From positions 1 through 64,000 of the forward strand of contig JAMPXJ010000016.1 of NCBI GenBank assembly GCA_023701205.1: a stretch of DNA of 64,000 bases, given 5' to 3'. Positions 1 to 64,000 of this stretch are shown here, piece by piece (positions within the stretch are counted from its first letter, which is position 1; each line of letters opens with the position of its first letter). Origin of the DNA: Oligoflexia bacterium. GTDB taxonomy: Bacteria > Bdellovibrionota > UBA1018. The notes beneath the pieces are model-generated. The model saw only the letters and a list, made by a program, of their open reading frames with translations. It was not told where the DNA came from and did not search any database. The position numbers were made by a program, and so were the translations under genes.

Positions 1-1
1 C

Positions 2-139
2 TCCGCTGCCGACATCGTTCGAGCACTCGGCGTCTCGCGGGCCACCCTCTATCGCGCCCTGAAAACGGCGGACAGACCCCGCCCAGCATCCGAAACCCTA
101 CATCAGCAGGTCAAGGTTGATCTACCCGTGCTCGGCTGA
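2..139 (+). CDS. Site-specific recombinase (resolvase/invertase) C-terminal HTH tail, partial
   Basis: The reading frame is open from the window edge and encodes 45 residues. It matches the helix-turn-helix that ends serine recombinases of the resolvase/invertase family: SAADIVRALGVSRATLYRAL, followed by a short tail. In these enzymes this HTH reads the recombination site, while the catalytic serine domain lies N-terminal, here outside the window. The 3' end overlaps the convergent 122-493 frame by 18 bases. Together with the transposase remnant at 912-1594 it marks the left edge as mobile-element territory. Whether the full recombinase is intact cannot be seen. Confidence 0.75.
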   Translation, partial: SAADIVRALGVSRATLYRALKTADRPRPASETLHQQVKVDLPVLG

Positions 140-493
140 GTTCTTACGCAACATCCGCACATCGGTAGTCACGGATTTTGTCTTCGCATCAACGAACCGG
201 AACGCCTTCGCATTGAAAACAGGGTCCACGACGATGTGGCGGGTCGCCAGGATTCCGTGGATGTGAATTCGATCCTCTGGCTTGAATGAGAGCGGCAAGT
301 CTCGCTCCTCCCATTGATCCGTAGCATGGTTCGGCACGCGTTGGGCGGTTCCGCCCAAAGAGCAAAACGGCTTGGATGGATCGATCCTGTCGACGCGTTT
401 GCCATTTTGAAAAAGCACGGGTCCGGCTTGAGTGGGATACTGAAGCGGGATTCGTACCCATAGTAACCTTTCGTTCTTCAAGACATGTGCCAC
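122..493 (-). CDS. Hypothetical protein, possibly the 3' part of a frameshifted exported protein
   Basis: This 123-residue frame from a GTG start has protein-like composition, but I recognise no family. No Shine-Dalgarno sequence precedes the GTG. Just upstream, around 500-560 on the same strand, a different frame encodes a stretch resembling a signal peptide (KKTRNYFLLTSSSLLPAVAA). The two would join into a credible exported protein if one frameshift near 490-500 were corrected. It may therefore be a pseudogene of a secreted protein in the degraded left end, or a short gene with an unusual start. The overlap with the recombinase tail is consistent with a rearranged junction. Confidence 0.4.
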   Translation of the reverse strand: MAHVLKNERLLWVRIPLQYPTQAGPVLFQNGKRVDRIDPSKPFCSLGGTAQRVPNHATDQWEERDLPLSFKPEDRIHIHGILATRHIVVDPVFNAKAFRFVDAKTKSVTTDVRMLRKNSAEHG

Positions 494-539
494 GGGCGGC
501 CACGGCGGGAAGCAAAGAAGACGAGGTCAAAAGAAAGTA

Positions 540-911
540 ATTTCTGGTTTTCTTGACTCGGAAGGGTTAACTGCCGGATCATTGCTGTCTAAAAAGTTAT
601 CATGCGAAAACTGTACGCGGGTTGATGAGAGGCTTCGTGAATAGCGGGAGCGATGGCGACCTCGTGAGTTCACAGAGTTAACGGACGAAGCGTCCTTGGA
701 AGCGTCCTACTTTTTGAGATTTTCTATGGCTCTAACGGCAGTTCCATCTGGATCACTGAAACGTGAACCGATTACCGGTAAAATCACGTGATGAATCCTG
801 TTTAGCTTCACGCTTTCAATAGCCCCACGAACCACCACGCACAGGAACAACTACTGGCGTTTCATCTGGTTTGACCAAAACGAATCTTCCCCAATCACCC
901 CTTCCCGCTGA
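540..911. other. Non-coding gap, richer in A+T than the rest
   Basis: I see no convincing gene, RNA or repeat here. The stretch is visibly more AT-rich than the surrounding DNA and precedes the transposase remnant. It probably contains the eroded 5' part of that element, but I cannot recover a reading frame that matches a transposase N-terminus. Confidence 0.4.
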
Positions 912-1594
912 ACTGATGTAGAGCGTGAAGTATTTGAGCCCGTGTTTCGCGATTTCGGCCTCCCCGAGGCTATCCCATCCGACAATGGCGCACCATTCGC
1001 CAGCCGAGCTCCAGGAGGCTTGACCGAGCTGTCAGCGTGGTGGACGCGCTTAGGGATCCGGCACGAGAGAATCGAGCCGGGAAAACCGCAGCAAAACGGA
1101 AGGCATGAACGGATGCATCCTACTCTGAAGCGTGAGGTTTGCACTCCGCCAACGAGCACGCTTCAGTATCAAGAGATCAAGTTTGAGAGATTCCGCAAGC
1201 AGTTCAAAATGAGGAACGTCCACATGAAGGAATCGCTGATCGCGTTCCCCAAGACCTCTACGCGCCATCGGCCAGGATCTATTCCACCGATCTGAAACGT
1301 GGCTACTTCGAGGTCGTCGGTGTGGATAGCATGCCAGTCGGTCACTCAGGAACGGTGAGCAGGAAGCCTCGGGCAGGCCTCATTCGTCCAAAGCGAACGA
1401 TTCGAGTGTCCAGCGATGCCCTCGGTCTGAAGTGTCAGCGATGTTCTGGGTTGCGCATGTGCCCGAGGCAGAGACGGCGGAGCGGCTTTTTCGCACGTTG
1501 GCCTATCTTACGGAATACCCGCCAACTGGATCTCAGGAGGCGCGGAGCCAAGATTCCCCATCATCCCTGTCACTTGCCCAGCCGGAAGACTTGA
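912..1594 (+). pseudogene. IS481-type transposase remnant with frameshift
   Basis: The frame from 912 carries the second half of an IS481-family DDE integrase core: FRDFGLPEAIPSDNGAPFAS, then a GIRHERIEPGKPQQNGRHER segment that includes the catalytic-Glu region. It runs off-frame at 1206-1207. Two extra A bases there shift the frame; removing them restores the family's FNEERPHEGI stretch, which continues into DLYAPSARIY in the frame that ends at 1594. The N-terminal HTH and first catalytic Asp are missing, and an in-frame TGA lies directly upstream at 909. After about 1330 the similarity fades. I see no terminal inverted repeats, so the element is dead. Confidence 0.8.
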
Positions 1595-1669
1595 GGAAGA
1601 GTTTTCGGGGCGCGGGAGAGGTAACTTCTTTCGTGCGCCAAGAGCGCATGAACAAGAAAGGAATTACTC

Positions 1670-1993
1670 ATGAAAACCCGGAATCACACGAATCTGAGAA
1701 TACTCATCGTCGCCTTCGTGGCAGTCACCAGCAGCTTCGCCTTCGGCGGCATCTCCAGCTACACAGGCGCCGGGGGCACCGGCTCGAGCAGCCGTTTTGT
1801 CGTGGCGCAAACGCCGATTTCCGAAGAAGCCATCGAGCTCATGGTTTCGGGCCGGAGCCCTTCCGAGAACCTCCGTGTCAAGCTCGAGGAGAAGCGTGCT
1901 GAAATGGCCGAGGTCATCGGCACGGAAAACGCCTCACGGCTGAGTGACGAAGCGCTCGCGGCACTGCTGGTCCAGGAGAATCAGAGCAAGTAG
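1670..1993 (+). CDS. Small exported protein of unknown function
   Basis: The 107-residue product begins with a classic signal peptide (basic MKTRNHTNLR, a hydrophobic core, then SSFAFGG). A Gly/Ser/Thr-rich linker and a short charged helical region follow (about 65-95), rich in Glu, Ala and Arg. The ATG at 1670 has a good ribosome site (AAAGGA, about 8 bases upstream). I do not recognise the family. It stands alone, followed by a terminator-like hairpin at 2093-2125, so it is probably its own transcription unit. Confidence 0.65.
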   Translation: MKTRNHTNLRILIVAFVAVTSSFAFGGISSYTGAGGTGSSSRFVVAQTPISEEAIELMVSGRSPSENLRVKLEEKRAEMAEVIGTENASRLSDEALAALLVQENQSK

Positions 1994-2092
1994 CTGGCGG
2001 AGCCGAACTCGCGCCGGTTAAAGCCGCGCCACCTAAAGCCCGTGTCGCCAGAGGCCAACGCTGACTTTATCCCAGCCATCCCCCTTCAATTC

Positions 2093-2125
2093 GCCCGGAA
2101 GCTGGCGTCCCCACCGCTTCCGGGC
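2093..2125 (+). terminator. Strong hairpin downstream of the small exported gene
   Basis: A perfect 10-bp inverted repeat (GCCCGGAAGC / GCTTCCGGGC) encloses a 13-base loop that can extend the pairing by two more bases. It is followed only by TTAAC, so the U-tract is weak. It lies about 100 bases after the 1670-1993 stop and 63 bases before the next start. Confidence 0.5.
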
Positions 2126-2187
2126 TTAACGCTGGAACGCGCGGGGCCTGGCTCCGCACCTCATGCCAGAACTTTGCGGAAGATCCC

Positions 2188-4161
2188 ATGATTCGCTCAC
2201 TTCCTCACCTCCTTTCTCAGCTCCTTACCGGCCGCACGAGCCGATTTGTCGTCCTGTCTGCCTTGAGTCTCGCCCCAAGCGTCCAGGCCGGAGCGGGGTT
2301 TTCGCTGGTCCCGGCGCCCGACTCGTTCGAGGCCATCGAAGGTCCTGCCGTGCGGGACTTTCTCGCGCACGCCGAAAGACAGCTCCCGGACAAGCTCAAA
2401 ACCCGAATCGGAAGGCCTGTACGCGTGCGGTTCAAGAAGCTCTCCAGCACCGTGGATTTCGCGGCAGCCTGTTCGGAATCCTCCACGCCCGAGCAGCTGG
2501 GCTATGTGATGAGGTCCTTCCTGCTTGTCGGCGGGTACCAGGAGATCGTCTTGAATCAGGCGTTCCTTCCCGAGATCCGAAAGGGGGAACGCGGATCAAG
2601 CCCCGTCCCGTGCCGCCAAGGCACCGCCTATCGCATGGCTCTGGCAACCCTGCTGCACGAGCTCAGCCACATCTATGACTTCGAAGATCCGAAAACGCCG
2701 GCCGATCTCGCGGAAATCGAACGCTGCGCGCTCGGCGAGTCCCGCTCGCGCGAATGCGAACGCCTCAACCGCATCCAGGGCTTCGTCTCGGATCATCGCC
2801 CGTTCAGCGCCCTGGCCGACAGCTACCTGAATTCGCGGAGAAGCCCCGATTCCTACGAAAAGGAAAACCTCCAGGAGAATTTCGCCGTGAACATGGAGTT
2901 CTTCCTCCTCGATCCCCGCTTCGCCTGCAGGAGGCCCGCGCTGCATCGCTTCCTGGCGGAACATTTCGGCCTCGATCCCTTTCCGGAGCGCGATTGCCGG
3001 ACGAATACGACGATCCACCTCTACTCCAGCGGAAAATCCGTGAGCCTGGACACCGATCGGGTCTATCAGCTCCATTTTCTGCTCGCCGCTCGCGGCCAGG
3101 CCGCCATGAGCCGCTGGGGCCACGCGATGTTCCGGATCATCGTCTGCGCGCCCGAGCGCGCCGTTCCGGGCCCGGAATGCCTCAAGGATGTCGAACATCA
3201 CCTCGTCGTCGGATTTCGCGCCGCCAACTCCGAAGCGCGCTACGACCCTCTCAAAGGCATCATCGGCGGGTACTCCTCGCGGATCCTGGCCTACTCCCTG
3301 GCCGAGATCCGGCGTGAGTACGCGGATGAGGAGCTTCGAGACCTGCTCAGCCTGCCGCTGACGCTCACGCGCGAGCAAATGGCGTCTTTCCTCGAGCATG
3401 CGCTTGAGCTCTATTGGGGTTTCAACGATCCCTATCGCTTCTTCACCCGGAACTGCGCCACGAACGCGCTTCTGCTGCTGCAATCCGCGCTCCACGGCGA
3501 GCATCCGCTTCAGCAGGAAGAGGTCACCACTCCTTTGGGGCTTTACGAAACGCTGCTGCGCGTGGGACCGGTCGACGCCTCCGTTTTGCAAACCCTGGAA
3601 CGCGCACGCATCGAGGGCTACCTGTTCGAATCCAAGAAAGAGAAGCTCAAGAGCGCTTTCAGGTTCCTCAAAGCCTTTCCAGAATTCGCCTGGGCTTCGC
3701 TCAAAAGCATTCTCGAGGAGAGCGCCCCGTCGGATCGCCTCCTGAGCTTCGAGCGCCTGCGTGCGAGCCATCCTGAAAGCACCAAGAAACTCGCCGCGGC
3801 GTTTCTCATCTTGGAGTCGAGAATCGTCTATCTGGAACAGGAAGCCGCGAGAGCGAAGATCGCGACGGTCATGGAGAAGCCACGGTACGAGGCGGAAGTC
3901 CGGCGGTTCCAGCTCGAATCGGCGCGACTCGATCCGGCGTACCTGACTCTGAATCCAGCCTCGCGCGCGAGCTATGGCGTGCCCTTGGACTCCGAGACGC
4001 TCTCCGCGTCCGAAATCGCGGAAAAATGGAAATCCGCACAGACCCTGTCGATCGCCTTGATGGATCGCATTGTTGAGGATCACCCCGAATTCCTGCTCAG
4101 GCAGGAGAAAAGCAGGGCCAACATCGAAGCCTACCGGCGCGCCCTCCTGCGATCGCCATGA
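2188..4161 (+). CDS. Exported DUF4105 (Lnb-type) protein with HExxH motif
   Basis: This 657-residue exported protein has a signal peptide ending near SVQAGA. The N-terminal half contains a zinc-metallopeptidase-type HELSH motif at residues 157-161 (LLHELSHIYDFE). The middle carries the DUF4105 signature: SRWGHAMFR, a YSLAEIRREYADEELRD stretch, and FFTRNCATNALLLL with the family's Cys. The domain occurs as the periplasmic N-terminal domain of Lnb-type membrane proteins, and its chemistry in bacteria is poorly defined. The C-terminal 200 residues are helical and charged with no recognised domain. It is convergent with tag, overlapping it by 31 bases. A periplasmic hydrolase role is an inference. 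Confidence 0.85.
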   Translation: MIRSLPHLLSQLLTGRTSRFVVLSALSLAPSVQAGAGFSLVPAPDSFEAIEGPAVRDFLAHAERQLPDKLKTRIGRPVRVRFKKLSSTVDFAAACSESSTPEQLGYVMRSFLLVGGYQEIVLNQAFLPEIRKGERGSSPVPCRQGTAYRMALATLLHELSHIYDFEDPKTPADLAEIERCALGESRSRECERLNRIQGFVSDHRPFSALADSYLNSRRSPDSYEKENLQENFAVNMEFFLLDPRFACRRPALHRFLAEHFGLDPFPERDCRTNTTIHLYSSGKSVSLDTDRVYQLHFLLAARGQAAMSRWGHAMFRIIVCAPERAVPGPECLKDVEHHLVVGFRAANSEARYDPLKGIIGGYSSRILAYSLAEIRREYADEELRDLLSLPLTLTREQMASFLEHALELYWGFNDPYRFFTRNCATNALLLLQSALHGEHPLQQEEVTTPLGLYETLLRVGPVDASVLQTLERARIEGYLFESKKEKLKSAFRFLKAFPEFAWASLKSILEESAPSDRLLSFERLRASHPESTKKLAAAFLILESRIVYLEQEAARAKIATVMEKPRYEAEVRRFQLESARLDPAYLTLNPASRASYGVPLDSETLSASEIAEKWKSAQTLSIALMDRIVEDHPEFLLRQEKSRANIEAYRRALLRSP

Positions 4162-4736
4162 AGCTCCGCATGCCGAAAGCACCCGACCAGGTGGTCATTC
4201 ACCATCCCCACCGCCTGCATGTGGGCGTAGATGATCGTGGAGCCGACGAACTTGAACCCGCGGCGCTTGAGGTCCTTGCTGAAGGCATCGGATTCGCGCG
4301 AGGTGGCCGGGATGTCGGCGAGCCGGCGCCGGCGATGGACGAGCGGCGCGCCGTCGACGAAGCGCCAGCTGTACGCGTCGAATGAGCCGAACTCCTCCTG
4401 GACTTCGAGAAAGGCGCGCGCGTTGGTCACCGCCGCGCGGATCTTGCTCTGATTGCGGATGATGCTCTCGTCTTTGAGCAGGCGCTGGATGTCGCGCTCC
4501 CCGAGCCGGGCCACCTTCTCGGCCTCGAAGTCGCAGAATGCCTGGCGATATCTCGAACGCCTCTTGAGGATCGTCAGCCAGCTCAGGCCCGCCTGCGCTC
4601 CTTCGAGGATCAGGAACTCGAAGAGCTTGCGATCGTCATGTACGGGAACGCCCCATTCCTCGTCATGGTATTTGACGTATATCGGATCGGAGAGGCACCA
4701 GGAGCAGCGGACAGGATCCGGAGTCGAGCTTTTCAT
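4131..4736 (-). CDS. tag: DNA-3-methyladenine glycosylase I
   Basis: TAG excises 3-methyladenine from alkylated DNA, starting base excision repair in the cytoplasm. The 201-residue product has the family's usual length and its zinc-site residues: RCSWC near the N-terminus, His24 in KYHDEEWG, and the C-terminal NDHLVGC, which supplies a His and a Cys. The LFEFLILEGAQAGLSW segment holds the catalytic/recognition Glu. The start at 4736 gives the normal N-terminus. The 3' end overlaps the convergent DUF4105 gene by 31 bases. The last few Arg-rich residues are an unusual tail, probably a by-product of that overlap. Confidence 0.95.
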   Translation of the reverse strand: MKSSTPDPVRCSWCLSDPIYVKYHDEEWGVPVHDDRKLFEFLILEGAQAGLSWLTILKRRSRYRQAFCDFEAEKVARLGERDIQRLLKDESIIRNQSKIRAAVTNARAFLEVQEEFGSFDAYSWRFVDGAPLVHRRRRLADIPATSRESDAFSKDLKRRGFKFVGSTIIYAHMQAVGMVNDHLVGCFRHAELHGDRRRARR

Positions 4737-4793
4737 CGCTTTCCTCTCTAGAGCAGTCCGCAGGTGAGCTCAAGGACAAATTAAGGCACCGCC

Positions 4794-5636
4794 TCACTCC
4801 CGCCCCAGCCCGAAAAGATCCAGGTTATAGCAGTAGACCGCCTCGTCTTTCGACTCTTTGACCAGGCCGCGCACGTTCTCCAGCGCGCGCACCATCGCCT
4901 CGCGCACTTTCGGGAGATCATCGAGCGCGACGCTGATGACGCCCGAGTAGTGCAGCTCGTGCGGGGTCTCGCGCTCGAGCGAGCGCACCGCCTGGATGCG
5001 CCAGTTCGTATGGTGCTTGGAGATCATGGGCGAGTCGTGCTCGAGATGGATGCGGGTGTCGCCCGGGAGGAATTCCCCGCTCTCGCTCCTTACGAGACCA
5101 ACTGAGGTCAAGAACTCCAGGACGCGAATCGTCTGCTGCAGGCCGAGATCAAGATATCTGGCGATCGCGCCCGGCGTCCTGAGCCTGGGATTGAGCACGG
5201 CCATATGGATCGCGCAGTAGGCCCAGTGACTGTAGTACTCGCTCTGCTTTTCGGGTGTCAGGGACTTCTTGTCGGTGAAGCGGTTCTTGAGCTGGAGCCG
5301 CTGATTGAGGATCTGCGCGATGCGCTTCTCGAAGTGCTTCCTGAGGGAGTGGGTGCCAGCGCGCGCGAATTCCACAAGCAGGATGAAATGATTCGCCTCC
5401 TCCTCGCCGTGCTCGAGCAGGCCGTTGAGCGCTTCGGCCTGCTCGAGGCTGAAGTTGGAATGACCGGTGAGCACTTGCGAGATATAGGCAAGATGGCAAC
5501 GCGCGCGCTCGGCCATCCGGGACTTCTCGCCCCGGCCGCCCTGAGGTCGCGCTTCGATCCAGGCTCGCAGATAAGCTTTATAGTCCCGAAACTCAAAGAC
5601 TACGGGCCTGGGCTCGCTCTTAACGCTTGGGCTCAT
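4794..5636 (-). CDS. TIGR02147-family transcriptional regulator
   Basis: The 280-residue protein opens with the TIGR02147 pattern (FEFRDYKAYLRAWIE). An HTH-like segment follows (MAERARCHLAYISQVLTGHSN), then a winged C-terminal half containing TPGAIARYLDLGLQQTIRVL and a VRSESGEF turn. The family is typical of Fibrobacter and Bdellovibrio-type genomes. Its members are predicted DNA-binding proteins, mostly without a known ligand. The gene is divergent from the exported protein at 5854, and a perfect inverted repeat at 5640-5654 lies four bases upstream of its start codon. It probably controls itself and its divergent neighbour. Confidence 0.88.
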   Translation of the reverse strand: MSPSVKSEPRPVVFEFRDYKAYLRAWIEARPQGGRGEKSRMAERARCHLAYISQVLTGHSNFSLEQAEALNGLLEHGEEEANHFILLVEFARAGTHSLRKHFEKRIAQILNQRLQLKNRFTDKKSLTPEKQSEYYSHWAYCAIHMAVLNPRLRTPGAIARYLDLGLQQTIRVLEFLTSVGLVRSESGEFLPGDTRIHLEHDSPMISKHHTNWRIQAVRSLERETPHELHYSGVISVALDDLPKVREAMVRALENVRGLVKESKDEAVYCYNLDLFGLGRE

Positions 5637-5639
5637 AAG

Positions 5640-5654
5640 TAAAGTATGACTTTA
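5640..5654. promoter_or_regulatory. Candidate operator TAAAGT-N3-ACTTTA
   Basis: A perfect 6-bp inverted repeat with a 3-base spacer lies in the divergent intergenic region, directly before the TIGR02147 gene. Binding by that regulator is an inference from position and symmetry. Confidence 0.4.
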
Positions 5655-5802
5655 GTTTAGGCTTGTTTCTAAATTTATTTCTCCTTACAAAACGACACGG
5701 CGCAGCATATACCTGATTTCGCCGGAACGAAGTCCTGCGGGAACTCAAGCCGCAACCGTGAAAAGGGCTTCATCCCGGCGGAACCCCTAAGAGTTTCGAT
5801 TG

Positions 5803-5819
5803 TTGACTCGCTTAGTCAA
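5803..5819. promoter_or_regulatory. Inverted repeat TTGACT-N5-AGTCAA upstream of the exported gene
   Basis: A perfect 6-bp palindrome with a 5-base spacer lies 34 bases before the ATG at 5854. Its left arm also looks like a -35 element, so a protein bound here would block transcription. No clear -10 stands at 17 bases. Confidence 0.35.
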
Positions 5820-5853
5820 TCAAGATAAACCCTGCGGCTTGAATGAGGAAATT

Positions 5854-6879
5854 ATGAAAACCCGACCCCTGGCTTTCACCCTGACTGCTGCCGGCCTGCT
5901 TCTGATCCAAGCCGGCCATTCGCTTCCCGCCCATGCCCGAGGCGGCGAAACCGGAGGCGGCGGAAACGTCCTCGGGGACGAGCTTCTCGATTTGCAGGCG
6001 GAAGAAGACGTCAAAGGCCTGCGCGCTTACAAGCTTGTCGTCAAGCCCATGATCGAGCGCTTCAAAAAACAGGTGCCCGCCTTCGGGCGCGCGTTCGAAT
6101 CCCAGCTCGATTCCCTGACCTGGTACCTCCTTCCGGCCGACGTTCCGCGCGTGGACGCCGGGATCAACGGCGTGCCCATGATCTCGGGCCAGGCCGCGGC
6201 TCAAGTCGGCAACGAGGTTTGGATCGACTCAAGAAAGGTGCGCAATGAGGGCCTCCTGGGACGGCTCATCGTTCATGAGGTTGCTCTCTCCATGGCGGCC
6301 GGCGAAGAGGGACCCGTTCGTCACGCAAAGACCCGCGCGTTCGTGCGATACGTCTTCAGCCCCAAGAATCAAGCCAGGAGCGAAAAGGAGCTCGCCCTGG
6401 CGATCGCTGAGCTGACTGATCGTGGCTATCTCACGCGAGCGGAAGAGGAGCAGGCGGAAGCCGCGGCGAAAGAGCGGGAGCGTGTTCGCCGGATCGAGGC
6501 GGAAAAAACCGCGGCCTGGCTTGCCGAGAAGTTTGAACGCGCCAATGGAAAAATCCGTGAGGCGTGCTCGTTGATTCGAAGTGCCGAGGCGCTCGCAAAG
6601 AGCGGAAGTGATGCTCAGCTCAATGAGGCTCTGATTCAGGCCGCAGATGTGATTTGGCCCGCGCTCTCCGATTCGTTTATGGCGCTTCAAGACCTGAAAT
6701 CAACAAGAGACAATGACCTCGTGACCGGACCTTGGATTCTTGATGGACGCGAAGTTTCGGGGGAGGATCATGAGATGGCTCGCTATCGTCCCTCAAGAAT
6801 GATGGACGTGTGGGACCCATCGAAGCGGGACCGGGAGAACGTTCTTGCCGGCAATCTTCGGTCCTTCACCTGCGAGTGA
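5854..6879 (+). CDS. Exported protein of the Ala-Arg-Gly-Gly family, degenerate HExxH
   Basis: The product has a signal peptide ending at about SLPAHA, followed by RGGETGGGGN. The ATG at 5854 (341 residues) is preferred over an upstream ATG at 5800 because GAGGAA precedes it and the signal peptide starts there. A central segment (IVHEVALSMAAGEEG, His141-Glu142) lines up with the HEALH motif of the larger paralogue at 7861 but lacks the second His, so zinc catalysis is unlikely. Residues about 195-240 form a charged, Glu/Arg-rich helix that may be a coiled coil. It is divergent from a TIGR02147 regulator and is followed by a good terminator. Function unknown. Confidence 0.75.
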   Translation: MKTRPLAFTLTAAGLLLIQAGHSLPAHARGGETGGGGNVLGDELLDLQAEEDVKGLRAYKLVVKPMIERFKKQVPAFGRAFESQLDSLTWYLLPADVPRVDAGINGVPMISGQAAAQVGNEVWIDSRKVRNEGLLGRLIVHEVALSMAAGEEGPVRHAKTRAFVRYVFSPKNQARSEKELALAIAELTDRGYLTRAEEEQAEAAAKERERVRRIEAEKTAAWLAEKFERANGKIREACSLIRSAEALAKSGSDAQLNEALIQAADVIWPALSDSFMALQDLKSTRDNDLVTGPWILDGREVSGEDHEMARYRPSRMMDVWDPSKRDRENVLAGNLRSFTCE

Positions 6880-6911
6880 CTAAAACCCAGGTTTTTTTCT
6901 GGAAATATCTG

Positions 6912-6942
6912 AACCCCCGCAGGAGTAGCCCTGTGGGGGTTT
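6912..6942 (+). terminator. Rho-independent terminator
   Basis: The stem AACCCCCGCAG / CTGTGGGGGTTT with an 8-base loop lies 33 bases after the stop of the exported gene. A T-containing stretch follows (TTTAATCATTTTG). The long G-C stem makes this the clearest terminator of the left half. Confidence 0.75.
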
Positions 6943-7041
6943 AATCATTTTGCTTGCTCTTTTATGCGTGATTACCGCCAGACCTCAGAATGATTACCAC
7001 CACCATTGCGCACTACAGCATCCCGCGCTATACGCTGCCCC

Positions 7042-7857
7042 ATGGTTTTGGAACATGCGGACTACAGAGCCTTTTTGAAAGGCGTCGTCGCTCAGCGCAA
7101 GCGAAACAACCCAGCCTACTCCCTGCGCGCCTTCGCGCGACAGATCGGGATCGGACAGTCGGCCCTTTCGCAGATTCTCGCCGGGCGCAAGAACCTCTCC
7201 TTGGAAAGAGCAACCCAGATCGCCACGAAGCTCGGCTTGGCCGCCGTTGAGACGGAGTACTTTCTCGTCCTGATCCAGCTGGAGACGGCGAAGAACGTGG
7301 ATCTGAAAAAATCACTCCTCGCGCGCGCGCGCTCGCTCAATCCGCGGCACGAGACGCGCGATCTCTCGGTCGATCTCTTCTCCGTGATCGCCGACTGGTA
7401 CCACTTCGCGATCAAGAACATGACCGGGCTCGAAGGCATCGAGTTCGCTCCGGCGAAGATCGCCAAGCGCCTGGGCATCTCCAAGATCGAGGCCGAGGCG
7501 GCGATCGAGCGCCTCCTTCGCCTGGAGCTGATCGAAGCCGATCCCGCGCGCGCCGGAAAGTTCCGTCGCGTGGAGAGCTTCACCCTGACCCGCTCGGCCA
7601 CTCCGAACGAGGCGCTCCGCCGATTTCACCGGCAGATGCTTCAAAAAGCGTCAGAAGCCCTGGAGACCCAGACTCCCCGGGAAAGATTCACCGGCTCCGA
7701 GACCTTCGCCATCTCGGAGGAACACCTGCCCAAGGCTTTCGCGCTCGCGGATGAGTTTTTGCGGAAAATAGCGGCACTGAGCGACGAGTCCCAGCACCCC
7801 ACGCAGGTTTATCACGCGGGGGTCCAGTTCTTTAATCTGACGAAAGAGAGAGGATGA
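7042..7857 (+). CDS. TIGR02147-family transcriptional regulator (second paralogue)
   Basis: From the ATG at 7042 (271 residues) the protein begins with the family pattern VLEHADYRAFLKGVVAQ. The frame reaches back to 7006, but that extension lacks family similarity. An HTH follows (RAFARQIGIGQSALSQILAG), then the C-terminal winged region (FAPAKIAKRLGISKIEAEAA). It ends three bases before the exported protein at 7861, so the two are almost certainly one operon. This repeats the pairing of a TIGR02147 regulator with an Ala-Arg-Gly-Gly exported protein seen at 4794-6879. Confidence 0.85.
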   Translation: MVLEHADYRAFLKGVVAQRKRNNPAYSLRAFARQIGIGQSALSQILAGRKNLSLERATQIATKLGLAAVETEYFLVLIQLETAKNVDLKKSLLARARSLNPRHETRDLSVDLFSVIADWYHFAIKNMTGLEGIEFAPAKIAKRLGISKIEAEAAIERLLRLELIEADPARAGKFRRVESFTLTRSATPNEALRRFHRQMLQKASEALETQTPRERFTGSETFAISEEHLPKAFALADEFLRKIAALSDESQHPTQVYHAGVQFFNLTKERG

Positions 7858-7860
7858 AAT

Positions 7861-9354
7861 ATGTTTGCGCGTTTGTCGACCGTCGTTTTCCTGAGCTTGC
7901 TTGTGGCCAACCTGGCTCACGCCCGAGGGGGTTCTGATGGCACCCGCGGCGGCGGCGAGGTCCTCTCGGAACGCGACGGCACCCTTCGCCTTCGCGATCT
8001 CGTGGATCCTTCCGTCTGCGAGATGAGGACGGGCGCTGAGATGAGAGCGGCCAATCCCGCGATCGACCAGATCCTCGAGAAGATCTCGAGGCTCGACTGG
8101 TACTTCGCCGCGGGACTGAAATACGAGATCACGCAGCTGAATATCTGCCTCACCGAAGGGCTGATCCGGCTGCCCGAGCGGGATCGGGATTCGGTGATCA
8201 TTTACGTTCCCCAAGGTCGGCGCTATCAGGCGGCGATCCGCTTTCTTGATTCCCGCGATGTCTATCTGAGCCGGAGCCTCTATGAAGGTCTGAGCTACGA
8301 GCAGGACCGGGCCTTTCTGATCATTCATGAGGCCCTGCACAGCTTCATTCCGCGCCACTCCCGCAACCGCAAAGAAGGCATCATGGCCGCGGTCAAGACT
8401 CTGTCGCGCGTCGTGGAGGGCCAGATCCGAGCCGCCCGCAAGCTGCGCGCGGACCTGAACGCCGCTTCGATCGAGTATCCCTGGACTGAAGCCTCGCTGG
8501 CCCCCTCCCGTGCCGCGGTCGAGTTCGCGCTCGCCGCTCCCGCGGAGCAGGCCCGCATGCTCCTGGCTTCGCGCGAGCTGGATCAGCTCTTTGGTGCGAA
8601 CACCGCGCTGAAAGCGGAACTTCTGCATCCGCTGCATCGCGGGCTTCTGTTCATTTCTCCGGCGACGCTCGTTGCGCGGCTTCTCGCCGAGGGAGAAAAT
8701 CCCACCGAACTTCTGGAGGTCCTCATCAACCCGCCCGCGGGAAACGCGCCCGTCACCGCCTTTGATCCGCTGCTGGTCGCGCTCGCCTTCGCGGCGGACG
8801 AAAGCCCGGAACTTCTGCAAAGAATCATGGAGAGCTCGGCCGCCAGGCAGGGGCCAAACCTGTTTGAGCGGATGAAGAAGAAGTCGCTCAAAGCGGGCAA
8901 GGTGAGAATCGAAGCGAACCCGGAATACGCGCTGCTTGGAATCCGCGAGCAGGAGTCCTCCGAACGGATCAACGCCCTGTCCGTACGCCCCTACTCGCTT
9001 GGGGAAGAAAACAAGACCCCCGCGGAGGTGCGCGGCTTCCTGGCGTTCGTGGTCGAGCTCGCGAAAGACCCCGCGCGCGAAGAGCTCCTGGCGAGAACCG
9101 TCACGCGGAACGACAACTTCTACGCGGCGTTCGGCATCCGTGAGCTGCAAGCGCAGCTGGCCGCGCTGAACGCTCCGATCGCCCGGGAGAGAACCTACCT
9201 CGCCGAAGCGCTTCCGGCGCTCGTGCAGGGCTTCCGGATCGCTCTCGTCACGCAGGTGACGCGCGAAGCGGGCCCCGAGGCCGCGGAAAAACTGAATCAA
9301 GCCATCGACTGGTCCCGGCTGGGACTCTCAACTGAACTTCAGGACAAGGAGTAA
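7861..9354 (+). CDS. Exported HExxH protein of the Ala-Arg-Gly-Gly family
   Basis: This 497-residue protein has a signal peptide (MFARLSTVVF to ANLAHA) followed by RGGSDGTRGGGE. Residues 156-160 are HEALH in IIHEALHSFIPRHSR, a zinc-peptidase-type HExxH followed by basic residues. I cannot assign the third metal ligand. The C-terminal 300 residues are predicted helical, with repeated Ala/Leu/Glu runs and no recognised domain. It lies between a TIGR02147 regulator (3-base gap) and another exported protein (4-base gap), so the three form an operon. A regulated periplasmic peptidase or peptidase-derived binding protein is the best inference. Confidence 0.7.
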   Translation: MFARLSTVVFLSLLVANLAHARGGSDGTRGGGEVLSERDGTLRLRDLVDPSVCEMRTGAEMRAANPAIDQILEKISRLDWYFAAGLKYEITQLNICLTEGLIRLPERDRDSVIIYVPQGRRYQAAIRFLDSRDVYLSRSLYEGLSYEQDRAFLIIHEALHSFIPRHSRNRKEGIMAAVKTLSRVVEGQIRAARKLRADLNAASIEYPWTEASLAPSRAAVEFALAAPAEQARMLLASRELDQLFGANTALKAELLHPLHRGLLFISPATLVARLLAEGENPTELLEVLINPPAGNAPVTAFDPLLVALAFAADESPELLQRIMESSAARQGPNLFERMKKKSLKAGKVRIEANPEYALLGIREQESSERINALSVRPYSLGEENKTPAEVRGFLAFVVELAKDPAREELLARTVTRNDNFYAAFGIRELQAQLAALNAPIARERTYLAEALPALVQGFRIALVTQVTREAGPEAAEKLNQAIDWSRLGLSTELQDKE

Positions 9355-9358
9355 GAAA

Positions 9359-10669
9359 ATGAAATCCCTGAAACTGTTATTGACCCTGGGACTTACCACG
9401 CTCATTCCGCTCGGCGCTTATGCGGCCCCGACCACGCCGGGTGAGGAAGGCGAGGCCCTGGCCGGACAAGTCGGCGTGACGCGCGATGCGCTCGAGCAGA
9501 TCCTCACGCAGATGCGAAACGGCAGCGATCCGCGCAACGGCGCGGAGTTCTCCAATCCTGACTTCCTGGTCAAGGCCGAGGCCTTCAATCGCCAGGCCGA
9601 AAGCGCGATGGTCGAATTCGAGGCAGAGGTGAAACCGATCCTGAAAGAGGCGAACTTCTACGCGAGCCGCCTGGACAAGATCCTGAAGTCGAAGAACTAT
9701 ACCCCTGAGCAGAAGCAGGCTTTGTACAGTTCTCAGCATGAGTCCGCGAAAATCGCCTTTGAAGGACTGACCGCGCGTTACCGGGAGGCGCTTCGGAGGC
9801 TTTACCTCGCCGGATTCTCTGATACGCGGCTCGAGCTGGTGGCCGATAGCTGCACAGAGGAACAAATCCTCACGGGTGAATACTCCGGACGATACTCCGC
9901 CTTTGTTCAACTTCGGGTAAGATCCGAAGTCGCTGTCCTCAACGGACGCACCCTCAAGCCACGCGTGTACTACTACTCCTATAGTGATCCCGTCGGAAAA
10001 TTTTTTGACGTTTGCCAAAAGCAACTGATCAGTGGCAGTGCCGTCATGCGCGATGGGTTGAACATCGCAGAACTGGATAAGCTGACGAGTACACTTTTTC
10101 CCGAAAGTGGTCTCGTCAGTCTGCTCCGGGATGAGCTCCGAAAGCTCTTCACCGACGAGCTGATCGTGAAGGGCTGCTACACCTCTTCGTGCGTCTTCCT
10201 CTACTCCGCCCATCGAAAGAGCTTTGTGGAGCTGGTCGAAGCCACCCTGGATAAGGGCATCCCGATTCATTCCGCGCCGGGGAGGTATGCTGATCTCCAG
10301 CTGAGTGGAGGCGCGCTGAATACTCATCAGCCGCGCTATCTCGTGTCGGTTCGAACTGAGGAGGCCTCGCACCTTCCTTTCGAAATCTCAGAAGAAGAGT
10401 ATCGCGAGAAGGAAGCCGAGCGGCAGCGTGCCGAAGCCGAGCGTCGCCAGGCCCTTTTGCAAGAGCTCGATTCGCTCCTGACCGCGGGAAGCCGAAGCTG
10501 GTTCTCCACCTGGCAGTGTTCCGATCGCGTGGCTGAGATCAAAGCGTCACTCTGTCAGGCCGCGGGCGCCTGCCTGAGCGACTCAGAACGGGACGCGCTG
10601 CTGCGCTCGATCGACGGCGCGAAGGTCAAGAGCAAGCCGGAGCGGGTGGCCTGCGTTCAGACGCCGTGA
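9359..10669 (+). CDS. Exported protein of unknown function
   Basis: The 436-residue product has a signal peptide (MKSLKLLLTL to GAYAAP), a helical N-terminal 160 residues, and a central part with several cysteines (DSCTEEQ, DVCQKQ, GCYTSSC). A charged helix near 345-375 (EEEYREKEAERQRAEAERRQ) and two further Cys pairs follow near the C-terminus. The even number of cysteines in an exported protein suggests disulfide bonds. It starts four bases after the HExxH protein and shares its operon. I recognise no family. Confidence 0.65.
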   Translation: MKSLKLLLTLGLTTLIPLGAYAAPTTPGEEGEALAGQVGVTRDALEQILTQMRNGSDPRNGAEFSNPDFLVKAEAFNRQAESAMVEFEAEVKPILKEANFYASRLDKILKSKNYTPEQKQALYSSQHESAKIAFEGLTARYREALRRLYLAGFSDTRLELVADSCTEEQILTGEYSGRYSAFVQLRVRSEVAVLNGRTLKPRVYYYSYSDPVGKFFDVCQKQLISGSAVMRDGLNIAELDKLTSTLFPESGLVSLLRDELRKLFTDELIVKGCYTSSCVFLYSAHRKSFVELVEATLDKGIPIHSAPGRYADLQLSGGALNTHQPRYLVSVRTEEASHLPFEISEEEYREKEAERQRAEAERRQALLQELDSLLTAGSRSWFSTWQCSDRVAEIKASLCQAAGACLSDSERDALLRSIDGAKVKSKPERVACVQTP

Positions 10670-10672
10670 GGC

Positions 10673-12904
10673 TCAGAGCTTTCGCAGCTCGCTTGCCGGA
10701 ATCGCCTCCCAGTTGAGCGGGAACTCCACGGGCTCGAGCTCGCAGCGCTCCCACTTCATCCACGGCCCGTCGGGGCGCGCGAGCTCGATGTTTTCGGTAT
10801 CCTGCACGAGTCCCGGCAGCACCAGGCGGATCCGGGGAGGATCGCTCAGCTCCACGATCAGCCGTTGCGAGGCGCCCGAGCGGTGGAGCAGAAGACCGTG
10901 CTCCCAATCGGCCGTGCCGGGGCTCACGCTTTGCTCATCGCCCGAGGTCGGGATCGGCTCCTTGGGGCGGTAATCCACCCCGGCAAGATGCACGAAAGGC
11001 GCGCGATGTAGCGTGCCCCAGGTCTTGCCGAGCGCGGCGGCAGCCGCTTCTTCCAACGCGCCAAGCACCGCCTCGCGGAGTCCCGGGTAATCCGGCTTGC
11101 CGAGCGCACGGAAGAGCCCGCCCTCCCTGAGCTGCAGCCGTTCCATCACTCCGTTCATCCAAAGGCGATAAAGCCCGCAGGCCTGGCAATCGGGCGTGGT
11201 TTCGAATTTTCCTTCGGCCTGCCATTTCTCGAGCGCCTGAAACGCGGGGCTCGCCGACCCGGCTTCGCGCGCGAGCGCAAGCAACGGTTTCAAGAAGAAG
11301 CGCGCATCCACCGCCTGAACGTCGCATTGGATCCGACGCTGCGACTCGAAATCATGCTTCGGGCGAGAGAGCAGCAGCTCCTCGATCCGGAAGGCGCGGA
11401 ACCCCCTGCTGTAGGCCCGCCCGCCGAAGTCGCGTGCCTCCACCGGCCAATGGCGATTGTTCGCGGTCACGACGAAGCCACGCGCGGGATCCCGCACGGC
11501 GGGCATCTCCTCGGGCTTGCGGATCGTCCAGCGCGGGAGCTCCGCGAGCGAAGATTCGGGAATCCCGTACGGAGATTTCACACCATCGTACTTGGGAATG
11601 CGTCCCACGGCGCGATAGCCGATCGAGCCGGTGACGTCGGCGAAGACGAAATTCCAGCTGGGGATCCCCGTTCCGGCAAGGCGCTGATCCAGTTCCGCGA
11701 CTGAGCGCGCGGACATGACTCTGAGGAGGTTCTCCACATCCGAGGCCTCAATGCCGAAGCCCGACCAGCGCAAGACGACCTCGCGTCCCGCTGGGACCTT
11801 CGGCGCGGAGGAGACCGGGACAACGGGCCAGCCCTGTTCCGTCCGTTGGAACGTCTTGAAGAAAAACGGCAGCCGGAATTTCCAGAACTTCACCCAGATC
11901 GTGGGCCGCTCCTTGCGAGCGGACTTGAGCTCCTCGCGGGGGACGAAGTGCGCGTCGGTCACGTCGAGGTAGGAGTTGGTGAGCCCCCAGGCGACCTGGC
12001 GATTGGCCCCGCTCACGATCGCGGGAATTCCAGGCACGGCGGCACCGATCACCTCGAGCCCCGGCGAGGAGAGATGCGTCCAGTGCCAGAAGGAGGGATA
12101 CTTCAGCGCAAGATGCGGATCGTTGGCAAGCCACGCCTTTCCGCTCGCGCTGCGCGAAGGAGCGAGCACCCAGTTATTGCTCCCGAGGCCAAGCTCCTCG
12201 ACGCTCTCGAAAAGCGCGCGCAACTCCGCCGCCGCGGACGCCGGCGCGGATCCAGCGGAGCGCGGCGAAACCGAGGCCGCCGCCGACCCCTTGCGATACT
12301 CGCCCACTTTGAGGATCGCGGCATCCCAGGGAAGCAAGTCGTCCTGCGTGAGCGCCTCAGCCTCGGGGCCCAGGCGCTCGCGCAGCTCGGACTGGATGAT
12401 CCGCTGCTGGTAGGTTTTCCGGGTCTGATCGAAGGACTGCAGCAGAAGCAGCGCAAGGGAATCCTCGGGCCGCCACGCCTCGGGCGTATAGCCGAAATCC
12501 CGGAACTCATAGACGCCCTCGCGCACCGCCTCTTCCAAGCCGAGCGTCGCGCCGCGCGCATAGGCTTCGAGCCGCGCACGACCCTCGGGACCGAGCCCGC
12601 CCGCCAGGCGCCGCGCCTGCTCCGCAAGCCCGAGCAGCCGCATCGTGAAATCCGATTTCACCGAGCCGCTCCCCATCACCTCCGCGAGCCGTCCCTGCGC
12701 GACCCGGCGAAGATAGTCCATCTGCCAGGCGCGGTCGCGGCCATGCGCATAGCCCAGACAGCCGAAGGCTTCGGTGTCGGTCGCGGCACGGAGATGCGGA
12801 ATGCCGCGCGCATCCCGCCAAAGCCCGCAGCCCAGGCGCGGTTCGGAGGCCAGTGCCCCCGACATTCCCAAAATCACGACGAAGCCCGCCAGAGTAAGTT
12901 TCAT
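10673..12904 (-). CDS. Penicillin acylase family Ntn-hydrolase
   Basis: These exported enzymes cleave amide bonds of beta-lactams or acyl-homoserine lactones after autoproteolysis. The ATG at 12904 (743 residues) puts a signal peptide first (MKLTLAGFVVILGMSGALAS); a longer frame adds 13 unsupported residues. Family landmarks are RDARGIPHLRA, AFGCLGYAHGRDRAWQMD and the new N-terminal Ser242 after Gly241 in ELGLGSNNWVLAPS, which is the expected nucleophile and cleavage point. NDPHL and the PGIPAIVSGANRQVAWGLTN segment follow as in family members. The true substrate (penicillin-type, AHL or another amide) cannot be read from the sequence. It is convergent with the 9359 operon. Confidence 0.92.
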   Translation of the reverse strand: MKLTLAGFVVILGMSGALASEPRLGCGLWRDARGIPHLRAATDTEAFGCLGYAHGRDRAWQMDYLRRVAQGRLAEVMGSGSVKSDFTMRLLGLAEQARRLAGGLGPEGRARLEAYARGATLGLEEAVREGVYEFRDFGYTPEAWRPEDSLALLLLQSFDQTRKTYQQRIIQSELRERLGPEAEALTQDDLLPWDAAILKVGEYRKGSAAASVSPRSAGSAPASAAAELRALFESVEELGLGSNNWVLAPSRSASGKAWLANDPHLALKYPSFWHWTHLSSPGLEVIGAAVPGIPAIVSGANRQVAWGLTNSYLDVTDAHFVPREELKSARKERPTIWVKFWKFRLPFFFKTFQRTEQGWPVVPVSSAPKVPAGREVVLRWSGFGIEASDVENLLRVMSARSVAELDQRLAGTGIPSWNFVFADVTGSIGYRAVGRIPKYDGVKSPYGIPESSLAELPRWTIRKPEEMPAVRDPARGFVVTANNRHWPVEARDFGGRAYSRGFRAFRIEELLLSRPKHDFESQRRIQCDVQAVDARFFLKPLLALAREAGSASPAFQALEKWQAEGKFETTPDCQACGLYRLWMNGVMERLQLREGGLFRALGKPDYPGLREAVLGALEEAAAAALGKTWGTLHRAPFVHLAGVDYRPKEPIPTSGDEQSVSPGTADWEHGLLLHRSGASQRLIVELSDPPRIRLVLPGLVQDTENIELARPDGPWMKWERCELEPVEFPLNWEAIPASELRKL

Positions 12905-13003
12905 TTCTCCATCAAACCGGAGGCCTCCTCCGGAGACAAGCAAGAAAGTCGCGAAGGCCCCGGCTTTCCCGGCTACGACCCGGATTATCCAGGCAGAGCG
13001 CGT

Positions 13004-13411
13004 TCAGGGCTTTTTGACCGGCAGCCCGGCGTCGACCCAATCTTGGAAGGCGCCCATATTGGCGGTACGGAATCCTTCGCTTGCGAGCTTCTGGGCCGCG
13101 ATACCGCTGCGCCTTCCTCTGCGGCAGTAAAAGACGATCTGCTTGTCCTTGGGGAGCTTCGCGACGAACTCCTTCCACGAGGGGTCGTTGGCCTCGATCT
13201 TCGAGGTCGGGAACCAGAGCGCGCGGTCGGCCATCCCCTCCTTGATCTCCGGCTCCTCGCGCACATCGATCAGCACGGCGAAGTCGTTTCTCAGCATTCC
13301 TTCCACCTCGCGCGGCGAAACGGCCGCGACCGACGGCGGCACGGCGGATTTCGTGCAAGCGAAGTTCGGCAGCAGAAGGAGAAGGCCCAGCAGCGTGATA
13401 GTTTTCGACAT
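13004..13411 (-). CDS. Exported rhodanese-domain protein
   Basis: This 135-residue protein has a hydrophobic N-terminus ending at NFACTKS, possibly a weak lipobox, and one rhodanese domain. The active-site loop is YCRRGRRS, which fits the CxxGxR pattern with the sulfur-carrying Cys. AVLIDVREEPE precedes it in the family position. Single-domain periplasmic rhodaneses transfer sulfane sulfur or act as binding scaffolds. It lies about 100 bases upstream of the penicillin acylase start in the same direction and may share its transcript. A trailing DWVDAGLPV is typical of the domain's end. Confidence 0.88.
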   Translation of the reverse strand: MSKTITLLGLLLLLPNFACTKSAVPPSVAAVSPREVEGMLRNDFAVLIDVREEPEIKEGMADRALWFPTSKIEANDPSWKEFVAKLPKDKQIVFYCRRGRRSGIAAQKLASEGFRTANMGAFQDWVDAGLPVKKP

Positions 13412-13452
13412 GGAGGAATCCTACCCTCAGTCGTCCCGCGGGGCCAAACGAA

Positions 13453-13884
13453 ATGAAAAAACAGAGCGTCGCGTTGATCCTGGCCGGGCTGATGGCGCTC
13501 GCCGCCGCGCCCGCGCCGTCCGTTCCGCCGTCCGCGCAGGTTTCAAGAACCCTGGAGAGCGACGGCTACCGCTTCCAGGTCGAACTCGATCGCGCGGCGG
13601 GTCTGGCGAGCGTTACCTCGCTGCGGCGCCGCGGAGAGCTTCCTCGCGAGATGAATCTGCTCCTCTTTCAGGACGAGTTCACCGGGGAGACGGTAAGGCT
13701 CCAGCCCGTTGCGCCGCAAGACCCCAGCAAGACCCCCGAATACCAGGGACGGATCTCGCCGCAGGCCGGGCGTTTCGTCGCCTTCGAGCTGCAATTCGGA
13801 ATCGGCGGCAGGCGCTTCAAGCGCTTCCGCGCCGAGCTGACGCCAGAGCCCGCCACGGCGGCCGGGATCGCCGGCAACCGCTAG
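13453..13884 (+). CDS. Small exported protein of unknown function
   Basis: The 143-residue product has a signal peptide (MKKQSVALILAGLMALAAAP) and a mature part that alternates charged and hydrophobic residues, as in a beta-sandwich. I recognise no domain. It diverges from the rhodanese gene and converges on 13913-14680. A 14-base palindrome (CCCGCGGCCGCGGG, near 13894-13907) sits between the convergent stops. Confidence 0.55.
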   Translation: MKKQSVALILAGLMALAAAPAPSVPPSAQVSRTLESDGYRFQVELDRAAGLASVTSLRRRGELPREMNLLLFQDEFTGETVRLQPVAPQDPSKTPEYQGRISPQAGRFVAFELQFGIGGRRFKRFRAELTPEPATAAGIAGNR

Positions 13885-13912
13885 GCCGGAAGGGACCCGC
13901 GGCCGCGGGACC

Positions 13913-14680
13913 TCAGTCGAGCGTGAAGACGCCCTTCCAGCGAATCAGGCCGAACACCGTCCCACCGGGAGTTCGCGTGGAGGACTCGAAGATCCCCGCG
14001 CCCAGGGTGAACGCCCAGGCTCCGTAGTCGAGCCTGGCGAAAGCCGAATTGAGGCTGCTTCGGGCGCCCGATCCCAGCATCCGATCGCGGGAGAAAAGAA
14101 ATCCCGTGCGCAGATCCGGCATCAGCTCATAGCCGGCGAAGCCCTCGTTGGTGACCAGCGTATCGCCGCCCCGTCGGCCCGCAAGCGAGCTGCTCTCGTC
14201 GGCGAAATCCTTCCCGGTGCGCGACGGCGTCAACCTCTGTCCGGTTACGGTCCAGCCCACGAAAAATCCAGCGCGCCCGAGCACGAGCGAGCTTCCGAGC
14301 GAAGCCCGCTCGAGCCCGCCTCCGCATTCGAGAAGCCCGCAGTCGAGCGTATCGAGCTCCGTCGCGCGATGGCTCTGACCGTAACCCAGCTCGATGCCCC
14401 AGAAGGAGACAGGATGGATCGCGAGCGTCCCCTGCGCGCGATTGACCACGCCGGAGGTCTGAAGCTTCGCCGAGGGCCGGAGGTAGCCGTAGAAGGGGTC
14501 CCCCTTGGCGCCGCCGCCCCACAGCAGGTGCTGATAGCCCAGCTCGCCGATGAGGGTGGCTCCGAGAGGGAGACTCCGCGTCCCCAAGCCGGCCGAAACA
14601 TCGAATGCGAGCGGCCCTTCGGCGGATGCCGTGGGGATCTTCGCGAGGAAAACGAAAAAGATCGCAAGCAATGCCTTCAT
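13913..14680 (-). CDS. Exported outer-membrane beta-barrel-like protein
   Basis: The 255-residue product has a signal peptide (MKALLAIFFVFLAKIPTASA). The mature region consists of repeated amphipathic strands with Gly/aromatic alternation (FWGIELGYGQS, GFFVGWTVTGQ, WAFTLGAGIF), as in a small outer-membrane barrel. One Cys pair (DCGLLECGGG) may form a loop disulfide. The start overlaps the end of the AI-2E-type permease by four bases (ATGA), so it is the third gene of an operon with the cNMP-binding protein and the permease. Function unknown. Confidence 0.6.
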   Translation of the reverse strand: MKALLAIFFVFLAKIPTASAEGPLAFDVSAGLGTRSLPLGATLIGELGYQHLLWGGGAKGDPFYGYLRPSAKLQTSGVVNRAQGTLAIHPVSFWGIELGYGQSHRATELDTLDCGLLECGGGLERASLGSSLVLGRAGFFVGWTVTGQRLTPSRTGKDFADESSSLAGRRGGDTLVTNEGFAGYELMPDLRTGFLFSRDRMLGSGARSSLNSAFARLDYGAWAFTLGAGIFESSTRTPGGTVFGLIRWKGVFTLD

Positions 14681-15711
14681 GCCCGAAGCTCCTGGATCAC
14701 GATCTTAAGCCCGGTCGCGACGGGAATCGAGATCAACATGCCGATCAGCCCATAGTATTCCTGACCGAGCATCACCGCGATGATGAGGAGCACGGGGTGA
14801 AGGTCCACGAGCTTCGCGACGACGAGCGGAAAGATGATGGCCATGTCGATCACGTTCGCCACCAGGAAAACGAGCCCCACCTTCCACAGCAGCTCGGCGT
14901 GCGAAAGCTGCGCGGGATCGAAGGCGGCCACGAGCAGCGCGGGCACCGCGCCGATCACCGGACCGACGTAGGGGACGATGTTGGTCACGCCCGCGATGAT
15001 CCCCAGGATCAGCGCATAAGGCGCGCCCACGAGCATCAGTCCGAGCGCCGTGAGCGCGCCCACGAGCAACGCCTCGAACGCCTTGGCCTGGATGTAATCC
15101 CCTGCGGAGCTGATGATCCGCCAGGTGATCATGAACGTGGACTCGAAGAAGCGGTTGGGGATCATCTCGTAGATCTTCTTGCGGACCGCGCGCCCGTCGC
15201 GCAGGATCGCGAAGGTGAACAGCGGCACGACGAGCAGACAGGTCAGCACCTGCCCCATGATGCCCGGTCCGTGCGCGAGAAACCACCTGCCGGTCTGCTG
15301 CCCCCAGCTCAGGACGGAGTCGCTGATCCGGATCGACTCGAGGAAGGGATAGCGTGCCTTCCACTGCTCCTCCAGCGCGGTGAGCTTGTTGAGCACGACA
15401 TGGAAGTAGATCGGGGCGTTCTCCCGGAAACCGTCCCATTCCGTCGCGATGGACTGGACCGCCCAGAGCCCGAGCAGCGCCGAGATCGCGGCGATGGCAG
15501 CGAAGATCGCGGCAATCGCCGTACCGCGGGAATACCCGCGCCGCTCCAGCGCGGCAACGAGGGGCGACAGCATGAGGCTCGCCACGAGCGAGAGCAGGAA
15601 AGGACCGGAGAGCACCGGGCTCAAGAAAAAAACCGCGCACACCGAAGCCAGGAGCGCGCCGAGCCCCGCGAGCTTGAGCAGGTCTCCCCGGAGGCCGCGA
15701 TCAGGCGCCAT
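14677..15711 (-). CDS. AI-2E/PerM family membrane transporter
   Basis: This 344-residue integral membrane protein has the eight-helix pattern of the family: paired helices at the N-terminus (about 10-35 and 60-85), a cytoplasmic or periplasmic middle, then three to four helices at 190-335. Family landmarks are FAILRDGR after the first half, GLMLVGAPYALILGIIAGV and NIVPYVGPVIGAVPA. Members export small molecules such as AI-2 or act in ion tolerance; the substrate here is unknown. It overlaps the upstream cNMP-domain gene by 11 bases, so translation is probably coupled. Confidence 0.9.
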   Translation of the reverse strand: MAPDRGLRGDLLKLAGLGALLASVCAVFFLSPVLSGPFLLSLVASLMLSPLVAALERRGYSRGTAIAAIFAAIAAISALLGLWAVQSIATEWDGFRENAPIYFHVVLNKLTALEEQWKARYPFLESIRISDSVLSWGQQTGRWFLAHGPGIMGQVLTCLLVVPLFTFAILRDGRAVRKKIYEMIPNRFFESTFMITWRIISSAGDYIQAKAFEALLVGALTALGLMLVGAPYALILGIIAGVTNIVPYVGPVIGAVPALLVAAFDPAQLSHAELLWKVGLVFLVANVIDMAIIFPLVVAKLVDLHPVLLIIAVMLGQEYYGLIGMLISIPVATGLKIVIQELRA

Positions 15712-16210
15712 CGGGGATCCGCTCCGTCGTCTCCAGAAGCCGCTTGCCGAGCACCATCGAGAGCTGCAGCAGGATCTTCACGCCCATCCCCGGCTTGCGC
15801 TCGATCAGCTCCATGAGATCCGGCTTGAAAAAGCCGATCAGCACCGAACGCTCCAGCGGGAGCGCGCTCGCGCTCCGGATATTGTCGGGTTCGAGCAGCG
15901 CGAGCTCCCCGAAGAAGCTCCCGCGCGAAAGCGTCGTGACCAGCACCTCGCCGCGCGAGGTCGCGGTGCGGATGGCGACGCTCCCCTGCTCGATCACGTA
16001 GAGACCGAAGCCGCGCTCGTTCTGGTGGAAGACGGGCTCATCCTTCTCGTAAACGCGATGGTAGACCATCGTCGAGAGATACCGCAGCTCGGGCTCCGAG
16101 AGCGTTCGGAACAGGACGTTCTCCCGGAGCACCTCCAGCAGGGAGTCGCCTTTCCCGCGTTTCTGCCGCCGGAAGAGATCCGCCCAGACGAAATAAGATC
16201 CTGTTTCCAT
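15701..16210 (-). CDS. Cyclic-nucleotide-binding domain protein
   Basis: The 169-residue protein is essentially one Crp-type cNMP-binding domain without a DNA-binding HTH. The beta-roll is recognisable from LFRTLSEPELRYLS, and the phosphate-binding cassette is FFGELALLEPDNIRSASA, with a Glu and an Arg in the ligand positions. It could sense cAMP, cGMP or another nucleotide and work through protein contacts. It overlaps the AI-2E-type permease by 11 bases, so gating or control of that transporter is a reasonable inference. The 5' flank contains the large palindrome at 16294-16410. Confidence 0.85.
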   Translation of the reverse strand: METGSYFVWADLFRRQKRGKGDSLLEVLRENVLFRTLSEPELRYLSTMVYHRVYEKDEPVFHQNERGFGLYVIEQGSVAIRTATSRGEVLVTTLSRGSFFGELALLEPDNIRSASALPLERSVLIGFFKPDLMELIERKPGMGVKILLQLSMVLGKRLLETTERIPDGA

Positions 16211-16293
16211 TTCCTTACGGATCGGAATCCTGGGAGTGTTTCTTGAATACCCCCTGTACCTCGGAAAGGGTGTGCGTCACCTTGAATTTCGAG

Positions 16294-16410
16294 CCCGCAT
16301 CCTGTTCTGGATCATGCCCCCAGGGACACGGACATCGTGTCCTATGCGCTCATGTCGCATCCATGCGACGCGCCAAGCCCCTGGGGGCATGATCCAGAAC
16401 AGGGTGCGGG
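16294..16410. repeat. 117-bp near-perfect palindrome with two nested hairpins
   Basis: Two 32-base arms, 16294-16325 and 16379-16410, are inverted copies with one mismatch. The 53-base centre contains two more perfect hairpins: GGACACG / CGTGTCC at 16324-16342 and GTCGCAT / ATGCGAC at 16354-16369. The whole can fold as a three-way junction in DNA or RNA. No open reading frame fits inside it. It lies between the cNMP-domain gene start and the end of the RlmM-like gene, in a 278-base gap with nothing else recognisable. It could be a non-autonomous mobile repeat, a structured RNA or a double terminator. Confidence 0.85.
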
Positions 16411-16488
16411 ATCCAAGTTAAAAAGAGACGCACGGTTCTGCCGGAGCACAGTGAATAGTCCGGGATTGAGAATCTAAAAATTCCCGCC

Positions 16489-17556
16489 TTATAGTCCCTG
16501 AGCGCGGGTCAGCCCCTTTTTGGTCAGCCCGAAAACCGCGATTTCCCGCTTGTTCGAGGCGAGCTGCCGCGCGCGGACGCGCGCCATTCCCATCGAGCGA
16601 ACGTGCTCGATCATCTTGGGAATCGCGGCGACCATGCGCGGATCGTTCATCTTGAGGGTCAGATAAACGCCAAGCAGGCTTCCCGTCAGTCGCCGGGAGA
16701 GGCGCTCCACCTGATTGAGGATCACGTTCGGCGCGACGTTCATGTCCAGCAGCAGCCACTGGATCGACTCGGGCAGGCATTCCGTGCGCACGCCCGCGAT
16801 GGGCTCCCGGAGATGCGTGAAGCCCGGCTGCGCGAGCACCCGCGGGTCCATGTCCGCGGGATCGATTCCCACGACCCGCAGTCCCCGCTTCAGCAGCGCG
16901 AAGCTCGCGCCCCCCGGCGCGCTTCCGATCTCGACGGCGGTATCGCCAGGTCGGACTGGATTGCCCGTCCAGAGAAGCGCTTCCTCGATTTTCAGATAGG
17001 CCCGCGAAGGCGCCTCCTCGGGCAACGCGAGCCGAGGAGCTCCCCCGGGATAGGGCGAATGAGCCGCGGTCTGCACGTGAAGCCCGAGCCACCACTCACC
17101 GGGTTCCACGACGATCACGTCGATCACCGGATCGCCCATCCTCGCCACCTCATCTTCGGCAAATCGCGCCGGCATCGCGGCGAGGATCGCCTCTTTGGCA
17201 TGAGCGGCCTGCACTCCGCGCACGAAGCCGAGCGGCTCCTCGCCCGGCACGAAGGTCTCGCGTTCGAAGACATGGAGGCGCAGGCTTCCGCCGGCCGCGC
17301 CACAGCCGTCGACGAAGGCCCGAAGCGCCGCGAGGGGATCGCCTTGCCCCTTGCCGAAAGAGAGGCCGTGCGCCCGAGCGAAGATCGACTGAAGCTCGTA
17401 GTCCGCGGGAAAGGCGCCCTCGCGCTTGAAAGTCACGAAGCCCGGCCGGGAATAAGCGAAGCGCAGCTCCGGCTGCGAAAGCGCGAGCTCGGCTTTCAGG
17501 TGGCGCTCGGCGCCCGCCTGGCAAACCATGAACAGGAATTCAGACGAAGGGAGCAC
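16489..17556 (-). CDS. RlmM-like 23S rRNA 2'-O-ribose methyltransferase
   Basis: The 355-residue protein has an N-terminal THUMP-like region and a C-terminal FtsJ/RrmJ-type methyltransferase domain. The SAM loop is EIGSAPGGASFALLKRG. The K-D-K-E tetrad can be traced as Lys in SRAYLKIEEA, Asp in LLLDMNV, Lys in YLTLKMND and Glu in NKREIAVF. RlmM methylates C2498 of 23S rRNA in the large-subunit precursor; overall domain order and length agree, but exact target identity is an inference. It starts one base after pilT ends and is the last gene of a five-gene minus-strand operon. Confidence 0.82.
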   Translation of the reverse strand: MLPSSEFLFMVCQAGAERHLKAELALSQPELRFAYSRPGFVTFKREGAFPADYELQSIFARAHGLSFGKGQGDPLAALRAFVDGCGAAGGSLRLHVFERETFVPGEEPLGFVRGVQAAHAKEAILAAMPARFAEDEVARMGDPVIDVIVVEPGEWWLGLHVQTAAHSPYPGGAPRLALPEEAPSRAYLKIEEALLWTGNPVRPGDTAVEIGSAPGGASFALLKRGLRVVGIDPADMDPRVLAQPGFTHLREPIAGVRTECLPESIQWLLLDMNVAPNVILNQVERLSRRLTGSLLGVYLTLKMNDPRMVAAIPKMIEHVRSMGMARVRARQLASNKREIAVFGLTKKGLTRAQGL

Positions 17557-17557
17557 G

Positions 17558-18751
17558 TCAGGCCGCTTTCTTCACGACGGGGCGCGCGCCGGGGATGCCC
17601 GGAACGCTGCCCGGAGAGGTGCCGCCGGCAGGCGCCGGGGGCTGCACCTGGGAAGACGTGCCGGAGACCATCGGCTTGCCGATAGCGACCGACTTCCCGC
17701 CCCAGCGGGTGAATAGCGCCTTGTCGTTGGCGAACTCGAAGGCATCCTCGCCCGCCACCAGGTTGCTCTGGACGGCCTCGAGGAGCACCTGATCGAGGAT
17801 CTGCATCCCTTCCTTCCTCCCGGTCTGCATGGCGGTGAGTATCTGGAAGGTCTTGTTCTCGCGGATCAGGTTGGCGACCGCGGAGTTGTTGACGAGAATA
17901 TCGTGGAAGCAGATCCTCCGCTTGCGATCGGCGCTGGGGATGAGCTTCTGGGCGATCACGACCTTGAGGTTCTCCGCGAGCACGGTGCGGATCTGCGCCT
18001 GCTCCTCGGCGGGAAAGCTGTTGATGATGCGGTCGACGGTTTTGGATGCCGAATTCGTGTGCAGCGTCGAGAAGACCAGATGCCCCGTCTCGGCGGCCTT
18101 GATCGCCAGCGCCATCGTCTCCGGATCGCGCATCTCGCCGACGAGGATCACGTCAGGGTCCTCGCGGAGCGCGGCCTTGAGCGCCGAGGGGAAGTCCGTG
18201 AAATGGCTTCCCAGCGACCGCTGGTTCACCATGCACATCTTGCTCTCGTGCTGGAACTCGATCGGGTCCTCGAGCGTGAGGATATGCCCCTTGGTCGTCA
18301 TGTTGATGTAATTGAGCATCGCGGCAAGCGTCGTCGACTTGCCCGAGCCGGTGGGCCCGCAGACCAGCACGAGCCCGTTGGCGTACTGGCACGCCGTCTC
18401 ACAGATCGGGGGCGCATTGAGCTCGGAGAGGGTCGGCGGGTTTTCCGAGAGCACGCGCATGACGATCGAGAGCCCGTGCCGCTGAGTGAAGACGTTGACG
18501 CGGAAGATCCCGACGCCCGAGGCCTTGAACGCGAAGTCGAGGCTCTTGGACGTGGCGAGATCCATCTTCTGCTGAGACGTGATGATCTGGCCGACCATCG
18601 CCTCGATCTCCGCCGACTGCAGCGGCGGGACGTCGACCTTCACCATCTCCCCGCGCACGCGGATCATCGGCACGGAGCTCGTCGCGATATGCAGGTCGGA
18701 GCCTTTGCTTTGCACCATCAACTGCAAAAGCTGGATCAGGGTGACCGCCAT
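17558..18751 (-). CDS. pilT: Type IV pilus retraction ATPase PilT
   Basis: PilT is the hexameric ATPase that depolymerises the pilus at the inner membrane, giving twitching motility. The 397-residue product has the N-terminal domain (KGSDLHI, VPMIRVRGEM), Walker A GPTGSGKST at 132-140, the Asp box around LTLEDPIEF, Walker B with DVILVGEMRD, and the His box GHLVFSTLHTNSA. The C-terminus carries an unusual Pro/Gly-rich extension of about 35 residues ending in VVKKAA. No other pilus gene is nearby; it shares an operon with tRNA/rRNA modification and glycan-type genes. Confidence 0.96.
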   Translation of the reverse strand: MAVTLIQLLQLMVQSKGSDLHIATSSVPMIRVRGEMVKVDVPPLQSAEIEAMVGQIITSQQKMDLATSKSLDFAFKASGVGIFRVNVFTQRHGLSIVMRVLSENPPTLSELNAPPICETACQYANGLVLVCGPTGSGKSTTLAAMLNYINMTTKGHILTLEDPIEFQHESKMCMVNQRSLGSHFTDFPSALKAALREDPDVILVGEMRDPETMALAIKAAETGHLVFSTLHTNSASKTVDRIINSFPAEEQAQIRTVLAENLKVVIAQKLIPSADRKRRICFHDILVNNSAVANLIRENKTFQILTAMQTGRKEGMQILDQVLLEAVQSNLVAGEDAFEFANDKALFTRWGGKSVAIGKPMVSGTSSQVQPPAPAGGTSPGSVPGIPGARPVVKKAA

Positions 18752-18796
18752 ATGGAACTTCTCGGAGAAAGCGCGGAATAAATTTAGCCCAGCGCC

Positions 18797-19501
18797 TCAG
18801 TCCTGCCCGACCGCCGCGAAGCTCGCGACGCATTTCGATCGGTACCCCGGGAGATGGGAGGGCTGCTGCCGCCGGATCAGCTCGATCGCCTCGGGAACGG
18901 AATCCGGCGGCACCTGATGCTCGCGGAAATAGTCCGCCCAGGCGAACTCCTGAAATGGCGCATCTTCGTTGCGGTAGCCCCCGGCTTCGCGGACCAGCCA
19001 GGCCAGACTCCGATACGGATCGTCCGTCAAGCCCCTGACGGTCGCAGGAAGCTCGTCGAAACCCCTGGGTGGCCCGCCTTGATCCCGCCAATAAACCCAG
19101 GCTTTCTTCTCCATCTTCGCCCAGAACTCATCCACCGGGAGCTCGGACCAGTCCTTCACTACCTCGACATAGGTCTTTTCGATCCCTTCCTCGGCCAAGG
19201 CTCTCGTGAAATGGTGCCCATCCACGAGATAGAGCTTCCCGCCCGGTCCCTTCACGACCATCGCCGGCTGGTCCTTGAGAAGCTTTTTCAGCTTCTTTGG
19301 CTCGTCTTTCACCGCTCGGATCGCTTCACTCCGGATATCGACCTCGCGAAGCCCGACGTTGAACTGCGTGGGATGCAGCTCCAGGACCTCGACCTTCTCA
19401 AGCTCCTTCCCAGCGGAAGCCTCCGGAAACCCCCAGGTCAGAGCCAGGGCGAGCGCCAGGAGCGGTATTTCCCTCGAACAAAAATCCATCAATCGACTCA
19501 T
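18797..19501 (-). CDS. Exported ParB/Srx-type (ParB-like nuclease) domain protein
   Basis: The 234-residue protein starts with a signal-peptide-like segment (LLALALALTWGFPEASA). A ParB-like N-terminal fold follows: LHPTQFNVGLREVDIRSE and then VDGHHFTRALAEEG, the equivalent of the catalytic/nucleotide-binding D-G-H-H-R stretch. The ParBc_2 family occurs in periplasmic or secreted proteins and is unrelated in role to chromosome partitioning. The C-terminal half holds WVYWRDQGG and an EFAWADYFREH segment, typical of the family. It lies between truC-like and pilT with 8- and 45-base gaps. Activity is unproven; a periplasmic effector or nucleotidase role is possible. Confidence 0.75.
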   Translation of the reverse strand: MSRLMDFCSREIPLLALALALTWGFPEASAGKELEKVEVLELHPTQFNVGLREVDIRSEAIRAVKDEPKKLKKLLKDQPAMVVKGPGGKLYLVDGHHFTRALAEEGIEKTYVEVVKDWSELPVDEFWAKMEKKAWVYWRDQGGPPRGFDELPATVRGLTDDPYRSLAWLVREAGGYRNEDAPFQEFAWADYFREHQVPPDSVPEAIELIRRQQPSHLPGYRSKCVASFAAVGQD

Positions 19502-19509
19502 CGGCGTTC

Positions 19510-20199
19510 CTATCGAATATTCCAGCCGAATCTTCCGAAGAGCGCCAGGAAGTCCCGGGGCCAGGGCACCTCGATCCGGAGAGGCGAACCCGTGCGAGGA
19601 TGCGTGAATTCCAGCTCTTTCGCGAGGAGAAGGAGCCGCTCGACGCCCAGCACCTCGAGACCGAAGCGGTTATGCCGGCCATCCCCGTAGACCCGGTCTC
19701 CCAGGATCGGGTGAAAGACCGAGCGGAGATGGCGGCGGACCTGATGCAACCGTCCCGTCTCGGTCATGACTCGCACGAGCGAATAACGCGCGGTCGCGTA
19801 CCGCCCCACGGCGTACGGAAGCTCCGCGGTGGCGACGCGCTCGAAACGGGAAACCGCGGGGCGGTATTCGGAATCCTTGTCCTTGCGTAGCGGCTTGTCG
19901 ATCGTCCCGGCTTCGGCCACCCACCCGCGCACGATCGCGTAGTAGGTCTTGTGCACCGCCCGTTCGCGAAAGAGTCGGGTCAGCTCCGAGGCCGAATCGC
20001 GGTCGAGCGCGAAGAGCAGCGCGCCCGAGGCCGCGCGATCCAGCCGGTGCACGGGAAAAACCTCGCGACCGAGCTGTTCGCGAAGGAGCGAGACGCAGCT
20101 CGTCCGCTCCCCCGCCGCGATCCGCGTCGGATGCACCAGAAGGCCCGTCGGCTTGTCCGCCGCGATGAAGCCGGAGTCCCGGTACAGGATCGGAAGCAT
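19510..20199 (-). CDS. TruC-like RluA-family pseudouridine synthase
   Basis: RluA-family enzymes isomerise uridine in tRNA or rRNA; the short single-domain type without S4 is typical of TruC, which modifies U65 of tRNAs. The 229-residue product contains the catalytic motif HRLDRAASG with the essential Asp. It also has an N-terminal FIAADKPTGLLVH and the late RLHQVRRHLRSVFHPILGD, both family signatures. It is 8 bases upstream of the ParB-like gene and 23 bases downstream of the acyltransferase gene. The choice of TruC over RluA rests on length and on the missing S4 domain. Confidence 0.88.
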   Translation of the reverse strand: MLPILYRDSGFIAADKPTGLLVHPTRIAAGERTSCVSLLREQLGREVFPVHRLDRAASGALLFALDRDSASELTRLFRERAVHKTYYAIVRGWVAEAGTIDKPLRKDKDSEYRPAVSRFERVATAELPYAVGRYATARYSLVRVMTETGRLHQVRRHLRSVFHPILGDRVYGDGRHNRFGLEVLGVERLLLLAKELEFTHPRTGSPLRIEVPWPRDFLALFGRFGWNIR

Positions 20200-20222
20200 G
20201 GGGATCGTGACCTCGGGGGCGA

Positions 20223-20936
20223 TCAGCGGCCGCCGCTCCGCAAAGCGGTTCCTAGGCCCGCGAGCTCCTCGGGAGTCCTTTTCCGGAGAAATCGCGCCGG
20301 AGCTCCCGCCCAGATCTCGCCTTCTCCGATCTGGGTCCCTTTTGCGACGATCGACAGGGAGCCGATCAAGGAATCATTTCCCACGTTCACTCCGGGCAGG
20401 ATGATCGTTCCCGCGCCCACGGTCACGCGGTCGCCGAGCCGGATCGGATAATGAGCGAGACGGAGCCCTTCCTGCTCGTGCGGGACCAGGAGCGACCTCG
20501 CACCGGTCAGGGTCCCCGATCCCACCGTCACGAAATGCGAGTCCAGAATCGGCCCCGCGAAGTAGCTTCCGGGTCCCACCTTGCAGCCCAAGGCCAGGTA
20601 CACGAGGCGAGTCAACGGCACCGGGATCCACAAGGGCGAGAGGAGCGGGTTGAAAAAGAAAAGCCAGAAGCAGCTGTAAACCATCCAGTTCCGCTCTTCG
20701 CGGGATCCGACCGCGATTTCGCCGACCGGAATCGGAAAAAGCACCAGAAAGCCGCGGTAGACCAGGACCAGGAGCGCCAGGAAAACCGCGACGAACGTGA
20801 ACACGAGGATCAGGCCGCGAAAGTCGCCAGGCAAGGGCAGCGCTCCCACGAAACGCGAGAGCATCCCGGCGAAAAACACCAAGCTCAGGAAGAGTGAGCT
20901 GAAAATCAAGATTGGAAGACCCTGTATCCGTCTCAT
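20223..20936 (-). CDS. Membrane-anchored hexapeptide (left-handed beta-helix) acyltransferase, paralogue 1
   Basis: The 237-residue protein has two N-terminal transmembrane helices (about 8-30 and 40-65), a third hydrophobic stretch (YSCFWLFFFNPLLSPL), then a hexapeptide-repeat domain. The domain reads GCKVGPGSYFAGPILDSHF, VTVGAGTIILPGVNVGNDSLI and EIWAGAPARFLRK, as in LbetaH O-acetyltransferases. Two paralogues with the same arrangement occur at 30489 and 37240, and a related C-terminus ends the glycosyltransferase at 38585. Acylation of a lipid-linked or surface sugar at the inner membrane is the likely role; donor and acceptor are unknown. It is the first gene of the minus-strand operon reaching to 16489. 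Confidence 0.85.
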   Translation of the reverse strand: MRRIQGLPILIFSSLFLSLVFFAGMLSRFVGALPLPGDFRGLILVFTFVAVFLALLVLVYRGFLVLFPIPVGEIAVGSREERNWMVYSCFWLFFFNPLLSPLWIPVPLTRLVYLALGCKVGPGSYFAGPILDSHFVTVGSGTLTGARSLLVPHEQEGLRLAHYPIRLGDRVTVGAGTIILPGVNVGNDSLIGSLSIVAKGTQIGEGEIWAGAPARFLRKRTPEELAGLGTALRSGGR

Positions 20937-21081
20937 CAGTTGCCCCGGACCTCAATTCTACTCCAGCCGAACATCCCAAGGGAAGCGCCCAGTTACCGGC
21001 AAACGTTCCCGCTCGATGGGCGGATCGAGCAGCGGGTGCTAGAGGACCTGCGTCCAGAAAGCCCCACTCCGGGGGCGCGGC

Positions 21082-21110
21082 TCGACAGGCTTGTGCGCGA
21101 ATGGGATAAT
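21082..21110 (+). promoter_or_regulatory. Sigma-70-type promoter for the beta-helix lipoprotein
   Basis: TCGACA and GATAAT are separated by 17 bases. The -10 ends 11 bases before the ATG at 21122, so the transcript would have only a few untranslated bases. Confidence 0.5.
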
Positions 21111-21121
21111 TTCCACTGAGA

Positions 21122-23188
21122 ATGCCTGCTTTCGCAAAAGATCCGTACTTCTCCTCCTTGGCGCCTATCCCGCGGGCCGCGCGCGCTTGCCTCGCTTTGG
21201 GCGCGTTCGTGCTGACGCTCGCAGGCTGCAGCTTCCAGTTCCTCCGGGAACAAGCGCAGCTTCAACCGGTTCAGATCGGCGAGGTCTCCCACCTCGCCTA
21301 TTGGCCTTCGACGACGACCGCGCCCCCCATCCGCTGGGGCTCCTCGGGCAGCCCCGAGCTCCTCGACCGTTACGAGTATGCGCTGGGCACCGCGCCCGGC
21401 CTGACCGATGTCCGAGGCTGGACCTCGAGCGGCAAGCTTGCCGAAGCCACTCCCTCGGGCTTGTCGCTGGGCCTGGGACAAAGCTACTTCGCCTCCGTCC
21501 GCGCCGTGAGCACGGGCGGCGAGCCCTCCTCGGCCCGGAACTCCTCGGGCTGGTTCGTGGTCAACGAGGCGACCCTCCAGGCCCGCTATCCGGCCGCCCC
21601 GAACTGGAACGACTACGTGCGCGCCGCGGATACCGCCGTCGCCTGCCCGAGCAACGAGCAGGGGGTCTGGGCCTGCATCCATGGGGGTGAAAAAAAAGAG
21701 GCCAGCTATCCCGGGCCAGCAAGCTGCGCAGGTTACACGGCAGCGGACGCGCTTGGAGCTTTTGACTGGGATTGCACGGCGGGCGCGGGCGCCCTCACGT
21801 TTCGTTCCCGGGGCCTCAAGGAGAATCGCGGGCTCGGCCATCTCGTGACCGAGACGGGATGGAAGCCCAACCAGCTCGTCGTTTATCAGGGAGGCACCGC
21901 GGTCGCGGCCACTGCCGGCGCAAGCTGGTGGAGCAACCCGGTGCTCCCGCTGCCGGACAACTCCTCGTCCGCGCAGGTCGCGCTCACGACACCGGGCGCG
22001 GTCTATGTTCTCGGCGCCTCGCGGGCCTCGGGCGGCTACTCCATCGCCGCGGACCGCGTTGCCCTCACGATGCTCCCGGGCACGGAGCTGCGCTTCTTCG
22101 ATACGGGTGCCACCAACTGTAACAGCGTCGCTATGGAGCCAAGCCGCTGCCTGATCGATGTTACGGGCACCCGCGCCTTTGTCTGGATCGAGGGAACTTA
22201 CCTCGCCCAGGGTGCTACCGCCGGGATCAACACCAGCATTCTGAACCATGGGCGGCTTCGCCTGATCTCCGTCTCAGGTGCGAGCTGGGGAGTGGCCGGC
22301 CGGATTTTCGGCTCGACCCTGGTGGAGCGGTCCTTGCTTTCTGACAACTCCGGGACGGGACTCTACCTGGACAACTCGAACTCCTCGGAGCTGGCCTGGC
22401 TTGAGCTGCGGAGAAATAATATCGGTTTGCTACTCGGAGACCTCAACGACAAGCTTCTTCTCCGCCAGATCCTGGCAATCGACAACAGATCCACCGGCGT
22501 GGAGTTCGCGTCCTCTGATCTGGTGATGATCGGCATCACCTCGCTCCGAAGCGGCACCTTTAGCATTCGAGCCACGGCAAACAAGGTGACCGCGAACAAC
22601 CTGGTCACCGAAGGATACATCTATCTTTCGTCGATCGGCAAGCAAGCCACCCTCAGTCAAAGCGTCGTCGAACGCCTGGATCTGAACCTCTCGGACAACG
22701 GAAAGCTCACGGGCCTGCTTCTGTTCCTGAGCACAGGCTCCTGCCAGGCTTTTTACCCCAGTTCCGGCATCGATTCGAGCTGTAATCTGACGGGAGCTTC
22801 GGATGCGACGAAGGTTCTGGGCCTGCCGACAGACTTCGCGGCGCTCGCCGGCGAGCTTCGCGACCGGACGGGTAACGGCGTTACCGACAATGATCCGTTT
22901 GTCCCGGGTGCGACCTGCCCCGCGGCCGCCCACGGCAACGTCGCGAGCGTGGACCTGTATGCCACGCCCCGAACCTTCCTCAGAAATGCCATCGAGCTCC
23001 AGGGGGACGGCGGCGGCAATGACAATGGGCTCTGCGAGACAGGCGAGGCCTGCCTGTACACCCCGAATTTCGGCGCCTACCAGGGCGACGGGGATTACCT
23101 CGCGAATGGGCCCTGCCTTTTCCAGGACGGCACCGTTTCGGGCGTGACCCTGTACGCCCACCCGAGCAACAGCGCCCCGCTCTTCTGA
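21122..23188 (+). CDS. Surface lipoprotein, fibronectin-III-like plus right-handed beta-helix (module A, first)
   Basis: The 688-residue protein has a lipobox (LTLAGC) after a rather long N-terminus, so it should be a lipidated outer-membrane or surface protein. Residues about 60-150 look like a fibronectin-III repeat ending in the NSSGWFVVNEA strand. From about 155 it is homologous to the 588-residue protein at 27953: both have an APxWNDYV start, SYPGPASC, LGAFDWDC and WWSNPV. A long Ser/Asn/Leu-rich run of parallel-beta-helix repeats (about 290-540) follows, and both end in ELQGDGGGNDNGLCE and FGAYQGDGDY. The paired cysteines suggest disulfides. It is probably an adhesin-like or glycan-binding surface protein. 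It precedes the STAS gene at 23247 by 58 bases. Confidence 0.8.
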   Translation: MPAFAKDPYFSSLAPIPRAARACLALGAFVLTLAGCSFQFLREQAQLQPVQIGEVSHLAYWPSTTTAPPIRWGSSGSPELLDRYEYALGTAPGLTDVRGWTSSGKLAEATPSGLSLGLGQSYFASVRAVSTGGEPSSARNSSGWFVVNEATLQARYPAAPNWNDYVRAADTAVACPSNEQGVWACIHGGEKKEASYPGPASCAGYTAADALGAFDWDCTAGAGALTFRSRGLKENRGLGHLVTETGWKPNQLVVYQGGTAVAATAGASWWSNPVLPLPDNSSSAQVALTTPGAVYVLGASRASGGYSIAADRVALTMLPGTELRFFDTGATNCNSVAMEPSRCLIDVTGTRAFVWIEGTYLAQGATAGINTSILNHGRLRLISVSGASWGVAGRIFGSTLVERSLLSDNSGTGLYLDNSNSSELAWLELRRNNIGLLLGDLNDKLLLRQILAIDNRSTGVEFASSDLVMIGITSLRSGTFSIRATANKVTANNLVTEGYIYLSSIGKQATLSQSVVERLDLNLSDNGKLTGLLLFLSTGSCQAFYPSSGIDSSCNLTGASDATKVLGLPTDFAALAGELRDRTGNGVTDNDPFVPGATCPAAAHGNVASVDLYATPRTFLRNAIELQGDGGGNDNGLCETGEACLYTPNFGAYQGDGDYLANGPCLFQDGTVSGVTLYAHPSNSAPLF

Positions 23189-23209
23189 AATTCCCGCACG
23201 GCCTCGGGC

Positions 23210-23238
23210 TTGTACCCCTGGGCGTTATCCACTATGCT
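23210..23238 (+). promoter_or_regulatory. Sigma-70-type promoter for the first STAS gene
   Basis: TTGTAC and TATGCT are separated by 17 bases. The -10 ends 8 bases before the ATG at 23247, so the mRNA would be leaderless or nearly so. Confidence 0.5.
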
Positions 23239-23246
23239 CTTCGCTC

Positions 23247-23801
23247 ATGAGCATCGCCCTGGTTCTTTCGAAGTCGGACCGCTTCACCGCCGAAGGGTCG
23301 CTTGACGCCGCTCTTTCGCGCGCGCAGATCACGATGCGCGGCAACCTCGACGAGAGCGCGGATCTCACCCGCGTTGCGAGCTATCTGTCGAAGCTCGGCG
23401 CGGGCCTCAAGTCGGTCGCCCTGGACCTGCAGGGCCTCGGGGTCATCACCTCGGCCGGGCTTCGCAGCTGGATCACCTTCATCAACGCGCTCAAGAGCGC
23501 GAGCTTCGAGGTTACCTTCAGCGCGGTAAGCGAGGTTTTTCTCGAACGGACAAGCGCGTTCCCCCAGATGCTGGACGGGCACGGCTGGACGGTCGTCGCG
23601 TTCGAGGCGCCTTATTTCTGCACTTCTTGCAAGAAACGCGTGGTCCATCTCCTGAACGCCGCGGAGTTTCCGACCGCGCCCGAGGCGCCCGAACCCCCGG
23701 CCCGCGCCTGCGCCGACTGCGGCAAGGCGCTCAGGTTCGATGAGGTGCCCGAGGACTACCTCGGCTTTCTCACCCGGATGCGCCGTCGCGGCGCGGGCTG
23801 A
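23247..23801 (+). CDS. STAS anti-anti-sigma-like protein with C-terminal zinc ribbon (first)
   Basis: The first 110 residues form a STAS fold typical of anti-sigma antagonists, with the phospho-acceptor loop GVITSAGLRSW (Ser69, Ala70). The C-terminal part carries CTSC and CADC pairs spaced for a zinc ribbon, and ends in a FDEVPEDYLGFL stretch shared with the two paralogues (29735, 46727). In partner switching the antagonist binds a kinase or anti-sigma when unphosphorylated, and a SpoIIE-type phosphatase reactivates it. Here the residue aligning with the phosphoserine of SpoIIAA is Ala, although the Ser before it remains. A convergent SpoIIE phosphatase gene ends 6 bases away. Confidence 0.82.
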   Translation: MSIALVLSKSDRFTAEGSLDAALSRAQITMRGNLDESADLTRVASYLSKLGAGLKSVALDLQGLGVITSAGLRSWITFINALKSASFEVTFSAVSEVFLERTSAFPQMLDGHGWTVVAFEAPYFCTSCKKRVVHLLNAAEFPTAPEAPEPPARACADCGKALRFDEVPEDYLGFLTRMRRRGAG

Positions 23802-23807
23802 ACCGCC

Positions 23808-25733
23808 TCACGCGCCCGGGCCGCTCACCTGCCCGACCTGGCCCACCACGATCGTGATGTCGTCTTCGACTTCGGCGCGACCGGTGAATTCCCGGACCCC
23901 CGCCATCAAGGCATCGCAGATTTTTCGCACGTCGCCAGAATCGCGCGAGACCAGCTCCAGCAGACGCGAACGGAATTCAACCTTGCTCAAGGGCCGGCCC
24001 GTGGGATCCGTGCATTCGACCAGCCCGTCGGTGTACCAAAGCACGAGATCCCCCGGCTCAAGCCAGGTCTCCGAGAGCGTCGCACTATAGCCTTCCCCCA
24101 TTCCCGGGCCCCCGGCCGGGACCAATGTCCCGAACGCCTTGTCCGCGCCGCCGGCGGCGCAAGCCCGCGCGCGAAGCAAGAGCGGCGGTCGATGAGCCGC
24201 ATTGAACGACACCGCCCTCCCCGACCCGGTATCGATCACCGAGGCGACCAGGGTCATGCCGGCCTGACCGGCACCGGCCGCGCGGATGGCGACCTCCAGC
24301 TCCCGGGCAAGCCCGCGAAGCCAGGCCTCGGGATCCGCAATCCCATCCCTGACGCGCTCGACGCAGAGGCTGAAGGCCGCATGCGCGGCGGCGGTCACGA
24401 GCGCCGCCGAAACCCCGTGTCCGGTGACATCGCCCATCGCGACGATCAGATGATCGCCGAGCTTCGCGTAGTGCCACCAGTCCCCGCCGCACTCGCTCGC
24501 CGGCAGCAGGCTCCCGGCCAACCGGAAACGCGGTGTCGCCAGATCCTCCCCGGGGAAGAAGCGCCGCTGCACGATCCGTGCGGTCTCGAGCTCCTTTTCC
24601 ATTCGCGCTTTTTGAGCGGTTTGCTGGATGAGCTCACCGATCTTCCCTGCCATGGTATTGAACGATGTTCCGAGCAGGCCGAGCTCGTCCCGCCCTCGGC
24701 CGCGGATGCTCACGCGCGCGGCGAAGTCGCCGGTGGCGATCCGGTCCGCCGCCGCCGAGAGCGCCCGAAGCGGATCGCTGATCGCGCGCGAAAGCAGGAA
24801 GGAGATCAGCAACGCGAGCGAGAGGAGCGCGCCCGCGAGGAAGAGCGATCTCAGATAGAGCTCCCGCATTGCGCGCTCGGCATGGTCGAAGGGAACCTGG
24901 GCGATCGCCGCGAGGCCGCCGAAGCCGACCTTCTGGAAAGCCCCGATCCGGCGCAGCCCGCTCCGGTCGGTGAACTCGCGTTGCATGGCCGGAGCGCGCC
25001 CCGCAAGCAGCGGGGCCAGAAGCGGCAGATCACTCAGGTCTTCGCCCGGCGGGAAGCTCAGCGGATCCGCCGAGCCCAGCACCTGGCCCTTGCCATCGAC
25101 GATCAGCCCGGCATAGCCCGTGGAGTCCTCCAGGAGAGCGGAGAACGCATCCTGCCGCATTTCCACCACGAGGACTTCGGTGAACTCGCCCTTGGCTTTC
25201 CAGAGAAACGGGATCGCCATGCGAATGACCAGGCCGACGGGCTGGAGGCTCGCGAGGCGGAAGGAAGCCTCGCCCTTGCGCGCGACCTCGAAATCGACGG
25301 GAAATTCGCGATCGAATGCTTCGAGCGACCGCGAAGAAAGCGCTCCTTGCGCCACAAGATCCCGCCGTATCGCCCGCCAGCGCGGACGGAAGCGTGGAGG
25401 CTGATCCGAGGGCGACTCGTTGGCGTAAAGCGCGAGGCTCGCCAGCTGCGGATCCCGCTTCAAGCTCTCCTCGATGAACTGCAGCCGATCCGCCGGATAC
25501 CGGAACTCCTGGAGAGAGGCCATGCCAAGGGTGAACGCGCGGCTCGCCACGTGCCGAAGCTCGCTCCGCGCCCGGCTGGAAAGCATCGCGGCGGCATCAA
25601 GCGCACCCTTGGAGATGAGATGACTGAGGTCGGAGGTGAACAGGTCCGTCGCGGTAAGGATGATCCCGCCCCCCGTGAGCAGAAGCATCGTGACGAGCAG
25701 GAGATTGATCTTGCGGCCGATACTCAGCACCAT
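23808..25733 (-). CDS. HAMP-SpoIIE serine phosphatase with periplasmic sensor (module A)
   Basis: The 641-residue protein has a transmembrane helix near 10-30, a periplasmic region of about 270 residues resembling a double-Cache sensor, and a second helix near 300-325. A HAMP domain (ISDPLRALSAAADRIATGDF) and a coiled-coil linker (QKARMEKELETARIVQRR) lead to a PP2C/SpoIIE domain. Metal motifs are SECGGDWWHY, GDVTGHGVSAALV, LWYTDGLVE and EDDITIVVG. It should dephosphorylate a Ser/Thr-phosphorylated partner, most simply the STAS protein next door, in response to a periplasmic signal. Paralogues are at 31211, 44857 and 60890. The second Asp of the usual GGDxYD is replaced by His. Confidence 0.93.
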   Translation of the reverse strand: MVLSIGRKINLLLVTMLLLTGGGIILTATDLFTSDLSHLISKGALDAAAMLSSRARSELRHVASRAFTLGMASLQEFRYPADRLQFIEESLKRDPQLASLALYANESPSDQPPRFRPRWRAIRRDLVAQGALSSRSLEAFDREFPVDFEVARKGEASFRLASLQPVGLVIRMAIPFLWKAKGEFTEVLVVEMRQDAFSALLEDSTGYAGLIVDGKGQVLGSADPLSFPPGEDLSDLPLLAPLLAGRAPAMQREFTDRSGLRRIGAFQKVGFGGLAAIAQVPFDHAERAMRELYLRSLFLAGALLSLALLISFLLSRAISDPLRALSAAADRIATGDFAARVSIRGRGRDELGLLGTSFNTMAGKIGELIQQTAQKARMEKELETARIVQRRFFPGEDLATPRFRLAGSLLPASECGGDWWHYAKLGDHLIVAMGDVTGHGVSAALVTAAAHAAFSLCVERVRDGIADPEAWLRGLARELEVAIRAAGAGQAGMTLVASVIDTGSGRAVSFNAAHRPPLLLRARACAAGGADKAFGTLVPAGGPGMGEGYSATLSETWLEPGDLVLWYTDGLVECTDPTGRPLSKVEFRSRLLELVSRDSGDVRKICDALMAGVREFTGRAEVEDDITIVVGQVGQVSGPGA

Positions 25734-25742
25734 GTCGAGTTT

Positions 25743-25770
25743 TTATCGGAATTTCCGCGAATTTCCTGAA
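25743..25770 (-). promoter_or_regulatory. Sigma-28-like promoter for SpoIIE A
   Basis: The minus strand reads TTCAG, 15 bases, TCCGATAA. The known sigma-28 (FliA) consensus is TAAA, 15 bases, GCCGATAA. The box ends 9 bases before the ATG at 25733, leaving no space for a Shine-Dalgarno sequence. Confidence 0.5.
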
Positions 25771-25797
25771 GAGTTGCCGTTTGGACTTCAAGTCGAC

Positions 25798-25825
25798 TTC
25801 AGTCGATCGGCCCGAATGCCGAAAA
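25798..25825 (+). promoter_or_regulatory. Sigma-28-like promoter for FecR A
   Basis: TTCAG, 15 bases, GCCGAAAA precede the ATG at 25835 by 9 bases. It differs from the FliA -10 consensus at one position. The same GCCGAAAAG box stands at the same distance before FecR B. Confidence 0.45.
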
Positions 25826-25834
25826 GCAGCTGAA

Positions 25835-26689
25835 ATGAAGCGCCTTGTCGGAATATTAACGCTCTGCTTCCTGGTTTTTCTCGGGCTTTTTCTGGCTCAG
25901 CTGGGAGGCGTTTTCAAGGCGGTCAGCGATCCCGTGGCCGTGCTCTCGGATACTCAAGGCACTCTCCGGCGCCTGGCGCGCGAGCACCTGCTCTGGGATC
26001 GGGCCACAGCCGGAATGGTCCTCGGTCGCGGAGATACGATCGCCTCGGGCCCTGATTCGCGCGGGACCCTGCAGCTTCGCAAGGGCGGCACGATCGAGCT
26101 GGAACCCGGCTCCCTGATCACCTTGAAAGAAGAGCCTGAAGCCCTGCGGCTGGACTTCGTCGCCGGCCAGGATCGTCCGCGCCTGCTGAAAGCTCCGCTG
26201 CGCGCTGCTGCTCCCGCCAGGCCCAAGGCGCCGGCGGAATCCGTCCTCGGAAAGGAATTCGTGGCCCGCCCGGAGGACGTCAGAAACTCCGTCAGTCCGC
26301 TCCTCGTGGCCGACGGGCTGGTCACCGTGGCCAACCTGCCTCCGATCCCGCAGATCCCCCAGCCGCTGGACGATACCTGGATCGTGGATTTCGACAAGGT
26401 CCGGGATGCCCAGCTCGAATGGCAGGGAATCCCGAAATTCTCCTACGAGCTCATGCTGAGAGGATCAAGCGAGTCCTCCGCGGTGAAGACAGTCCGCACG
26501 AAGCTGCCTCACGTGTCACTCTCCGGAATCGCCGAAGGGCGCTATCTCTGGACCGTTCGATCGGTCACTCCCAAAGGGGAACGAAGCCCGGCTTCCGTTC
26601 CGCGCTGGATCGAGGTTCGGGCGCGTCGTGAGGTCGGCCGTCCCACGATCCGAAAAATCCTGCTCGAAAAGAAGGAGGGCCAGGAGTGA
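25835..26689 (+). CDS. Membrane-anchored FecR-domain protein (module A)
   Basis: The ATG at 25835 gives 284 residues: one N-terminal transmembrane helix (LVGILTLCFLVFLGLFLAQL), then a periplasmic FecR domain and a fibronectin-like C-terminal domain. The FecR domain reads GTLRRLAREHLLWDR, LGRGDTIASG, GTIELEPGSLITL. Conventional FecR carries a cytoplasmic anti-sigma segment; this one has only about six residues before the helix. It therefore cannot contact a cytoplasmic sigma factor. It is divergent from the SpoIIE gene and overlaps the outer-membrane barrel gene by four bases (GTGA) with a strong AAGGAGGG ahead, so the two are coupled. Confidence 0.88.
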   Translation: MKRLVGILTLCFLVFLGLFLAQLGGVFKAVSDPVAVLSDTQGTLRRLAREHLLWDRATAGMVLGRGDTIASGPDSRGTLQLRKGGTIELEPGSLITLKEEPEALRLDFVAGQDRPRLLKAPLRAAAPARPKAPAESVLGKEFVARPEDVRNSVSPLLVADGLVTVANLPPIPQIPQPLDDTWIVDFDKVRDAQLEWQGIPKFSYELMLRGSSESSAVKTVRTKLPHVSLSGIAEGRYLWTVRSVTPKGERSPASVPRWIEVRARREVGRPTIRKILLEKKEGQE

Positions 26690-27945
26690 AAACGTCCCGC
26701 CAACGCATTCGCCTTGTCTGTCCCGCGTTCGCCCTCGCGTTCGCCCTCGCGCTCGGAGCCTTTTTGCCGGAACCCTCGCACGCCGCCGCCGACTCCGATC
26801 CTCGCACGACGACCCGAGGCATCACCCTCGCCTGGAATCCGGTGCCGCGAGCCGTCGGCTATGAGGTCGAGCTCGGTTCGGATCCCTCGATCCAAAAGGT
26901 CCTCCATCGCCGGCAAACCCAGGAGCTCCAGACCGAGCTCAAGCTCCCCCCAGGCAGCTATTACTTCCGCGTGCGAGGGATACATGCGCTGGGCTCGCCC
27001 GGCCCTTGGAGCGAAATCACCCGGGTGATCGCCAACCGCTCACCGCCGCGCGCGCTCCTGCCGCTCAAGGATGAGGTCCTCGAACAGGAAAGCCTGCCTC
27101 CCGAGGGCCTGAGCTTGCGCTGGGAGGCGGGGATCAGCGGGAGCGTCTATCTCCTGGAGATCGAGACCGAGGACGGTACCGTGACCCGGCTCCGTCCCGC
27201 CCAGGCGGAGCTGCGCTGGCCTCCTCCACGAAGCGGCAAGTACCGCTGGCGCGCCGGCTTCGAAATCCCGACGGGTGAGGATTGGGGAGCGTGGAGCGCG
27301 TTCGTCATCGAAGGCCCCGAGCCACCGCTGCCCGGCTTCTGGGAACGACTCGCCATGAGCGCGGGCCTCCAGCTGACGAGCAATACCTATTCCGAGAGCC
27401 CCTCACCAGGCCACCAGCAGCTGGCGTGGACCGGCAAATTCGCGGTCACCGCTCCGCTGACCGCCGATGGGCGCTGGGAGGCGCAGACCAGCGCCTATGC
27501 GACGCTTTTCGCTCTGACCCAGAACCGCGACCTCTCCGTGCGCTATGTGGGATGGAATGCCCGGCTCGGATATACGCTCCCCTGGCCACCCTCCCCTTGG
27601 AAGTTAAGCCTCGTCAGCGGCTACTATTACACGACGATGCTCGTGCCGAGCCGGGAGCTGGGATTCGAGAACCTGCATGGCCCGCAGCTCTACCCCGCGG
27701 TCCGAAGGCAATTCGCCAGCGGAGACCAACTGGCATTCTATATGAAATACGCTCCGATCAGCCCGAACTTCGAATCCTTCTCGCTTTCCAACCGGGAGCT
27801 CGCGCTCGGGGGCGGCTACTCTTTCGCACTCCCGGGCGGAAAAACCATCGGCATGACCCTCGATATCGCCAGCCTCGAGCTCGACTACCACGGAACCGCC
27901 GTCCGTTCGCGCTCGATCTCAATCGGCGCGAGTTATGGCTTTTGA
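26686..27945 (+). CDS. Fibronectin-III-like domains plus outer-membrane beta-barrel (module A)
   Basis: This 419-residue exported protein has a signal peptide (LAFALALGAFLPEPSHA) and two fibronectin-III-like domains (about 45-120 with GSYYFRVRGIHALGSPGPWS, and about 130-205). The 200-residue C-terminus is predicted to be a barrel of amphipathic strands. Barrel landmarks shared with the paralogues are RYVGWNARLGY, SGYYYTTMLV, GFENLHGPQLYP and YMKYAPISP. It ends with a SIGASYGF strand, a plausible barrel terminus. It is coupled to FecR, so an outer-membrane partner contacting the periplasmic FecR domain is a reasonable inference. Paralogues are at 34139, 41180 and 59841. Confidence 0.8.
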   Translation: MKTSRQRIRLVCPAFALAFALALGAFLPEPSHAAADSDPRTTTRGITLAWNPVPRAVGYEVELGSDPSIQKVLHRRQTQELQTELKLPPGSYYFRVRGIHALGSPGPWSEITRVIANRSPPRALLPLKDEVLEQESLPPEGLSLRWEAGISGSVYLLEIETEDGTVTRLRPAQAELRWPPPRSGKYRWRAGFEIPTGEDWGAWSAFVIEGPEPPLPGFWERLAMSAGLQLTSNTYSESPSPGHQQLAWTGKFAVTAPLTADGRWEAQTSAYATLFALTQNRDLSVRYVGWNARLGYTLPWPPSPWKLSLVSGYYYTTMLVPSRELGFENLHGPQLYPAVRRQFASGDQLAFYMKYAPISPNFESFSLSNRELALGGGYSFALPGGKTIGMTLDIASLELDYHGTAVRSRSISIGASYGF

Positions 27946-27952
27946 ACGAGCG

Positions 27953-29701
27953 ATGAAGGCGCAGCGGGATTCACGGCTTTTCACCTGCGGCCTGCTGCTC
28001 GCTCTGGGCACGGGCGGGTGCGTCGCCTTCAACAACTCCTCGCCGATCCGCGGCCTGACCGCCTCCGGCTTCTCCGTCCAGCCGGCCTATACCGCCGCGC
28101 CGGCATGGAATGACTACGTCAAGGCCTCGGACACGACCCTGCCGTGCGACGGGACCGAAACCGGGGTTTACGCGTGCCTGCACGGAGGAGAGAGAAGACA
28201 GGCCTTTTACCCGGGGCCCGCGAGCTGCGAAGGCTACAGCGCGACCGATCTGCTCGGGGCCTTCGACTGGGATTGCCAGACTGCCGCCGGAGGGTTGTTT
28301 TTCCGTTCGCGTGGCCTGAAGGACAGCCAGGGACTCGGACAGCTCGTCACCGAGACCGGCTGGAAGCAAAACCAGCTTCTCATTGCGCGCGACGGCGCAC
28401 CCGTGGCCGAGACACCGCTCGAGGTCTGGTGGAGCAATCCGGTTCAGGTGCTCCCGGACAACTCCACGACGACCACGGCCAGTCTCAACGTCGCGGGCGC
28501 CGTTTACGTCCTCGGCTCCTCGCGCGCCTCCGCCGGCTACTCCGTCGAGGCCGACCGGATCGCCGTGGTCATTCTCCCGGGCGCGAGGCTTTCGCAATTC
28601 AGCGCCGGGACCAACTGCACCGCCGAAGGCGGCCCGTCCGAATGCCTGCTTTCCACCGGGAATCTCCGCTCCTTTCTCTGGATCGAGGGAGAGTTCGAAA
28701 CCTCAGCCTACGGCGTGAGCCTGGGGACGCTGCGCCACGGGCGCCTCCGGCGAATTTCCGTCTCCGGAGGCGGCACGGCACTGAACGTGGACGGCACTCT
28801 GCAAAGCTCCCTCATCGATCAGGCGCGTCTCCAGAACAGCGGAAAAGGCCTGCGGATCGACGGCTCATCCCACTCGGAGCTCTCCCGCATCGAGCTGACC
28901 GGGAATTCCGGTTACGCCCTGAGACTGGAGGACAACAACAACAACCTCCTGCTCCGCGATTCGGTGATCGCCGGCGACAGCGCCAGCGCCGCGTTGCTCT
29001 ACGGTTCAAATGACGTCACTCTCGCCGGGGTCACCTTTGCGAACACGGTCGGAGCCTTCACGCTCATCTCCAATCAGCGCCTGACCGCGACCCATCTCCT
29101 GATCGCGAACACCGGGATGATCCTTCAAGCGATGACTGGCACCACCTTGGCCCAGATCGTCTCAAGCGGTTTCAGCCTGCAATCGAACACCGATGGCAAG
29201 TTCACGGGCAACCTGCTCCTGACCGGGAGCGGAAGCTGCTTGGTCACAGGCGGCACCAATCCAGGACTCAACGCGGATTGCACGCTGGCGGGGATGTCGG
29301 ACGCAAATCGTGTCACAGGGATTTCGCTCGCCGCCGCATTCGCGGGGCCAGCGGACTGGCGCCTTGCCGCCGCGGACTCGGTGGTCCGCAACCGAACGGG
29401 CGATGGCCTGGTCGATAATGAACCCTTCGTGCCCGGGGCACCCTGCCCCACGGAGGCTGGCGGCGACGTGGTGACCGTGGATCAACGGGCCCGGACCTTC
29501 CTTCGCAACGCGTTTGAGCTGCAGGGAGATGGCGAAGGCAACGACAACGGCCTATGCGAGAGCGCCGAAGCCTGCCTGTACGCGCCCAACTTCGGCGCCT
29601 ATCAGGGCGAGGGCGACTACCGAGCTCGCGGGACGTGCCTGTTCCAGAACGGCACCATCTCGGACGTGAGGCTCTTCGCCTATCCGACGAATGGAGTTTG
29701 A
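27953..29701 (+). CDS. Surface lipoprotein, right-handed beta-helix type (module A, second)
   Basis: From the ATG at 27953 the product has 582 residues with a lipobox (LGTGGC) near residue 22. It is homologous along its whole length to residues 155-688 of the 21122 protein, but lacks that protein's fibronectin domain. Shared marks are APAWNDYVKASDT, FYPGPASCEGYSATDLLG, FDWDC, WWSNPV, the long Asn/Ser/Leu repeat run, and an end with GDGEGNDNGLCESAEACLY. The start lies 8 bases after the barrel gene's stop, so the FecR-barrel-lipoprotein genes form one operon. A frame-extended start at 27935 would overlap that stop and is less likely. Confidence 0.82.
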   Translation: MKAQRDSRLFTCGLLLALGTGGCVAFNNSSPIRGLTASGFSVQPAYTAAPAWNDYVKASDTTLPCDGTETGVYACLHGGERRQAFYPGPASCEGYSATDLLGAFDWDCQTAAGGLFFRSRGLKDSQGLGQLVTETGWKQNQLLIARDGAPVAETPLEVWWSNPVQVLPDNSTTTTASLNVAGAVYVLGSSRASAGYSVEADRIAVVILPGARLSQFSAGTNCTAEGGPSECLLSTGNLRSFLWIEGEFETSAYGVSLGTLRHGRLRRISVSGGGTALNVDGTLQSSLIDQARLQNSGKGLRIDGSSHSELSRIELTGNSGYALRLEDNNNNLLLRDSVIAGDSASAALLYGSNDVTLAGVTFANTVGAFTLISNQRLTATHLLIANTGMILQAMTGTTLAQIVSSGFSLQSNTDGKFTGNLLLTGSGSCLVTGGTNPGLNADCTLAGMSDANRVTGISLAAAFAGPADWRLAAADSVVRNRTGDGLVDNEPFVPGAPCPTEAGGDVVTVDQRARTFLRNAFELQGDGEGNDNGLCESAEACLYAPNFGAYQGEGDYRARGTCLFQNGTISDVRLFAYPTNGV

Positions 29702-29727
29702 TCACCGGGCGCGGACGCTGCTAGACT
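29698..29727 (+). promoter_or_regulatory. Sigma-70-type promoter for the second STAS gene
   Basis: TTGATC and TAGACT are separated by 18 bases. The -10 ends 7 bases before the ATG at 29735, again leaving no leader. Confidence 0.4.
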
Positions 29728-29734
29728 TCATTCG

Positions 29735-30283
29735 ATGAGCATCGACGTCCCGATCCTGAAAGCGCCGCCTCTTTCCGTTGAAGCGAACGTGAGCCTGACG
29801 ACCCGGACGCTCCAGCTGCGCCTGGCCGGGGTGATCAACGAGCAGGCTCACTTCCGCGCGCTCTTTGACTACGTCTTCGGGCTCGCGAGCGAGGTGCGCC
29901 TGCTGGTCCTGGACGTCCAGGGAGTCCAGGACATCAACTCCTCGGGCCTTCGCTCCTGGCTGCTCTTCCTGAAAAAAGTCCAGGAAACCCCGCTTCGGCT
30001 CAAATTCGCCCGGGTCAGCGAACCGTTCCTGGAGCGGGCCAATATCTATCCGGACATGCTCGGGCCGGCGGGAACACCCGTTGAAAAATTTGAAGCCCCC
30101 TATTGCTGCCCCAAGTGCGACAACCGGAGCCTTCACCTGCTCGATACCCAAGCTTTCGAAGGGGGCAAGAGTGCGGTTCCCCCTTCTTTCCGGTGCGAGT
30201 CCTGCCAGACCGACCTTCTCTTCGATGAGCTGGAAGGCCAGTACTTCCGCTTTCTCCAACGGCTCCCAAAAGAGAACTCATGA
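29735..30283 (+). CDS. STAS anti-anti-sigma-like protein with C-terminal zinc ribbon (second)
   Basis: This 182-residue paralogue of the 23247 protein has a STAS domain with the phospho-acceptor loop VQDINSSGLRSW. Ser69 and Ser70 are both present, so unlike its paralogues it keeps Ser at the position of the SpoIIAA phosphoserine. A zinc ribbon with CPKC and CESC pairs follows, ending in the shared FDELEGQYFRFL. It lies 33 bases after the second beta-helix lipoprotein and starts behind its own promoter. The natural phosphatases are the SpoIIE proteins of the adjoining modules; I see no kinase nearby. Confidence 0.82.
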   Translation: MSIDVPILKAPPLSVEANVSLTTRTLQLRLAGVINEQAHFRALFDYVFGLASEVRLLVLDVQGVQDINSSGLRSWLLFLKKVQETPLRLKFARVSEPFLERANIYPDMLGPAGTPVEKFEAPYCCPKCDNRSLHLLDTQAFEGGKSAVPPSFRCESCQTDLLFDELEGQYFRFLQRLPKENS

Positions 30284-30317
30284 CTCATACTTAATAAAAT
30301 CAAGACCATGGGTCAAC

Positions 30318-30346
30318 TTGACGCGCCGCATAATCCCTGCTAGCAT
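30318..30346 (+). promoter_or_regulatory. Promoter of leader B (TTGACG-N17-TAGCAT)
   Basis: TTGACG and TAGCAT are separated by 17 bases. It begins a leader of about 135 bases that contains the paired-hairpin element at 30366-30436. The same TTGACKCGCCGCR spelling occurs in the promoter of leader C at 35418. Confidence 0.65.
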
Positions 30347-30365
30347 TTAATGAGCTTCTCCTTCA

Positions 30366-30436
30366 GATCAAGAAGATGTTGATCCTTCCTTGATCGACCA
30401 AGCCTGGCGGGTGGGTTCCCACCTCTTCCAGCCGGG
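30366..30436 (+). promoter_or_regulatory. Paired-hairpin leader element, copy B
   Basis: Hairpin 1 pairs GATCAAG (30366-30372) with CTTGATC (30389-30395). Hairpin 2 pairs CCTGGC (30403-30408) with GCCGGG (30431-30436), with an inner 6-bp stem 30409-30414 / 30419-30424, a 4-base loop, and a 3' bulge CTTCCA. Bases 30433-30440 (CGGGACAA) can instead pair with TTGTCCCG at 30466-30473, six bases before the ribosome site GGAGGGG. This gives mutually exclusive folds, as in a switch. The other copies are at 35466, 40702 (minus) and 57065. Confidence 0.55.
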
Positions 30437-30488
30437 ACAAATCACCACAAAACTCAAACCGTGCCTTGTCCCGCATTTGGAGGGGTCT

Positions 30489-31232
30489 ATGCGTAAGCTT
30501 CATCCGCTTTCCATCGCGATCGCGCTGGTTCTGATTTGTCTGGGAGCCTTGAGCGGCATCCTGCTCATCGCCTGGGCTGCGGCCCCCTGGCTGCCGTCAT
30601 CGGACTTCCGCGGGCTCATCCTGACCGCGCTGGCCGGGGTGACGGCGCTTGCGGGGGTTCTCGCCGTGTATCGCCTGTTTCTGGCCATCTTCCCGCTTGA
30701 AGCCGGTGAGGTCGGCGATAACCTCAGCGCGTCATTCCGCTATGAGGTCCATCAGATGTTCTACCTGATGCTCTTCACGCAGCTGGTCCGGAGCAACCTG
30801 CTGCCGGTGCCCCTGCTCCGCGTTCTGCAGGTCGCGCTCGGGGCCAGGATGGGAGAAAACAGCTACTTCGGCGGAGTGGTCTACGACCCGAGCTTCGTCG
30901 AAGTAGGCAGCGACACGCTCACCGGTGACGGGTCGTTGCTCACTCCGCATATGATCGAGGGAAAGCGCCTCGCCTACTACCCCATCAAAATCGGCAGCAA
31001 CGTTACTATCGGAGCCCGCGCGATCATCCTGGCAGGCGTGACCATCGGCAATAACTCCATCGTCGGCACCGGCTCCGTCGTCACCAAAGGGACCGTCATT
31101 GGCGACAACGAGATCTGGGCGGGCACTCCGGCGAAGTTCATCAAAAAGAACCTCGCCGCAGCCGCGGCCGCCAAAACCGGGCCCGAAAGACCCAAATCGC
31201 CCCGTCGAAATCAGGAAGTCGAGATGCTCTGA
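30489..31232 (+). CDS. Membrane-anchored hexapeptide acyltransferase, paralogue 2
   Basis: The ATG at 30489 follows GGAGGGG and gives 247 residues; an in-frame extension to 30390 would run into the RNA leader. Two N-terminal helices (LSIAIALVLICLGALSGILL and a second near 45-65) and a third hydrophobic stretch (FYLMLFTQLVRSNLLP) precede the hexapeptide domain. Its marks are GARMGENSYFGGVVYDPSF, VTIGARAIILAGVTIGNNSI and EIWAGTPAKFIKK. It matches the proteins at 20223 and 37240 over its whole length. It probably transfers an acyl group to a glycan or lipid at the inner membrane. Confidence 0.87.
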   Translation: MRKLHPLSIAIALVLICLGALSGILLIAWAAAPWLPSSDFRGLILTALAGVTALAGVLAVYRLFLAIFPLEAGEVGDNLSASFRYEVHQMFYLMLFTQLVRSNLLPVPLLRVLQVALGARMGENSYFGGVVYDPSFVEVGSDTLTGDGSLLTPHMIEGKRLAYYPIKIGSNVTIGARAIILAGVTIGNNSIVGTGSVVTKGTVIGDNEIWAGTPAKFIKKNLAAAAAAKTGPERPKSPRRNQEVEML

Positions 31233-33169
31233 GAATCGGTCCGAGCCATGAGACCCACCACCACCGTGACGTCATCCGGCAAGCCCTGGGACCCCGTCTG
31301 GGAGAGCCGTCCCAGGAACTCCAGAAGTCCGCTGGTGATCGCTTCGGGACAGGCCTGATAACTGGCTTGCAGCGACTCCAGCGCCGTCATCAGCTTCACC
31401 TTGCTCACGGTGTGACCTGATTGATTCTTGAGCTCGACCAGCCCATCGGTATACCAGAGAATCGCATCTCCCGGCCGGAGCTCGAATGTCTCGGCAGGCA
31501 GGCGAAGTTCAGGACCCTCTCCCAATGGGCTGCCCGTGCTTTGCACGAGGGTTTCCACAGGTCTCCTCGAGCTCCCCTCAGCGGCGGCGCCTCCCCGCAA
31601 GACATAGGGCCATCGATGCGAGGCATTCATGGAAACGATCCGGCCGCTCGCCGGATCGATCACCGAAGCGATGAGCGTCATGGAGCAGGTTCCGTTCGCG
31701 GCCGCCAGGACGGCGTGATTCATACCCGCGAGCAGCGTTTCGAGCCACTGCTCCGAGGCAACATCGGGAGCCCCTTCCTGAATCCTCCTGATCCCAAGCG
31801 AAAAGGCGGCATGCGCGGCGGCGGTCACCAGGGCTGCTGAAACGCCGTGACCCGTCACATCCCCCATGGCCATGATGATCCGGCCATGAACGAGAGCGTG
31901 CTGCCACCAGTCTCCCCCGCACTCGAAGGCCGACAGGCACTTCCCCGCGAGCGCCAAGCGGCCGACGCGCAGCTCTCGGGTGGGGAAGAAATGCGATTGC
32001 ACCGCCTCGGCGGTCTCCAGCTCCTTTTCCATCCGGGCCTTCTCGGCGGTCTCGACCAGGAGCTCCCCGATCCGTCCCGCCATCTGGTTGAAGACACTCG
32101 AAAGAACTGTGACCTCGTCGCCCCGACCCGGCGCCACGCTCCGCTGGGGGACTCGCGCGCTCAGATCCCCGGTCGAAACCCGGGCTGCCGCCGCCGATAG
32201 CTCCTGGATGGGACGCGTGATCGTTCCGGCCAGCCTCAGCGACAGCAGCAGCGCGGAGGAGAGCGCGATGAGCCCGAGCAGTCCGGCCCTGAGGTACAAC
32301 GCGCGCCGGGCGCGCTCGATCGCTCCGAAAGGCGCCTGAGTCAGCACCGCAAGCCCGGCAAAGCCGATCGGGTGCAGCGCTCCCAGCTGTCGGCTCCCGT
32401 CGAGCGCGATGAAGTCCGACTGCAACGGCAGACCAGAGGACCGCTCGGGTCGCGAAAGAATCGGAAGCGCCGCGAGACTTCGTCCGATCTCGCAGACTCG
32501 CGGATCGCTAGACGCCAGCACCAGTCCCGCGCGCGTGACCAGGCACCCGGCGAATTCAGTCGTTTCCTCAAAGAGCGAGTTGAGCTTGCGAGGAAGGAAC
32601 TCCAGCACTAGGAGCTCGCTGAAAGCGCCTCCGGTCCTTTGGATGAACGGCACTCCCATCCGAAGCGCCGGCGCGCCGTCACGAAGCGACGCCACGGCGA
32701 ACCGGACCTCTCCGCGCGATACCGCCTGAAGATCGAGCGGAAATTCGCGCTGCAGCCGCTCAAGCTCGGTTTGATCCAGGCCAGGGCTACCGCGAGCCTT
32801 CTCTTTCGCCGCAGTCCTCGCCACCCGCCAGTCCGCGACAGGAGAAGCGTCCACCATGCGAAACAGAGTCACGGCCAGCAGATCGGGGTCCCGGGCGAGG
32901 AGCCTCTCGAGCAACGCCAGGCGATCTTCGGGATGGCGGAAATCCTCGAGCGAGACCATTCCCAGAGTACCGGCGCGCTCAGCCAGATTCCCCAGCTCCG
33001 CCCGAACGCGTCCCGACAGCAGCATGGCGGTATCCAGCGCGCCCTTGCGGAGAAGCCGTCCGAGATCGCTCGTAAAAACGTCCGTCGCGGTCCAGACCAC
33101 TCCCAACACGCTAACCAGCAGCGTCAATGCGATCAGGCTATTGAGCTTGCGGCCGATGGTCAGCCTCAT
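31211..33169 (-). CDS. HAMP-SpoIIE serine phosphatase with periplasmic sensor (module B)
   Basis: This 652-residue paralogue of the 23808 protein has the same plan: helix near 10-30, periplasmic sensor, second helix, HAMP (TRPIQELSAAAARVSTGDLS), coiled coil with EKARMEKELETAEAVQ, and the PP2C/SpoIIE domain. The metal motifs are FECGGDWWQH, GDVTGHGVSAALV, LWYTDGLVE and DDVTVVVGL. The periplasmic part differs more than the cytoplasmic part, as expected if each copy reads a different signal. Its 3' end overlaps the convergent acyltransferase gene by 22 bases. FecR B is divergent, 73 bases away. Confidence 0.93.
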   Translation of the reverse strand: MRLTIGRKLNSLIALTLLVSVLGVVWTATDVFTSDLGRLLRKGALDTAMLLSGRVRAELGNLAERAGTLGMVSLEDFRHPEDRLALLERLLARDPDLLAVTLFRMVDASPVADWRVARTAAKEKARGSPGLDQTELERLQREFPLDLQAVSRGEVRFAVASLRDGAPALRMGVPFIQRTGGAFSELLVLEFLPRKLNSLFEETTEFAGCLVTRAGLVLASSDPRVCEIGRSLAALPILSRPERSSGLPLQSDFIALDGSRQLGALHPIGFAGLAVLTQAPFGAIERARRALYLRAGLLGLIALSSALLLSLRLAGTITRPIQELSAAAARVSTGDLSARVPQRSVAPGRGDEVTVLSSVFNQMAGRIGELLVETAEKARMEKELETAEAVQSHFFPTRELRVGRLALAGKCLSAFECGGDWWQHALVHGRIIMAMGDVTGHGVSAALVTAAAHAAFSLGIRRIQEGAPDVASEQWLETLLAGMNHAVLAAANGTCSMTLIASVIDPASGRIVSMNASHRWPYVLRGGAAAEGSSRRPVETLVQSTGSPLGEGPELRLPAETFELRPGDAILWYTDGLVELKNQSGHTVSKVKLMTALESLQASYQACPEAITSGLLEFLGRLSQTGSQGLPDDVTVVVGLMARTDSQSISTS

Positions 33170-33176
33170 AGGGGGC

Positions 33177-33184
33177 TTATCGGG
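33177..33184 (-). promoter_or_regulatory. Sigma-28-like -10 box for SpoIIE B
   Basis: The minus strand reads CCCGATAA, one mismatch from GCCGATAA, ending 7 bases before the ATG at 33169. I see no good -35 at the usual distance. Confidence 0.4.
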
Positions 33185-33206
33185 AATGCCGAAGAAGAAC
33201 GTAAGC

Positions 33207-33234
33207 TAAGAATTCGGTCGTCGACTGCCGAAAA
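33207..33234 (+). promoter_or_regulatory. Sigma-28-like promoter for FecR B
   Basis: TAAG, 16 bases, GCCGAAAA stand before the ATG at 33243. The following GGAAG could also serve as a very close ribosome site. Confidence 0.4.
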
Positions 33235-33242
33235 GGAAGCGA

Positions 33243-34142
33243 ATGCCTCTGCACACCTGGCTTCTGATCGTGCTCCTAGGCTCGGCCGGCCTGCTGACCG
33301 CCGAGCTGGGAGGCTGGCTCCATGCCGAGGGTCCCGCGCTCGCCCACCTGGTGCGCTCCGAAGGTCACGTGCGGCGCCTGCCTCACTCGCGTTTTGCCTG
33401 GGATTGGATCGCTTCGGGAGCGCCGCTCCGCCGCGGCGACGCGATTGCGACGTCCGCAAACAGCAATGCCCTGATTCACTTCGGGGAAGGCAGCGAGCTG
33501 GCCCTGGGTGAAAGCTCGCTGATCATCCTGCGCGAAAAGCGTGACGAGGTCGAGCTGAGCTTCTTGCGGGGAGAAGGGCGGCTTCGCTTGGCCAAGTCCG
33601 ACCTCCCCGGGGGCCGCGAGCGCCGCATCGCCGTCCAGCAGAGCCCTTCGGCGAAGGTCGTGCAGAGCGAGGAGCCGCCCGAACTCGACCCGAGCGCCCC
33701 CTCGCCGCTCGGCGTGCGTCTCGAGGAGCGGGAGTTACCGACGAATGCCACCCCGCTTCGCGGTAGCGGAATGATCGTGGCGACCTCCGGGCTGCCTCCC
33801 CCGCCCGAACCTCGCTCACCGGCAGATGGCGCGGTGGCGGACCTCAATCGGCTCAGGAATATCACCTTCGCTTGGAGAGGCCCCGAGTCTCCCGGCTCTT
33901 CCTATGAGTTGGTCCTGCGCCCTGTTGGCAAAACGGACGGACAGCGGTATGAATTCCGCTCCTCCAAACCCAGGATAACGGTACGAGCGATTCCCGCAGG
34001 AGAATACCTCTGGAGCATCCGAACCCTCTCTTCCCAGGGGCGGCGGAGCCCGGGCTCCATTCCCCGGCTGATTTCCGTGCGAGCCCGTGACACGCTGGAG
34101 CGCCCGCTTCTCAAGCGCGCCATCCTGGAGGAGCAGCGATGA
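33243..34142 (+). CDS. Membrane-anchored FecR-domain protein (module B)
   Basis: This 299-residue paralogue of the 25835 protein has one N-terminal helix (LLIVLLGSAGLLTAELGGWL) and a FecR domain (GHVRRLPHSRFAWDW, LRRGDAIATS, GSELALGESSLIIL). A Pro-rich linker and a fibronectin-like C-terminal domain (EYLWSIRTLSSQGRRSPGS) follow. It has no cytoplasmic anti-sigma segment. It is coupled to the barrel gene by an ATGA overlap at 34139 and is divergent from SpoIIE B. Confidence 0.88.
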   Translation: MPLHTWLLIVLLGSAGLLTAELGGWLHAEGPALAHLVRSEGHVRRLPHSRFAWDWIASGAPLRRGDAIATSANSNALIHFGEGSELALGESSLIILREKRDEVELSFLRGEGRLRLAKSDLPGGRERRIAVQQSPSAKVVQSEEPPELDPSAPSPLGVRLEERELPTNATPLRGSGMIVATSGLPPPPEPRSPADGAVADLNRLRNITFAWRGPESPGSSYELVLRPVGKTDGQRYEFRSSKPRITVRAIPAGEYLWSIRTLSSQGRRSPGSIPRLISVRARDTLERPLLKRAILEEQR

Positions 34143-35371
34143 GCGGCCGCGCCCGATTCGCGGCGGCGGCGCTCGGCCTCTGGCTCGCACTCACTCCGCC
34201 GGCGCTGGCCTCCGAGCAACGGGGCGTGACCCTCGGGTGGGCGCCCGTCAAGAGCGCGGTCCGTTATGAGGTCGAGCTTTATCGTCCCCCTGCTCTCGAT
34301 TCGCCCCTGGAGCGCCAGGTCGTCGAGGACACGAGCGTCTTCCTGAAAGTGACTCCCGGCGTATACGCGTATCGCGTCCGCGGGATCCATGCGATGGAAG
34401 AGTACGGCCCCTGGAGCGAGCTTGCCGAAGTCGCGGTCAATACCTTCCCGCCGAAAGCGATCGCGCCTGAAGACGGCGCGATCCTCTCGCAGTTGCCCGA
34501 GGGGCGCCTTGAGTTTCGCTGGAGTCCGGGAGTCAAGAGCAGCCGCTATCGGATCGAGATTCGCAGGGACGGAGCGGCCGAGCCCGTGTTCCGCGAGTCG
34601 CTCTCGAAGTGCGAAGTGACCTGGATCGCCAAGGAGCCCGGCGATTATGTTTGGCAGGTCAGCTTCGAAGGCGACAGCGAGTGGGGAAGACCGCATCGCT
34701 TCCGCATCCTGGCCCAAGCTCTTCCTCCGCAGGAGCCGTCGCAGGCCCTCGCGGATCCCTTCTGGACCCTCGCTCCCGGGCTTCTGGTTTCACATGCGCT
34801 CTACGCCGAGACCGGAATCGGGGAACTGCGCCTTGCCTCGCTGCTTCTGAAGCTCGACGCGAGACGGGCCCTCGGCTCTGGGGCCTGGGATTTCGAGGGC
34901 GGAATCCGCGGCACGGCTCTGTCGCTCGACCGCTCGCTGGTGACGCTTCCCTCCGCGCGATTCTACGGCCTCGAAGGTCGCGCGGGCTGGCGCTCGCCGC
35001 TGGGAGTGGGCGATTCCTGGGTCAAGATTTCGGCGGGACTTTTCCTTTGGGGAATGAAGGTCGAAGGGGACGCATACGGGCTTTGGTACGTAGGCGGACC
35101 CCAGCTTCAGCTCAGCGGCGGGCACGGTGCCATCAGTCCCTACCTGCGGCTCGCGCCGCTCCTGAATGGCAACGACGCACCATCACTCTCCTCCTCCGAG
35201 CTGACGATGGGAATCTCGCTTGAGCTGGGAAAGCTCCAACTCGGAAACCTCGCGCCAGCCCGGCTCGCGCTTGAACTCACGCGAAGCCGGTTCATCCGTC
35301 CCGAGCCGGAAAGGAGCTACTTTTTACGCTCGGCGAGCCTCGGATTTTCGCTCGACTTTCAGCTTCCCTAA
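34139..35371 (+). CDS. Fibronectin-III-like domains plus outer-membrane beta-barrel (module B)
   Basis: The 410-residue paralogue of the 26686 protein has a signal peptide ending at ALTPPALA. Two fibronectin-III-like domains follow (GVYAYRVRGIHAMEEYGPWS near 75-95, and GDYVWQVSFEGDSEWG near 165-180), then a barrel C-terminus. This is the most divergent of the four barrels: the shared segments are reduced to RFYGLEGRAGWRSPL, VGGPQLQLSG and SSSELTMGISLEL. Module B has no surface lipoprotein; the next gene starts 234 bases on with its own promoter. Confidence 0.78.
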   Translation: MSGRARFAAAALGLWLALTPPALASEQRGVTLGWAPVKSAVRYEVELYRPPALDSPLERQVVEDTSVFLKVTPGVYAYRVRGIHAMEEYGPWSELAEVAVNTFPPKAIAPEDGAILSQLPEGRLEFRWSPGVKSSRYRIEIRRDGAAEPVFRESLSKCEVTWIAKEPGDYVWQVSFEGDSEWGRPHRFRILAQALPPQEPSQALADPFWTLAPGLLVSHALYAETGIGELRLASLLLKLDARRALGSGAWDFEGGIRGTALSLDRSLVTLPSARFYGLEGRAGWRSPLGVGDSWVKISAGLFLWGMKVEGDAYGLWYVGGPQLQLSGGHGAISPYLRLAPLLNGNDAPSLSSSELTMGISLELGKLQLGNLAPARLALELTRSRFIRPEPERSYFLRSASLGFSLDFQLP

Positions 35372-35417
35372 CCCCGCACAGAGACTAAAAGCCTGATAAG
35401 ATTGATTTATATTTTTT

Positions 35418-35446
35418 TTGACTCGCCGCGTTATTTCAATTAGACT
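35418..35446 (+). promoter_or_regulatory. Promoter of leader C (TTGACT-N17-TAGACT)
   Basis: TTGACT and TAGACT are separated by 17 bases, embedded in an AT-rich stretch after the module B barrel. It starts the leader of the GMC oxidoreductase operon. Confidence 0.65.
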
Positions 35447-35465
35447 TACTTTAAGTCTTCCTCCT

Positions 35466-35536
35466 GATCGGAGAGGCCAAAAGCCCAACCGATCTCTCAT
35501 TCCGGCAAGGCTGTCCACCAGCCTCCTCTCGCCGGG
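35466..35536 (+). promoter_or_regulatory. Paired-hairpin leader element, copy C
   Basis: Hairpin 1 pairs GATCGG (35466-35471) with CCGATC (35489-35494), with GGC/GCC pairing possible inside. Hairpin 2 pairs CCGGC (35502-35506) with GCCGG (35531-35535), with an inner stem AGGCTG / CAGCCT, a 5-base loop, and a 3' bulge CCTCTC. GCCTCC at 35521-35526 is complementary to the ribosome site GGAGGC at 35593-35598, which suggests sequestration. Pairing is kept although the sequence differs from copies A, B and D. Confidence 0.55.
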
Positions 35537-35605
35537 ACCAATCAACCATCAAACTGGGTATTGAGACGCGCGCGCCTTTTGGCGTTCGCGACGGAGGCCT
35601 TCCAG

Positions 35606-37243
35606 ATGTCCACTCAACAGAAGACCAAAGTCTGGGACTACCTGATCATCGGCAGCGGCATGGGGGGCTGCATCGCGGCCCAACGGCTGGTTCAGGCGGG
35701 CTTCTCCGTCTTGATGTGCGAGAAGGGCCGCTCAAGCCTCCCCGGCGCTCCCGCACTGCGCGGCGAAGCGGCTGAGATCTTTCTCGCCCAGGATCGCGGT
35801 CGCGATCCCGCCGAGGTCCTGGCGAAGGCAGGCCGGGTCTCCTCGCTGATCACCGATCGAACCCAAGGAAAGGCCGAGAAGATCCGCCCTTTCACCGGCT
35901 CCGGAACAGGCGGCTCGGCCGCTCTTTACGGAGCGGTCCTCGAGCGCTATCTGCCCTCTGATCTGCAGCCCAAAGGCAAAGGCACCCAAAGCTGGCCCAT
36001 CTCCTTCAGCGAGCTGGAGCCTTATTATCAACAGATCGAAGGGCTCTTCCGCGTCCGAGGCGAAGCCGACCCGCTTCGCCCGGAGCAGAGCTTCAATCTC
36101 TCCAAAGCCACGCCCCGCTCGGAGGCGCAGGAGGATCTGACCAAGCATCTCAAGAGTCGCGGCCTTCATCCTTATCGCCTGCCCGTCGCGGTCGACCCCC
36201 AGCCCGGCTGCGACGGCTGTCAGGGTCATCTCTGCGATCACCACGGCAAGAACGATCCGATCAAGATCTGCCTCGAGCCGCTGCTCTCGAACCCGAACTT
36301 CAAGCTCCTGCATGACTGCGAGATCACGCGGCTCGACGCCACCCGCAGCCAGGTCACCAGCGCGGACGCCCTCCATCTGGGAAGGAAGATCCAGCTGAAA
36401 GCCCGGAAATTCATCCTCGCCTCGGGCGCCCTCGGCTCCGCCGGTTTGCTCCTGAAATCCACGAGCGCGCTCTGGCCCAAGGGACTCGCCAACGATTCCG
36501 ACCTCGTGGGACGCGGCCTCATGCGCCACTACATCGATCTCTTCGTCATCACCCCGAAGGTCCCCGTGAAGGGCTCGGAGGCGACCCGCAAGGAGATCGG
36601 CCTGAGCGACTTCCGCATCGGCGCTGACCTGGGCATCCTGCAGTCGTTCGGCGCGCTGCGCACCGAGGTGGTGCTCGAGGACCTGATCCAGAAGCTCGCG
36701 CTCAACCAGGGCCCGATGACTCGGGCCGCTTTCCAGGCAGCGAAGCCGCTCGTCCGCCAGGCGATCGCCCGCATGCTCGAAGGCAAGCTGATCCTGGCTT
36801 CCATCCTCGAGGACTCCGCGGAGGAAACGAACCGGGTTCGCGTCGGCGCCGACGGCAAGCTGGAGATCGAGTACCGCATCCCCGCCCGTGACCGCGAGCG
36901 GATCCGCCGCTTCCGCCGCCTCGTGAAGGAAGCGCTCAAGCCCTACCGCGTCCAGATGATCGCCCGGGCCGACAAGAACGACATGCTGGCCCACGCCTGC
37001 GGCACCTGCCGCGCGGGAGTGGATCCGGCCAAGAGCGTCGTTGATCCCAGCGGTCGCGCGCACGGCCTTGCGAACCTCTATGTGGTGGACGGCTCCTATT
37101 TCCCGACGAGCGGCTGCGCGAACCCGGCGCTCACGATCGCGGCCAACTCCCTTCGGATCGCCGAGAAGCTCATCGCGCTCGAGCGGGAGAATCGGAAGTC
37201 GGGCTCCAAGTCCCGCGAGCAATCCTTGGAAGGACAGCTGTGA
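35606..37243 (+). CDS. GMC-family FAD-dependent oxidoreductase
   Basis: The ATG at 35606 follows GGAGG and gives 545 residues; an upstream in-frame start at 35561 lacks support. The FAD dinucleotide fold is IIGSGMGGCIAAQRL, and the GMC N-terminal region continues with FTGSGTGGSAALYGA. The C-terminal domain reads HACGTCRAGVDPAKSVVDP and GSYFPTSGCANPALTIAANS, typical of the family. GMC enzymes oxidise alcohols, sugars or sterols. The short CQGHLCDHHGKND Cys/His cluster near residue 200 is unusual. It is translationally coupled to an acyltransferase, so oxidation or modification of a surface-glycan or lipid precursor is a reasonable inference. Confidence 0.88.
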   Translation: MSTQQKTKVWDYLIIGSGMGGCIAAQRLVQAGFSVLMCEKGRSSLPGAPALRGEAAEIFLAQDRGRDPAEVLAKAGRVSSLITDRTQGKAEKIRPFTGSGTGGSAALYGAVLERYLPSDLQPKGKGTQSWPISFSELEPYYQQIEGLFRVRGEADPLRPEQSFNLSKATPRSEAQEDLTKHLKSRGLHPYRLPVAVDPQPGCDGCQGHLCDHHGKNDPIKICLEPLLSNPNFKLLHDCEITRLDATRSQVTSADALHLGRKIQLKARKFILASGALGSAGLLLKSTSALWPKGLANDSDLVGRGLMRHYIDLFVITPKVPVKGSEATRKEIGLSDFRIGADLGILQSFGALRTEVVLEDLIQKLALNQGPMTRAAFQAAKPLVRQAIARMLEGKLILASILEDSAEETNRVRVGADGKLEIEYRIPARDRERIRRFRRLVKEALKPYRVQMIARADKNDMLAHACGTCRAGVDPAKSVVDPSGRAHGLANLYVVDGSYFPTSGCANPALTIAANSLRIAEKLIALERENRKSGSKSREQSLEGQL

Positions 37244-37968
37244 GAAAGATCACCGCCCTGCAAATCCTGGTGTTCGCCTGCCTGCTGACGCTCGCCATCG
37301 GTCTGACGGCGGCGGTTCTTCTCCTCGCCGTCGATCCGGTGTTCCGGAGCGAAGCGCTGCGGGACTTCCGGGGCATAGCGGACCTGTCGGCGACACTCGT
37401 GCTCCTCTTTGGCTTCGCGCTCCTGACCTATCGGCTGTTTCTCAAGGCGTTTCCGCTAAGGGAAGGGCCAATCGCTCCCGGCTCCGGGATGGAGCTCAGG
37501 TACCATGTGCATCTGCTCTTCCATCTCATGTTCTTCCAGCCGCTCACGCGGAGCTTCGTCGTCCCGGTCCCGCTCATGCGCCTGATCTATGTCCTGCTGG
37601 GCTGCCGATTGGGAGCCAACAGCTACAGCGCCGGAACTATTTTGGATCCGATCCTGACCGAAGTCGGCGACAACGTCATCATCGGGCATGGAGCCGCGCT
37701 TTTCTCCCATGCGGTCGAAGGCGATGATCTGTCGCTATCGAAGATATGGATCGGCAATCGCGTCACCATCGGAGCCGGTTCGGTGATCATGCCGGGCGTG
37801 ACGATCGGAGATGGCGCGATCATCGCGGTTTCCTCCGTCATCCCGAAGGGAACTCGCGTTGGAGCGGGCGAAATCTGGGCCGGGGTGCCTGCGAGGATGA
37901 TTTCGGTCCGCAAAGCAAAAATGCCAGACAAAACCAAGCAAACACAGGCAACTGATCTTCTTATCTGA
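37240..37968 (+). CDS. Membrane-anchored hexapeptide acyltransferase, paralogue 3
   Basis: The GTG at 37240 overlaps the stop of the oxidoreductase (GTGA). The 242-residue protein has two N-terminal helices (ILVFACLLTLAIGLTAAVLL and a second near 45-65), a hydrophobic LLFHLMFFQPLTRS stretch, and the hexapeptide domain. The domain reads GCRLGANSYSAGTILDPIL, VTIGAGSVIMPGVTIGDGAI and EIWAGVPARMISV. It aligns throughout with the proteins at 20223 and 30489. Sharing a transcript with a GMC enzyme points to a paired modification of one acceptor. Confidence 0.87.
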   Translation: MRKITALQILVFACLLTLAIGLTAAVLLLAVDPVFRSEALRDFRGIADLSATLVLLFGFALLTYRLFLKAFPLREGPIAPGSGMELRYHVHLLFHLMFFQPLTRSFVVPVPLMRLIYVLLGCRLGANSYSAGTILDPILTEVGDNVIIGHGAALFSHAVEGDDLSLSKIWIGNRVTIGAGSVIMPGVTIGDGAIIAVSSVIPKGTRVGAGEIWAGVPARMISVRKAKMPDKTKQTQATDLLI

Positions 37969-38040
37969 TATTCGGGTTCCAGCTCGCTGTCGGATATGTC
38001 TTTGAGATTGCGCATCGCATCATTCCGTAGTAATTTGCGG

Positions 38041-38068
38041 CTCCTGTAATGCCTCACCCCCACAGGAG
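38041..38068 (+). promoter_or_regulatory. Hairpin that pairs the ribosome site of the small exported gene
   Basis: CTCCTGT (38041-38047) is a perfect complement of ACAGGAG (38062-38068), which contains the Shine-Dalgarno GGAG placed 7 bases before the ATG at 38075. The stem would hide the site, as in an RNA thermometer or other translational switch. Confidence 0.45.
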
Positions 38069-38074
38069 AGTTGT

Positions 38075-38485
38075 ATGAAAAAAATCGCACTTTTGGCACT
38101 ATTGGCTGTCAACCTTGCCCACGCCGACGAGGTTCGCCGGTTCACCAACTCGGACGGCTGTCAGGTCGACCTCGAAAAACGCGGCAACGGCGTACTTCTC
38201 TACGTCAGTCAGGATGGACAGGACGTGATCATCGGGGTCACCGATGACCGCAGACAGGGTACCATCGCCGGCTACTGTGAAGAACCTAATGTCGTTTCCT
38301 TCGGGACCGGCGTGAATCTCACCTGCAACGCTCATGAGAACGGCAACTACATCACCCGAGGCATGGCCGAGATCGATTTCCGCAACGGCCTGACCGCCGT
38401 AACGGCCCAAGGCCAGGTCAAACGCCTGATCGGCTGGAGGACCGACCTTTCGCTCGATTGCCAGAATCTTGTCGAACGCCGCTAA
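38075..38485 (+). CDS. Small exported protein of unknown function
   Basis: The 136-residue product has a signal peptide (MKKIALLALLAVNLAHA). The mature part contains three cysteines (SDGCQVDLEK, GYCEEPN, VNLTCNAHENG, with a fourth near the end in LDCQNLV), which suggests two disulfide bonds in a small beta-rich domain. A possible promoter lies upstream (TTGCGC, 17 bases, TAATTT). Translation may be limited by the hairpin at 38041-38068. A strong terminator follows. I do not recognise the family. Confidence 0.65.
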   Translation: MKKIALLALLAVNLAHADEVRRFTNSDGCQVDLEKRGNGVLLYVSQDGQDVIIGVTDDRRQGTIAGYCEEPNVVSFGTGVNLTCNAHENGNYITRGMAEIDFRNGLTAVTAQGQVKRLIGWRTDLSLDCQNLVERR

Positions 38486-38498
38486 CTGTCTTCGTCCC

Positions 38499-38570
38499 AG
38501 CCGCGTCACCGTCCAGGCCTGAACTCGAACGTCCGGACGGTGATGCGGCTCTTCGCTCTCCGCTTTTTTT
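38499..38570 (+). terminator. Strong terminator between convergent genes
   Basis: A 16-bp stem with one mismatch (38499-38514 with 38535-38550) encloses a 20-base loop. A run of seven T bases follows at 38564-38570. It ends the small exported gene's transcript. The hairpin could also serve the opposite transcript from 38585, but no T-run is present on that side. Confidence 0.65.
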
Positions 38571-38584
38571 CCCGGGAATCCAGC

Positions 38585-40570
38585 TCAGGACAGCCCCTTC
38601 TCCGTGAAAGGACGTGACTGGCGCTCCTTGCCCCGGGAAAACGTCTCCTTGACCCGCTGATTGCGCGAGCCGATCCGCCGCGCGGGTATCCCACCCCAGA
38701 TCTCGCTCTCGCCGATCCGCGTTCCGGCCGGCACGACGGCTCCCGCCGCGATGATCGCGTCGTCGCCGATCACCGTATTGGGAAACACGACGCTGTTCAC
38801 CCCGATCGTGACCCGATCGCCGATCACGATCGGCCCGAGAACGAGCCTCTGGCTCTCGACCTGATGCCCCGTGATGAGCGCGCCGGACCCGACGACGCAC
38901 TGAGTACCCATCCGTACGAGGCCCGGCTCCAGGATCTTGCCGCCGATCAGCGCCTTGCGGGCTCCTTTGACGCCGAGGAACCGGTAAAAAAAGCCCCGGA
39001 TGGGAGCGGATATGAAACCGGTCTCCACCAGCAGCGAGATATTGAACAGCGACAACAGTCCATGGTGCTTCCAAAGACTCAAGGCAAGGCTGGGCCTGGC
39101 CAGGGAGTACTCTCCAGGGCGGACTGGAGCGATCCGGTGCAGGATCCTCGCGTACAGGCCACTGAGTAAGGCGGTAAGCGTGAGAGGCACCACTACCGAG
39201 AACAGCCCAGCCAAAGGCGCTGGGACCGGCACCTGGTTCAGGATCAGAAGGGTGCCGCCCAGTACCCCGCTCCCGAGAAGTGAAAGCGACAGCGTGCCCG
39301 CCAGGATATCCACCCACGGCGCGAGCATCGGCTCTAGGACCCTCTTGTCTGGGAGAACCTCGGTCCGCGTCGCCGAGATCAGGCGATAGCGGATGCCACG
39401 CCAGACGATCTCCCGGCTGAAAAGCGAAACGACCGTATTCAGGAAGATCATGAAAGGCGCCACGGGAGTCAATGCGCAGATCCTTACCGAGTGGCGAAGC
39501 AGCCCTTCGCGATCAGCCGGATAATCCGGGAGGAGGCCCGGCAGAGCCGAAAGCACGACGACGGCCATCAGGAACTGGAACAGCAGGGGACTCAGCATCA
39601 GGGCGGCGGGAGCTCCGAGATTCACGCCTTCAAAGGACAGCGACAGCCCGAGCAGAAGCGCTCCGGTCAGCATCATGAGAACCTGGAAGCTGTAGGAGAG
39701 CGTCACCATCCACCAGAACGGCCGATTGTAGACTCGGCTGAGGATGGTCAGGCGGTTGCTCCAACGGATCGTCTCCATGAGGCTGGAGTTGTCGGGCGAG
39801 ATGAACAGGCAGCGCGGAGCGAAATGGACTCGCAGACCGATCCGGCGCACCGAATTGGTGATCGAGAAGGTATCCGAAACGGAGCCCAGGAAAGACTCCC
39901 GGATCCTGGCGCGATCGAAGGTCTCCTTGCGGAGCGCGGCGGCCGCGCCGATCGCGAAGTTCCGCTCCTGGTCCGCCAAAGTCAGCAATCCCCCGATCCC
40001 CCAGATGAAGCGCAGCAGGGACCCGATCCTCGGGCTGCGAGGAACGAAAACGTGGTAGCCGCACGAGACGCCGACCTGAGGGTCCGCCAGCGGGGCGACC
40101 AGCGCCCTGAGAAAACTCTTGTGAAGCCGGACATCCGCATCCAGGAAAGCGACGACCTCGGTATCCGCGGGAAGCGAGGACATCCCCTTGAGCATATTCG
40201 TGAGCTTCTGGCCCCGGCCCGGCTCGATCCCGGCGACCAGCACCTTGCACAAGGCGCGGTTTCCGCCTGCGTCCCGGATGTGATTGAGCGCGGCATAAGC
40301 GGGGTCATCCGAGGTCGCGGTGACGAAGAGGACCTCGTAGTTGGGATAGTCCTGATTGAGAAGGGATCGGATATTCTCCTGGAACTCAAGGTCGAGCCCC
40401 TTGCAGGGCATGATCACCGTGGTTTTCGGCGAAGCGCTCCTGCTCGGTAACGCCATCCGCGGCTTTACATAGCGGAAGAATCGGGCGAGCATTCCAAAAG
40501 GAACCAGTCCGAAAATCAGGGTCGCGATCGCGAGTGACCAGGCTAGCGTTTCCCAGAGCGTGGTTTCCAT
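38585..40570 (-). CDS. GT2/GT21-like glycosyltransferase fused to a hexapeptide acyltransferase domain
   Basis: This 661-residue membrane protein starts with one helix and a glycosyltransferase domain: VIMPCKGLDLEFQ, a DADVR nucleotide-sugar motif (FLDADVRLHKSF), a VSDTFSI acidic segment and an IRWSNRL motif like the QxxRW of processive or ceramide-type enzymes. Four or more helices occupy about 275-490. The last 130 residues are a left-handed beta-helix with GGKILEPGLVRMGTQCVV, VTIGVNSVVFPNTVIGDDAI and EIWGGIPARRIG, homologous to the acyltransferases at 20223, 30489 and 37240. The fusion suggests that sugar transfer and acylation happen on one carrier-linked intermediate. Its leader carries element D. 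Confidence 0.88.
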   Translation of the reverse strand: METTLWETLAWSLAIATLIFGLVPFGMLARFFRYVKPRMALPSRSASPKTTVIMPCKGLDLEFQENIRSLLNQDYPNYEVLFVTATSDDPAYAALNHIRDAGGNRALCKVLVAGIEPGRGQKLTNMLKGMSSLPADTEVVAFLDADVRLHKSFLRALVAPLADPQVGVSCGYHVFVPRSPRIGSLLRFIWGIGGLLTLADQERNFAIGAAAALRKETFDRARIRESFLGSVSDTFSITNSVRRIGLRVHFAPRCLFISPDNSSLMETIRWSNRLTILSRVYNRPFWWMVTLSYSFQVLMMLTGALLLGLSLSFEGVNLGAPAALMLSPLLFQFLMAVVVLSALPGLLPDYPADREGLLRHSVRICALTPVAPFMIFLNTVVSLFSREIVWRGIRYRLISATRTEVLPDKRVLEPMLAPWVDILAGTLSLSLLGSGVLGGTLLILNQVPVPAPLAGLFSVVVPLTLTALLSGLYARILHRIAPVRPGEYSLARPSLALSLWKHHGLLSLFNISLLVETGFISAPIRGFFYRFLGVKGARKALIGGKILEPGLVRMGTQCVVGSGALITGHQVESQRLVLGPIVIGDRVTIGVNSVVFPNTVIGDDAIIAAGAVVPAGTRIGESEIWGGIPARRIGSRNQRVKETFSRGKERQSRPFTEKGLS

Positions 40571-40701
40571 GACAGTACTCTCCCCGGGCTCGGGTGGCCC
40601 ATTTTTTCGCGAGAGCGGCAGGTGAACGGGTTGTTCGCGAACGTGGCGCGGAAACAGCGGGCGAACGCACCTGGGCTTCAGCGAGTTTTCGTGGATGGGA
40701 T

Positions 40702-40770
40702 CCGCGAGGAAAAGCCGTGAAACGGCTTCGCGGGTTGGAAAGGTCGATCAGGGTTCACTCAACCGACCTT
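40702..40770 (-). promoter_or_regulatory. Paired-hairpin leader element, copy D
   Basis: On the minus strand, hairpin 1 pairs AAGGTCG (40770-40764) with CGACCTT (40746-40740). Hairpin 2 pairs CCGCG (40733-40729) with CGCGG (40706-40702), with an inner stem AAGCCG / CGGCTT, loop TTTCA, and 3' bulge TTCCT. The distance from the -10 to hairpin 2 is 56 bases, close to copies B and C. The remaining 130 bases to the start of the glycosyltransferase hold no gene. Confidence 0.55.
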
Positions 40771-40789
40771 GAAGAGAGTTGACTATTTC

Positions 40790-40818
40790 AGGATATATTT
40801 ACCGATCCATTTAGTCAA
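40790..40818 (-). promoter_or_regulatory. Promoter of leader D (TTGACT-N17-TATCCT)
   Basis: On the minus strand TTGACT (40818-40813) and TATCCT (40795-40790) are separated by 17 bases. It lies about 220 bases upstream of the glycosyltransferase start and just before paired-hairpin copy D. The 40571-40890 gap otherwise holds only this leader. Confidence 0.65.
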
Positions 40819-40890
40819 GTATTAATAACGTCATTTTTCCAAACGGTTAAACATGAATTTTCCTGACCCTCAGATTCCACCGCTCGGAGA

Positions 40891-41178
40891 TTGGCAAACC
40901 GGGATCCAGCTCTCACTCCGGACGTACCGACTCATCTCGAGGAAAACCGCCGCTACAGCGGCGACTGGAAGACGCTCTATGGCCCCTTCGGCCTGTTCCC
41001 CGTCGAGGCCTTCGGGCTATGGATGCCCCTGATCCTCAGGAAGGCGCTTGAAGCTCCCCGAATTCCTTTCACCCGACGCCTGAAAATCGGGCTCATGCAA
41101 GTCGCCCTGCTGCTGGCGCGCTGGTGGAACGGTCCGTTGATACTCCTGGCTGACCGCGCGCGCCGCAAGGCGACCTGA
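40891..41178 (+). CDS. Small hypothetical protein with a membrane-associated helix
   Basis: This 95-residue frame from a TTG start has a GGAGA stretch directly upstream. It contains an aromatic FGLFPVEAFGLWMPLILRKAL stretch and an amphipathic basic helix (RRLKIGLMQVALLLARWW), as in peripheral membrane proteins. An ATG at 40854 in another frame starts a protein-like stretch, so a frameshift or wrong start is possible. It ends two bases before the convergent barrel gene. I recognise no family. Confidence 0.45.
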   Translation: MANRDPALTPDVPTHLEENRRYSGDWKTLYGPFGLFPVEAFGLWMPLILRKALEAPRIPFTRRLKIGLMQVALLLARWWNGPLILLADRARRKAT

Positions 41179-41179
41179 A

Positions 41180-42406
41180 TCAGTAGGAGAATTCCACTCC
41201 CATTGTATAAGAATTGGAACGAATCCGCACCTCGCCGATGAGCAGCCGCAAGGACGATAGATCCAGGCTGAGACCCAGCCGGGTCCGCTCTCCCGGAAGG
41301 CCAAGCGGGAAAGACCACGCGCCGCCCATCGCGACCTCGCTGCTTCGGAAGGACAGCGCGCCCAGGCGCGGGCTCACCGGTGAAAATTTCAGATAAGCGC
41401 TGAGCCGCCCCGAGCGCTCACCCAGCTCGCGGGTCACCAGCGGGAAAAGCTGCGGCCCGTGCATGTTCCTGAAGCCGAAGCTCCCGTCGCCGACCATCAT
41501 CGTCGTGAAGTAGTAGCCCCCGAGCAGCTGGAGGCTCCAGGATGCCCTCAGCAAGCCGAGCCTCGGGCCGGCCCGGAGGTTCAGGCCCAGGAAGCGAACC
41601 GAAGGATCTCCGGTCAAACCCCGTTCGCGTTTCACGCCCAGGAGCGTCGCATAGGCCGACAACTGCCCGCTCCAGACACTCTCAGTCGGTGCGTAGGAGA
41701 CACTTCCCTTCCAGGTCAACGCGAGCTCCCCGAAATCGGGCGTATCCGACTCGTGATAGCTCAAGATCGAAGTCCCCAGCCCCGCCGTGAGCCTGAAGTC
41801 GGGCCCAGGTGGAAGCGTCGTCGCCACCTCAGGCGTGGACGGCAGGCCGGGTTTCGGCTCGATGCGGAATTCCCGCCATTTTCCCCATTCCGGCTGCGCG
41901 GAGGTCAGGTAACCCACGCGCCATCGATAGTGGCCGGGCCGCTCGGGTTCGAATCGAAACTCCGGCTTCTTGGGAGACTCCCGCAGCGGTTTGGCTGAGA
42001 CATCCTCCCCGGCGATCTCCAGCACATATTCGCTCGCCGCCAGCCCGCTATGCCAGCGAAGGAGCAAACCGTCCTCAGGCAACGATTCCTCGCGAAATAC
42101 CGCGCCATCCAAGGGTTCCAGCGCCTTGGGCGGAAACGGGTTCAATGCAAAACCCCGCACGTCGCTCCAGGGCCCCGGCTCCCCGGAGGGAAGAAGCGCG
42201 CGGACCCGATAGTAATAGCTGCCGGGGGGCAGCTTCGTTTCGATCGAAGGGATCTCAAGCTTTCGGGCGATGAGCGGCGGACTCAGGCCCGGAGCGCCGC
42301 CCAGCTCGAGCTCATAACCGCTGGCTCCGGTCACCGCCATCCAGTTGAGCTTCACGCCCCGGGGCGCCGGCGCTTCCGCCCGCACGGACACCGACAGCAG
42401 CGACAA
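41180..42406 (-). CDS. Fibronectin-III-like domains plus outer-membrane beta-barrel (module C)
   Basis: This 408-residue paralogue of the 26686 protein has two fibronectin-III-like domains (GSYYYRVRALLPSGEPGPWS near 60-80 and a second near 140-180) and a barrel. The barrel marks are RFLGLNLRAGP, LLGGYYFTTMMV, GFRNMHGPQLFP and LKFSPVSPRLG. The listed start is a TTG at 42406, but the frame continues upstream through IRALVGLFLSLS, which completes a normal signal peptide. The real start is therefore probably a rare codon, CTG at 42427 or ATT at 42436. The ATT would overlap the upstream FecR stop, as elsewhere in the modules. Confidence 0.78.
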   Translation of the reverse strand: MSLLSVSVRAEAPAPRGVKLNWMAVTGASGYELELGGAPGLSPPLIARKLEIPSIETKLPPGSYYYRVRALLPSGEPGPWSDVRGFALNPFPPKALEPLDGAVFREESLPEDGLLLRWHSGLAASEYVLEIAGEDVSAKPLRESPKKPEFRFEPERPGHYRWRVGYLTSAQPEWGKWREFRIEPKPGLPSTPEVATTLPPGPDFRLTAGLGTSILSYHESDTPDFGELALTWKGSVSYAPTESVWSGQLSAYATLLGVKRERGLTGDPSVRFLGLNLRAGPRLGLLRASWSLQLLGGYYFTTMMVGDGSFGFRNMHGPQLFPLVTRELGERSGRLSAYLKFSPVSPRLGALSFRSSEVAMGGAWSFPLGLPGERTRLGLSLDLSSLRLLIGEVRIRSNSYTMGVEFSY

Positions 42407-42431
42407 GCTGAGAAAAAGCCCGACCAGCGCT

Positions 42432-43319
42432 CTAATCGGAGCCCCTTTCGATCACCTCGGGCAGCAGCACGGGCTTCGCCAGAGAGCGCGGCCCTTTGAC
42501 GATCAGCCAGTTGGCGCGGGATGCGGGACCTGAAACCCCCGCACGATCGATGGCTCGTACCCGCCAGAGATAAACCCCTTCGCTCAGGTCCCGGATCCGA
42601 AGTGAAGGTTCACCGGTCCGCCACGACCTGACGGGTGACGCCTGTTCGCCCGTGGCCACCGTCACCTCAAAAACCATGCGCGCGGCGGAGACGGGATAGC
42701 GCCATTCCAGGCGGATCTCGCGGCCGAAGCTCTGATCATGGAAGCCTACCACGTCCGGGCTCGTCAGCTCGGGGACCGCGGGCAACGCCTGGGTCGAAAC
42801 AAACTGGCCCGCGGCCTCCAGCGCGCTGGGCGCGCGCGCCCCGACCGCTGCCGGAATGCTCCAAGGCTCGGAGAGCGCTGCATCCGGCTCCGGAAGCACC
42901 TCAGTTTCCGCGGGCGCTTCGCCGTGGATCTTGAGCGCCGCCTTCGCCGTCCTGCGAAGCCGCGCGCCGGAGGCGCCCTGAACGAACCAAAGCTCGAGCG
43001 CCGAAGGTTCTCCCCCGAGCACGACGAGAGAGGAAGGCCCGAGCAGGAGCTCCGATCCTTCATGAAACCGAATTCGCCCCGCGCTTCGCTCGCCGGTCGA
43101 GATCGCGTCTCCTGACCCAAGGCCCGCTCCCCGCCAAAGCCAATCCCAGGTCAGCTCGCCATGGATCAGGCGGCGGAGAGAACCCCTCGAATCCGCGAGG
43201 GTCGCAACCGGGGTCGCGCCGCGCTTGAAGGCTCCGCCAAAGTCCGCCAGAAACAGTGCCCCGAAAAGCGCGGTCAGCACGCCCAGAAACAGCAGCGGCT
43301 TCACGGGGGGAGACTCCAC
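42432..43319 (-). CDS. Membrane-anchored FecR-domain protein (module C)
   Basis: This 295-residue paralogue of the 25835 and 33243 proteins has one N-terminal helix (LLFLGVLTALFGALFLADFG) and a FecR domain (GSLRRLIHGELTWDWLW, LGSGDAISTG, GSELLLGPSSLVVL). A Pro-rich linker and a fibronectin-like C-terminal domain (EGVYLWRVRAIDRAGVSGPAS) follow. The start overlaps the ELWRSDGT-repeat gene by 19 bases, so the operon order here is lipoprotein, FecR, barrel. In modules A and B FecR comes first and is divergent from SpoIIE; here it follows the lipoprotein. Confidence 0.87.
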   Translation of the reverse strand: MESPPVKPLLFLGVLTALFGALFLADFGGAFKRGATPVATLADSRGSLRRLIHGELTWDWLWRGAGLGSGDAISTGERSAGRIRFHEGSELLLGPSSLVVLGGEPSALELWFVQGASGARLRRTAKAALKIHGEAPAETEVLPEPDAALSEPWSIPAAVGARAPSALEAAGQFVSTQALPAVPELTSPDVVGFHDQSFGREIRLEWRYPVSAARMVFEVTVATGEQASPVRSWRTGEPSLRIRDLSEGVYLWRVRAIDRAGVSGPASRANWLIVKGPRSLAKPVLLPEVIERGSD

Positions 43320-44743
43320 AGGCCAGAGCCGACCCCCGCTCGATAGGCGGAGAACATCAGGGACCCGCCATGCACTTCGAGCAAAACGGGGGAGGAGCTC
43401 TCGCTCCCCGGGTTGAAATCCTGCACCAGATAGGTGCCCGCCTCGGTACCGTCGCTTCGCCAGATCTCTTCGCCATGGATGCCGTCGTCGGCGACGAAGT
43501 AATAGATTCCGTTCATCACGGCGAAGGAGGGCTCCAATCCGAAGAGAGGTTCCCTGACTCCGTTGCCCGCTCCGGGTACGATGTCCTTCACCAGCACCGT
43601 CCCCACCTCCGTCCCGTTGCTCTTCCAGAGTTCAAAACCATGAACGCCATCGTTCGCGATGAAGAACAGCGTCCCATTCACGTCGGCGGCCATCCGGACA
43701 CTGGAGTGCCCGGCGCCCGGATTGATATCCTTCACCAGGGCGGTGCCCTCGGAGGTGCCATCCGTCTTCCAGAGCTCGAGGCCTGTTGCGCCTCCGTTGG
43801 CCTGGAAGAACACCTGGTCACCGACCCGGCGCGCGGTACCGGCACTGCTACCGGTGGGTCCTGGATTGAGATCCTTCAGGAAAAGAGTCCCCGCCTCAGT
43901 GCCGTCGGACCGCCACAGCTCAGCGCCATTGACCCCGTCGTCCGCAAGGAGCAGAAGATAATCTCCGCTGAAGAAGATCGAAGGAGTTCCGCTTCCGCCG
44001 CCGGGATAGAGGTCCTTGACGAGAATCGTGCCGGCCTCGGTGCCATCAGACTTCCACAGCTCGCTTCCTGTGACCCCAACAGCACGAAAATAAACAGCCC
44101 CGCCAAAAGAAAAGAACCCGATCGGCGAGGAGTTCATGCCCCCGGGATTGATGTCTTTCAGAATGAAAGTGCCTGCCTCCGTGCCATCGCTTCTCCAAAG
44201 CTCACGGCCCGCATCGAAACCGTCGAACGCACCGAATAAAAGCACGCCCCCAGGGCCGGCAATCAAGCCTCCGGGCGAAACTGCCGATAGGCTTCCAGAC
44301 CGGATATCCTTGATCAACACTGTGCCGGCCGCCGTGCCATCCGATTTCCAAAGCTCGTCTCCCGAGATTCCATCGTCCGCACGAAAAAAAAGCGTGCCGT
44401 TGACATCGACGAAATCCCCCGGTCCCGACCCGCTCGCTCCTGGAACGATATCCTTGACCTGAAAGGTGCCCTCCGCGGTCCCGTCCGTGCGCCAAAGCTC
44501 TGAGCCGCTCACTCCGTCACTCGCGCTAAAGTAGTAAACTCCCCCTGAGCGCATTCCAAAACGCGGACCGCCACCGGTCCCCGCGGGATCGATCACCTTG
44601 ACGGAAGCGAAAGGCGCGAGCTCGGTATTGAACGAACCCTCCCGGCTGCGGATCAAAGACAGATCCAGGCACCCATCCAAAGTCAGGACGGAAAAAAAGA
44701 GAAAAGCGCTCGATCCGAAAGAGGACAGCCGCCGAAATCTCAT
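43301..44743 (-). CDS. ELWRSDGT-repeat surface lipoprotein (module C)
   Basis: The ATG at 44743 gives 480 residues with a lipobox (LTLDGC) near residue 24. The mature protein is a tandem array of about eight repeats of about 50 residues. Each repeat contains ELW[RK][ST]DGT followed by EGT or AGT, a VKDI or LKDL strand, and a PG-x-GSS turn. The array is typical of the ELWxxDGT repeat, which forms a beta-propeller-like or beta-solenoid surface domain. A paralogue lies at 58468. It takes the place that beta-helix lipoproteins hold in module A. Ligand unknown; adhesion or glycan binding is an inference. Confidence 0.9.
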   Translation of the reverse strand: MRFRRLSSFGSSAFLFFSVLTLDGCLDLSLIRSREGSFNTELAPFASVKVIDPAGTGGGPRFGMRSGGVYYFSASDGVSGSELWRTDGTAEGTFQVKDIVPGASGSGPGDFVDVNGTLFFRADDGISGDELWKSDGTAAGTVLIKDIRSGSLSAVSPGGLIAGPGGVLLFGAFDGFDAGRELWRSDGTEAGTFILKDINPGGMNSSPIGFFSFGGAVYFRAVGVTGSELWKSDGTEAGTILVKDLYPGGGSGTPSIFFSGDYLLLLADDGVNGAELWRSDGTEAGTLFLKDLNPGPTGSSAGTARRVGDQVFFQANGGATGLELWKTDGTSEGTALVKDINPGAGHSSVRMAADVNGTLFFIANDGVHGFELWKSNGTEVGTVLVKDIVPGAGNGVREPLFGLEPSFAVMNGIYYFVADDGIHGEEIWRSDGTEAGTYLVQDFNPGSESSSPVLLEVHGGSLMFSAYRAGVGSGLWSLPP

Positions 44744-44757
44744 AGGTTTCCACTTAC

Positions 44758-44786
44758 AGGATAACAAACTTCACGACGCGCCGCAA
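44758..44786 (-). promoter_or_regulatory. Sigma-70-type promoter for the module C operon
   Basis: On the minus strand TTGCGG (44786-44781) and TATCCT (44763-44758) are separated by 17 bases, 14 bases before the ATG at 44743. Confidence 0.45.
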
Positions 44787-44819
44787 AGGACCGAGCCCCC
44801 TTCCTGACACTTGTTTTTA

Positions 44820-44848
44820 TTCAGAATTCTAGAGAAATCTGCCGATAA
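44820..44848 (+). promoter_or_regulatory. Sigma-28-like promoter for SpoIIE C
   Basis: TTCAG, 16 bases, and a perfect GCCGATAA stand 8 bases before the ATG at 44857. The -10 is identical to the FliA consensus. There is no room for a ribosome-binding site. Confidence 0.6.
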
Positions 44849-44856
44849 GTCCCTGA

Positions 44857-46749
44857 ATGCGTTTCACTTTGGGAAGGAAGCTCGACGCGCTTCTGGTGAG
44901 CATGCTGCTTCTGAGCATTCTCGGCATCGGCGCGACCGCGACCGAGCTCTTCATCACGGATCATACGCAGCTCCTGAGAAAGGGCGCCCTGGACACCGCC
45001 GCGCTCCTCTCGGCTCGCGTCCGCGCCGAAATGGCGCATCTCGGAGATCGCCTGGCGATCCTGGGGAGCGTCTCCTTCGGGGACTTCCGGTATCCCGAAG
45101 ATCGCCTGCTCCTCATCGAGGAGAATCTCGCGCGCGATCCGCACATCGTCGCTCTCAGCGTCTATCGCGGCAAAACCGACTTCGCGCCCGCCTGGCGCAT
45201 CGCAGCCCCCGGGGCGCCGGCCAAGACCGAGCTGCTCGAGCTGGACCGAAACTTCCCGCTCGACCTCCAAAAGCTCTCCCACGGAGAGACTGACTTCGCG
45301 GTCGTGACCCTCGCGGACGGTTCGCGGCTCATCCGCATCGGGCTCCCCTTTGTCAGGGAACGCACGGGTCTCTTCTCCCAGCTTCTGCTCGCGGAGCTGC
45401 GACCCGCGAAGCTCGAGGCGCTGTTTTCGGAGTCGACGGAATATACGGGCACCCTCGTCGACCGAAACGGCCGGATCCTCGCGTCGGGCGATCCCCTGCG
45501 CTTCGCGCCCGGCACGGAGCTGGGCGCCTCCCCGATCCTGGTCCAAGCGAGAACGCAAGGCGACCGCTCCTTTCAGCTCGATTTCACCGATTCCCGGGGC
45601 CGAGTCCAGATCGGCGCTTTTCACCCGGTGGGCTTCGCGGGTCTCGCGGTGGTGACGCAGACCCCGCGCGAACGGATCGACCGCGCGACCCAAGGGCTCA
45701 AGCGACGCGTGGCCCTGCTCGGGCTTTTCGTGCTCTCTTGCGCTCTTCTTCTTTCGCTCGGGATTTCCCGCTCGATCACCCGCCCGATCATCGCGCTCGC
45801 GGCCGCGGCCGAACGCGTCGGGGCTGGCGACTTCTCGGTCCAGGTTGCGACCTCCGGCACCCGCCTGCGCGACGAGATCTGGGCCCTGGGAACCGCCTTC
45901 AACTCCATGGCCTCGAAGATCAGCGGGCTATTGCGCGAGAATGTCGCCAAAGCGCGCATGGAAAAGGAGCTCGAGACCGCGAGAGTCGTGCAGAGCCGCT
46001 TCTTCCCGAAGGAAGGGCTCCGGGAGCTTCACTTCGGGCTCGAAGGGAAACTCATCGCCGCGAGCGAATGCTGTGGCGACTGGTGGAACTTCGTGCGCAT
46101 CGAGGAGCGGCTTCTGATCGCCGTGGGCGATGTCACCGGTCACGGCGTTTCGGCCGCGCTCGTGACCTCGGCCGTGCACGGGGCTTTCGCCCGCACGGTC
46201 CGCGAGCTTCAGTCAGCGCCAATCCGCGGCCCGCAGGTCGAGGAGCGACTCATCCGTCACCTGGCCCGGGAGCTGGATCTCGCCGTTCGCGAATCCGCCC
46301 AATGCGAGGCCTCGATGCCCATCACGATCTCCTGTCTTTCGCCGGATCGGCGGCTGCTTTATACCTTGAGCGCGGCTCATCCCCTCCCACTGCTCATCCG
46401 GGATAACCAATATCTGGCGGCTCCCTGCGCCACCCGAGTCGCCCTCGGCGAGCCCGGCGCCGAGCCGGTGGAATTCCAGGCCTTTGAGCTGCGCCCAGGA
46501 GACATCATCCTGTGGTACACCGATGGCCTGACCGAATGCCCCGGCCAGGACGGGCGTACCCTCAGGAAAAAAGCGCTGCTTCAGCAGCTTTCCGTGCTCG
46601 GGCGCCAGGCCTCCGCCGGCCCTGACGGACTCCGCGATGGCCTGGCTCAGCTCGTCCGCGCGCATCTCGGGCCCGAAACACCCCATCCCGAAGACGACAT
46701 CACCTTCGTGGTCGGCGTCGTGCCGGTCACGAGCTCCGGAATAGCTTGA
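44857..46749 (+). CDS. HAMP-SpoIIE serine phosphatase with periplasmic sensor (module C)
   Basis: This 630-residue paralogue has an N-terminal helix (LLVSMLLLSILGIGATATEL), a periplasmic sensor, a second helix (LLGLFVLSCALLLSLGI), HAMP (ITRPIIALAAAAERVGAGDF), a coiled coil, and the PP2C/SpoIIE domain. Metal motifs are SECCGDWWNF, GDVTGHGVSAALV, LWYTDGLTE and EDDITFVVGV. The motif before GDWW has Cys-Cys in place of Cys-Gly. It is divergent from the ELWRSDGT lipoprotein operon and overlaps the convergent STAS gene by 23 bases, so phosphatase and probable substrate meet at their 3' ends, as in module A. Confidence 0.93.
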   Translation: MRFTLGRKLDALLVSMLLLSILGIGATATELFITDHTQLLRKGALDTAALLSARVRAEMAHLGDRLAILGSVSFGDFRYPEDRLLLIEENLARDPHIVALSVYRGKTDFAPAWRIAAPGAPAKTELLELDRNFPLDLQKLSHGETDFAVVTLADGSRLIRIGLPFVRERTGLFSQLLLAELRPAKLEALFSESTEYTGTLVDRNGRILASGDPLRFAPGTELGASPILVQARTQGDRSFQLDFTDSRGRVQIGAFHPVGFAGLAVVTQTPRERIDRATQGLKRRVALLGLFVLSCALLLSLGISRSITRPIIALAAAAERVGAGDFSVQVATSGTRLRDEIWALGTAFNSMASKISGLLRENVAKARMEKELETARVVQSRFFPKEGLRELHFGLEGKLIAASECCGDWWNFVRIEERLLIAVGDVTGHGVSAALVTSAVHGAFARTVRELQSAPIRGPQVEERLIRHLARELDLAVRESAQCEASMPITISCLSPDRRLLYTLSAAHPLPLLIRDNQYLAAPCATRVALGEPGAEPVEFQAFELRPGDIILWYTDGLTECPGQDGRTLRKKALLQQLSVLGRQASAGPDGLRDGLAQLVRAHLGPETPHPEDDITFVVGVVPVTSSGIA

Positions 46750-47257
46750 AGTAATCCGAAGCGAGCTCGTCGAACTCGAGTTTCCCGCCGCAGCGGGCGC
46801 AGGAATGCGAAGGAAGAAGGGGCTCGGCGCCGTCAAAGCGCAGCTCCGCTATCCGCTGCTCAAAGACAGGCCGGTCGTCGCATTTGGCGCAGTAGTACGG
46901 GGCCGCGACCACCGAGACCGCGGCCCGGGGACGCCCGAGAAGATCCGGGAAGAGATTTGCCCGCTCCAGGAAGATCTCGCTGAGCGAAGAAAACCGCCAG
47001 CGCAGGCCGGCTTCCCCCACGAGCGCCAAAAGGGAAATCCACTCCCGGACCCCCGCCGAGCTGATGGCGGAGACGCCGGAGAGGTCCAGCGCCGTCTCCG
47101 CGAAATCACCCTTGCTGTTGAACAGGTAGGTCGAGACCGCGCGGAGCTTGACCGACTCGTCCAAAGTACCCGTAAAAACCAGGGTCACCCGTTTCGCCGC
47201 GAAGTCCGGCCGGGCCTTGACCTCGAAACGCTCCGCCTTGAGAACCGGGATCTCCAT
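46727..47257 (-). CDS. STAS anti-anti-sigma-like protein with C-terminal zinc ribbon (third)
   Basis: The 176-residue paralogue has a STAS domain with the loop GVSAISSAGVREW (Ser66, Ser67, Ala68) and a zinc ribbon with CAKC and CARC, ending in FDELASDYFKLF. As in the first copy, Ala stands where SpoIIAA has its phosphoserine. It lies 10 bases after the ABC permease, at the end of the operon that starts at 51284, so antagonist supply is tied to an envelope transport operon. Confidence 0.83.
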   Translation of the reverse strand: MEIPVLKAERFEVKARPDFAAKRVTLVFTGTLDESVKLRAVSTYLFNSKGDFAETALDLSGVSAISSAGVREWISLLALVGEAGLRWRFSSLSEIFLERANLFPDLLGRPRAAVSVVAAPYYCAKCDDRPVFEQRIAELRFDGAEPLLPSHSCARCGGKLEFDELASDYFKLFRSS

Positions 47258-47267
47258 CGCGTTCCTC

Positions 47268-48485
47268 TCAGATATTCCGCCGGAGCGCGTCCACGATCTC
47301 GAGCTTGACCGCCCGAACCGCCGGAATCACCGCCGCTACCATCGAAGCCGCCAGGGTCAAAGCCAGCGCCTCCACGAAATTCCATATCGGCAACAGAATC
47401 TGGATCCGCTGGGGAAGCGACGCCCCCGGCATCGGAGCCCGGAAGTCGATAGCGTTGATCACGAGCGCGAGGACCGCCCCCGCGACCGCTCCGACCACTC
47501 CCCCGAAAACCCCGAGCACAGCTCCTTCGAGAACGAACTGCCGGACGATGTTCCGCTGCGTCTCGCCCAGCGCCCGCATGGTCCCCATCTCGCCGGTGCG
47601 CTCGAAAACCGACATTCCGATGGTGTTCAGGATGCCGATCAGGACCAGGCTGAGGATGATGAGCTGAATGACCGCGTCGTAGAGGTTATAAAACGAGCGA
47701 ACCTCTTTGTAGAAAGCCGCGAGCTCATACCAGGGCTTGATCTCCAGCCCCCGGGGCCCCGAATCGAGCAGACTCGAGACGGCCCGCCGCCCGTCCTCGG
47801 TCAGCTCGGTGCTCTTGAGATAGATGATGAACTTCTCGACATCCTTCGTATCCAGAAGTTTCTGGGATACTTCCAAAGGAATCATCGCCGTGACATTGTC
47901 GATTTCCTTCAAGCCCGACTTGAAGATCCCGGCGACCTCGACGTCCAGCGCGTTCACCAGCCCGTCATAGGTATAGCCCAGCAGATTCAGGTTATCGCCG
48001 ACCTTGGCCCGAAGGGCGCTAGCCACCCCCGCACCGAGCAGGACCTTCTGGCCGCCGGTGTAATTGGCCGCTTTGCCCTCGACCATGACCAGGTTCGACA
48101 GACGGAGCGACTCATTCACCGGATCGAGGCTCAGCAGCTGCGCGCCCACCGTGCGATCCTTCGCGCCGAGCAGTCCGTAAAAGCCGATCCAGCCCGTCGC
48201 CGACTTGACCGACGGCACATCCTGGATACGCTTGAGGAGCCCTTGATAGTCGGGGATCAGGTTCTCATTGGGGTTTTCCGCGGAATTCTTCCACAAGCTC
48301 TCGCGAGCCACCTGAAGATGGCCGTATTGGAACTGGATAGTCCCCTCGCGAATCGAAAGGATCAGGTTCGCCGAAAACCCCTTGAACAGGATCAGGCTCG
48401 CCACGCCCGAGGCGATCATGAAGACGTTGAGCGCGGTCCGGCGCTTGTTGCGGAAGGTATTGCGGATCGCGATCCTAATGCGCAT
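47268..48485 (-). CDS. ABC transporter permease, FtsX/MacB/LolC type
   Basis: The 405-residue protein has one N-terminal helix (RTALNVFMIASGVASLIL), a large periplasmic domain (about 45-270) and three C-terminal helices starting at about 275, as in LolC/E and MacB permeases. NTIGMSVFERTGEMGTMRALGE is the family's coupling segment toward the ATPase. These proteins extract lipoproteins or move lipids and peptides out of the inner membrane by a mechanotransmission mechanism. It overlaps the ATPase gene by 11 bases. The LolA-like and barrel proteins upstream point to transport toward the outer membrane. Confidence 0.92.
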   Translation of the reverse strand: MRIRIAIRNTFRNKRRTALNVFMIASGVASLILFKGFSANLILSIREGTIQFQYGHLQVARESLWKNSAENPNENLIPDYQGLLKRIQDVPSVKSATGWIGFYGLLGAKDRTVGAQLLSLDPVNESLRLSNLVMVEGKAANYTGGQKVLLGAGVASALRAKVGDNLNLLGYTYDGLVNALDVEVAGIFKSGLKEIDNVTAMIPLEVSQKLLDTKDVEKFIIYLKSTELTEDGRRAVSSLLDSGPRGLEIKPWYELAAFYKEVRSFYNLYDAVIQLIILSLVLIGILNTIGMSVFERTGEMGTMRALGETQRNIVRQFVLEGAVLGVFGGVVGAVAGAVLALVINAIDFRAPMPGASLPQRIQILLPIWNFVEALALTLAASMVAAVIPAVRAVKLEIVDALRRNI

Positions 48486-49194
48486 GGGGAGTCTCCGGCG
48501 CCGCTACCTGGCGACCATCCGACATGTGGAAGATCCGGCTGGCCAGGGACAGGATCATGGAATCATGCGTGGAGAAGACGAAGGTGACCTTCTCGCTGGA
48601 GTTCAAGTCCCGCATGAGAGTCAACACCTCGACCGCGGTTTTCTTGTCGAGATTCGCGGTCGGCTCGTCCGCGAAGATGATCTTGGGGCGCTTGACCAGG
48701 GCGCGGGCGATCGCCACGCGCTGACGCTGGCCGCCGCTCAGCTGATCCGGACGATGGTCCAGGAACCGCGCCAGCCCCACCCGCTCGAGCGCTTCCTTGG
48801 CCCGTTTTTCCCGCTCGGGCGCGGGCGTTTTGTTCAGCAGCATGGGGTACTCGACGTTTTCGCGGGCTGAAAGAACGGGAAAGAGGTTGAACGTCTGGAA
48901 GATGAAGCCGATGGTGGCCGCGCGGAACTCGGCCAGGGCATCCGGGTCGAGCTTGGCCACATCCGTCCCCGCCACGAGGATGCGCCCGGAGGTCGGCCGA
49001 TCGAGGCAGCCGAAAAGATTCAGAAGCGTCGTCTTGCCGCTGCCGGAGCTTCCGGCGAGCGCGAGAAACTCCCCTTCGCGGACCTCCAGATCGACGTGCT
49101 GAAGCGCCTGAACCGAAGTTTCGCCGAGATGATAGGTTTTGCAGACATCCTGAGCCTGCAGCAGGACGGCCCCATGTTCCCCGAGTTGGATCAT
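48475..49194 (-). CDS. ABC transporter ATPase, LolD/MacB type
   Basis: From the ATG at 49194 the product has 239 residues. Walker A is GSSGSGKTTLL, the Q-loop IFQTFNLFP, the signature LSGGQRQRVAIARAL, Walker B IIFADEPTANLD and the H-loop STHD. TFNLFPVLSARENVEYPM is typical of LolD/MacB ATPases. It drives the permease encoded by the overlapping downstream gene. A TTG six bases upstream is an alternative start but adds nothing. Confidence 0.93.
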   Translation of the reverse strand: MIQLGEHGAVLLQAQDVCKTYHLGETSVQALQHVDLEVREGEFLALAGSSGSGKTTLLNLFGCLDRPTSGRILVAGTDVAKLDPDALAEFRAATIGFIFQTFNLFPVLSARENVEYPMLLNKTPAPEREKRAKEALERVGLARFLDHRPDQLSGGQRQRVAIARALVKRPKIIFADEPTANLDKKTAVEVLTLMRDLNSSEKVTFVFSTHDSMILSLASRIFHMSDGRQVAAPETPHAH

Positions 49195-49222
49195 GAGCAA
49201 AGTCTAGCAGGACTTCGCGCGC

Positions 49223-50554
49223 CTATCCCCCCAAAAAAACGCGCAAGGAGATACTTCCTCGACTCGCTTCGCGGAGAGCGCCGTACTGCGAGGCCGCCTT
49301 TCCGAGAAAAAGATCCGCGCCCAGGCGCAGCTCCAGGGAGTTCGACAACGGGTTGACATAGGCCAGGCGCACGAAGGAGCTCTTGTCGGAAGGAATCAGC
49401 GCCCAGAGCGCCTCCAACACCTGCTCTCTTGCCAGGTTCCGGGTCACCTGTGCGCTGACCGCATGCCGCCGCGGACTGAGCAGCCCCGGAATTTCGTCCG
49501 CGATCGCATCGTAGGAACCCTGCAGCGCGAACCGCCAGTTCGGCAGCCCACCATAGTCGGCCTCGAGCACCGCGATGGTCTCCCTGCTCTTGACGCTCCT
49601 GTACTGGCCGCTCTCGAAAGTATCGAACTGGCGACCGAACACTTGCAAGGTCTCGAGCCGCACCAGGACCGAGGCGACTTCCATCGTCGCCGTGATCCCC
49701 GCCGTCTGAATACGGTTCCGCTCCGCCCTGAGCGTGTACGCCGGCGGCGAGAGCGAAGTCAGCTCGGCCCGGAAGTTCGGCTGCCGGTCAAACGATCTCA
49801 AGTAGAACACCGAAAGATCGACCCCACCGACGAGCTGGGTGCCCCGAACCCCGGCCTCCCAGTTGGCGAAGCTGAAAGGCAGCTTGCGGGGATCGTCCAC
49901 CGTCAGCGAGACGCCGGGGACCTGAGCGGTAAAGAAATCGCCGCCTTGATTGGGCAGCCGGTTGAACAAGGGGTACGGGATGTAAATGAGCTGAAGGGAG
50001 CTGCTTCCGCCGATCAGCTTGGCGTTGACCATCGGGACGGGGATGCGCGCGGATTCCAGGTCCCGAGGCACGCCGGATCGCAAGTCCTTCGGGTTGACGA
50101 TGTCCGCGTAGAAAAAACCAAAAGTTTCGCCCCACACCACCTGCTGATTGCCGACTTTCAGGACCCACGGTCCGTCCTTGAGCTGCGCATACAGATCCCG
50201 CAGGAGGAACTCCGATGACTCGTCGCGCACCACGGCGCCCGAATAGCGGCCCGGGTTCAGGGCGTACGCGCCCTCCACCGAAGCGCGTCCCCCCGCCACC
50301 AGCGACCAGCGTGACGGAAAGACCATGCGCTGCTCGATCTCGGCCGAATAGCGATGGGTCGCGAGATCCTGCTGCCCGAAAAGATGCCAGCCCGCCTCGC
50401 CATCCACGCGGAGCTTGTACTGCCACGTCGGCCTGGGAGCGGCGACGGGAGACGGGGCCCGGAGCGCCTGCGCGGCCGCCGCGCCGGGTTCCAAGAAAAT
50501 CAACTGCATCGCGACAAGGGCGAGCAGGCCCTTGCTCGACCTCCGACTACTCAG
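49223..50554 (-). CDS. Outer-membrane beta-barrel protein, DUF1302-like
   Basis: The likely start is a CTG at 50554: it overlaps the upstream stop, has AAGGA 8 bases before it, and begins a proper signal peptide (SSRRSSKGLLALVAMQLIFL, cleaved after AAAAQ). The mature 400 residues show regular barrel strands with SRWSLVAGGRASVEG, the GNQQVVWGETFGFFYADIVNPKDLR stretch characteristic of the DUF1302 type, and a C-terminal SISLRVFLGG-type strand. Such proteins accompany lipid or lipoprotein exporters. A later ATG at 50509 would truncate the signal peptide. Confidence 0.82.
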   Translation of the reverse strand: MSSRRSSKGLLALVAMQLIFLEPGAAAAQALRAPSPVAAPRPTWQYKLRVDGEAGWHLFGQQDLATHRYSAEIEQRMVFPSRWSLVAGGRASVEGAYALNPGRYSGAVVRDESSEFLLRDLYAQLKDGPWVLKVGNQQVVWGETFGFFYADIVNPKDLRSGVPRDLESARIPVPMVNAKLIGGSSSLQLIYIPYPLFNRLPNQGGDFFTAQVPGVSLTVDDPRKLPFSFANWEAGVRGTQLVGGVDLSVFYLRSFDRQPNFRAELTSLSPPAYTLRAERNRIQTAGITATMEVASVLVRLETLQVFGRQFDTFESGQYRSVKSRETIAVLEADYGGLPNWRFALQGSYDAIADEIPGLLSPRRHAVSAQVTRNLAREQVLEALWALIPSDKSSFVRLAYVNPLSNSLELRLGADLFLGKAASQYGALREASRGSISLRVFLGG

Positions 50555-51284
50555 ATAGCGATTCCTTGTTGAAGAAGCTGTCGGGCAGCTCGACTCGCTT
50601 GAAGCCGGAGAACTCGAGGACCGAACGCCGGGAAGGCTGCAGGGCGTCCTTGATGACAAGCACGGTGGAACGCGTCGCGCCCAGCACCGGCTTCAGACCA
50701 GAATATTCCCCCGTCTTCAGAAGCTTGCCCGAGACCGCGTAAAAGGCCGACTTCACCGGAAAATGCGTCTTCGCATCCAGCCAGTAATCGATCTTGCTGT
50801 AGGTGACGTCCTTGTGCTTGGCGGTTAGCGCGAGCTTGACGCAAGGCTTGCCGTTGAAGGTTTCCTTGCCGACCAGCTGGGCCGCGTAATCCCCGGCGAA
50901 GTTCGTTCGCGAGATATCCCCATTAGCGACTTCGCCAGTCAGGCGCTCCCGGAAGCTGATGCGGGTGGGGCGCTTGACCGTGGGCAGATAGAACCAAAGG
51001 TCGTTTCCGTTCATGAGAAGCTTGCGCCCTTTGAGCCGATCCGGAAAGATCGATTCGACCAGGGAGTTGTTATCCGTGCTGCTGCCTTTGCTGGACACCC
51101 GATAGCGGCTCTCGCGAGCGGTGCTGCCGTTGAAATCCTTGATCGTCACGAGGAAGGTCACCGCTCCCTCGGGCATCCTCGCCTCGTCCGCCCTCTTGAC
51201 CATCTCATCGGGGGAGATGGCTGACGCCACCAGAGGGAAAATAGTCGTGAGCAATGCGATCGCCGCGCGCGTGACGTTCTTCAT
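50547..51284 (-). CDS. Outer membrane lipoprotein-sorting protein (LolA-like, COG2834 type)
   Basis: The ATG at 51284 follows AAAGGA and starts a signal peptide (MKNVTRAAIALLTTIFPLVA); the product has 245 residues. The fold is that of LolA/LolB-type periplasmic carriers, with GRKLLMNGNDLWFYLPTVKRPTRIS, GDYAAQLVGKETFNGKPCVKL and YSKIDYWLDAKTHFPVKSAFY. Such proteins shuttle a lipid or lipoprotein across the periplasm. It heads the operon LolA-like, barrel, ATPase, permease, STAS. Its stop overlaps the barrel's start. In this operon type the cargo is usually unknown. Confidence 0.88.
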   Translation of the reverse strand: MKNVTRAAIALLTTIFPLVASAISPDEMVKRADEARMPEGAVTFLVTIKDFNGSTARESRYRVSSKGSSTDNNSLVESIFPDRLKGRKLLMNGNDLWFYLPTVKRPTRISFRERLTGEVANGDISRTNFAGDYAAQLVGKETFNGKPCVKLALTAKHKDVTYSKIDYWLDAKTHFPVKSAFYAVSGKLLKTGEYSGLKPVLGATRSTVLVIKDALQPSRRSVLEFSGFKRVELPDSFFNKESLSE

Positions 51285-51350
51285 AGTCTGGGTCCTTTTA
51301 TAAGAGAGCTTACAAACGTCTCTCCCGAAAGTCCATGATCCCGGCGGCAT

Positions 51351-52553
51351 TCAGCCGATGGTCGCCTTGACAAAAGCCTTGAAATTCTCCCGAGCGGGAT
51401 GCGCCCGGAAAACCCGGCCGAGCTCTGCTGCCGCCTGCCGGATCGACGGATCCCCAAGCGCCCGCTCGACGGCTTCCCGCAGCCGCCTCGCGGAAAAGCG
51501 GTCGGCGCGCAGCATAATTCCCGCGCCCTCGCGGACCAGAAAATCCATGGAGAGGTATTGATCCATATTGGAGGGAATCCCGATGACGGGAACTCCGGAC
51601 TGAATCGCCTGGTGGGCGGTGGAGCTTCCTCCGTTGCAGATCACGAGACTCGAGCGAGCGGAGACTTCGAGCCCGGGCAGCAACGGATAGCTGCGGACAT
51701 TCGCCTGCGAGAAGCGACTCCCCGATTGCTGGGCCGTTGCCACGAGAAGCATCACATCAAGGTTCGCTAGCGCGTCGATGACCGCCGGCAGAAGCGCCGA
51801 ATTCCCGGAAGAGCCGAGCGTGACGTAAATACATGGCCGGTCCTTCGGGACGTCCCTTTCCCAATCCCTCGCCACGTTCCGAGGCGACCAAAGGATGGGA
51901 CCCAGGAAGACATGATGTGGAGGAAGACCGACCAGCTCCTGAGCACCGGGCACGTCGGCATACAGGGTGAAATCGGCATCGGTGTAGGATTCCTCGAGGC
52001 TGCTGAATCGCGGAAATCCATGGCGAGCGCGCAGCTCGCTGAGCGGCTTGAGCATGCGCCTGAAGACCCTGGGACGAACGGCGTGAAACACCGGCCTGAT
52101 CGCCCAAAGAGGAAAATGCCGGAACGGAGCCGAGCGGTCGGGAATCGGATACCGGTCCTTCGAAGCAAAGGGACTCCATTGCGAATTCGCGATCGCGGCG
52201 TAGGGAACCTTCTCCTCGCGGGCGCTGACCGAAAGCGAGAGCCTGAAATCACCGACCACGAGCGCTGGCTTGACCTCCCGGATGATCCTACGATCCTCGG
52301 CCACATAGCGCTCGAGCGTCTCGAGTTCATAAGGGGGATTCCCCGAGAGAACGGCTCGCTGAAACTGAGCGGACGGGATGGAATTCATCGAATGATAGAT
52401 GCAGCCCATGCCTTCGAGCAGCCCTTGGCCGTCGGGGGAGCACGCGAAGTGGACCTCATACTCATCGCGAGGCAACGCTCCGCACAGATCGAGCGGACGG
52501 GCCTGGTGCGCCAGGGTCACCCCTTCGGCAAAAAAGAGGACCTTGCGCTTCAC
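51351..52553 (-). CDS. GT1/MGT-family glycosyltransferase
   Basis: The GTG at 52553 overlaps the stop of the ThiF-like gene (GTGA) and starts with KRKVLFFAEGVTLAHQARP, giving 400 residues; the frame is open upstream but only as a shadow. The C-terminal nucleotide-sugar site is LVICNGGSSTAHQAIQSGVP followed by SNMDQYLSMDF, as in macrolide- and sterol-type GT1 enzymes. It transfers a sugar to a small or lipid acceptor in the cytoplasm. The coupling to a ThiF-like E1 enzyme suggests a shared product, perhaps a modified natural product or glycolipid. Confidence 0.9.
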   Translation of the reverse strand: MKRKVLFFAEGVTLAHQARPLDLCGALPRDEYEVHFACSPDGQGLLEGMGCIYHSMNSIPSAQFQRAVLSGNPPYELETLERYVAEDRRIIREVKPALVVGDFRLSLSVSAREEKVPYAAIANSQWSPFASKDRYPIPDRSAPFRHFPLWAIRPVFHAVRPRVFRRMLKPLSELRARHGFPRFSSLEESYTDADFTLYADVPGAQELVGLPPHHVFLGPILWSPRNVARDWERDVPKDRPCIYVTLGSSGNSALLPAVIDALANLDVMLLVATAQQSGSRFSQANVRSYPLLPGLEVSARSSLVICNGGSSTAHQAIQSGVPVIGIPSNMDQYLSMDFLVREGAGIMLRADRFSARRLREAVERALGDPSIRQAAAELGRVFRAHPARENFKAFVKATIG

Positions 52554-53443
52554 GACGTCCGCTCCGAGCGTTTTCGCTTGATCCGCTCCAACATGCGGCG
52601 CAAAGCCCAGCGTTTGAAAAGCTGGACCGGGTTGCGGTTCCCGAAGACAAGGTATCCTCTGCGCAGGCGAAGCTTCACCGGATCGAACTGGGCATAGCGC
52701 GGCGCCAGGAAAGGCGACCGCCGTTTCAGCAGGATCTGAGCGGCTTCGGTGCAGGCCAGGCCCGCGCAAAGCTGGATCGCCGTGCCGAACGAAGGAGCCT
52801 TCCGGGCCTCGAAGTCCAATTTCTCCGGATTCACCTGGCCCAGGTGCAGCAGCGCCGGGGCCACGCCGATGAGGAAGGCGACCTGCTCGGCGACGGGATC
52901 GGCGCACCCGGCGAAGTCGAAGTACCGGTCGAAGCTCATTCCGCCCGGACCGAAGACATGCAAGGTCGTCGTCATCCCGATCGGCCCGGAGGTGACGACG
53001 TGGATGCCGCGCTCTTCGGCGGTTTTGAAAAGGATCTTCCGGGCGGGCAGCGCATAGAAATCCAGGCCATCCATGACGACATCGACGCCGCTCAGGAACT
53101 CCGCGACATTCCCGGGCTGCACCCCGTCGCCGAAAACCCGGACCTCGGCCCAGGGATTGATCGACAGGATCGTCTCCCGAATGACGTCGGCCTTCTTCCG
53201 GCCGATGGCCGGAAGAGTCGCTCCCGCCTGCCGATTGAAATTCGCGCCCTCGAAGCTATCCATGTCGCTGATGTGGAAGTGACCGATCCCCATCCGGGCC
53301 AAGGTGACCGCATAGCTGCCTCCGACCCCGCCCAGTCCTGCGATCGCGACACGGGCGGTCCTGAGCCGCTCCTGCTCGGCTTCGGTGATCAGTCCGATGT
53401 TGCGGGAGAAAAGTTCCGAATATTCCGGAATCGAATGGCTCAT
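52550..53443 (-). CDS. ThiF/HesA/MoeB-type E1-like adenylyltransferase
   Basis: The 297-residue protein carries the ATP-binding GLGGVGGSYAVTLARMG at about 34-50, the Asp of HISDMDSFEGANFNRQ, and further family segments (DVVMDGLDFYALPARK, CADPVAEQVAF). E1-like enzymes adenylate the C-terminus of a small carrier or a substrate acid. There is no CxxC zinc pair like that of MoeB and ThiF, so it is a divergent type. The nitroreductase-like protein at 53515 is divergent, 71 bases away. Fusion of these two domains is known in Rv1355c-type proteins, supporting a shared reaction. Confidence 0.88.
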   Translation of the reverse strand: MSHSIPEYSELFSRNIGLITEAEQERLRTARVAIAGLGGVGGSYAVTLARMGIGHFHISDMDSFEGANFNRQAGATLPAIGRKKADVIRETILSINPWAEVRVFGDGVQPGNVAEFLSGVDVVMDGLDFYALPARKILFKTAEERGIHVVTSGPIGMTTTLHVFGPGGMSFDRYFDFAGCADPVAEQVAFLIGVAPALLHLGQVNPEKLDFEARKAPSFGTAIQLCAGLACTEAAQILLKRRSPFLAPRYAQFDPVKLRLRRGYLVFGNRNPVQLFKRWALRRMLERIKRKRSERTS

Positions 53444-53514
53444 CCTGAAAGTTTAGCAGCCACGGCCCGAAGAATCCACGTGCGTTCGACGCCCGATGAG
53501 GCGAAACTATCGTC

Positions 53515-54582
53515 ATGGATCTGACAAAACTGCTCGAAAAAGCGGTGAGCGCCCCCTCGGGAGACAACTGCCAACCTTGGAAGTTCCACGTCACGGACGA
53601 CCAGCTTCGGCTCTTCAACCTGCCTGAGAGGGATACCTCCGTTTACAACCATGGGCAAAAAGCCTCGTATACCGCCCACGGGGCGCTCCTGGAGAACCTG
53701 TCGATCGCCGCCGCGCAGGAAGGGCTGAGCGCCTCGATCTCGCTTTTTCCGGATAACGGAAACCCGGATCACGTGGCGACGGTCCGATTCGCTCCAGGAA
53801 ACCCTTCTGACCAGCCTTATTACCCGTTTCTCGAACGGCGCACGACCAACCGAAGGCGCTTCCGAAAGGTCCCCCTCCAGCCTCACCACGAGCGCTCGCT
53901 GCTTGACGCCGGCAACGATCGCGCGCTCGGGAGGGTATCGCTTCATTCTTCGTTTCCGGAGCCTTCTTCGGCGCATGCCGCGATCGTCGCGGCGATGGCG
54001 CTCAACGATCGGACGGTGTTTGAGAACCCCCGGCTTCACGCCTTCCTCTTCGAACATCTCCGGTGGAGCAAAAAAGAGGCCGAAGAGACGCGCGATGGAA
54101 TGGATATCGCTACCTTGGAACTCGCTCCGATGGACCGGCTCGCCTTTCGCATTCTCCGCCGCTGGAATGCGGTGAAGATCATGAACCGCTTCGGGCTTTC
54201 GCGGATGATCGGCCTGAAGGCCCGCCAGCAGGCGCTCTCCGCCTCCGCCGTGGGCCTCATCGCGATCCCCGGCCGCCGCCCGGAACACTATGTGAACGGC
54301 GGCCGCCTCCTGCAGCGCCTATGGCTCGAGGCGACGCGACAGGGGATGAGCTTTCATCTCATGGGCGGCGCCGCGATGCTGCTGCAGATGGCCAACGCGG
54401 GGGAGTGCGACCGGCTCACGTCCGAGCAGTCCGGACGGCTCCTGGCCGCGGATCAACGTGTCCGCAAGGAATGCGGAATTGCAGAAACCGAAGCGCTCCT
54501 GGCCACGTTCCGGGTCGGCTACAGCCCGCCGCCGAGCGCGCGCTCGCTGCGGCGCCCGCCCTGGGTGGAGCCCTCGCGCTGA
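53515..54582 (+). CDS. Nitroreductase-like protein (Rv1355c C-terminal type)
   Basis: The 355-residue protein begins KLLEKAVSAPSGDNCQPW, the FMN-binding start of nitroreductases (APSxxNxQPW). It has FLERRTTNRRRF near residue 115, as in nitroreductase domains associated with ThiF. A later NGGRLLQRLWLEATRQGMSF fits the flavin fold. Classical nitroreductases are about 220 residues; the extra length agrees with the Rv1355c-associated type. It probably works with the divergent E1-like enzyme in an adenylation/redox step on a common substrate. Confidence 0.75.
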   Translation: MDLTKLLEKAVSAPSGDNCQPWKFHVTDDQLRLFNLPERDTSVYNHGQKASYTAHGALLENLSIAAAQEGLSASISLFPDNGNPDHVATVRFAPGNPSDQPYYPFLERRTTNRRRFRKVPLQPHHERSLLDAGNDRALGRVSLHSSFPEPSSAHAAIVAAMALNDRTVFENPRLHAFLFEHLRWSKKEAEETRDGMDIATLELAPMDRLAFRILRRWNAVKIMNRFGLSRMIGLKARQQALSASAVGLIAIPGRRPEHYVNGGRLLQRLWLEATRQGMSFHLMGGAAMLLQMANAGECDRLTSEQSGRLLAADQRVRKECGIAETEALLATFRVGYSPPPSARSLRRPPWVEPSR

Positions 54583-54643
54583 CTGCGCGCCGCGCCGGCG
54601 TCACCGGCTACCGGATCGCCTCCGCTCATGCTATGTCTCACGC

Positions 54644-55039
54644 ATGCGCTATCTCCACACCATGCTTCGCGTCGTCGACCTCGAGAAATCCCTGCACTTC
54701 TATCGCGACGCACTGGGCTTCGAGCTCGTCAGCCGCAAGGACTTCCCGGACGAGCGCTTCACGCTGGCTTTCCTGCGCTCGGGCGATCCGGGCGAAGCGC
54801 GAAAAGGGGCGCTGCTGGAGCTGACCCATAACTGGGACACCCGAAGCACCACCCGCGGCGACGCCTACGGACACATGGCCTACGAGGTGGACTCCATCGA
54901 CGAGATCCGCGCGCGCCTCAAGGCCAAGGGCTATGACCTGAGCTGGGGCCCGGGGCTCACGCCGAGCGGTCGGCGCAAGATGGCTTTCATCGACGATCCC
55001 GACGGCTACGAGATCGAGCTACTCGAAGGACGCGACTGA
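54644..55039 (+). CDS. gloA: Lactoylglutathione lyase (glyoxalase I)
   Basis: Glyoxalase I converts the methylglyoxal-glutathione hemithioacetal to S-lactoylglutathione in the cytoplasm. The ATG at 54644 gives 131 residues starting MRYLHTMLRVVDLEKSL. The metal ligands are in the family order: His5, Glu59 in LLELTHNW, His77 in GHMAYEV and Glu125 in GYEIELLE. The frame is open to 54458, but that part is a shadow of the nitroreductase gene. The next gene starts 10 bases downstream, so an operon with the ABC-F ATPase is likely. Confidence 0.95.
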   Translation: MRYLHTMLRVVDLEKSLHFYRDALGFELVSRKDFPDERFTLAFLRSGDPGEARKGALLELTHNWDTRSTTRGDAYGHMAYEVDSIDEIRARLKAKGYDLSWGPGLTPSGRRKMAFIDDPDGYEIELLEGRD

Positions 55040-55049
55040 GAATCCCGCC

Positions 55050-56993
55050 ATGCTCCATATCCAGTCCGTCTCCAAACAGTTCGGCGCGAAGGTCCTCTTC
55101 GATGGAGCGGAGGCGCACCTGGGCTATCGCTCGCGCGCGGCCCTGATCGGACCCAATGGCGCGGGCAAGAGCACCCTGATCAAGATCGTCCTGGGACAGG
55201 AAGCCCCCGACGCGGGCCTGATCACCCGCGCGCGGCACCTCTCGATCGGCCATCTGGCGCAGGAGGTCCCGAAGTTCGCGGGCACCACGGTGCTCGGCGA
55301 GGTCATGCGCCTGGACGGCCGGCGGGCCGAGGTGCAGGAGTCGCGCAGGGAGCTCGAGGAGCTCTTCAGCAAAGACCCGGCGGCAGCCGCCGATCCCGCG
55401 CTGCTGGAACGCTACGGCCGGACCCTCGAGGAGGTCGAGCATCTCGACGAGTACCGGCTCGAGGCGCGCGCCAAGGAGATCCTGACCGGAATGGGTTTCA
55501 AGCCCACGGATTTCGGGCGGGCACTCACGGAGTTCAGCGGCGGCTGGCTCATGCGCGTGGCGCTTTCGCGCGTGCTGCTCATGGACCCGGATCTCCTGCT
55601 GCTTGACGAGCCCACCAACCACCTCGATCTGGAATCGCTGCTGTGGCTCGAGGATTTCCTCAAAGGCTACCGGGGCGCGATGCTGCTCGTGAGCCACGAC
55701 ACGGAATTCCTCAACCGCATGGTGCACGAGGTGCTCGAGATCGACCAGAAGCGCCTTTGGACGTACAAAGGCAACCTCGATGCGTATGTCGAGCAGAAGG
55801 AGCAGCGCCTCTCCGTGCTGCGCGCGCAGTACGCGGGCCAGCAGGCGCGGATCGCGGAGATCGAGGACTTCGTCCGGCGCTTCGGCGCCAAGGCCACGAA
55901 GGCGCGCCAGGCGCAGAGCCGGCTCAAGGAGCTCGATCGCATGGAGCGGATCGAGCTGCCGGACGATCGCGCGACGGTGCGGTTCCGCTTCCCTCCGGCG
56001 CCCCATAGCGGCAAGGAGGTCGTCACCGTTCGCAAGGCCTCGATGCGATTCGGCGAGAAGACTGTCTTTCGCGACCTCGACTGGGTGATCCGCCGCGGCT
56101 CGCGCGTGGCGATCGTGGGCGTGAACGGCGCGGGCAAGACCACGCTTCTTCGCTTGATCGCCGGGAAGCTTCAGGCCTCCGCCGGCGAGGTCCGCCACGG
56201 CCATGAGGTCAAGACGGGGTATTACGCGCAACTGCAGGCCGAGAGCCTCGATCTGCGGAAGACGATCCTCGAGGAGCTCGAAACGGTGGCGCCCGAGATG
56301 CCCGTGGCGCAGGTCCGCGCGATCGCGGGCGCGTTCCTGTTCACGGGCGATGCGGTCGAAAAACGCTGCGCCGTGCTCTCGGGCGGCGAGAAGGCGCGCG
56401 TCGCGCTCGCCAAGCTCCTGCTCTCCCCTTCGAACTTCCTGCTGCTCGACGAGCCCACGAACCACCTCGACGTCGAGTCGCGCGGCGTGCTGCTCGAGGC
56501 GCTGCGCGATTACCAGGGCACGCTCTGCCTGGTTTCGCATGACCGCGCGTTCGTCTCGCCGCTCGTGGATTCGGTGCTCGAGATCCTTCCCTCGCCCGAG
56601 GGCTCGCGCGTGCTCCAGCTCGTCGAGAGCTATGACGACTACCTGGCGCGCAAGGAACGCGAGCTCGCGTTGAGCAAACCCGCGGTTTCCGGGAAGGAGC
56701 CGGGCGGTTCCGGCAAGGACCGCCTCTCACCGGCGCGCGAGGACGCTTCGCCCAAGCGGACCGGGCCGTCGAACAATCAGCGCCAGGCCTGGGAACGCGA
56801 GCGCGAGCGGACCGAAGCCGAGATCGCGCGCCTGGAGACGAGACAGGCCGAGCTCAACGGCCTGCTCGCCGACGTCGCGACCTACCAGGACAAGGCGCGT
56901 TCGCTGGCGCTCGCCGAAGAGCAACGCCAGCTCGAGAAGGCCCTCGGAGAAAAGCTCGCACGCTGGGAGGAACTTTGCCTGCTTCTGCCCTGA
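55050..56993 (+). CDS. ABC-F family ATPase (Uup/YheS type)
   Basis: The 647-residue cytoplasmic protein has two ABC domains without membrane segments. Walker A motifs are GPNGAGKSTL (about 35-44) and GVNGAGKTTL. Signatures are FSGGWLMRVALSRVLL and LSGGEKARVALAKLLL, and both Walker B segments read LLLDEPTNHLD, the ABC-F hallmark. Between the domains is the P-site linker with KRLWTYKGNLDAYVEQKEQR. The C-terminal 100 residues form a charged coiled coil (RERERTEAEIARLETRQAEL), which binds DNA or rRNA in Uup. ABC-F proteins act on the ribosome. The subtype is not resolved. Confidence 0.93.
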   Translation: MLHIQSVSKQFGAKVLFDGAEAHLGYRSRAALIGPNGAGKSTLIKIVLGQEAPDAGLITRARHLSIGHLAQEVPKFAGTTVLGEVMRLDGRRAEVQESRRELEELFSKDPAAAADPALLERYGRTLEEVEHLDEYRLEARAKEILTGMGFKPTDFGRALTEFSGGWLMRVALSRVLLMDPDLLLLDEPTNHLDLESLLWLEDFLKGYRGAMLLVSHDTEFLNRMVHEVLEIDQKRLWTYKGNLDAYVEQKEQRLSVLRAQYAGQQARIAEIEDFVRRFGAKATKARQAQSRLKELDRMERIELPDDRATVRFRFPPAPHSGKEVVTVRKASMRFGEKTVFRDLDWVIRRGSRVAIVGVNGAGKTTLLRLIAGKLQASAGEVRHGHEVKTGYYAQLQAESLDLRKTILEELETVAPEMPVAQVRAIAGAFLFTGDAVEKRCAVLSGGEKARVALAKLLLSPSNFLLLDEPTNHLDVESRGVLLEALRDYQGTLCLVSHDRAFVSPLVDSVLEILPSPEGSRVLQLVESYDDYLARKERELALSKPAVSGKEPGGSGKDRLSPAREDASPKRTGPSNNQRQAWERERERTEAEIARLETRQAELNGLLADVATYQDKARSLALAEEQRQLEKALGEKLARWEELCLLLP

Positions 56994-57014
56994 TTCCAAA
57001 TAGATACGCAAAGC

Positions 57015-57044
57015 TTGACTCCTTGCGTCACTTCCGGTTACGCT
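57015..57044 (+). promoter_or_regulatory. Promoter of leader A (TTGACT-N18-TACGCT)
   Basis: TTGACT at 57015-57020 is followed after 18 bases by TACGCT, and a few bases on by TAATTA, an alternative -10. It starts the leader of the GT4 gene at 57233 and is the weakest of the four leader promoters. Confidence 0.5.
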
Positions 57045-57064
57045 AATTACAAGACTGCTCCACG

Positions 57065-57143
57065 GGTCGCTGAAAGAAATTCAAATCTTCGCGGCCAACC
57101 TTAATCAAACCTGGCAGGCAATCCCCTTGCCTCCTCCGCCAGG
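57065..57143 (+). promoter_or_regulatory. Paired-hairpin leader element, copy A
   Basis: Hairpin 1 pairs GGTCGC (57065-57070) with GCGGCC (57091-57096), including one G-U pair. Hairpin 2 pairs CCTGGC (57110-57115) with GCCAGG (57138-57143), with an inner stem AGGCAA / TTGCCT, loop TCCCC and 3' bulge CCTCC. The CCTCC run is a perfect anti-Shine-Dalgarno sequence. The arms differ from the other three copies by compensating substitutions. Confidence 0.55.
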
Positions 57144-57232
57144 CAACAGATCCCAAACCGAATCGATCTTCGACGTATGCGCTTGGGCTTTCACGCCCTC
57201 GACCGGGACCGGGACCTGAAAGGTTGGCTCTT

Positions 57233-58462
57233 ATGGCTAAGATCTGCATGATCTCGGATGACTTCCTTCCCGCCGCCACGGGCGTCGGAATCCACCTGCA
57301 AAGCGTGTGTTCTCAACTGGTCTCGCGCGGCCATGAGGTGGTCGTGATCACCTCGCGCCGCAAGGGGCAGCAGCCCCTGGAGAACTGGAAAGGCGTCAAG
57401 GTTTACCGGACCTTCACGATGAAAGCTTTCGGCTTCTACCAGGCGCTTCCCTCGAAAGAAACCCTCCGCCGGATCCTGACCGCGGAGAGACCCGAGCTGG
57501 TTCATCATCACTACCTGAGCCTCCTTCTGGTTCGCGCGGAAAAAGTGGCTCGCTCGCTGGGCATCCCGCAGCTTTACACCTATCACATGACCGCGGACCA
57601 CCTGACCCAACCCGTTCCGATGCGGCCATTCCGGGGCCTGATCGACAGGGTGATCAACCGTTACTGCGACGCCTTCCGGGTCATCATCGCCCCCTCCCAG
57701 GGCATCGCCCGCCAGGTGGTCGATCGCGGCATCACGTCTCCCGTGCGCACCATCACGAACCCGGTGGATTTCTCGGCCGAGGAGATGATGCTGGCCCCCC
57801 GCGCGAAAGACAGCGGCTTCACGCTGCTTTACGCGGGACGGCTCGCGCCGGAGAAGAACCTGCCGCTCCTGCTGCACGCCTTCGCGAAGCTGCTCGCTCG
57901 CGTGCCTGACTCGACGCTTTGGATCGTCGGAGAGGGATCCGAGAGACCCGCGCTCGAAGCCCTCTCAGGGAAGCTCGGGATCTCCGACCAGGTGAAGTTC
58001 CTGGGTTATCAGGACCATTCCGTCCTTCCGGCATTCTATTCGGCATGCGACGTCTTCGTCCTTCCCTCGCTGGTGGAGACGCAGGCCATCGTCGCCATGG
58101 AAGCGATGGCGTTTGCCAAGCCCATCATCGTCACCAGCCAGATCGCGTCGGCCCGCGAGCTGGTGACCCAGGGCGAGAACGGCTATCGCGTCGATCCGAG
58201 CACTCCCGACGAGCTCGCCCAAAGGCTCGTCGAGCTGGCCCAAGCCCCCGCGCTGCGCGAGCGCATGGGTCAGGCCGGCCAACGCAAATCCGGTCAATAC
58301 CGGCCCGAAACGGTCGCGGAGGCTATCGAATTCGCGTACTCCGAAGCCCTCGGAAGCCCCGTTGTCCCGAACCGGAACGCGCCCCGGAATTCCACGGCAA
58401 ACCGCGACGTTAGCCGCGAAGCGGATCAAATTGACTTTCGCGCGAGGGACCTCGAAAATTGA
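57233..58462 (+). CDS. GT4-family glycosyltransferase
   Basis: The ATG at 57233 (409 residues) follows GAAAGG and begins AKICMISDDFLPAATGVGIH, the Gly-rich acceptor-side loop of GT4 enzymes. The C-terminal half has ESRRVAE-type helices, LLYAGRLAPEKNLPLLL, and the catalytic E-x7-E in SLVETQAIVAMEAMAF. GT4 retaining enzymes add sugars to lipid-linked or free acceptors at the cytoplasmic face. It has its own structured leader and is followed within 6 bases by the ELWRSDGT lipoprotein of module D, so a surface glycan and a surface protein share one transcript. Confidence 0.93.
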   Translation: MAKICMISDDFLPAATGVGIHLQSVCSQLVSRGHEVVVITSRRKGQQPLENWKGVKVYRTFTMKAFGFYQALPSKETLRRILTAERPELVHHHYLSLLLVRAEKVARSLGIPQLYTYHMTADHLTQPVPMRPFRGLIDRVINRYCDAFRVIIAPSQGIARQVVDRGITSPVRTITNPVDFSAEEMMLAPRAKDSGFTLLYAGRLAPEKNLPLLLHAFAKLLARVPDSTLWIVGEGSERPALEALSGKLGISDQVKFLGYQDHSVLPAFYSACDVFVLPSLVETQAIVAMEAMAFAKPIIVTSQIASARELVTQGENGYRVDPSTPDELAQRLVELAQAPALRERMGQAGQRKSGQYRPETVAEAIEFAYSEALGSPVVPNRNAPRNSTANRDVSREADQIDFRARDLEN

Positions 58463-58467
58463 AAGTG

Positions 58468-59844
58468 ATGATTTCAACCCGCATTTCAGCCCTCTTCGTG
58501 TGCGCCGCGATCCTGGCGGGTTGTTTGCGGCTATCCGGCGCGGTCAAGTCCGAGCCGGTCCAATCGGGCGCAAGCGAGATCGCGCTCGCCCGACCGCCCG
58601 CATTGGTAAAGGAGATCAATCCTTCGGGTGACGGCCCGGCGATGGGCTTCCTGGGTTCGAATCCGCCCGTGCGCCTGGGTGACGCGATCTACTTCGCCGC
58701 GGACGATGGCGTCAACGGAACTGAGCTGTGGCGCTCGGACGGCACGCCGGACGGCACCTGGCTCGTCAAAGACATCGCGCCGGGAGCAGCCTCGTCAGAC
58801 CCGACGGGATTCGCGGTCTCGGGCTCCTGGCTCTATTTTGCCGCGAATGACGGCAGCTCGGGTACGGAGCTTTGGCGAAGCGACGGAACCGCCGCGGGAA
58901 CCACGCAGGTCAAAGACCTCTGGCCCGGAGCCACGGGCAGCACGCCCCGCTCCCTGCTCGGTACGGACGGGTTCCTCTATTTTTTCGCCGCGAGCGATAC
59001 CGGAGGACTTGAGCCCTGGCGAAGCGACGGAACCGCCGCGGGCACGCTGCAGCTCGTGGACGTGAATCCCGGAGCGGCGGACAGCGAGACCGGAACCTGG
59101 GGTCAGGCCGGCGGGATCGTGTATTTCTCGGCGAGCACGGGCTTCTCGGGCGGACTCTGGAGAACCGACGGAACCCCGGGCGGGACCTCGCTGCTCCACG
59201 ACTATGCGTCCTTCGGAGTCTCGCTGGTGCGGAATTTCCAGGAGTTCGCGGGACAGCTCTTTTTCTCGGCGAAATCCTCCGGCGGTACCGAACTGTGGCG
59301 CTCCGATGGAACGGCCCCCGGCACCGCGATGGTGAAGGATCTCTTCCCGGGAGCCAACAGCTCCTCTCCCGCGAGCCTCACGGTTTTCAATGGATCGCTG
59401 TTCTTCGGCGCCGAGACCTCGCTCTACGCCAACATGCTCTGGAAGAGCGACGGCACGGGGGCCGGAACCGTTGCCATCCACCCGGGGATCGTTTCCGATC
59501 TCTTCGTTTCCGGTTCCCTGCTTTACTTCCGGCTGGGTGGAGAGCCTTGGGTCTCGGACGGGTCGGCGGTCGGAACCCGCCTCCTGAGACGAATCAATCC
59601 CGACTCCAGTTCCCTGGCCTACCCTCCGCATTTCACGACGCTCGGGGACTGGACCTATTTCGCCGCGGATGACGGCGTGAACGGACGAGGGCTCTGGCGC
59701 ACGAACGGCACCGAAGAGGGCTCCGCGCGCATCGCGGGCCTGGCCCTGGCGCCCTATACCTTCGTGATCCCCCTTGGGAGCCGCCTGCTCGTCCTGGGCT
59801 CGGACGCGACACGGGGTCAAGAGCTCTGGGCCGTCGAGCCTTAG
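58468..59844 (+). CDS. ELWRSDGT-repeat surface lipoprotein (module D)
   Basis: From the ATG at 58468 the product has 458 residues with a lipobox (ILAGC) near residue 19; a TTG at 58459 overlapping the GT4 stop is an alternative start. The mature protein is an array of about seven repeats with ELWR or ELWK, SDGT, a GT-turn and a VKD strand, like the module C protein. Some repeats have decayed (EPWRSDGT, GLWRTNGT). It converges on the barrel gene with a 4-base stop overlap. It should be an outer-membrane or surface lipoprotein. Confidence 0.9.
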   Translation: MISTRISALFVCAAILAGCLRLSGAVKSEPVQSGASEIALARPPALVKEINPSGDGPAMGFLGSNPPVRLGDAIYFAADDGVNGTELWRSDGTPDGTWLVKDIAPGAASSDPTGFAVSGSWLYFAANDGSSGTELWRSDGTAAGTTQVKDLWPGATGSTPRSLLGTDGFLYFFAASDTGGLEPWRSDGTAAGTLQLVDVNPGAADSETGTWGQAGGIVYFSASTGFSGGLWRTDGTPGGTSLLHDYASFGVSLVRNFQEFAGQLFFSAKSSGGTELWRSDGTAPGTAMVKDLFPGANSSSPASLTVFNGSLFFGAETSLYANMLWKSDGTGAGTVAIHPGIVSDLFVSGSLLYFRLGGEPWVSDGSAVGTRLLRRINPDSSSLAYPPHFTTLGDWTYFAADDGVNGRGLWRTNGTEEGSARIAGLALAPYTFVIPLGSRLLVLGSDATRGQELWAVEP

Positions 59845-60893
59845 AGTCCCCAGCCGACGCTGCAGGTGAGCGACTCCGAAGAGACGGAATGGGCGGCGGA
59901 CGCCCTGAAGCGCAACGAGGCGAAATCCAGCGAAACCGACAGCGCCTTTCCGGCTCCCCGGACGCTTTCCCACTCCAGGCCGGCCGCGAGCTCGCGCTCC
60001 TGAAGCTCGATCAGGCGGGGCTCCTTGGAAACAGGAACGTATTTCATATGGAATCCAACGCTCGAGCCGGCACCCAGGTTCTTGCGCAGCGAAGGATAGA
60101 GCTGCGGATACAACAGATGGCTGTAGCCGAAAGCATTGCCGGTCACGAACATATGGGCGAAGTACAGGCCGCCTGAAAGAGAGAGGCTCCAGCTCGCGCC
60201 GCCAAGCGCCTCGGGAAGCGGCATCGCATAGCCGCCCCGGAGATTGATCCCGAGGAAGCGCACCGCATGGTCGGCGGGTCCTCCGCTCAGCGGCTGACTG
60301 AGATAGAGATTCCCGCCCGCGTTCCAGCGGGAATCCCCGAATCGATGGGTGGCCGCGACCTTCACGGTCGCCGAGAGAAGGCGGAAATCAGCCAAGCCGT
60401 CTTCCCGATAGCGCAGCCAGGTCGCTCCCAACGCGACCCGAGGCCGGGCGAGCGCCCGTCCGAGCTCCTTCTCGCGAAAGCGCTCCCAGGCGTCGAAGTC
60501 GACGATGAATGCCTGGCTCTCGGCGGAATGGGCGCCGATCGCGAGAAACTCGAGGGATTGCTCGCGCGCCCGGAGCGGGATCTCGAAGCGGAATTCCCCC
60601 TCGGATTCTCCCGCGATGAACTGGGCTTCGCTCAGGGCGAGGTTCCAGCCCGGACGCTTGAACTTCCCGCGAATGACTGCCACGGGACGGGGGATCCCCT
60701 CGGCCCACTCCGTTCGTACCTCGAGCCGGTCCGGCCGATCGAAGCTCAGGCCGTTGATGGCGGCGCCCTCCCCGTCCAGGTCCCGCGGGACCTCGCGCAA
60801 CGAGGCCAGGTAGGGGCTCTGCTCCGCCCGGACCGGTGCGGCCGCGCACGCCAGCATCAGAAAAAACATCGTCAAGGAGGCCTGCGCTCTCAT
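59841..60893 (-). CDS. Outer-membrane beta-barrel protein (module D)
   Basis: This 350-residue exported protein (signal peptide MRAQASLTMFFLMLACAAAP) ends in the same 200-residue barrel as the other modules: RFLGINLRGGYAMPLPE, SGGLYFAHMFVTGNAFGYSHL, YPQLYPSLRKNL and MKYVPVSKEPRL. It differs at the N-terminus: the fibronectin-III-like domains are replaced by about 140 residues of beta-strand-rich sequence. Its ATG overlaps the stop of the SpoIIE gene (ATGA), so here the barrel is coupled to the phosphatase rather than to FecR. Confidence 0.78.
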   Translation of the reverse strand: MRAQASLTMFFLMLACAAAPVRAEQSPYLASLREVPRDLDGEGAAINGLSFDRPDRLEVRTEWAEGIPRPVAVIRGKFKRPGWNLALSEAQFIAGESEGEFRFEIPLRAREQSLEFLAIGAHSAESQAFIVDFDAWERFREKELGRALARPRVALGATWLRYREDGLADFRLLSATVKVAATHRFGDSRWNAGGNLYLSQPLSGGPADHAVRFLGINLRGGYAMPLPEALGGASWSLSLSGGLYFAHMFVTGNAFGYSHLLYPQLYPSLRKNLGAGSSVGFHMKYVPVSKEPRLIELQERELAAGLEWESVRGAGKALSVSLDFASLRFRASAAHSVSSESLTCSVGWGL

Positions 60894-62788
60894 GCGCCGG
60901 CCTTTCCTTCGCCTGAAGCCGATCGCGACGATCGCACGGCGACCAGAAACGTGATGTCATCGAGCCGATCTCCCGGTGCGCTCCCCCAATGGCTCTCCAC
61001 GAGCGCGGAAAGCGTCGCGACGGCCTCGGCGCCGCGGGTTCCGGGAACCGCTACGCGGTCGCGGACTCTTTCGAGCAGAAGCCGTTTGGAAAGTCGCTGG
61101 TGATCGCGCGCGCGCGGCTCGAAAAGCCCGTCGGTATAAAGCAGGAGCGCCTCGCCGGGCTCCAGCCGCTTACGGACCTCCTTCCCGGGCTCGAAGCCCG
61201 GCAAGCCGAGCAACGCGTCTCCGTCAGGCTCGAGGATCGAATAGCCGTCCCCTCCGGGGGCGAACAGCACGGGAGCGCAATGCCCGTGATTCATTGCCCG
61301 GAAATCCCCGGTGCGCAGGTCGATGAGGCCGACGAAAAGCGACATCGACGAGTCGCTTCCGGCGGCGGCCAGCACCGCCGAATTCAGCTTCCGCACCAGC
61401 TCGCCAAGCGGCAGCTGCTCGAACTCCGGCATCACGCCCGAGCGGCGCTGCTCCTCGACGAAGATCGAATAGGCGCTATGCACCGACGCCGTCACGAGCG
61501 CCGCGGATACCCCGTGACCCAGGACGTCCCCGATGGCGACCAGAACCGTCTCGCCCAGGCGCGCGTAATTCCACCAGTCGCCCGCGCATTCGGTGGCAGG
61601 GAGTCCGCGCCCGGCGAGACTCAGGCCCGGATGCGCGAACTCGACCGCCGGAAAAAAATGATTCTGCACGTACTGAGCGGTCTCGAGCTCTTTTTCCATC
61701 CGCGCCTTTTGGGCGGTCTCCCGGAGAAGCTCCCGGATCCTGCCGGCCATGAGGTTGAAGGCGGAGGCGAGCGCGCCGAGCTCATCGCCGGCGACCCGGG
61801 TCTCGGGCACGCGCACGGTGAAATCGCCTTCACTCACCCTCCCCGTAGCCAGCCAGAGTTCCCGGATCCCGCGCGTCAGCCGTCTCACCAGGAGGAGCGT
61901 CAGTCCCAGGCTCAGCGAAAAGACGCTCCCGCCGAGCAGCAGGGATCGCCACTTGAGAACGGCGATCGCGGAATAGGCCAGCTCCTTGGGCACGAGCCGC
62001 ACCAGCAGCAGTCGATCCGAGGCGAGCTTGCGATGGCCCAGGATGAACTCCCGCCCGCCGATCGTCCGCTCGCGCACGCCCGAGCCGAACTCCGATCTCC
62101 AGAGATCCCGCACGACGGCCTCCGCTTCGGCTCCTTCCGGTCTGGGGCCCGAGGCCGACGCGCTTTGGAAGTGAACGGCCTGCCCCAGGGGATCGGTCAG
62201 GATCAGGTGGAATTCGCGATCCAGTCCATGCACGGGCTCGAGCGCCGGCTTGTACCAGGCCAAGAAGAAAGCGAGCGCTCCGGTGGAATCCGCCGTGGAC
62301 GCGGCGAGCGGAAGCCTGCCGTCGACCAGGTTTCCGAGCAGGGGCTTGCCGCCCCCCAGGCGTTGGGCGTTCCAGCCCTGCCTCGAGAGCTGGGAGGCGA
62401 GCTCTCCGGGATTTTCCCCGAGACTTCTGATGATCCGGGGCTTGCCGTCCTTTTCGAAGCGGAAGTACGCGACACTCTGAGTCCCTGCCGCGAGCAGCTT
62501 CTCGCGGAAAAGATCCTCCCCGAGCGCGGGCTCGAGCCTCCCCGCCACCGCCGAAAGGATCGCGACCCTCTCGGCCTGGCTGTCGAGCACCGTGGCCAGC
62601 TCGGACACGTTGGCGAAGTTGTGATCGTAAAGATACGAAACCTTGTCCTCGACCAGCAGCGCGGTCGAGGCGAGATGAGAAAGCCCCAGCCCCAGGACGA
62701 GCGAGCCCGCGACCAGCGCCGCGATGCGCGCGCGAATCGAGAAAAGCCAGGAGAAAAGCGACGGAAACGTCCGTGAGACGCGAGGCAT
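60890..62788 (-). CDS. HAMP-SpoIIE serine phosphatase with periplasmic sensor (module D)
   Basis: The start at 62788 gives 632 residues, like the paralogues; the frame is open to 62977 but that extension crosses the promoter. The plan is helix (ARIAALVAGSLVLGLGLSHL), periplasmic sensor, second helix (LLLGGSVFSLSLGLTLLLV), HAMP (LTRGIRELWLATGRVSEGDF), coiled coil, SpoIIE. Metal motifs are TECAGDWWNY, GDVLGHGVSAALV, LLYTDGLFE and LDDITFLVAV. GDVLGHG replaces the usual GDVTGHG. The cytoplasmic half is somewhat more divergent than in A to C. FecR D is divergent, 170 bases away. Confidence 0.92.
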   Translation of the reverse strand: MPRVSRTFPSLFSWLFSIRARIAALVAGSLVLGLGLSHLASTALLVEDKVSYLYDHNFANVSELATVLDSQAERVAILSAVAGRLEPALGEDLFREKLLAAGTQSVAYFRFEKDGKPRIIRSLGENPGELASQLSRQGWNAQRLGGGKPLLGNLVDGRLPLAASTADSTGALAFFLAWYKPALEPVHGLDREFHLILTDPLGQAVHFQSASASGPRPEGAEAEAVVRDLWRSEFGSGVRERTIGGREFILGHRKLASDRLLLVRLVPKELAYSAIAVLKWRSLLLGGSVFSLSLGLTLLLVRRLTRGIRELWLATGRVSEGDFTVRVPETRVAGDELGALASAFNLMAGRIRELLRETAQKARMEKELETAQYVQNHFFPAVEFAHPGLSLAGRGLPATECAGDWWNYARLGETVLVAIGDVLGHGVSAALVTASVHSAYSIFVEEQRRSGVMPEFEQLPLGELVRKLNSAVLAAAGSDSSMSLFVGLIDLRTGDFRAMNHGHCAPVLFAPGGDGYSILEPDGDALLGLPGFEPGKEVRKRLEPGEALLLYTDGLFEPRARDHQRLSKRLLLERVRDRVAVPGTRGAEAVATLSALVESHWGSAPGDRLDDITFLVAVRSSRSASGEGKAGA

Positions 62789-62813
62789 GGATCGTTCTGG
62801 GGTCCTCGGGACC

Positions 62814-62842
62814 TTATCGGCAGTCCGGGGCCCGGGTTTGAA
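62814..62842 (-). promoter_or_regulatory. Sigma-28-like promoter for SpoIIE D
   Basis: The minus strand reads TTCAA (62842-62838), 16 bases, and a perfect GCCGATAA (62821-62814). Unlike the other modules, 25 bases remain to the ATG, enough for a ribosome site (GAGGA). Confidence 0.6.
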
Positions 62843-62958
62843 TCGCGCGCGTCTCGATGACGACGCTTTTTTGACGGATCCGCGCCTATTCGCGCAAAAC
62901 AAACCCCGCGAAACGCATTTGAGGAAAAGCCCGGAAATGTCGATCCGGAAAGCGACCC

Positions 62959-64000
62959 ATGACAACGCGCACCGCACTCGACGATGTTTCCGGGATCGCC
63001 CTGGGAATTCTCCTCACGGTTTTCGGTTTGCTGGGGCTCTGCCTGCTCCAGGCGCCCGAGCTGTTTCCGGCGGCCTGGAGGTCTTCGACCCGGCTCACGC
63101 TTCATCCAAGCGCCCTGGGCACGATCGAACGCCGTGCGGGAGCCGTGAGACTGCGCCCTGCGAGCTCGCCCTTCTGGCACGACCTGGACTTCACGGTCTC
63201 CGTCTCGAGCGGAGACCGGGTCTTCACCGGACCCACGGGACGAGCCGCCCTGCTCTTGCCCAATGGCCAGGAGGCCGAGATCCTGCCCGATTCCCTGATC
63301 GCGCTCGAACCGGGCGCAACCGGTTTCTTCGACTTTGATTTCAGGCCGGTGCTTCGTCTCCAAAAGGGCCTGCTCCGCCTCAGGCTGCCGACCGGAACGG
63401 CCACCCGTCTGCGGATCGGCGAGCAAGATCGCGAGATCGCGCTCAAACCCCTCGAAGGCGCCGAAAAGCCGGAAAAACGCTGGATCGAGATCGCAACCGT
63501 TCCCGAAGACGCTTCGGGCCGGAATTTCACTCTCCAGTCGGAGAACCCCGTCGAGATCTCTCCGGCGGAAGGCGCGCCCGCATCCTCGACCCTCGTCAAG
63601 CCTGAGCCGGTCCGGATCCTCGCTCCCCAGGAAGGGACCCTTCTTTTCACGGCGGGCCAGCCGACGGAACTGCACTGGGAAATGCCTCAGTCGCACGCGA
63701 CTGAAATCGACATCTCGGGCCCCGAGGGCGAACTCCGCCTCGCTTCCCGACCCGAGGAGCGCACCCGCAGCGCGCGGTTGCGGCCCGGAGCCTATCGCTG
63801 GAGAATCCGGGCCGGCGACTACGCCAGCCCGTGGACCGCATTTCAGCTCCAGGCACTCGAGCCGCCTCGGCTCCTGGCGCCAAGCTCCGGCACGAGCCTC
63901 CCTGACCGGTCCGCCCTGCAGGAGGAGCTCTTCCTCTGGGAGCGGCTCCCGATGCAGCTGACTCCTGAGCTCGAGATCCTGAACGAAGCGAACGCGCCCC
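62959..64000 (+). CDS. Membrane-anchored FecR-domain protein, partial (module D)
   Basis: The ATG at 62959 follows GGAAAG. The frame runs without stop to the window edge, 347 codons. One N-terminal helix (IALGILLTVFGLLGLCLL) precedes a FecR domain: GAVRLRPASSPFWHDL, SSGDRVFTGPTG, EAEILPDSLIALEPG. From about 215 a fibronectin-like domain (ILAPQEGTLLFTAGQPTELHW, YRWRIRAGDYASPWTAF) and the beginning of another follow. It is longer than the other three FecR proteins, perhaps because the fibronectin domains missing from the module D barrel are attached here. The 3' end lies outside the window. Confidence 0.88.
   Translation, partial: MTTRTALDDVSGIALGILLTVFGLLGLCLLQAPELFPAAWRSSTRLTLHPSALGTIERRAGAVRLRPASSPFWHDLDFTVSVSSGDRVFTGPTGRAALLLPNGQEAEILPDSLIALEPGATGFFDFDFRPVLRLQKGLLRLRLPTGTATRLRIGEQDREIALKPLEGAEKPEKRWIEIATVPEDASGRNFTLQSENPVEISPAEGAPASSTLVKPEPVRILAPQEGTLLFTAGQPTELHWEMPQSHATEIDISGPEGELRLASRPEERTRSARLRPGAYRWRIRAGDYASPWTAFQLQALEPPRLLAPSSGTSLPDRSALQEELFLWERLPMQLTPELEILNEANAP

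What the first reader, a model, noticed from the sequence alone, without database searches (positions are those of the whole stretch)
4794..9354. Twice-repeated pair of TIGR02147 regulator and Ala-Arg-Gly-Gly exported protein
Regulator 4794 is divergent from 5854, and regulator 7042 is directly upstream of 7861. The exported proteins share the ARGG start and a His-Glu motif: HEALH is intact in the second and degenerate (HEVAL) in the first. This suggests a duplicated regulated periplasmic pathway with one active and one inactive peptidase-like member. Inverted repeats at 5640-5654 and 5803-5819 may be operators.
Basis: partly seen in the sequence, partly recalled or inferred. Interest (0 to 1): 0.5.

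Follow-up and report, generated by a model that had tools for sequence, protein, structure and literature searches.

The report
Regulator genes paired with exported proteins

Summary
The genome has 33 TIGR02147 matches. Under one strict rule, 19 of 32 called regulators adjoin an exported protein with a Gly-rich mature start (GN[GP] or GGG), against 3 of 630 background genes. In 80 loci fetched by regulator sequence alone, 51 regulators pass (downstream side) against 7 of 571 other genes in the same loci. Homologues of 5854 and 7861 lie beside a TIGR02147-type gene in 26 of 29 loci.

The two regulators fall on opposite sides of a 99% branch, each with regulators flanking homologues of its own partner, so this is no local duplication. 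HEVAL is not decay: in 5854's family HE is invariant and the fifth position is Met or Leu in 15 of 18; in 7861's family it is Tyr in 23 of 33. The inverted repeats do not exceed chance. 7861 sits in a conserved three-gene operon with 9359 and resembles gluzincins weakly.

Most likely: co-inherited cassettes in which each regulator controls its own exported zincin-like partner. What the GN motif does is open.

The parts
4794..5636 (-). TIGR02147/DUF4423 regulator of the divergent type (clade A)
   Evidence: NCBIfam TIGR02147 71.7 bits, Pfam DUF4423 68.4 bits; tree position
5637..5853 (.). shared intergenic region between the divergent genes; inverted repeats at 5640-5654 and 5803-5819, not above chance
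5854..6879 (+). exported partner of 4794: signal-peptide-like start, ARGG, GGGGN motif (5953-5967), HE helix (HEVAL from 6274)
   Evidence: no Pfam or NCBIfam family over its cut-off
6910..6943 (+). terminator-like stem (14 pairs) after 5854, separating the two units
7042..7857 (+). TIGR02147/DUF4423 regulator of the operon type (clade B): Xre-type HTH, MarR/ArsR-like winged helix, C-terminal part
   Evidence: 149.9 bits; AlphaFold2 model pLDDT 93.5; fold matches
7861..9354 (+). exported partner of 7042: ARGG, TRGGGE motif (GGG at 7948-7956), HEALH from 8326; residues 50-207 (8008-8481) resemble gluzincins
9359..10669 (+). third gene of the operon, signal-peptide-like start, no Gly motif; homologues beside 7861 homologues in other genomes

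Best explanation
The two pairs are two members of a multigene set of cassettes spread through the Bdellovibrionota. Each cassette is a one-component TIGR02147 regulator plus a Sec-exported partner whose mature end starts with a Gly/Asn motif and which usually carries a zincin-like domain with a conserved HE helix. SHOWN: the pairing, its conservation with a fixed orientation for each partner family, the usual translational overlap in the operon type, the position of the motif just after the signal peptide, and the loss of the second His as the family norm. INFERRED: each regulator binds its own promoter region through its Xre-type HTH and adjusts how much of its own exported partner is made, in the operon type together with itself; 4794 serves 5854 from the shared 217-base region, 7042 serves itself, 7861 and 9359. 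The partners act in the envelope or on prey, some as zinc peptidases (intact HExxH), most as non-classical or non-catalytic binding proteins.
For: 33 TIGR02147 matches in the own genome. Strict adjacency 19 of 32 versus 3 of 630 background genes; 51 of 80 versus 7 of 571 downstream in named loci fetched by regulator alone. Reciprocal: 26 of 29 loci holding a 5854 or 7861 homologue have a TIGR02147-type gene within about 1.5 kb; for 7861 homologues 11 of 11 with a regulator have it upstream on the same strand, for 5854 homologues 13 of 15 divergent (with match strands). Regulator tree splits by partner type. 74 of 80 regulators have a signal-peptide ORF starting -60 to +80 bases from their stop, 40 of the 74 with a 4-base overlap; motif 57 of 65 times within 15 residues of the guessed cleavage site, median 5. 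Regulator model pLDDT 93.5 with HigA-like HTH and MarR/ArsR-like winged helix. Zincin-like domain: best four rows are selecase, then EryP, BepA, LTA4H. A cultivated example on a Bdellovibrio plasmid with the same 4-base overlap and mature start NAKVIGNGG.
Against: No DNA binding, expression or export was measured. 13 of 32 own-genome regulators fail the strict rule, some by eye for start choice or variant motif, some (L011, L029, L033) with no obvious partner. Partner evolution is not strictly parallel: the nearest own regulator of 4794 is L034 (55%), but the nearest own relative of 5854 is L030's partner. The structural match of 7861 is weak (Z 4.8, 94 residues, 4.2 A; whole-model pLDDT 65.9) and no profile match to a solved structure passes E 0.05. 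5854 reaches 7861's family profile only at E 0.0016 without signal peptide, background best 0.064. A conserved third zinc ligand was not found (E172 in 6 of 33).
Confidence: 0.72

Rival explanations
1. Local duplication of one regulator-peptidase pair, one copy active and one inactive.
For: The two pairs are adjacent and the two exported proteins share ARGG and a His-Glu motif.
Against: The two regulators lie on opposite sides of a 99% branch among 111 rows, each with regulators from other genomes beside the matching partner. Gene order differs (divergent versus operon). Degenerate HE is the family norm.
Confidence: 0.04
2. Feedback sensing: the exported partner, or a fragment of its mature N-terminus with the GN motif, is itself the signal read by the adjacent regulator, in the manner of secreted-peptide systems of the RRNPP type (recalled) whose product gene overlaps the regulator gene.
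For: Dedicated pairing, translational overlap (40 of 74), export, and a short conserved mature start; the regulator has a C-terminal part after two DNA-binding-like domains.
Against: The motif is nearly the same for all pairs, so signals would cross-talk; partners are whole proteins of about 90-970 residues; the regulator model shows a MarR/ArsR-like winged helix rather than a clear repeat array. No test of binding.
Confidence: 0.12
3. Toxin-antitoxin-like units: a HigA-like HTH protein guarding against a harmful exported protein.
For: The N-terminal HTH is closest to HigA antitoxins, adjacency and overlap are as in such modules, and one pair sits on a plasmid.
Against: The partner is exported, so a cytoplasmic guard would not meet it; partners do not resemble HigB; 7861 is followed by a conserved third gene; only 1 of 72,556 plasmid records matched a class C regulator.
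Confidence: 0.05
4. The neighbourhood reflects only co-inheritance: regulators and exported proteins travel together without regulation of one by the other.
For: No regulatory experiment exists in what I read.
Against: Two independent layouts (operon and divergent) both place the regulator where it could control the partner, fixed for each family.
Confidence: 0.07

Closest known systems
TIGR02147 family (NCBIfam 'Fsuc_second', paralog type; Pfam DUF4423 for the C-terminal part)
   Same: Both regulators score above the curated cut-offs.
   Different: The family entry as shown by the tool names paralogues only; the pairing with exported GN-motif proteins is not in the entry as returned and no paper in the library holds 'TIGR02147'.
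Bd3700 of Bdellovibrio bacteriovorus ('DUF4423 domain-containing'; PMC12546842, passages only)
   Same: A DUF4423 protein of the same phylum; listed with a value of 2.67 in a table within the section on proteins upregulated during growth within prey.
   Different: The passages say nothing of a partner gene; I could not see its neighbours.
Selecase (minigluzincin, 4qhf) and other gluzincins (LTA4H, BepA, EryP)
   Same: Residues about 50-207 of the 7861 model align with them as the best rows (Z 4.8 to about 3); HExxH present in 7861.
   Different: Weak score, no confirmed third ligand, and most relatives have Tyr for the second His.
Matrixin/Metallopep-type metzincins (Pfam PF00413, PF12044)
   Same: Three other partners in the own genome (L025, L028, L031) have HExxHxxGxxH and sub-threshold matches to these families.
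   Different: All below the Pfam cut-offs; a different zincin subtype from 7861.

Membership tests
TIGR02147 | score above the curated cut-off of 50 bits | tested here: met
   4794: 71.7 bits; 7042: 149.9 bits
TIGR02147 | DUF4423 C-terminal domain | tested here: met
   68.4 and 128.3 bits, cut-off 30
Gluzincin metallopeptidase (7861) | HExxH zinc motif | tested here: met
   HEALH at residues 156-160
Gluzincin metallopeptidase (7861) | conserved downstream Glu as third zinc ligand | tested here: inconclusive
   E172 is Glu in 6 of 33 rows; no other conserved Glu identified
Gluzincin metallopeptidase (7861) | gluzincin fold | tested here: inconclusive
   Selecase and other gluzincins are the top domain rows but Z is 4.8 at most; Foldseek gave nothing at E <= 0.001
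Gluzincin metallopeptidase (5854) | HExxH zinc motif | tested here: not met
   HEVAL; 1 of 18 family members has HExxH
RRNPP-type peptide-sensing regulators | C-terminal TPR-like repeat domain | tested here: inconclusive
   Model matches Xre HTH and MarR/ArsR-like winged helix; PrgX appears only at Foldseek E 0.15
HigA antitoxin | paired with a HigB-like toxin | tested here: not met
   Neighbours are exported proteins without Pfam or NCBIfam match to toxins

The most novel reading that the evidence does not exclude
The [ETV]-x-G-N-[GP] start of the mature proteins is a sorting or processing tag shared by periplasmic proteins and lipoproteins that are otherwise unlike each other, read by a common envelope or secretion machine, and each tagged protein is under its own TIGR02147 regulator: a phylum-wide, individually switched set of secreted effectors of predatory bacteria.
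Probability: 0.22. Interest if true: 0.85.

Novelty: new variant of a known kind. Interest (0 to 1): 0.6.

Why it matters
Bdellovibrionota genomes hold many uncharacterised exported proteins. A rule that links each such protein to its own adjacent regulator, with a recognisable mature N-terminus, would let dozens of candidate envelope or prey-acting proteins per genome be named and tested together, and gives the regulator family named 'Fsuc_second' a concrete class of likely targets. If the N-terminal motif is a tag, it would point to an unknown export or processing step.

Tried and rejected
Inverted repeats as operators: counted against dinucleotide shuffles for 10 intergenic regions; the window's 217 bases are not enriched. 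Two of nine divergent regions (L021, L027) had more repeats than 96.5% of shuffles, but no shared sequence was seen; alignment of the window region with L034 and L030 shows a few shared blocks between window and L034 and no common palindrome. Promoter scan: one weak site, as many as in shuffles.

N-terminal tag as a pure signal: in several partners (L016, L026, L023 in the own genome; L174, L176, L177, L184 among named loci) the motif lies roughly 35-70 residues after the cleavage site, just before the domain, which fits a fold element or a second processing site as well. So I did not adopt the tag as the best explanation.

Profile linking 5854 to 7861: strong with signal peptides included (E 8e-9) but only E 0.0016 without them; I treat the homology of the two as probable, not shown. 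Iterating from 5854 alone found nothing in the named loci.

Foldseek of both models gave no match at E <= 0.001; some gluzincin and HTH families may be missing from those lists. No test outside Bdellovibrionota was possible: the one scan of genome contigs returned only records that look Bdellovibrionota-like by title or kinship, and plasmids gave one hit. Searches for print: 'TIGR02147' 0 papers, InterPro-style names (recalled accessions) 0, 'Bdellovibrio' with 'GNGG' 0, 'DUF4423' 1 paper, regulator/exported-protein wording 0; PMC11656739 passages had no regulator terms.

Statistics: the motif rule was written after seeing the own-genome neighbour table, so the own-genome count is partly post hoc; the 80 named loci were fetched later by regulator sequence alone. 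The wider motif set was broadened. In L037-L092, 43 of 56 loci held a motif partner somewhere within the 1.5 kb flanks, both strands; many of those are lipoprotein-type. Gene calls come from a home-made finder, which missed one of 33 regulators (C10:72116); that one too has a GNGG exported protein beside it (L260). Of 105 GNGG-coding DNA places in the genome only the first 30 were examined: 2 are true signal-peptide proteins, both beside TIGR02147; a third hit (L267) does not look like a real signal peptide.
Full report
What is there. The window holds, in order, a TIGR02147/DUF4423 regulator on the minus strand (4794-5636), an exported protein on the plus strand (5854-6879), a terminator-like stem (6910-6943), a second TIGR02147 regulator (7042-7857), an exported protein starting 3 bases later (7861-9354) and a further protein with a signal-peptide-like start, 4 bases later (9359-10669). 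Neither exported protein, nor 9359, has a Pfam or NCBIfam match over its cut-off.

Is the pairing more than chance? The own genome (4.1 Mb, 51 contigs) has 33 TIGR02147 matches, 30 over the cut-off; 14 well-known control genomes have none. I fetched the surroundings of all 33 and about 800 kb of background. Most regulators are next to an exported protein with a Gly-rich mature start. Under one fixed rule (signal peptide, GN[GP] or GGG within 25 residues of the hydrophobic stretch, start -60 to +80 bases after the regulator stop or divergent at 60-320 bases), 19 of 32 called regulators pass (11 downstream, 8 divergent) and 3 of 630 background genes do (0 downstream, 3 divergent; Fisher p 2e-25). 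With a tighter rule on the mature end, 19 of 37 signal-peptide genes flanking regulators carry the motif against 5 of 290 in the background. The rule was written after seeing the own-genome table, so the cleaner test is the next one.

Independent loci. A scan of genome contigs with a regulator alignment (window 7042 first) gave 80 loci, nearly all from records titled Bdellovibrionales, Bacteriovoracaceae, Oligoflexales or similar, chosen by regulator sequence only. In these, 51 of 80 regulators pass the downstream rule against 7 of 571 other genes in the same loci. In a closer look 74 of 80 regulators have a signal-peptide ORF at -60 to +80 bases, 40 of these 74 overlapping the regulator stop by exactly 4 bases; a motif of the wider kind is present in 65 of 74, and in 57 of the 65 it begins within 15 residues of the guessed cleavage site (median 5). 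Typical starts are A|GHEVGNGG, A|TREVGNGG, A|GDEVNNGG. In 56 further loci from phylum searches, 43 hold a motif protein in the flanks; many of these are lipoproteins with C-G-T-x-x-G-N-P, so the GN core sits at about the same distance from the processed end in lipoproteins and in periplasmic proteins.

Reciprocal test. Searching 144 phylum genomes with 7861 and with 5854 found homologues in 11 and 14 genomes, the own included. Of the 29 loci other than the two window genes themselves (12 for 7861; 17 for 5854, one of them the own paralogue L030/L160), 26 contain a TIGR02147-type gene within about 1.5 kb; the misses are L144, L152 and L163. For 7861 homologues the regulator is upstream on the same strand in 11 of 11; for 5854 homologues it is divergent in 13 of 15 (L154 and L158 differ) (with the match strands). 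TIGR02147 itself occurs in 168 of 191 phylum genomes and 22 of 30 nearest relatives.

Not a local duplication. In a tree of 111 regulators, 4794 is inside a clade of 32 rows (SH-aLRT 99) that contains all 14 regulators found beside 5854 homologues and the 9 divergent regulators of the own genome; 7042 lies among the other 79 rows with the 11 regulators found beside 7861 homologues. The two pairs are old, separate lineages that happen to be neighbours. Pairs are not strictly parallel: 4794 is nearest to the L034 regulator (55%), while 5854 is nearest to the partner of L030.

The exported proteins. Iterated profiles join 7861 with the large 'GNGGxxVVC...LLDxYE...HExxY' family of partners (L019, L018, L024, L010, L014, L032, L035 in the own genome). 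In the alignment of 33 rows, the two Gly are invariant, Asp46, His156 and Glu157 nearly so, and the fifth position of the HExxH motif is Tyr in 23, His in 6, Trp in 2 and Gly and Arg in 1 each. In 5854's own family of 18, HE is invariant and the fifth position is Met in 12, Leu in 3, and Glu, Val and His in 1 each. So HEVAL in 5854 is typical, not a decayed HEALH. 5854 matches the 7861 family profile at E 0.0016 when signal peptides are left out (best background 0.064), which makes common origin probable but not shown. The AlphaFold2 model of 7861 is confident mainly over residues 50-100 and 125-200 (overall pLDDT 65.9); its best structural rows are selecase chains (Z 4.8, rmsd 4.2, 94 residues), then EryP, BepA and LTA4H, all gluzincins, but such scores are within the range of common arrangements. 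A third zinc ligand is not evident. Other partners in the genome have HExxHxxGxxH and sub-threshold matrixin-like matches. The third gene 9359 has homologues directly beside 7861 homologues in L164, L134, L136 and L170, so the operon is regulator-7861-9359.

The regulator. The model of 7042 (pLDDT 93.5) has an N-terminal five-helix HTH closest to HigA antitoxins and a winged helix closest to MarR/ArsR regulators, followed by a C-terminal part. Row 4 of the structural list, 4g6q (Z 8.1, residues 105-266), covers the winged helix and the C-terminal part. This is a one-component regulator by its parts; what it senses is unknown.

Operators.

How it most likely works. Step 1 (shown by neighbourhood, inferred as regulation): each regulator controls its own promoter and, in the operon type, itself and its partner in near-equal translation through the 4-base overlap. 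Step 2 (inferred from signal peptides): the partner is exported by Sec and processed, leaving a Gly/Asn start. Step 3 (inferred, weak): the partner's zincin-like domain acts in the envelope or on prey, catalytically where HExxH and a third ligand exist, otherwise as a binding protein. One published proteome lists a DUF4423 protein, Bd3700, with 2.67 in the table of proteins upregulated during growth within prey (PMC12546842, passages read), which fits stage-specific use. A cultivated example with the same layout, Bdellovibrio sp. HAGR004 plasmid genes HAGR004_40930 and 40940, overlaps by 4 bases and its partner starts NAKVIGNGG and holds an HE motif.

Novelty. No paper in the searched library holds 'TIGR02147', and 'DUF4423' occurs in one, without the pairing in the passages I saw. 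That is a statement about these searches only. I rate the set as a new variant of a known kind (one-component regulator beside its target), with the shared N-terminal motif as the part that could be more.

Noticed in passing
window 23247-62788: Four HAMP plus SpoIIE-phosphatase proteins (23808-25733, 31211-33169, 44857-46749, 60890-62788); by eye the first three sit in a repeated cassette with a ~180 aa protein, a ~290 aa membrane-anchored protein and a ~410 aa exported protein.
   Followed up: partly
window 2188-4161: Exported protein with DUF7844 and Lnb_N matches and a HELSH motif, just outside the finding; not beside a TIGR02147 gene on its own side.
   Followed up: no
L136, L137, L144, L145: Matches to 7861 in these genomes run through one in-frame stop; they may be broken genes or matches reading past a gene end.
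   Followed up: no
L010, L012, L013 (own genome) and L037-L092: A third class of TIGR02147 regulators is followed by small lipoproteins starting CGxxxGNP, one with a sub-threshold DUF4382 match; in L012 and L013 the gene before the regulator also looks like a lipoprotein.
   Followed up: partly
L166 and L211: Records titled 'Lysobacteraceae bacterium WA131c' carry typical Bdellovibrionota regulator-partner pairs; the contig length equals that of G020:C1, which is in the window's own order, so the title looks wrong.
   Followed up: no
L274 2989-4541 (AP029177.1): A regulator-partner pair on a Bdellovibrio plasmid, near an IS66 element, suggesting that pairs can move as units.
   Followed up: partly
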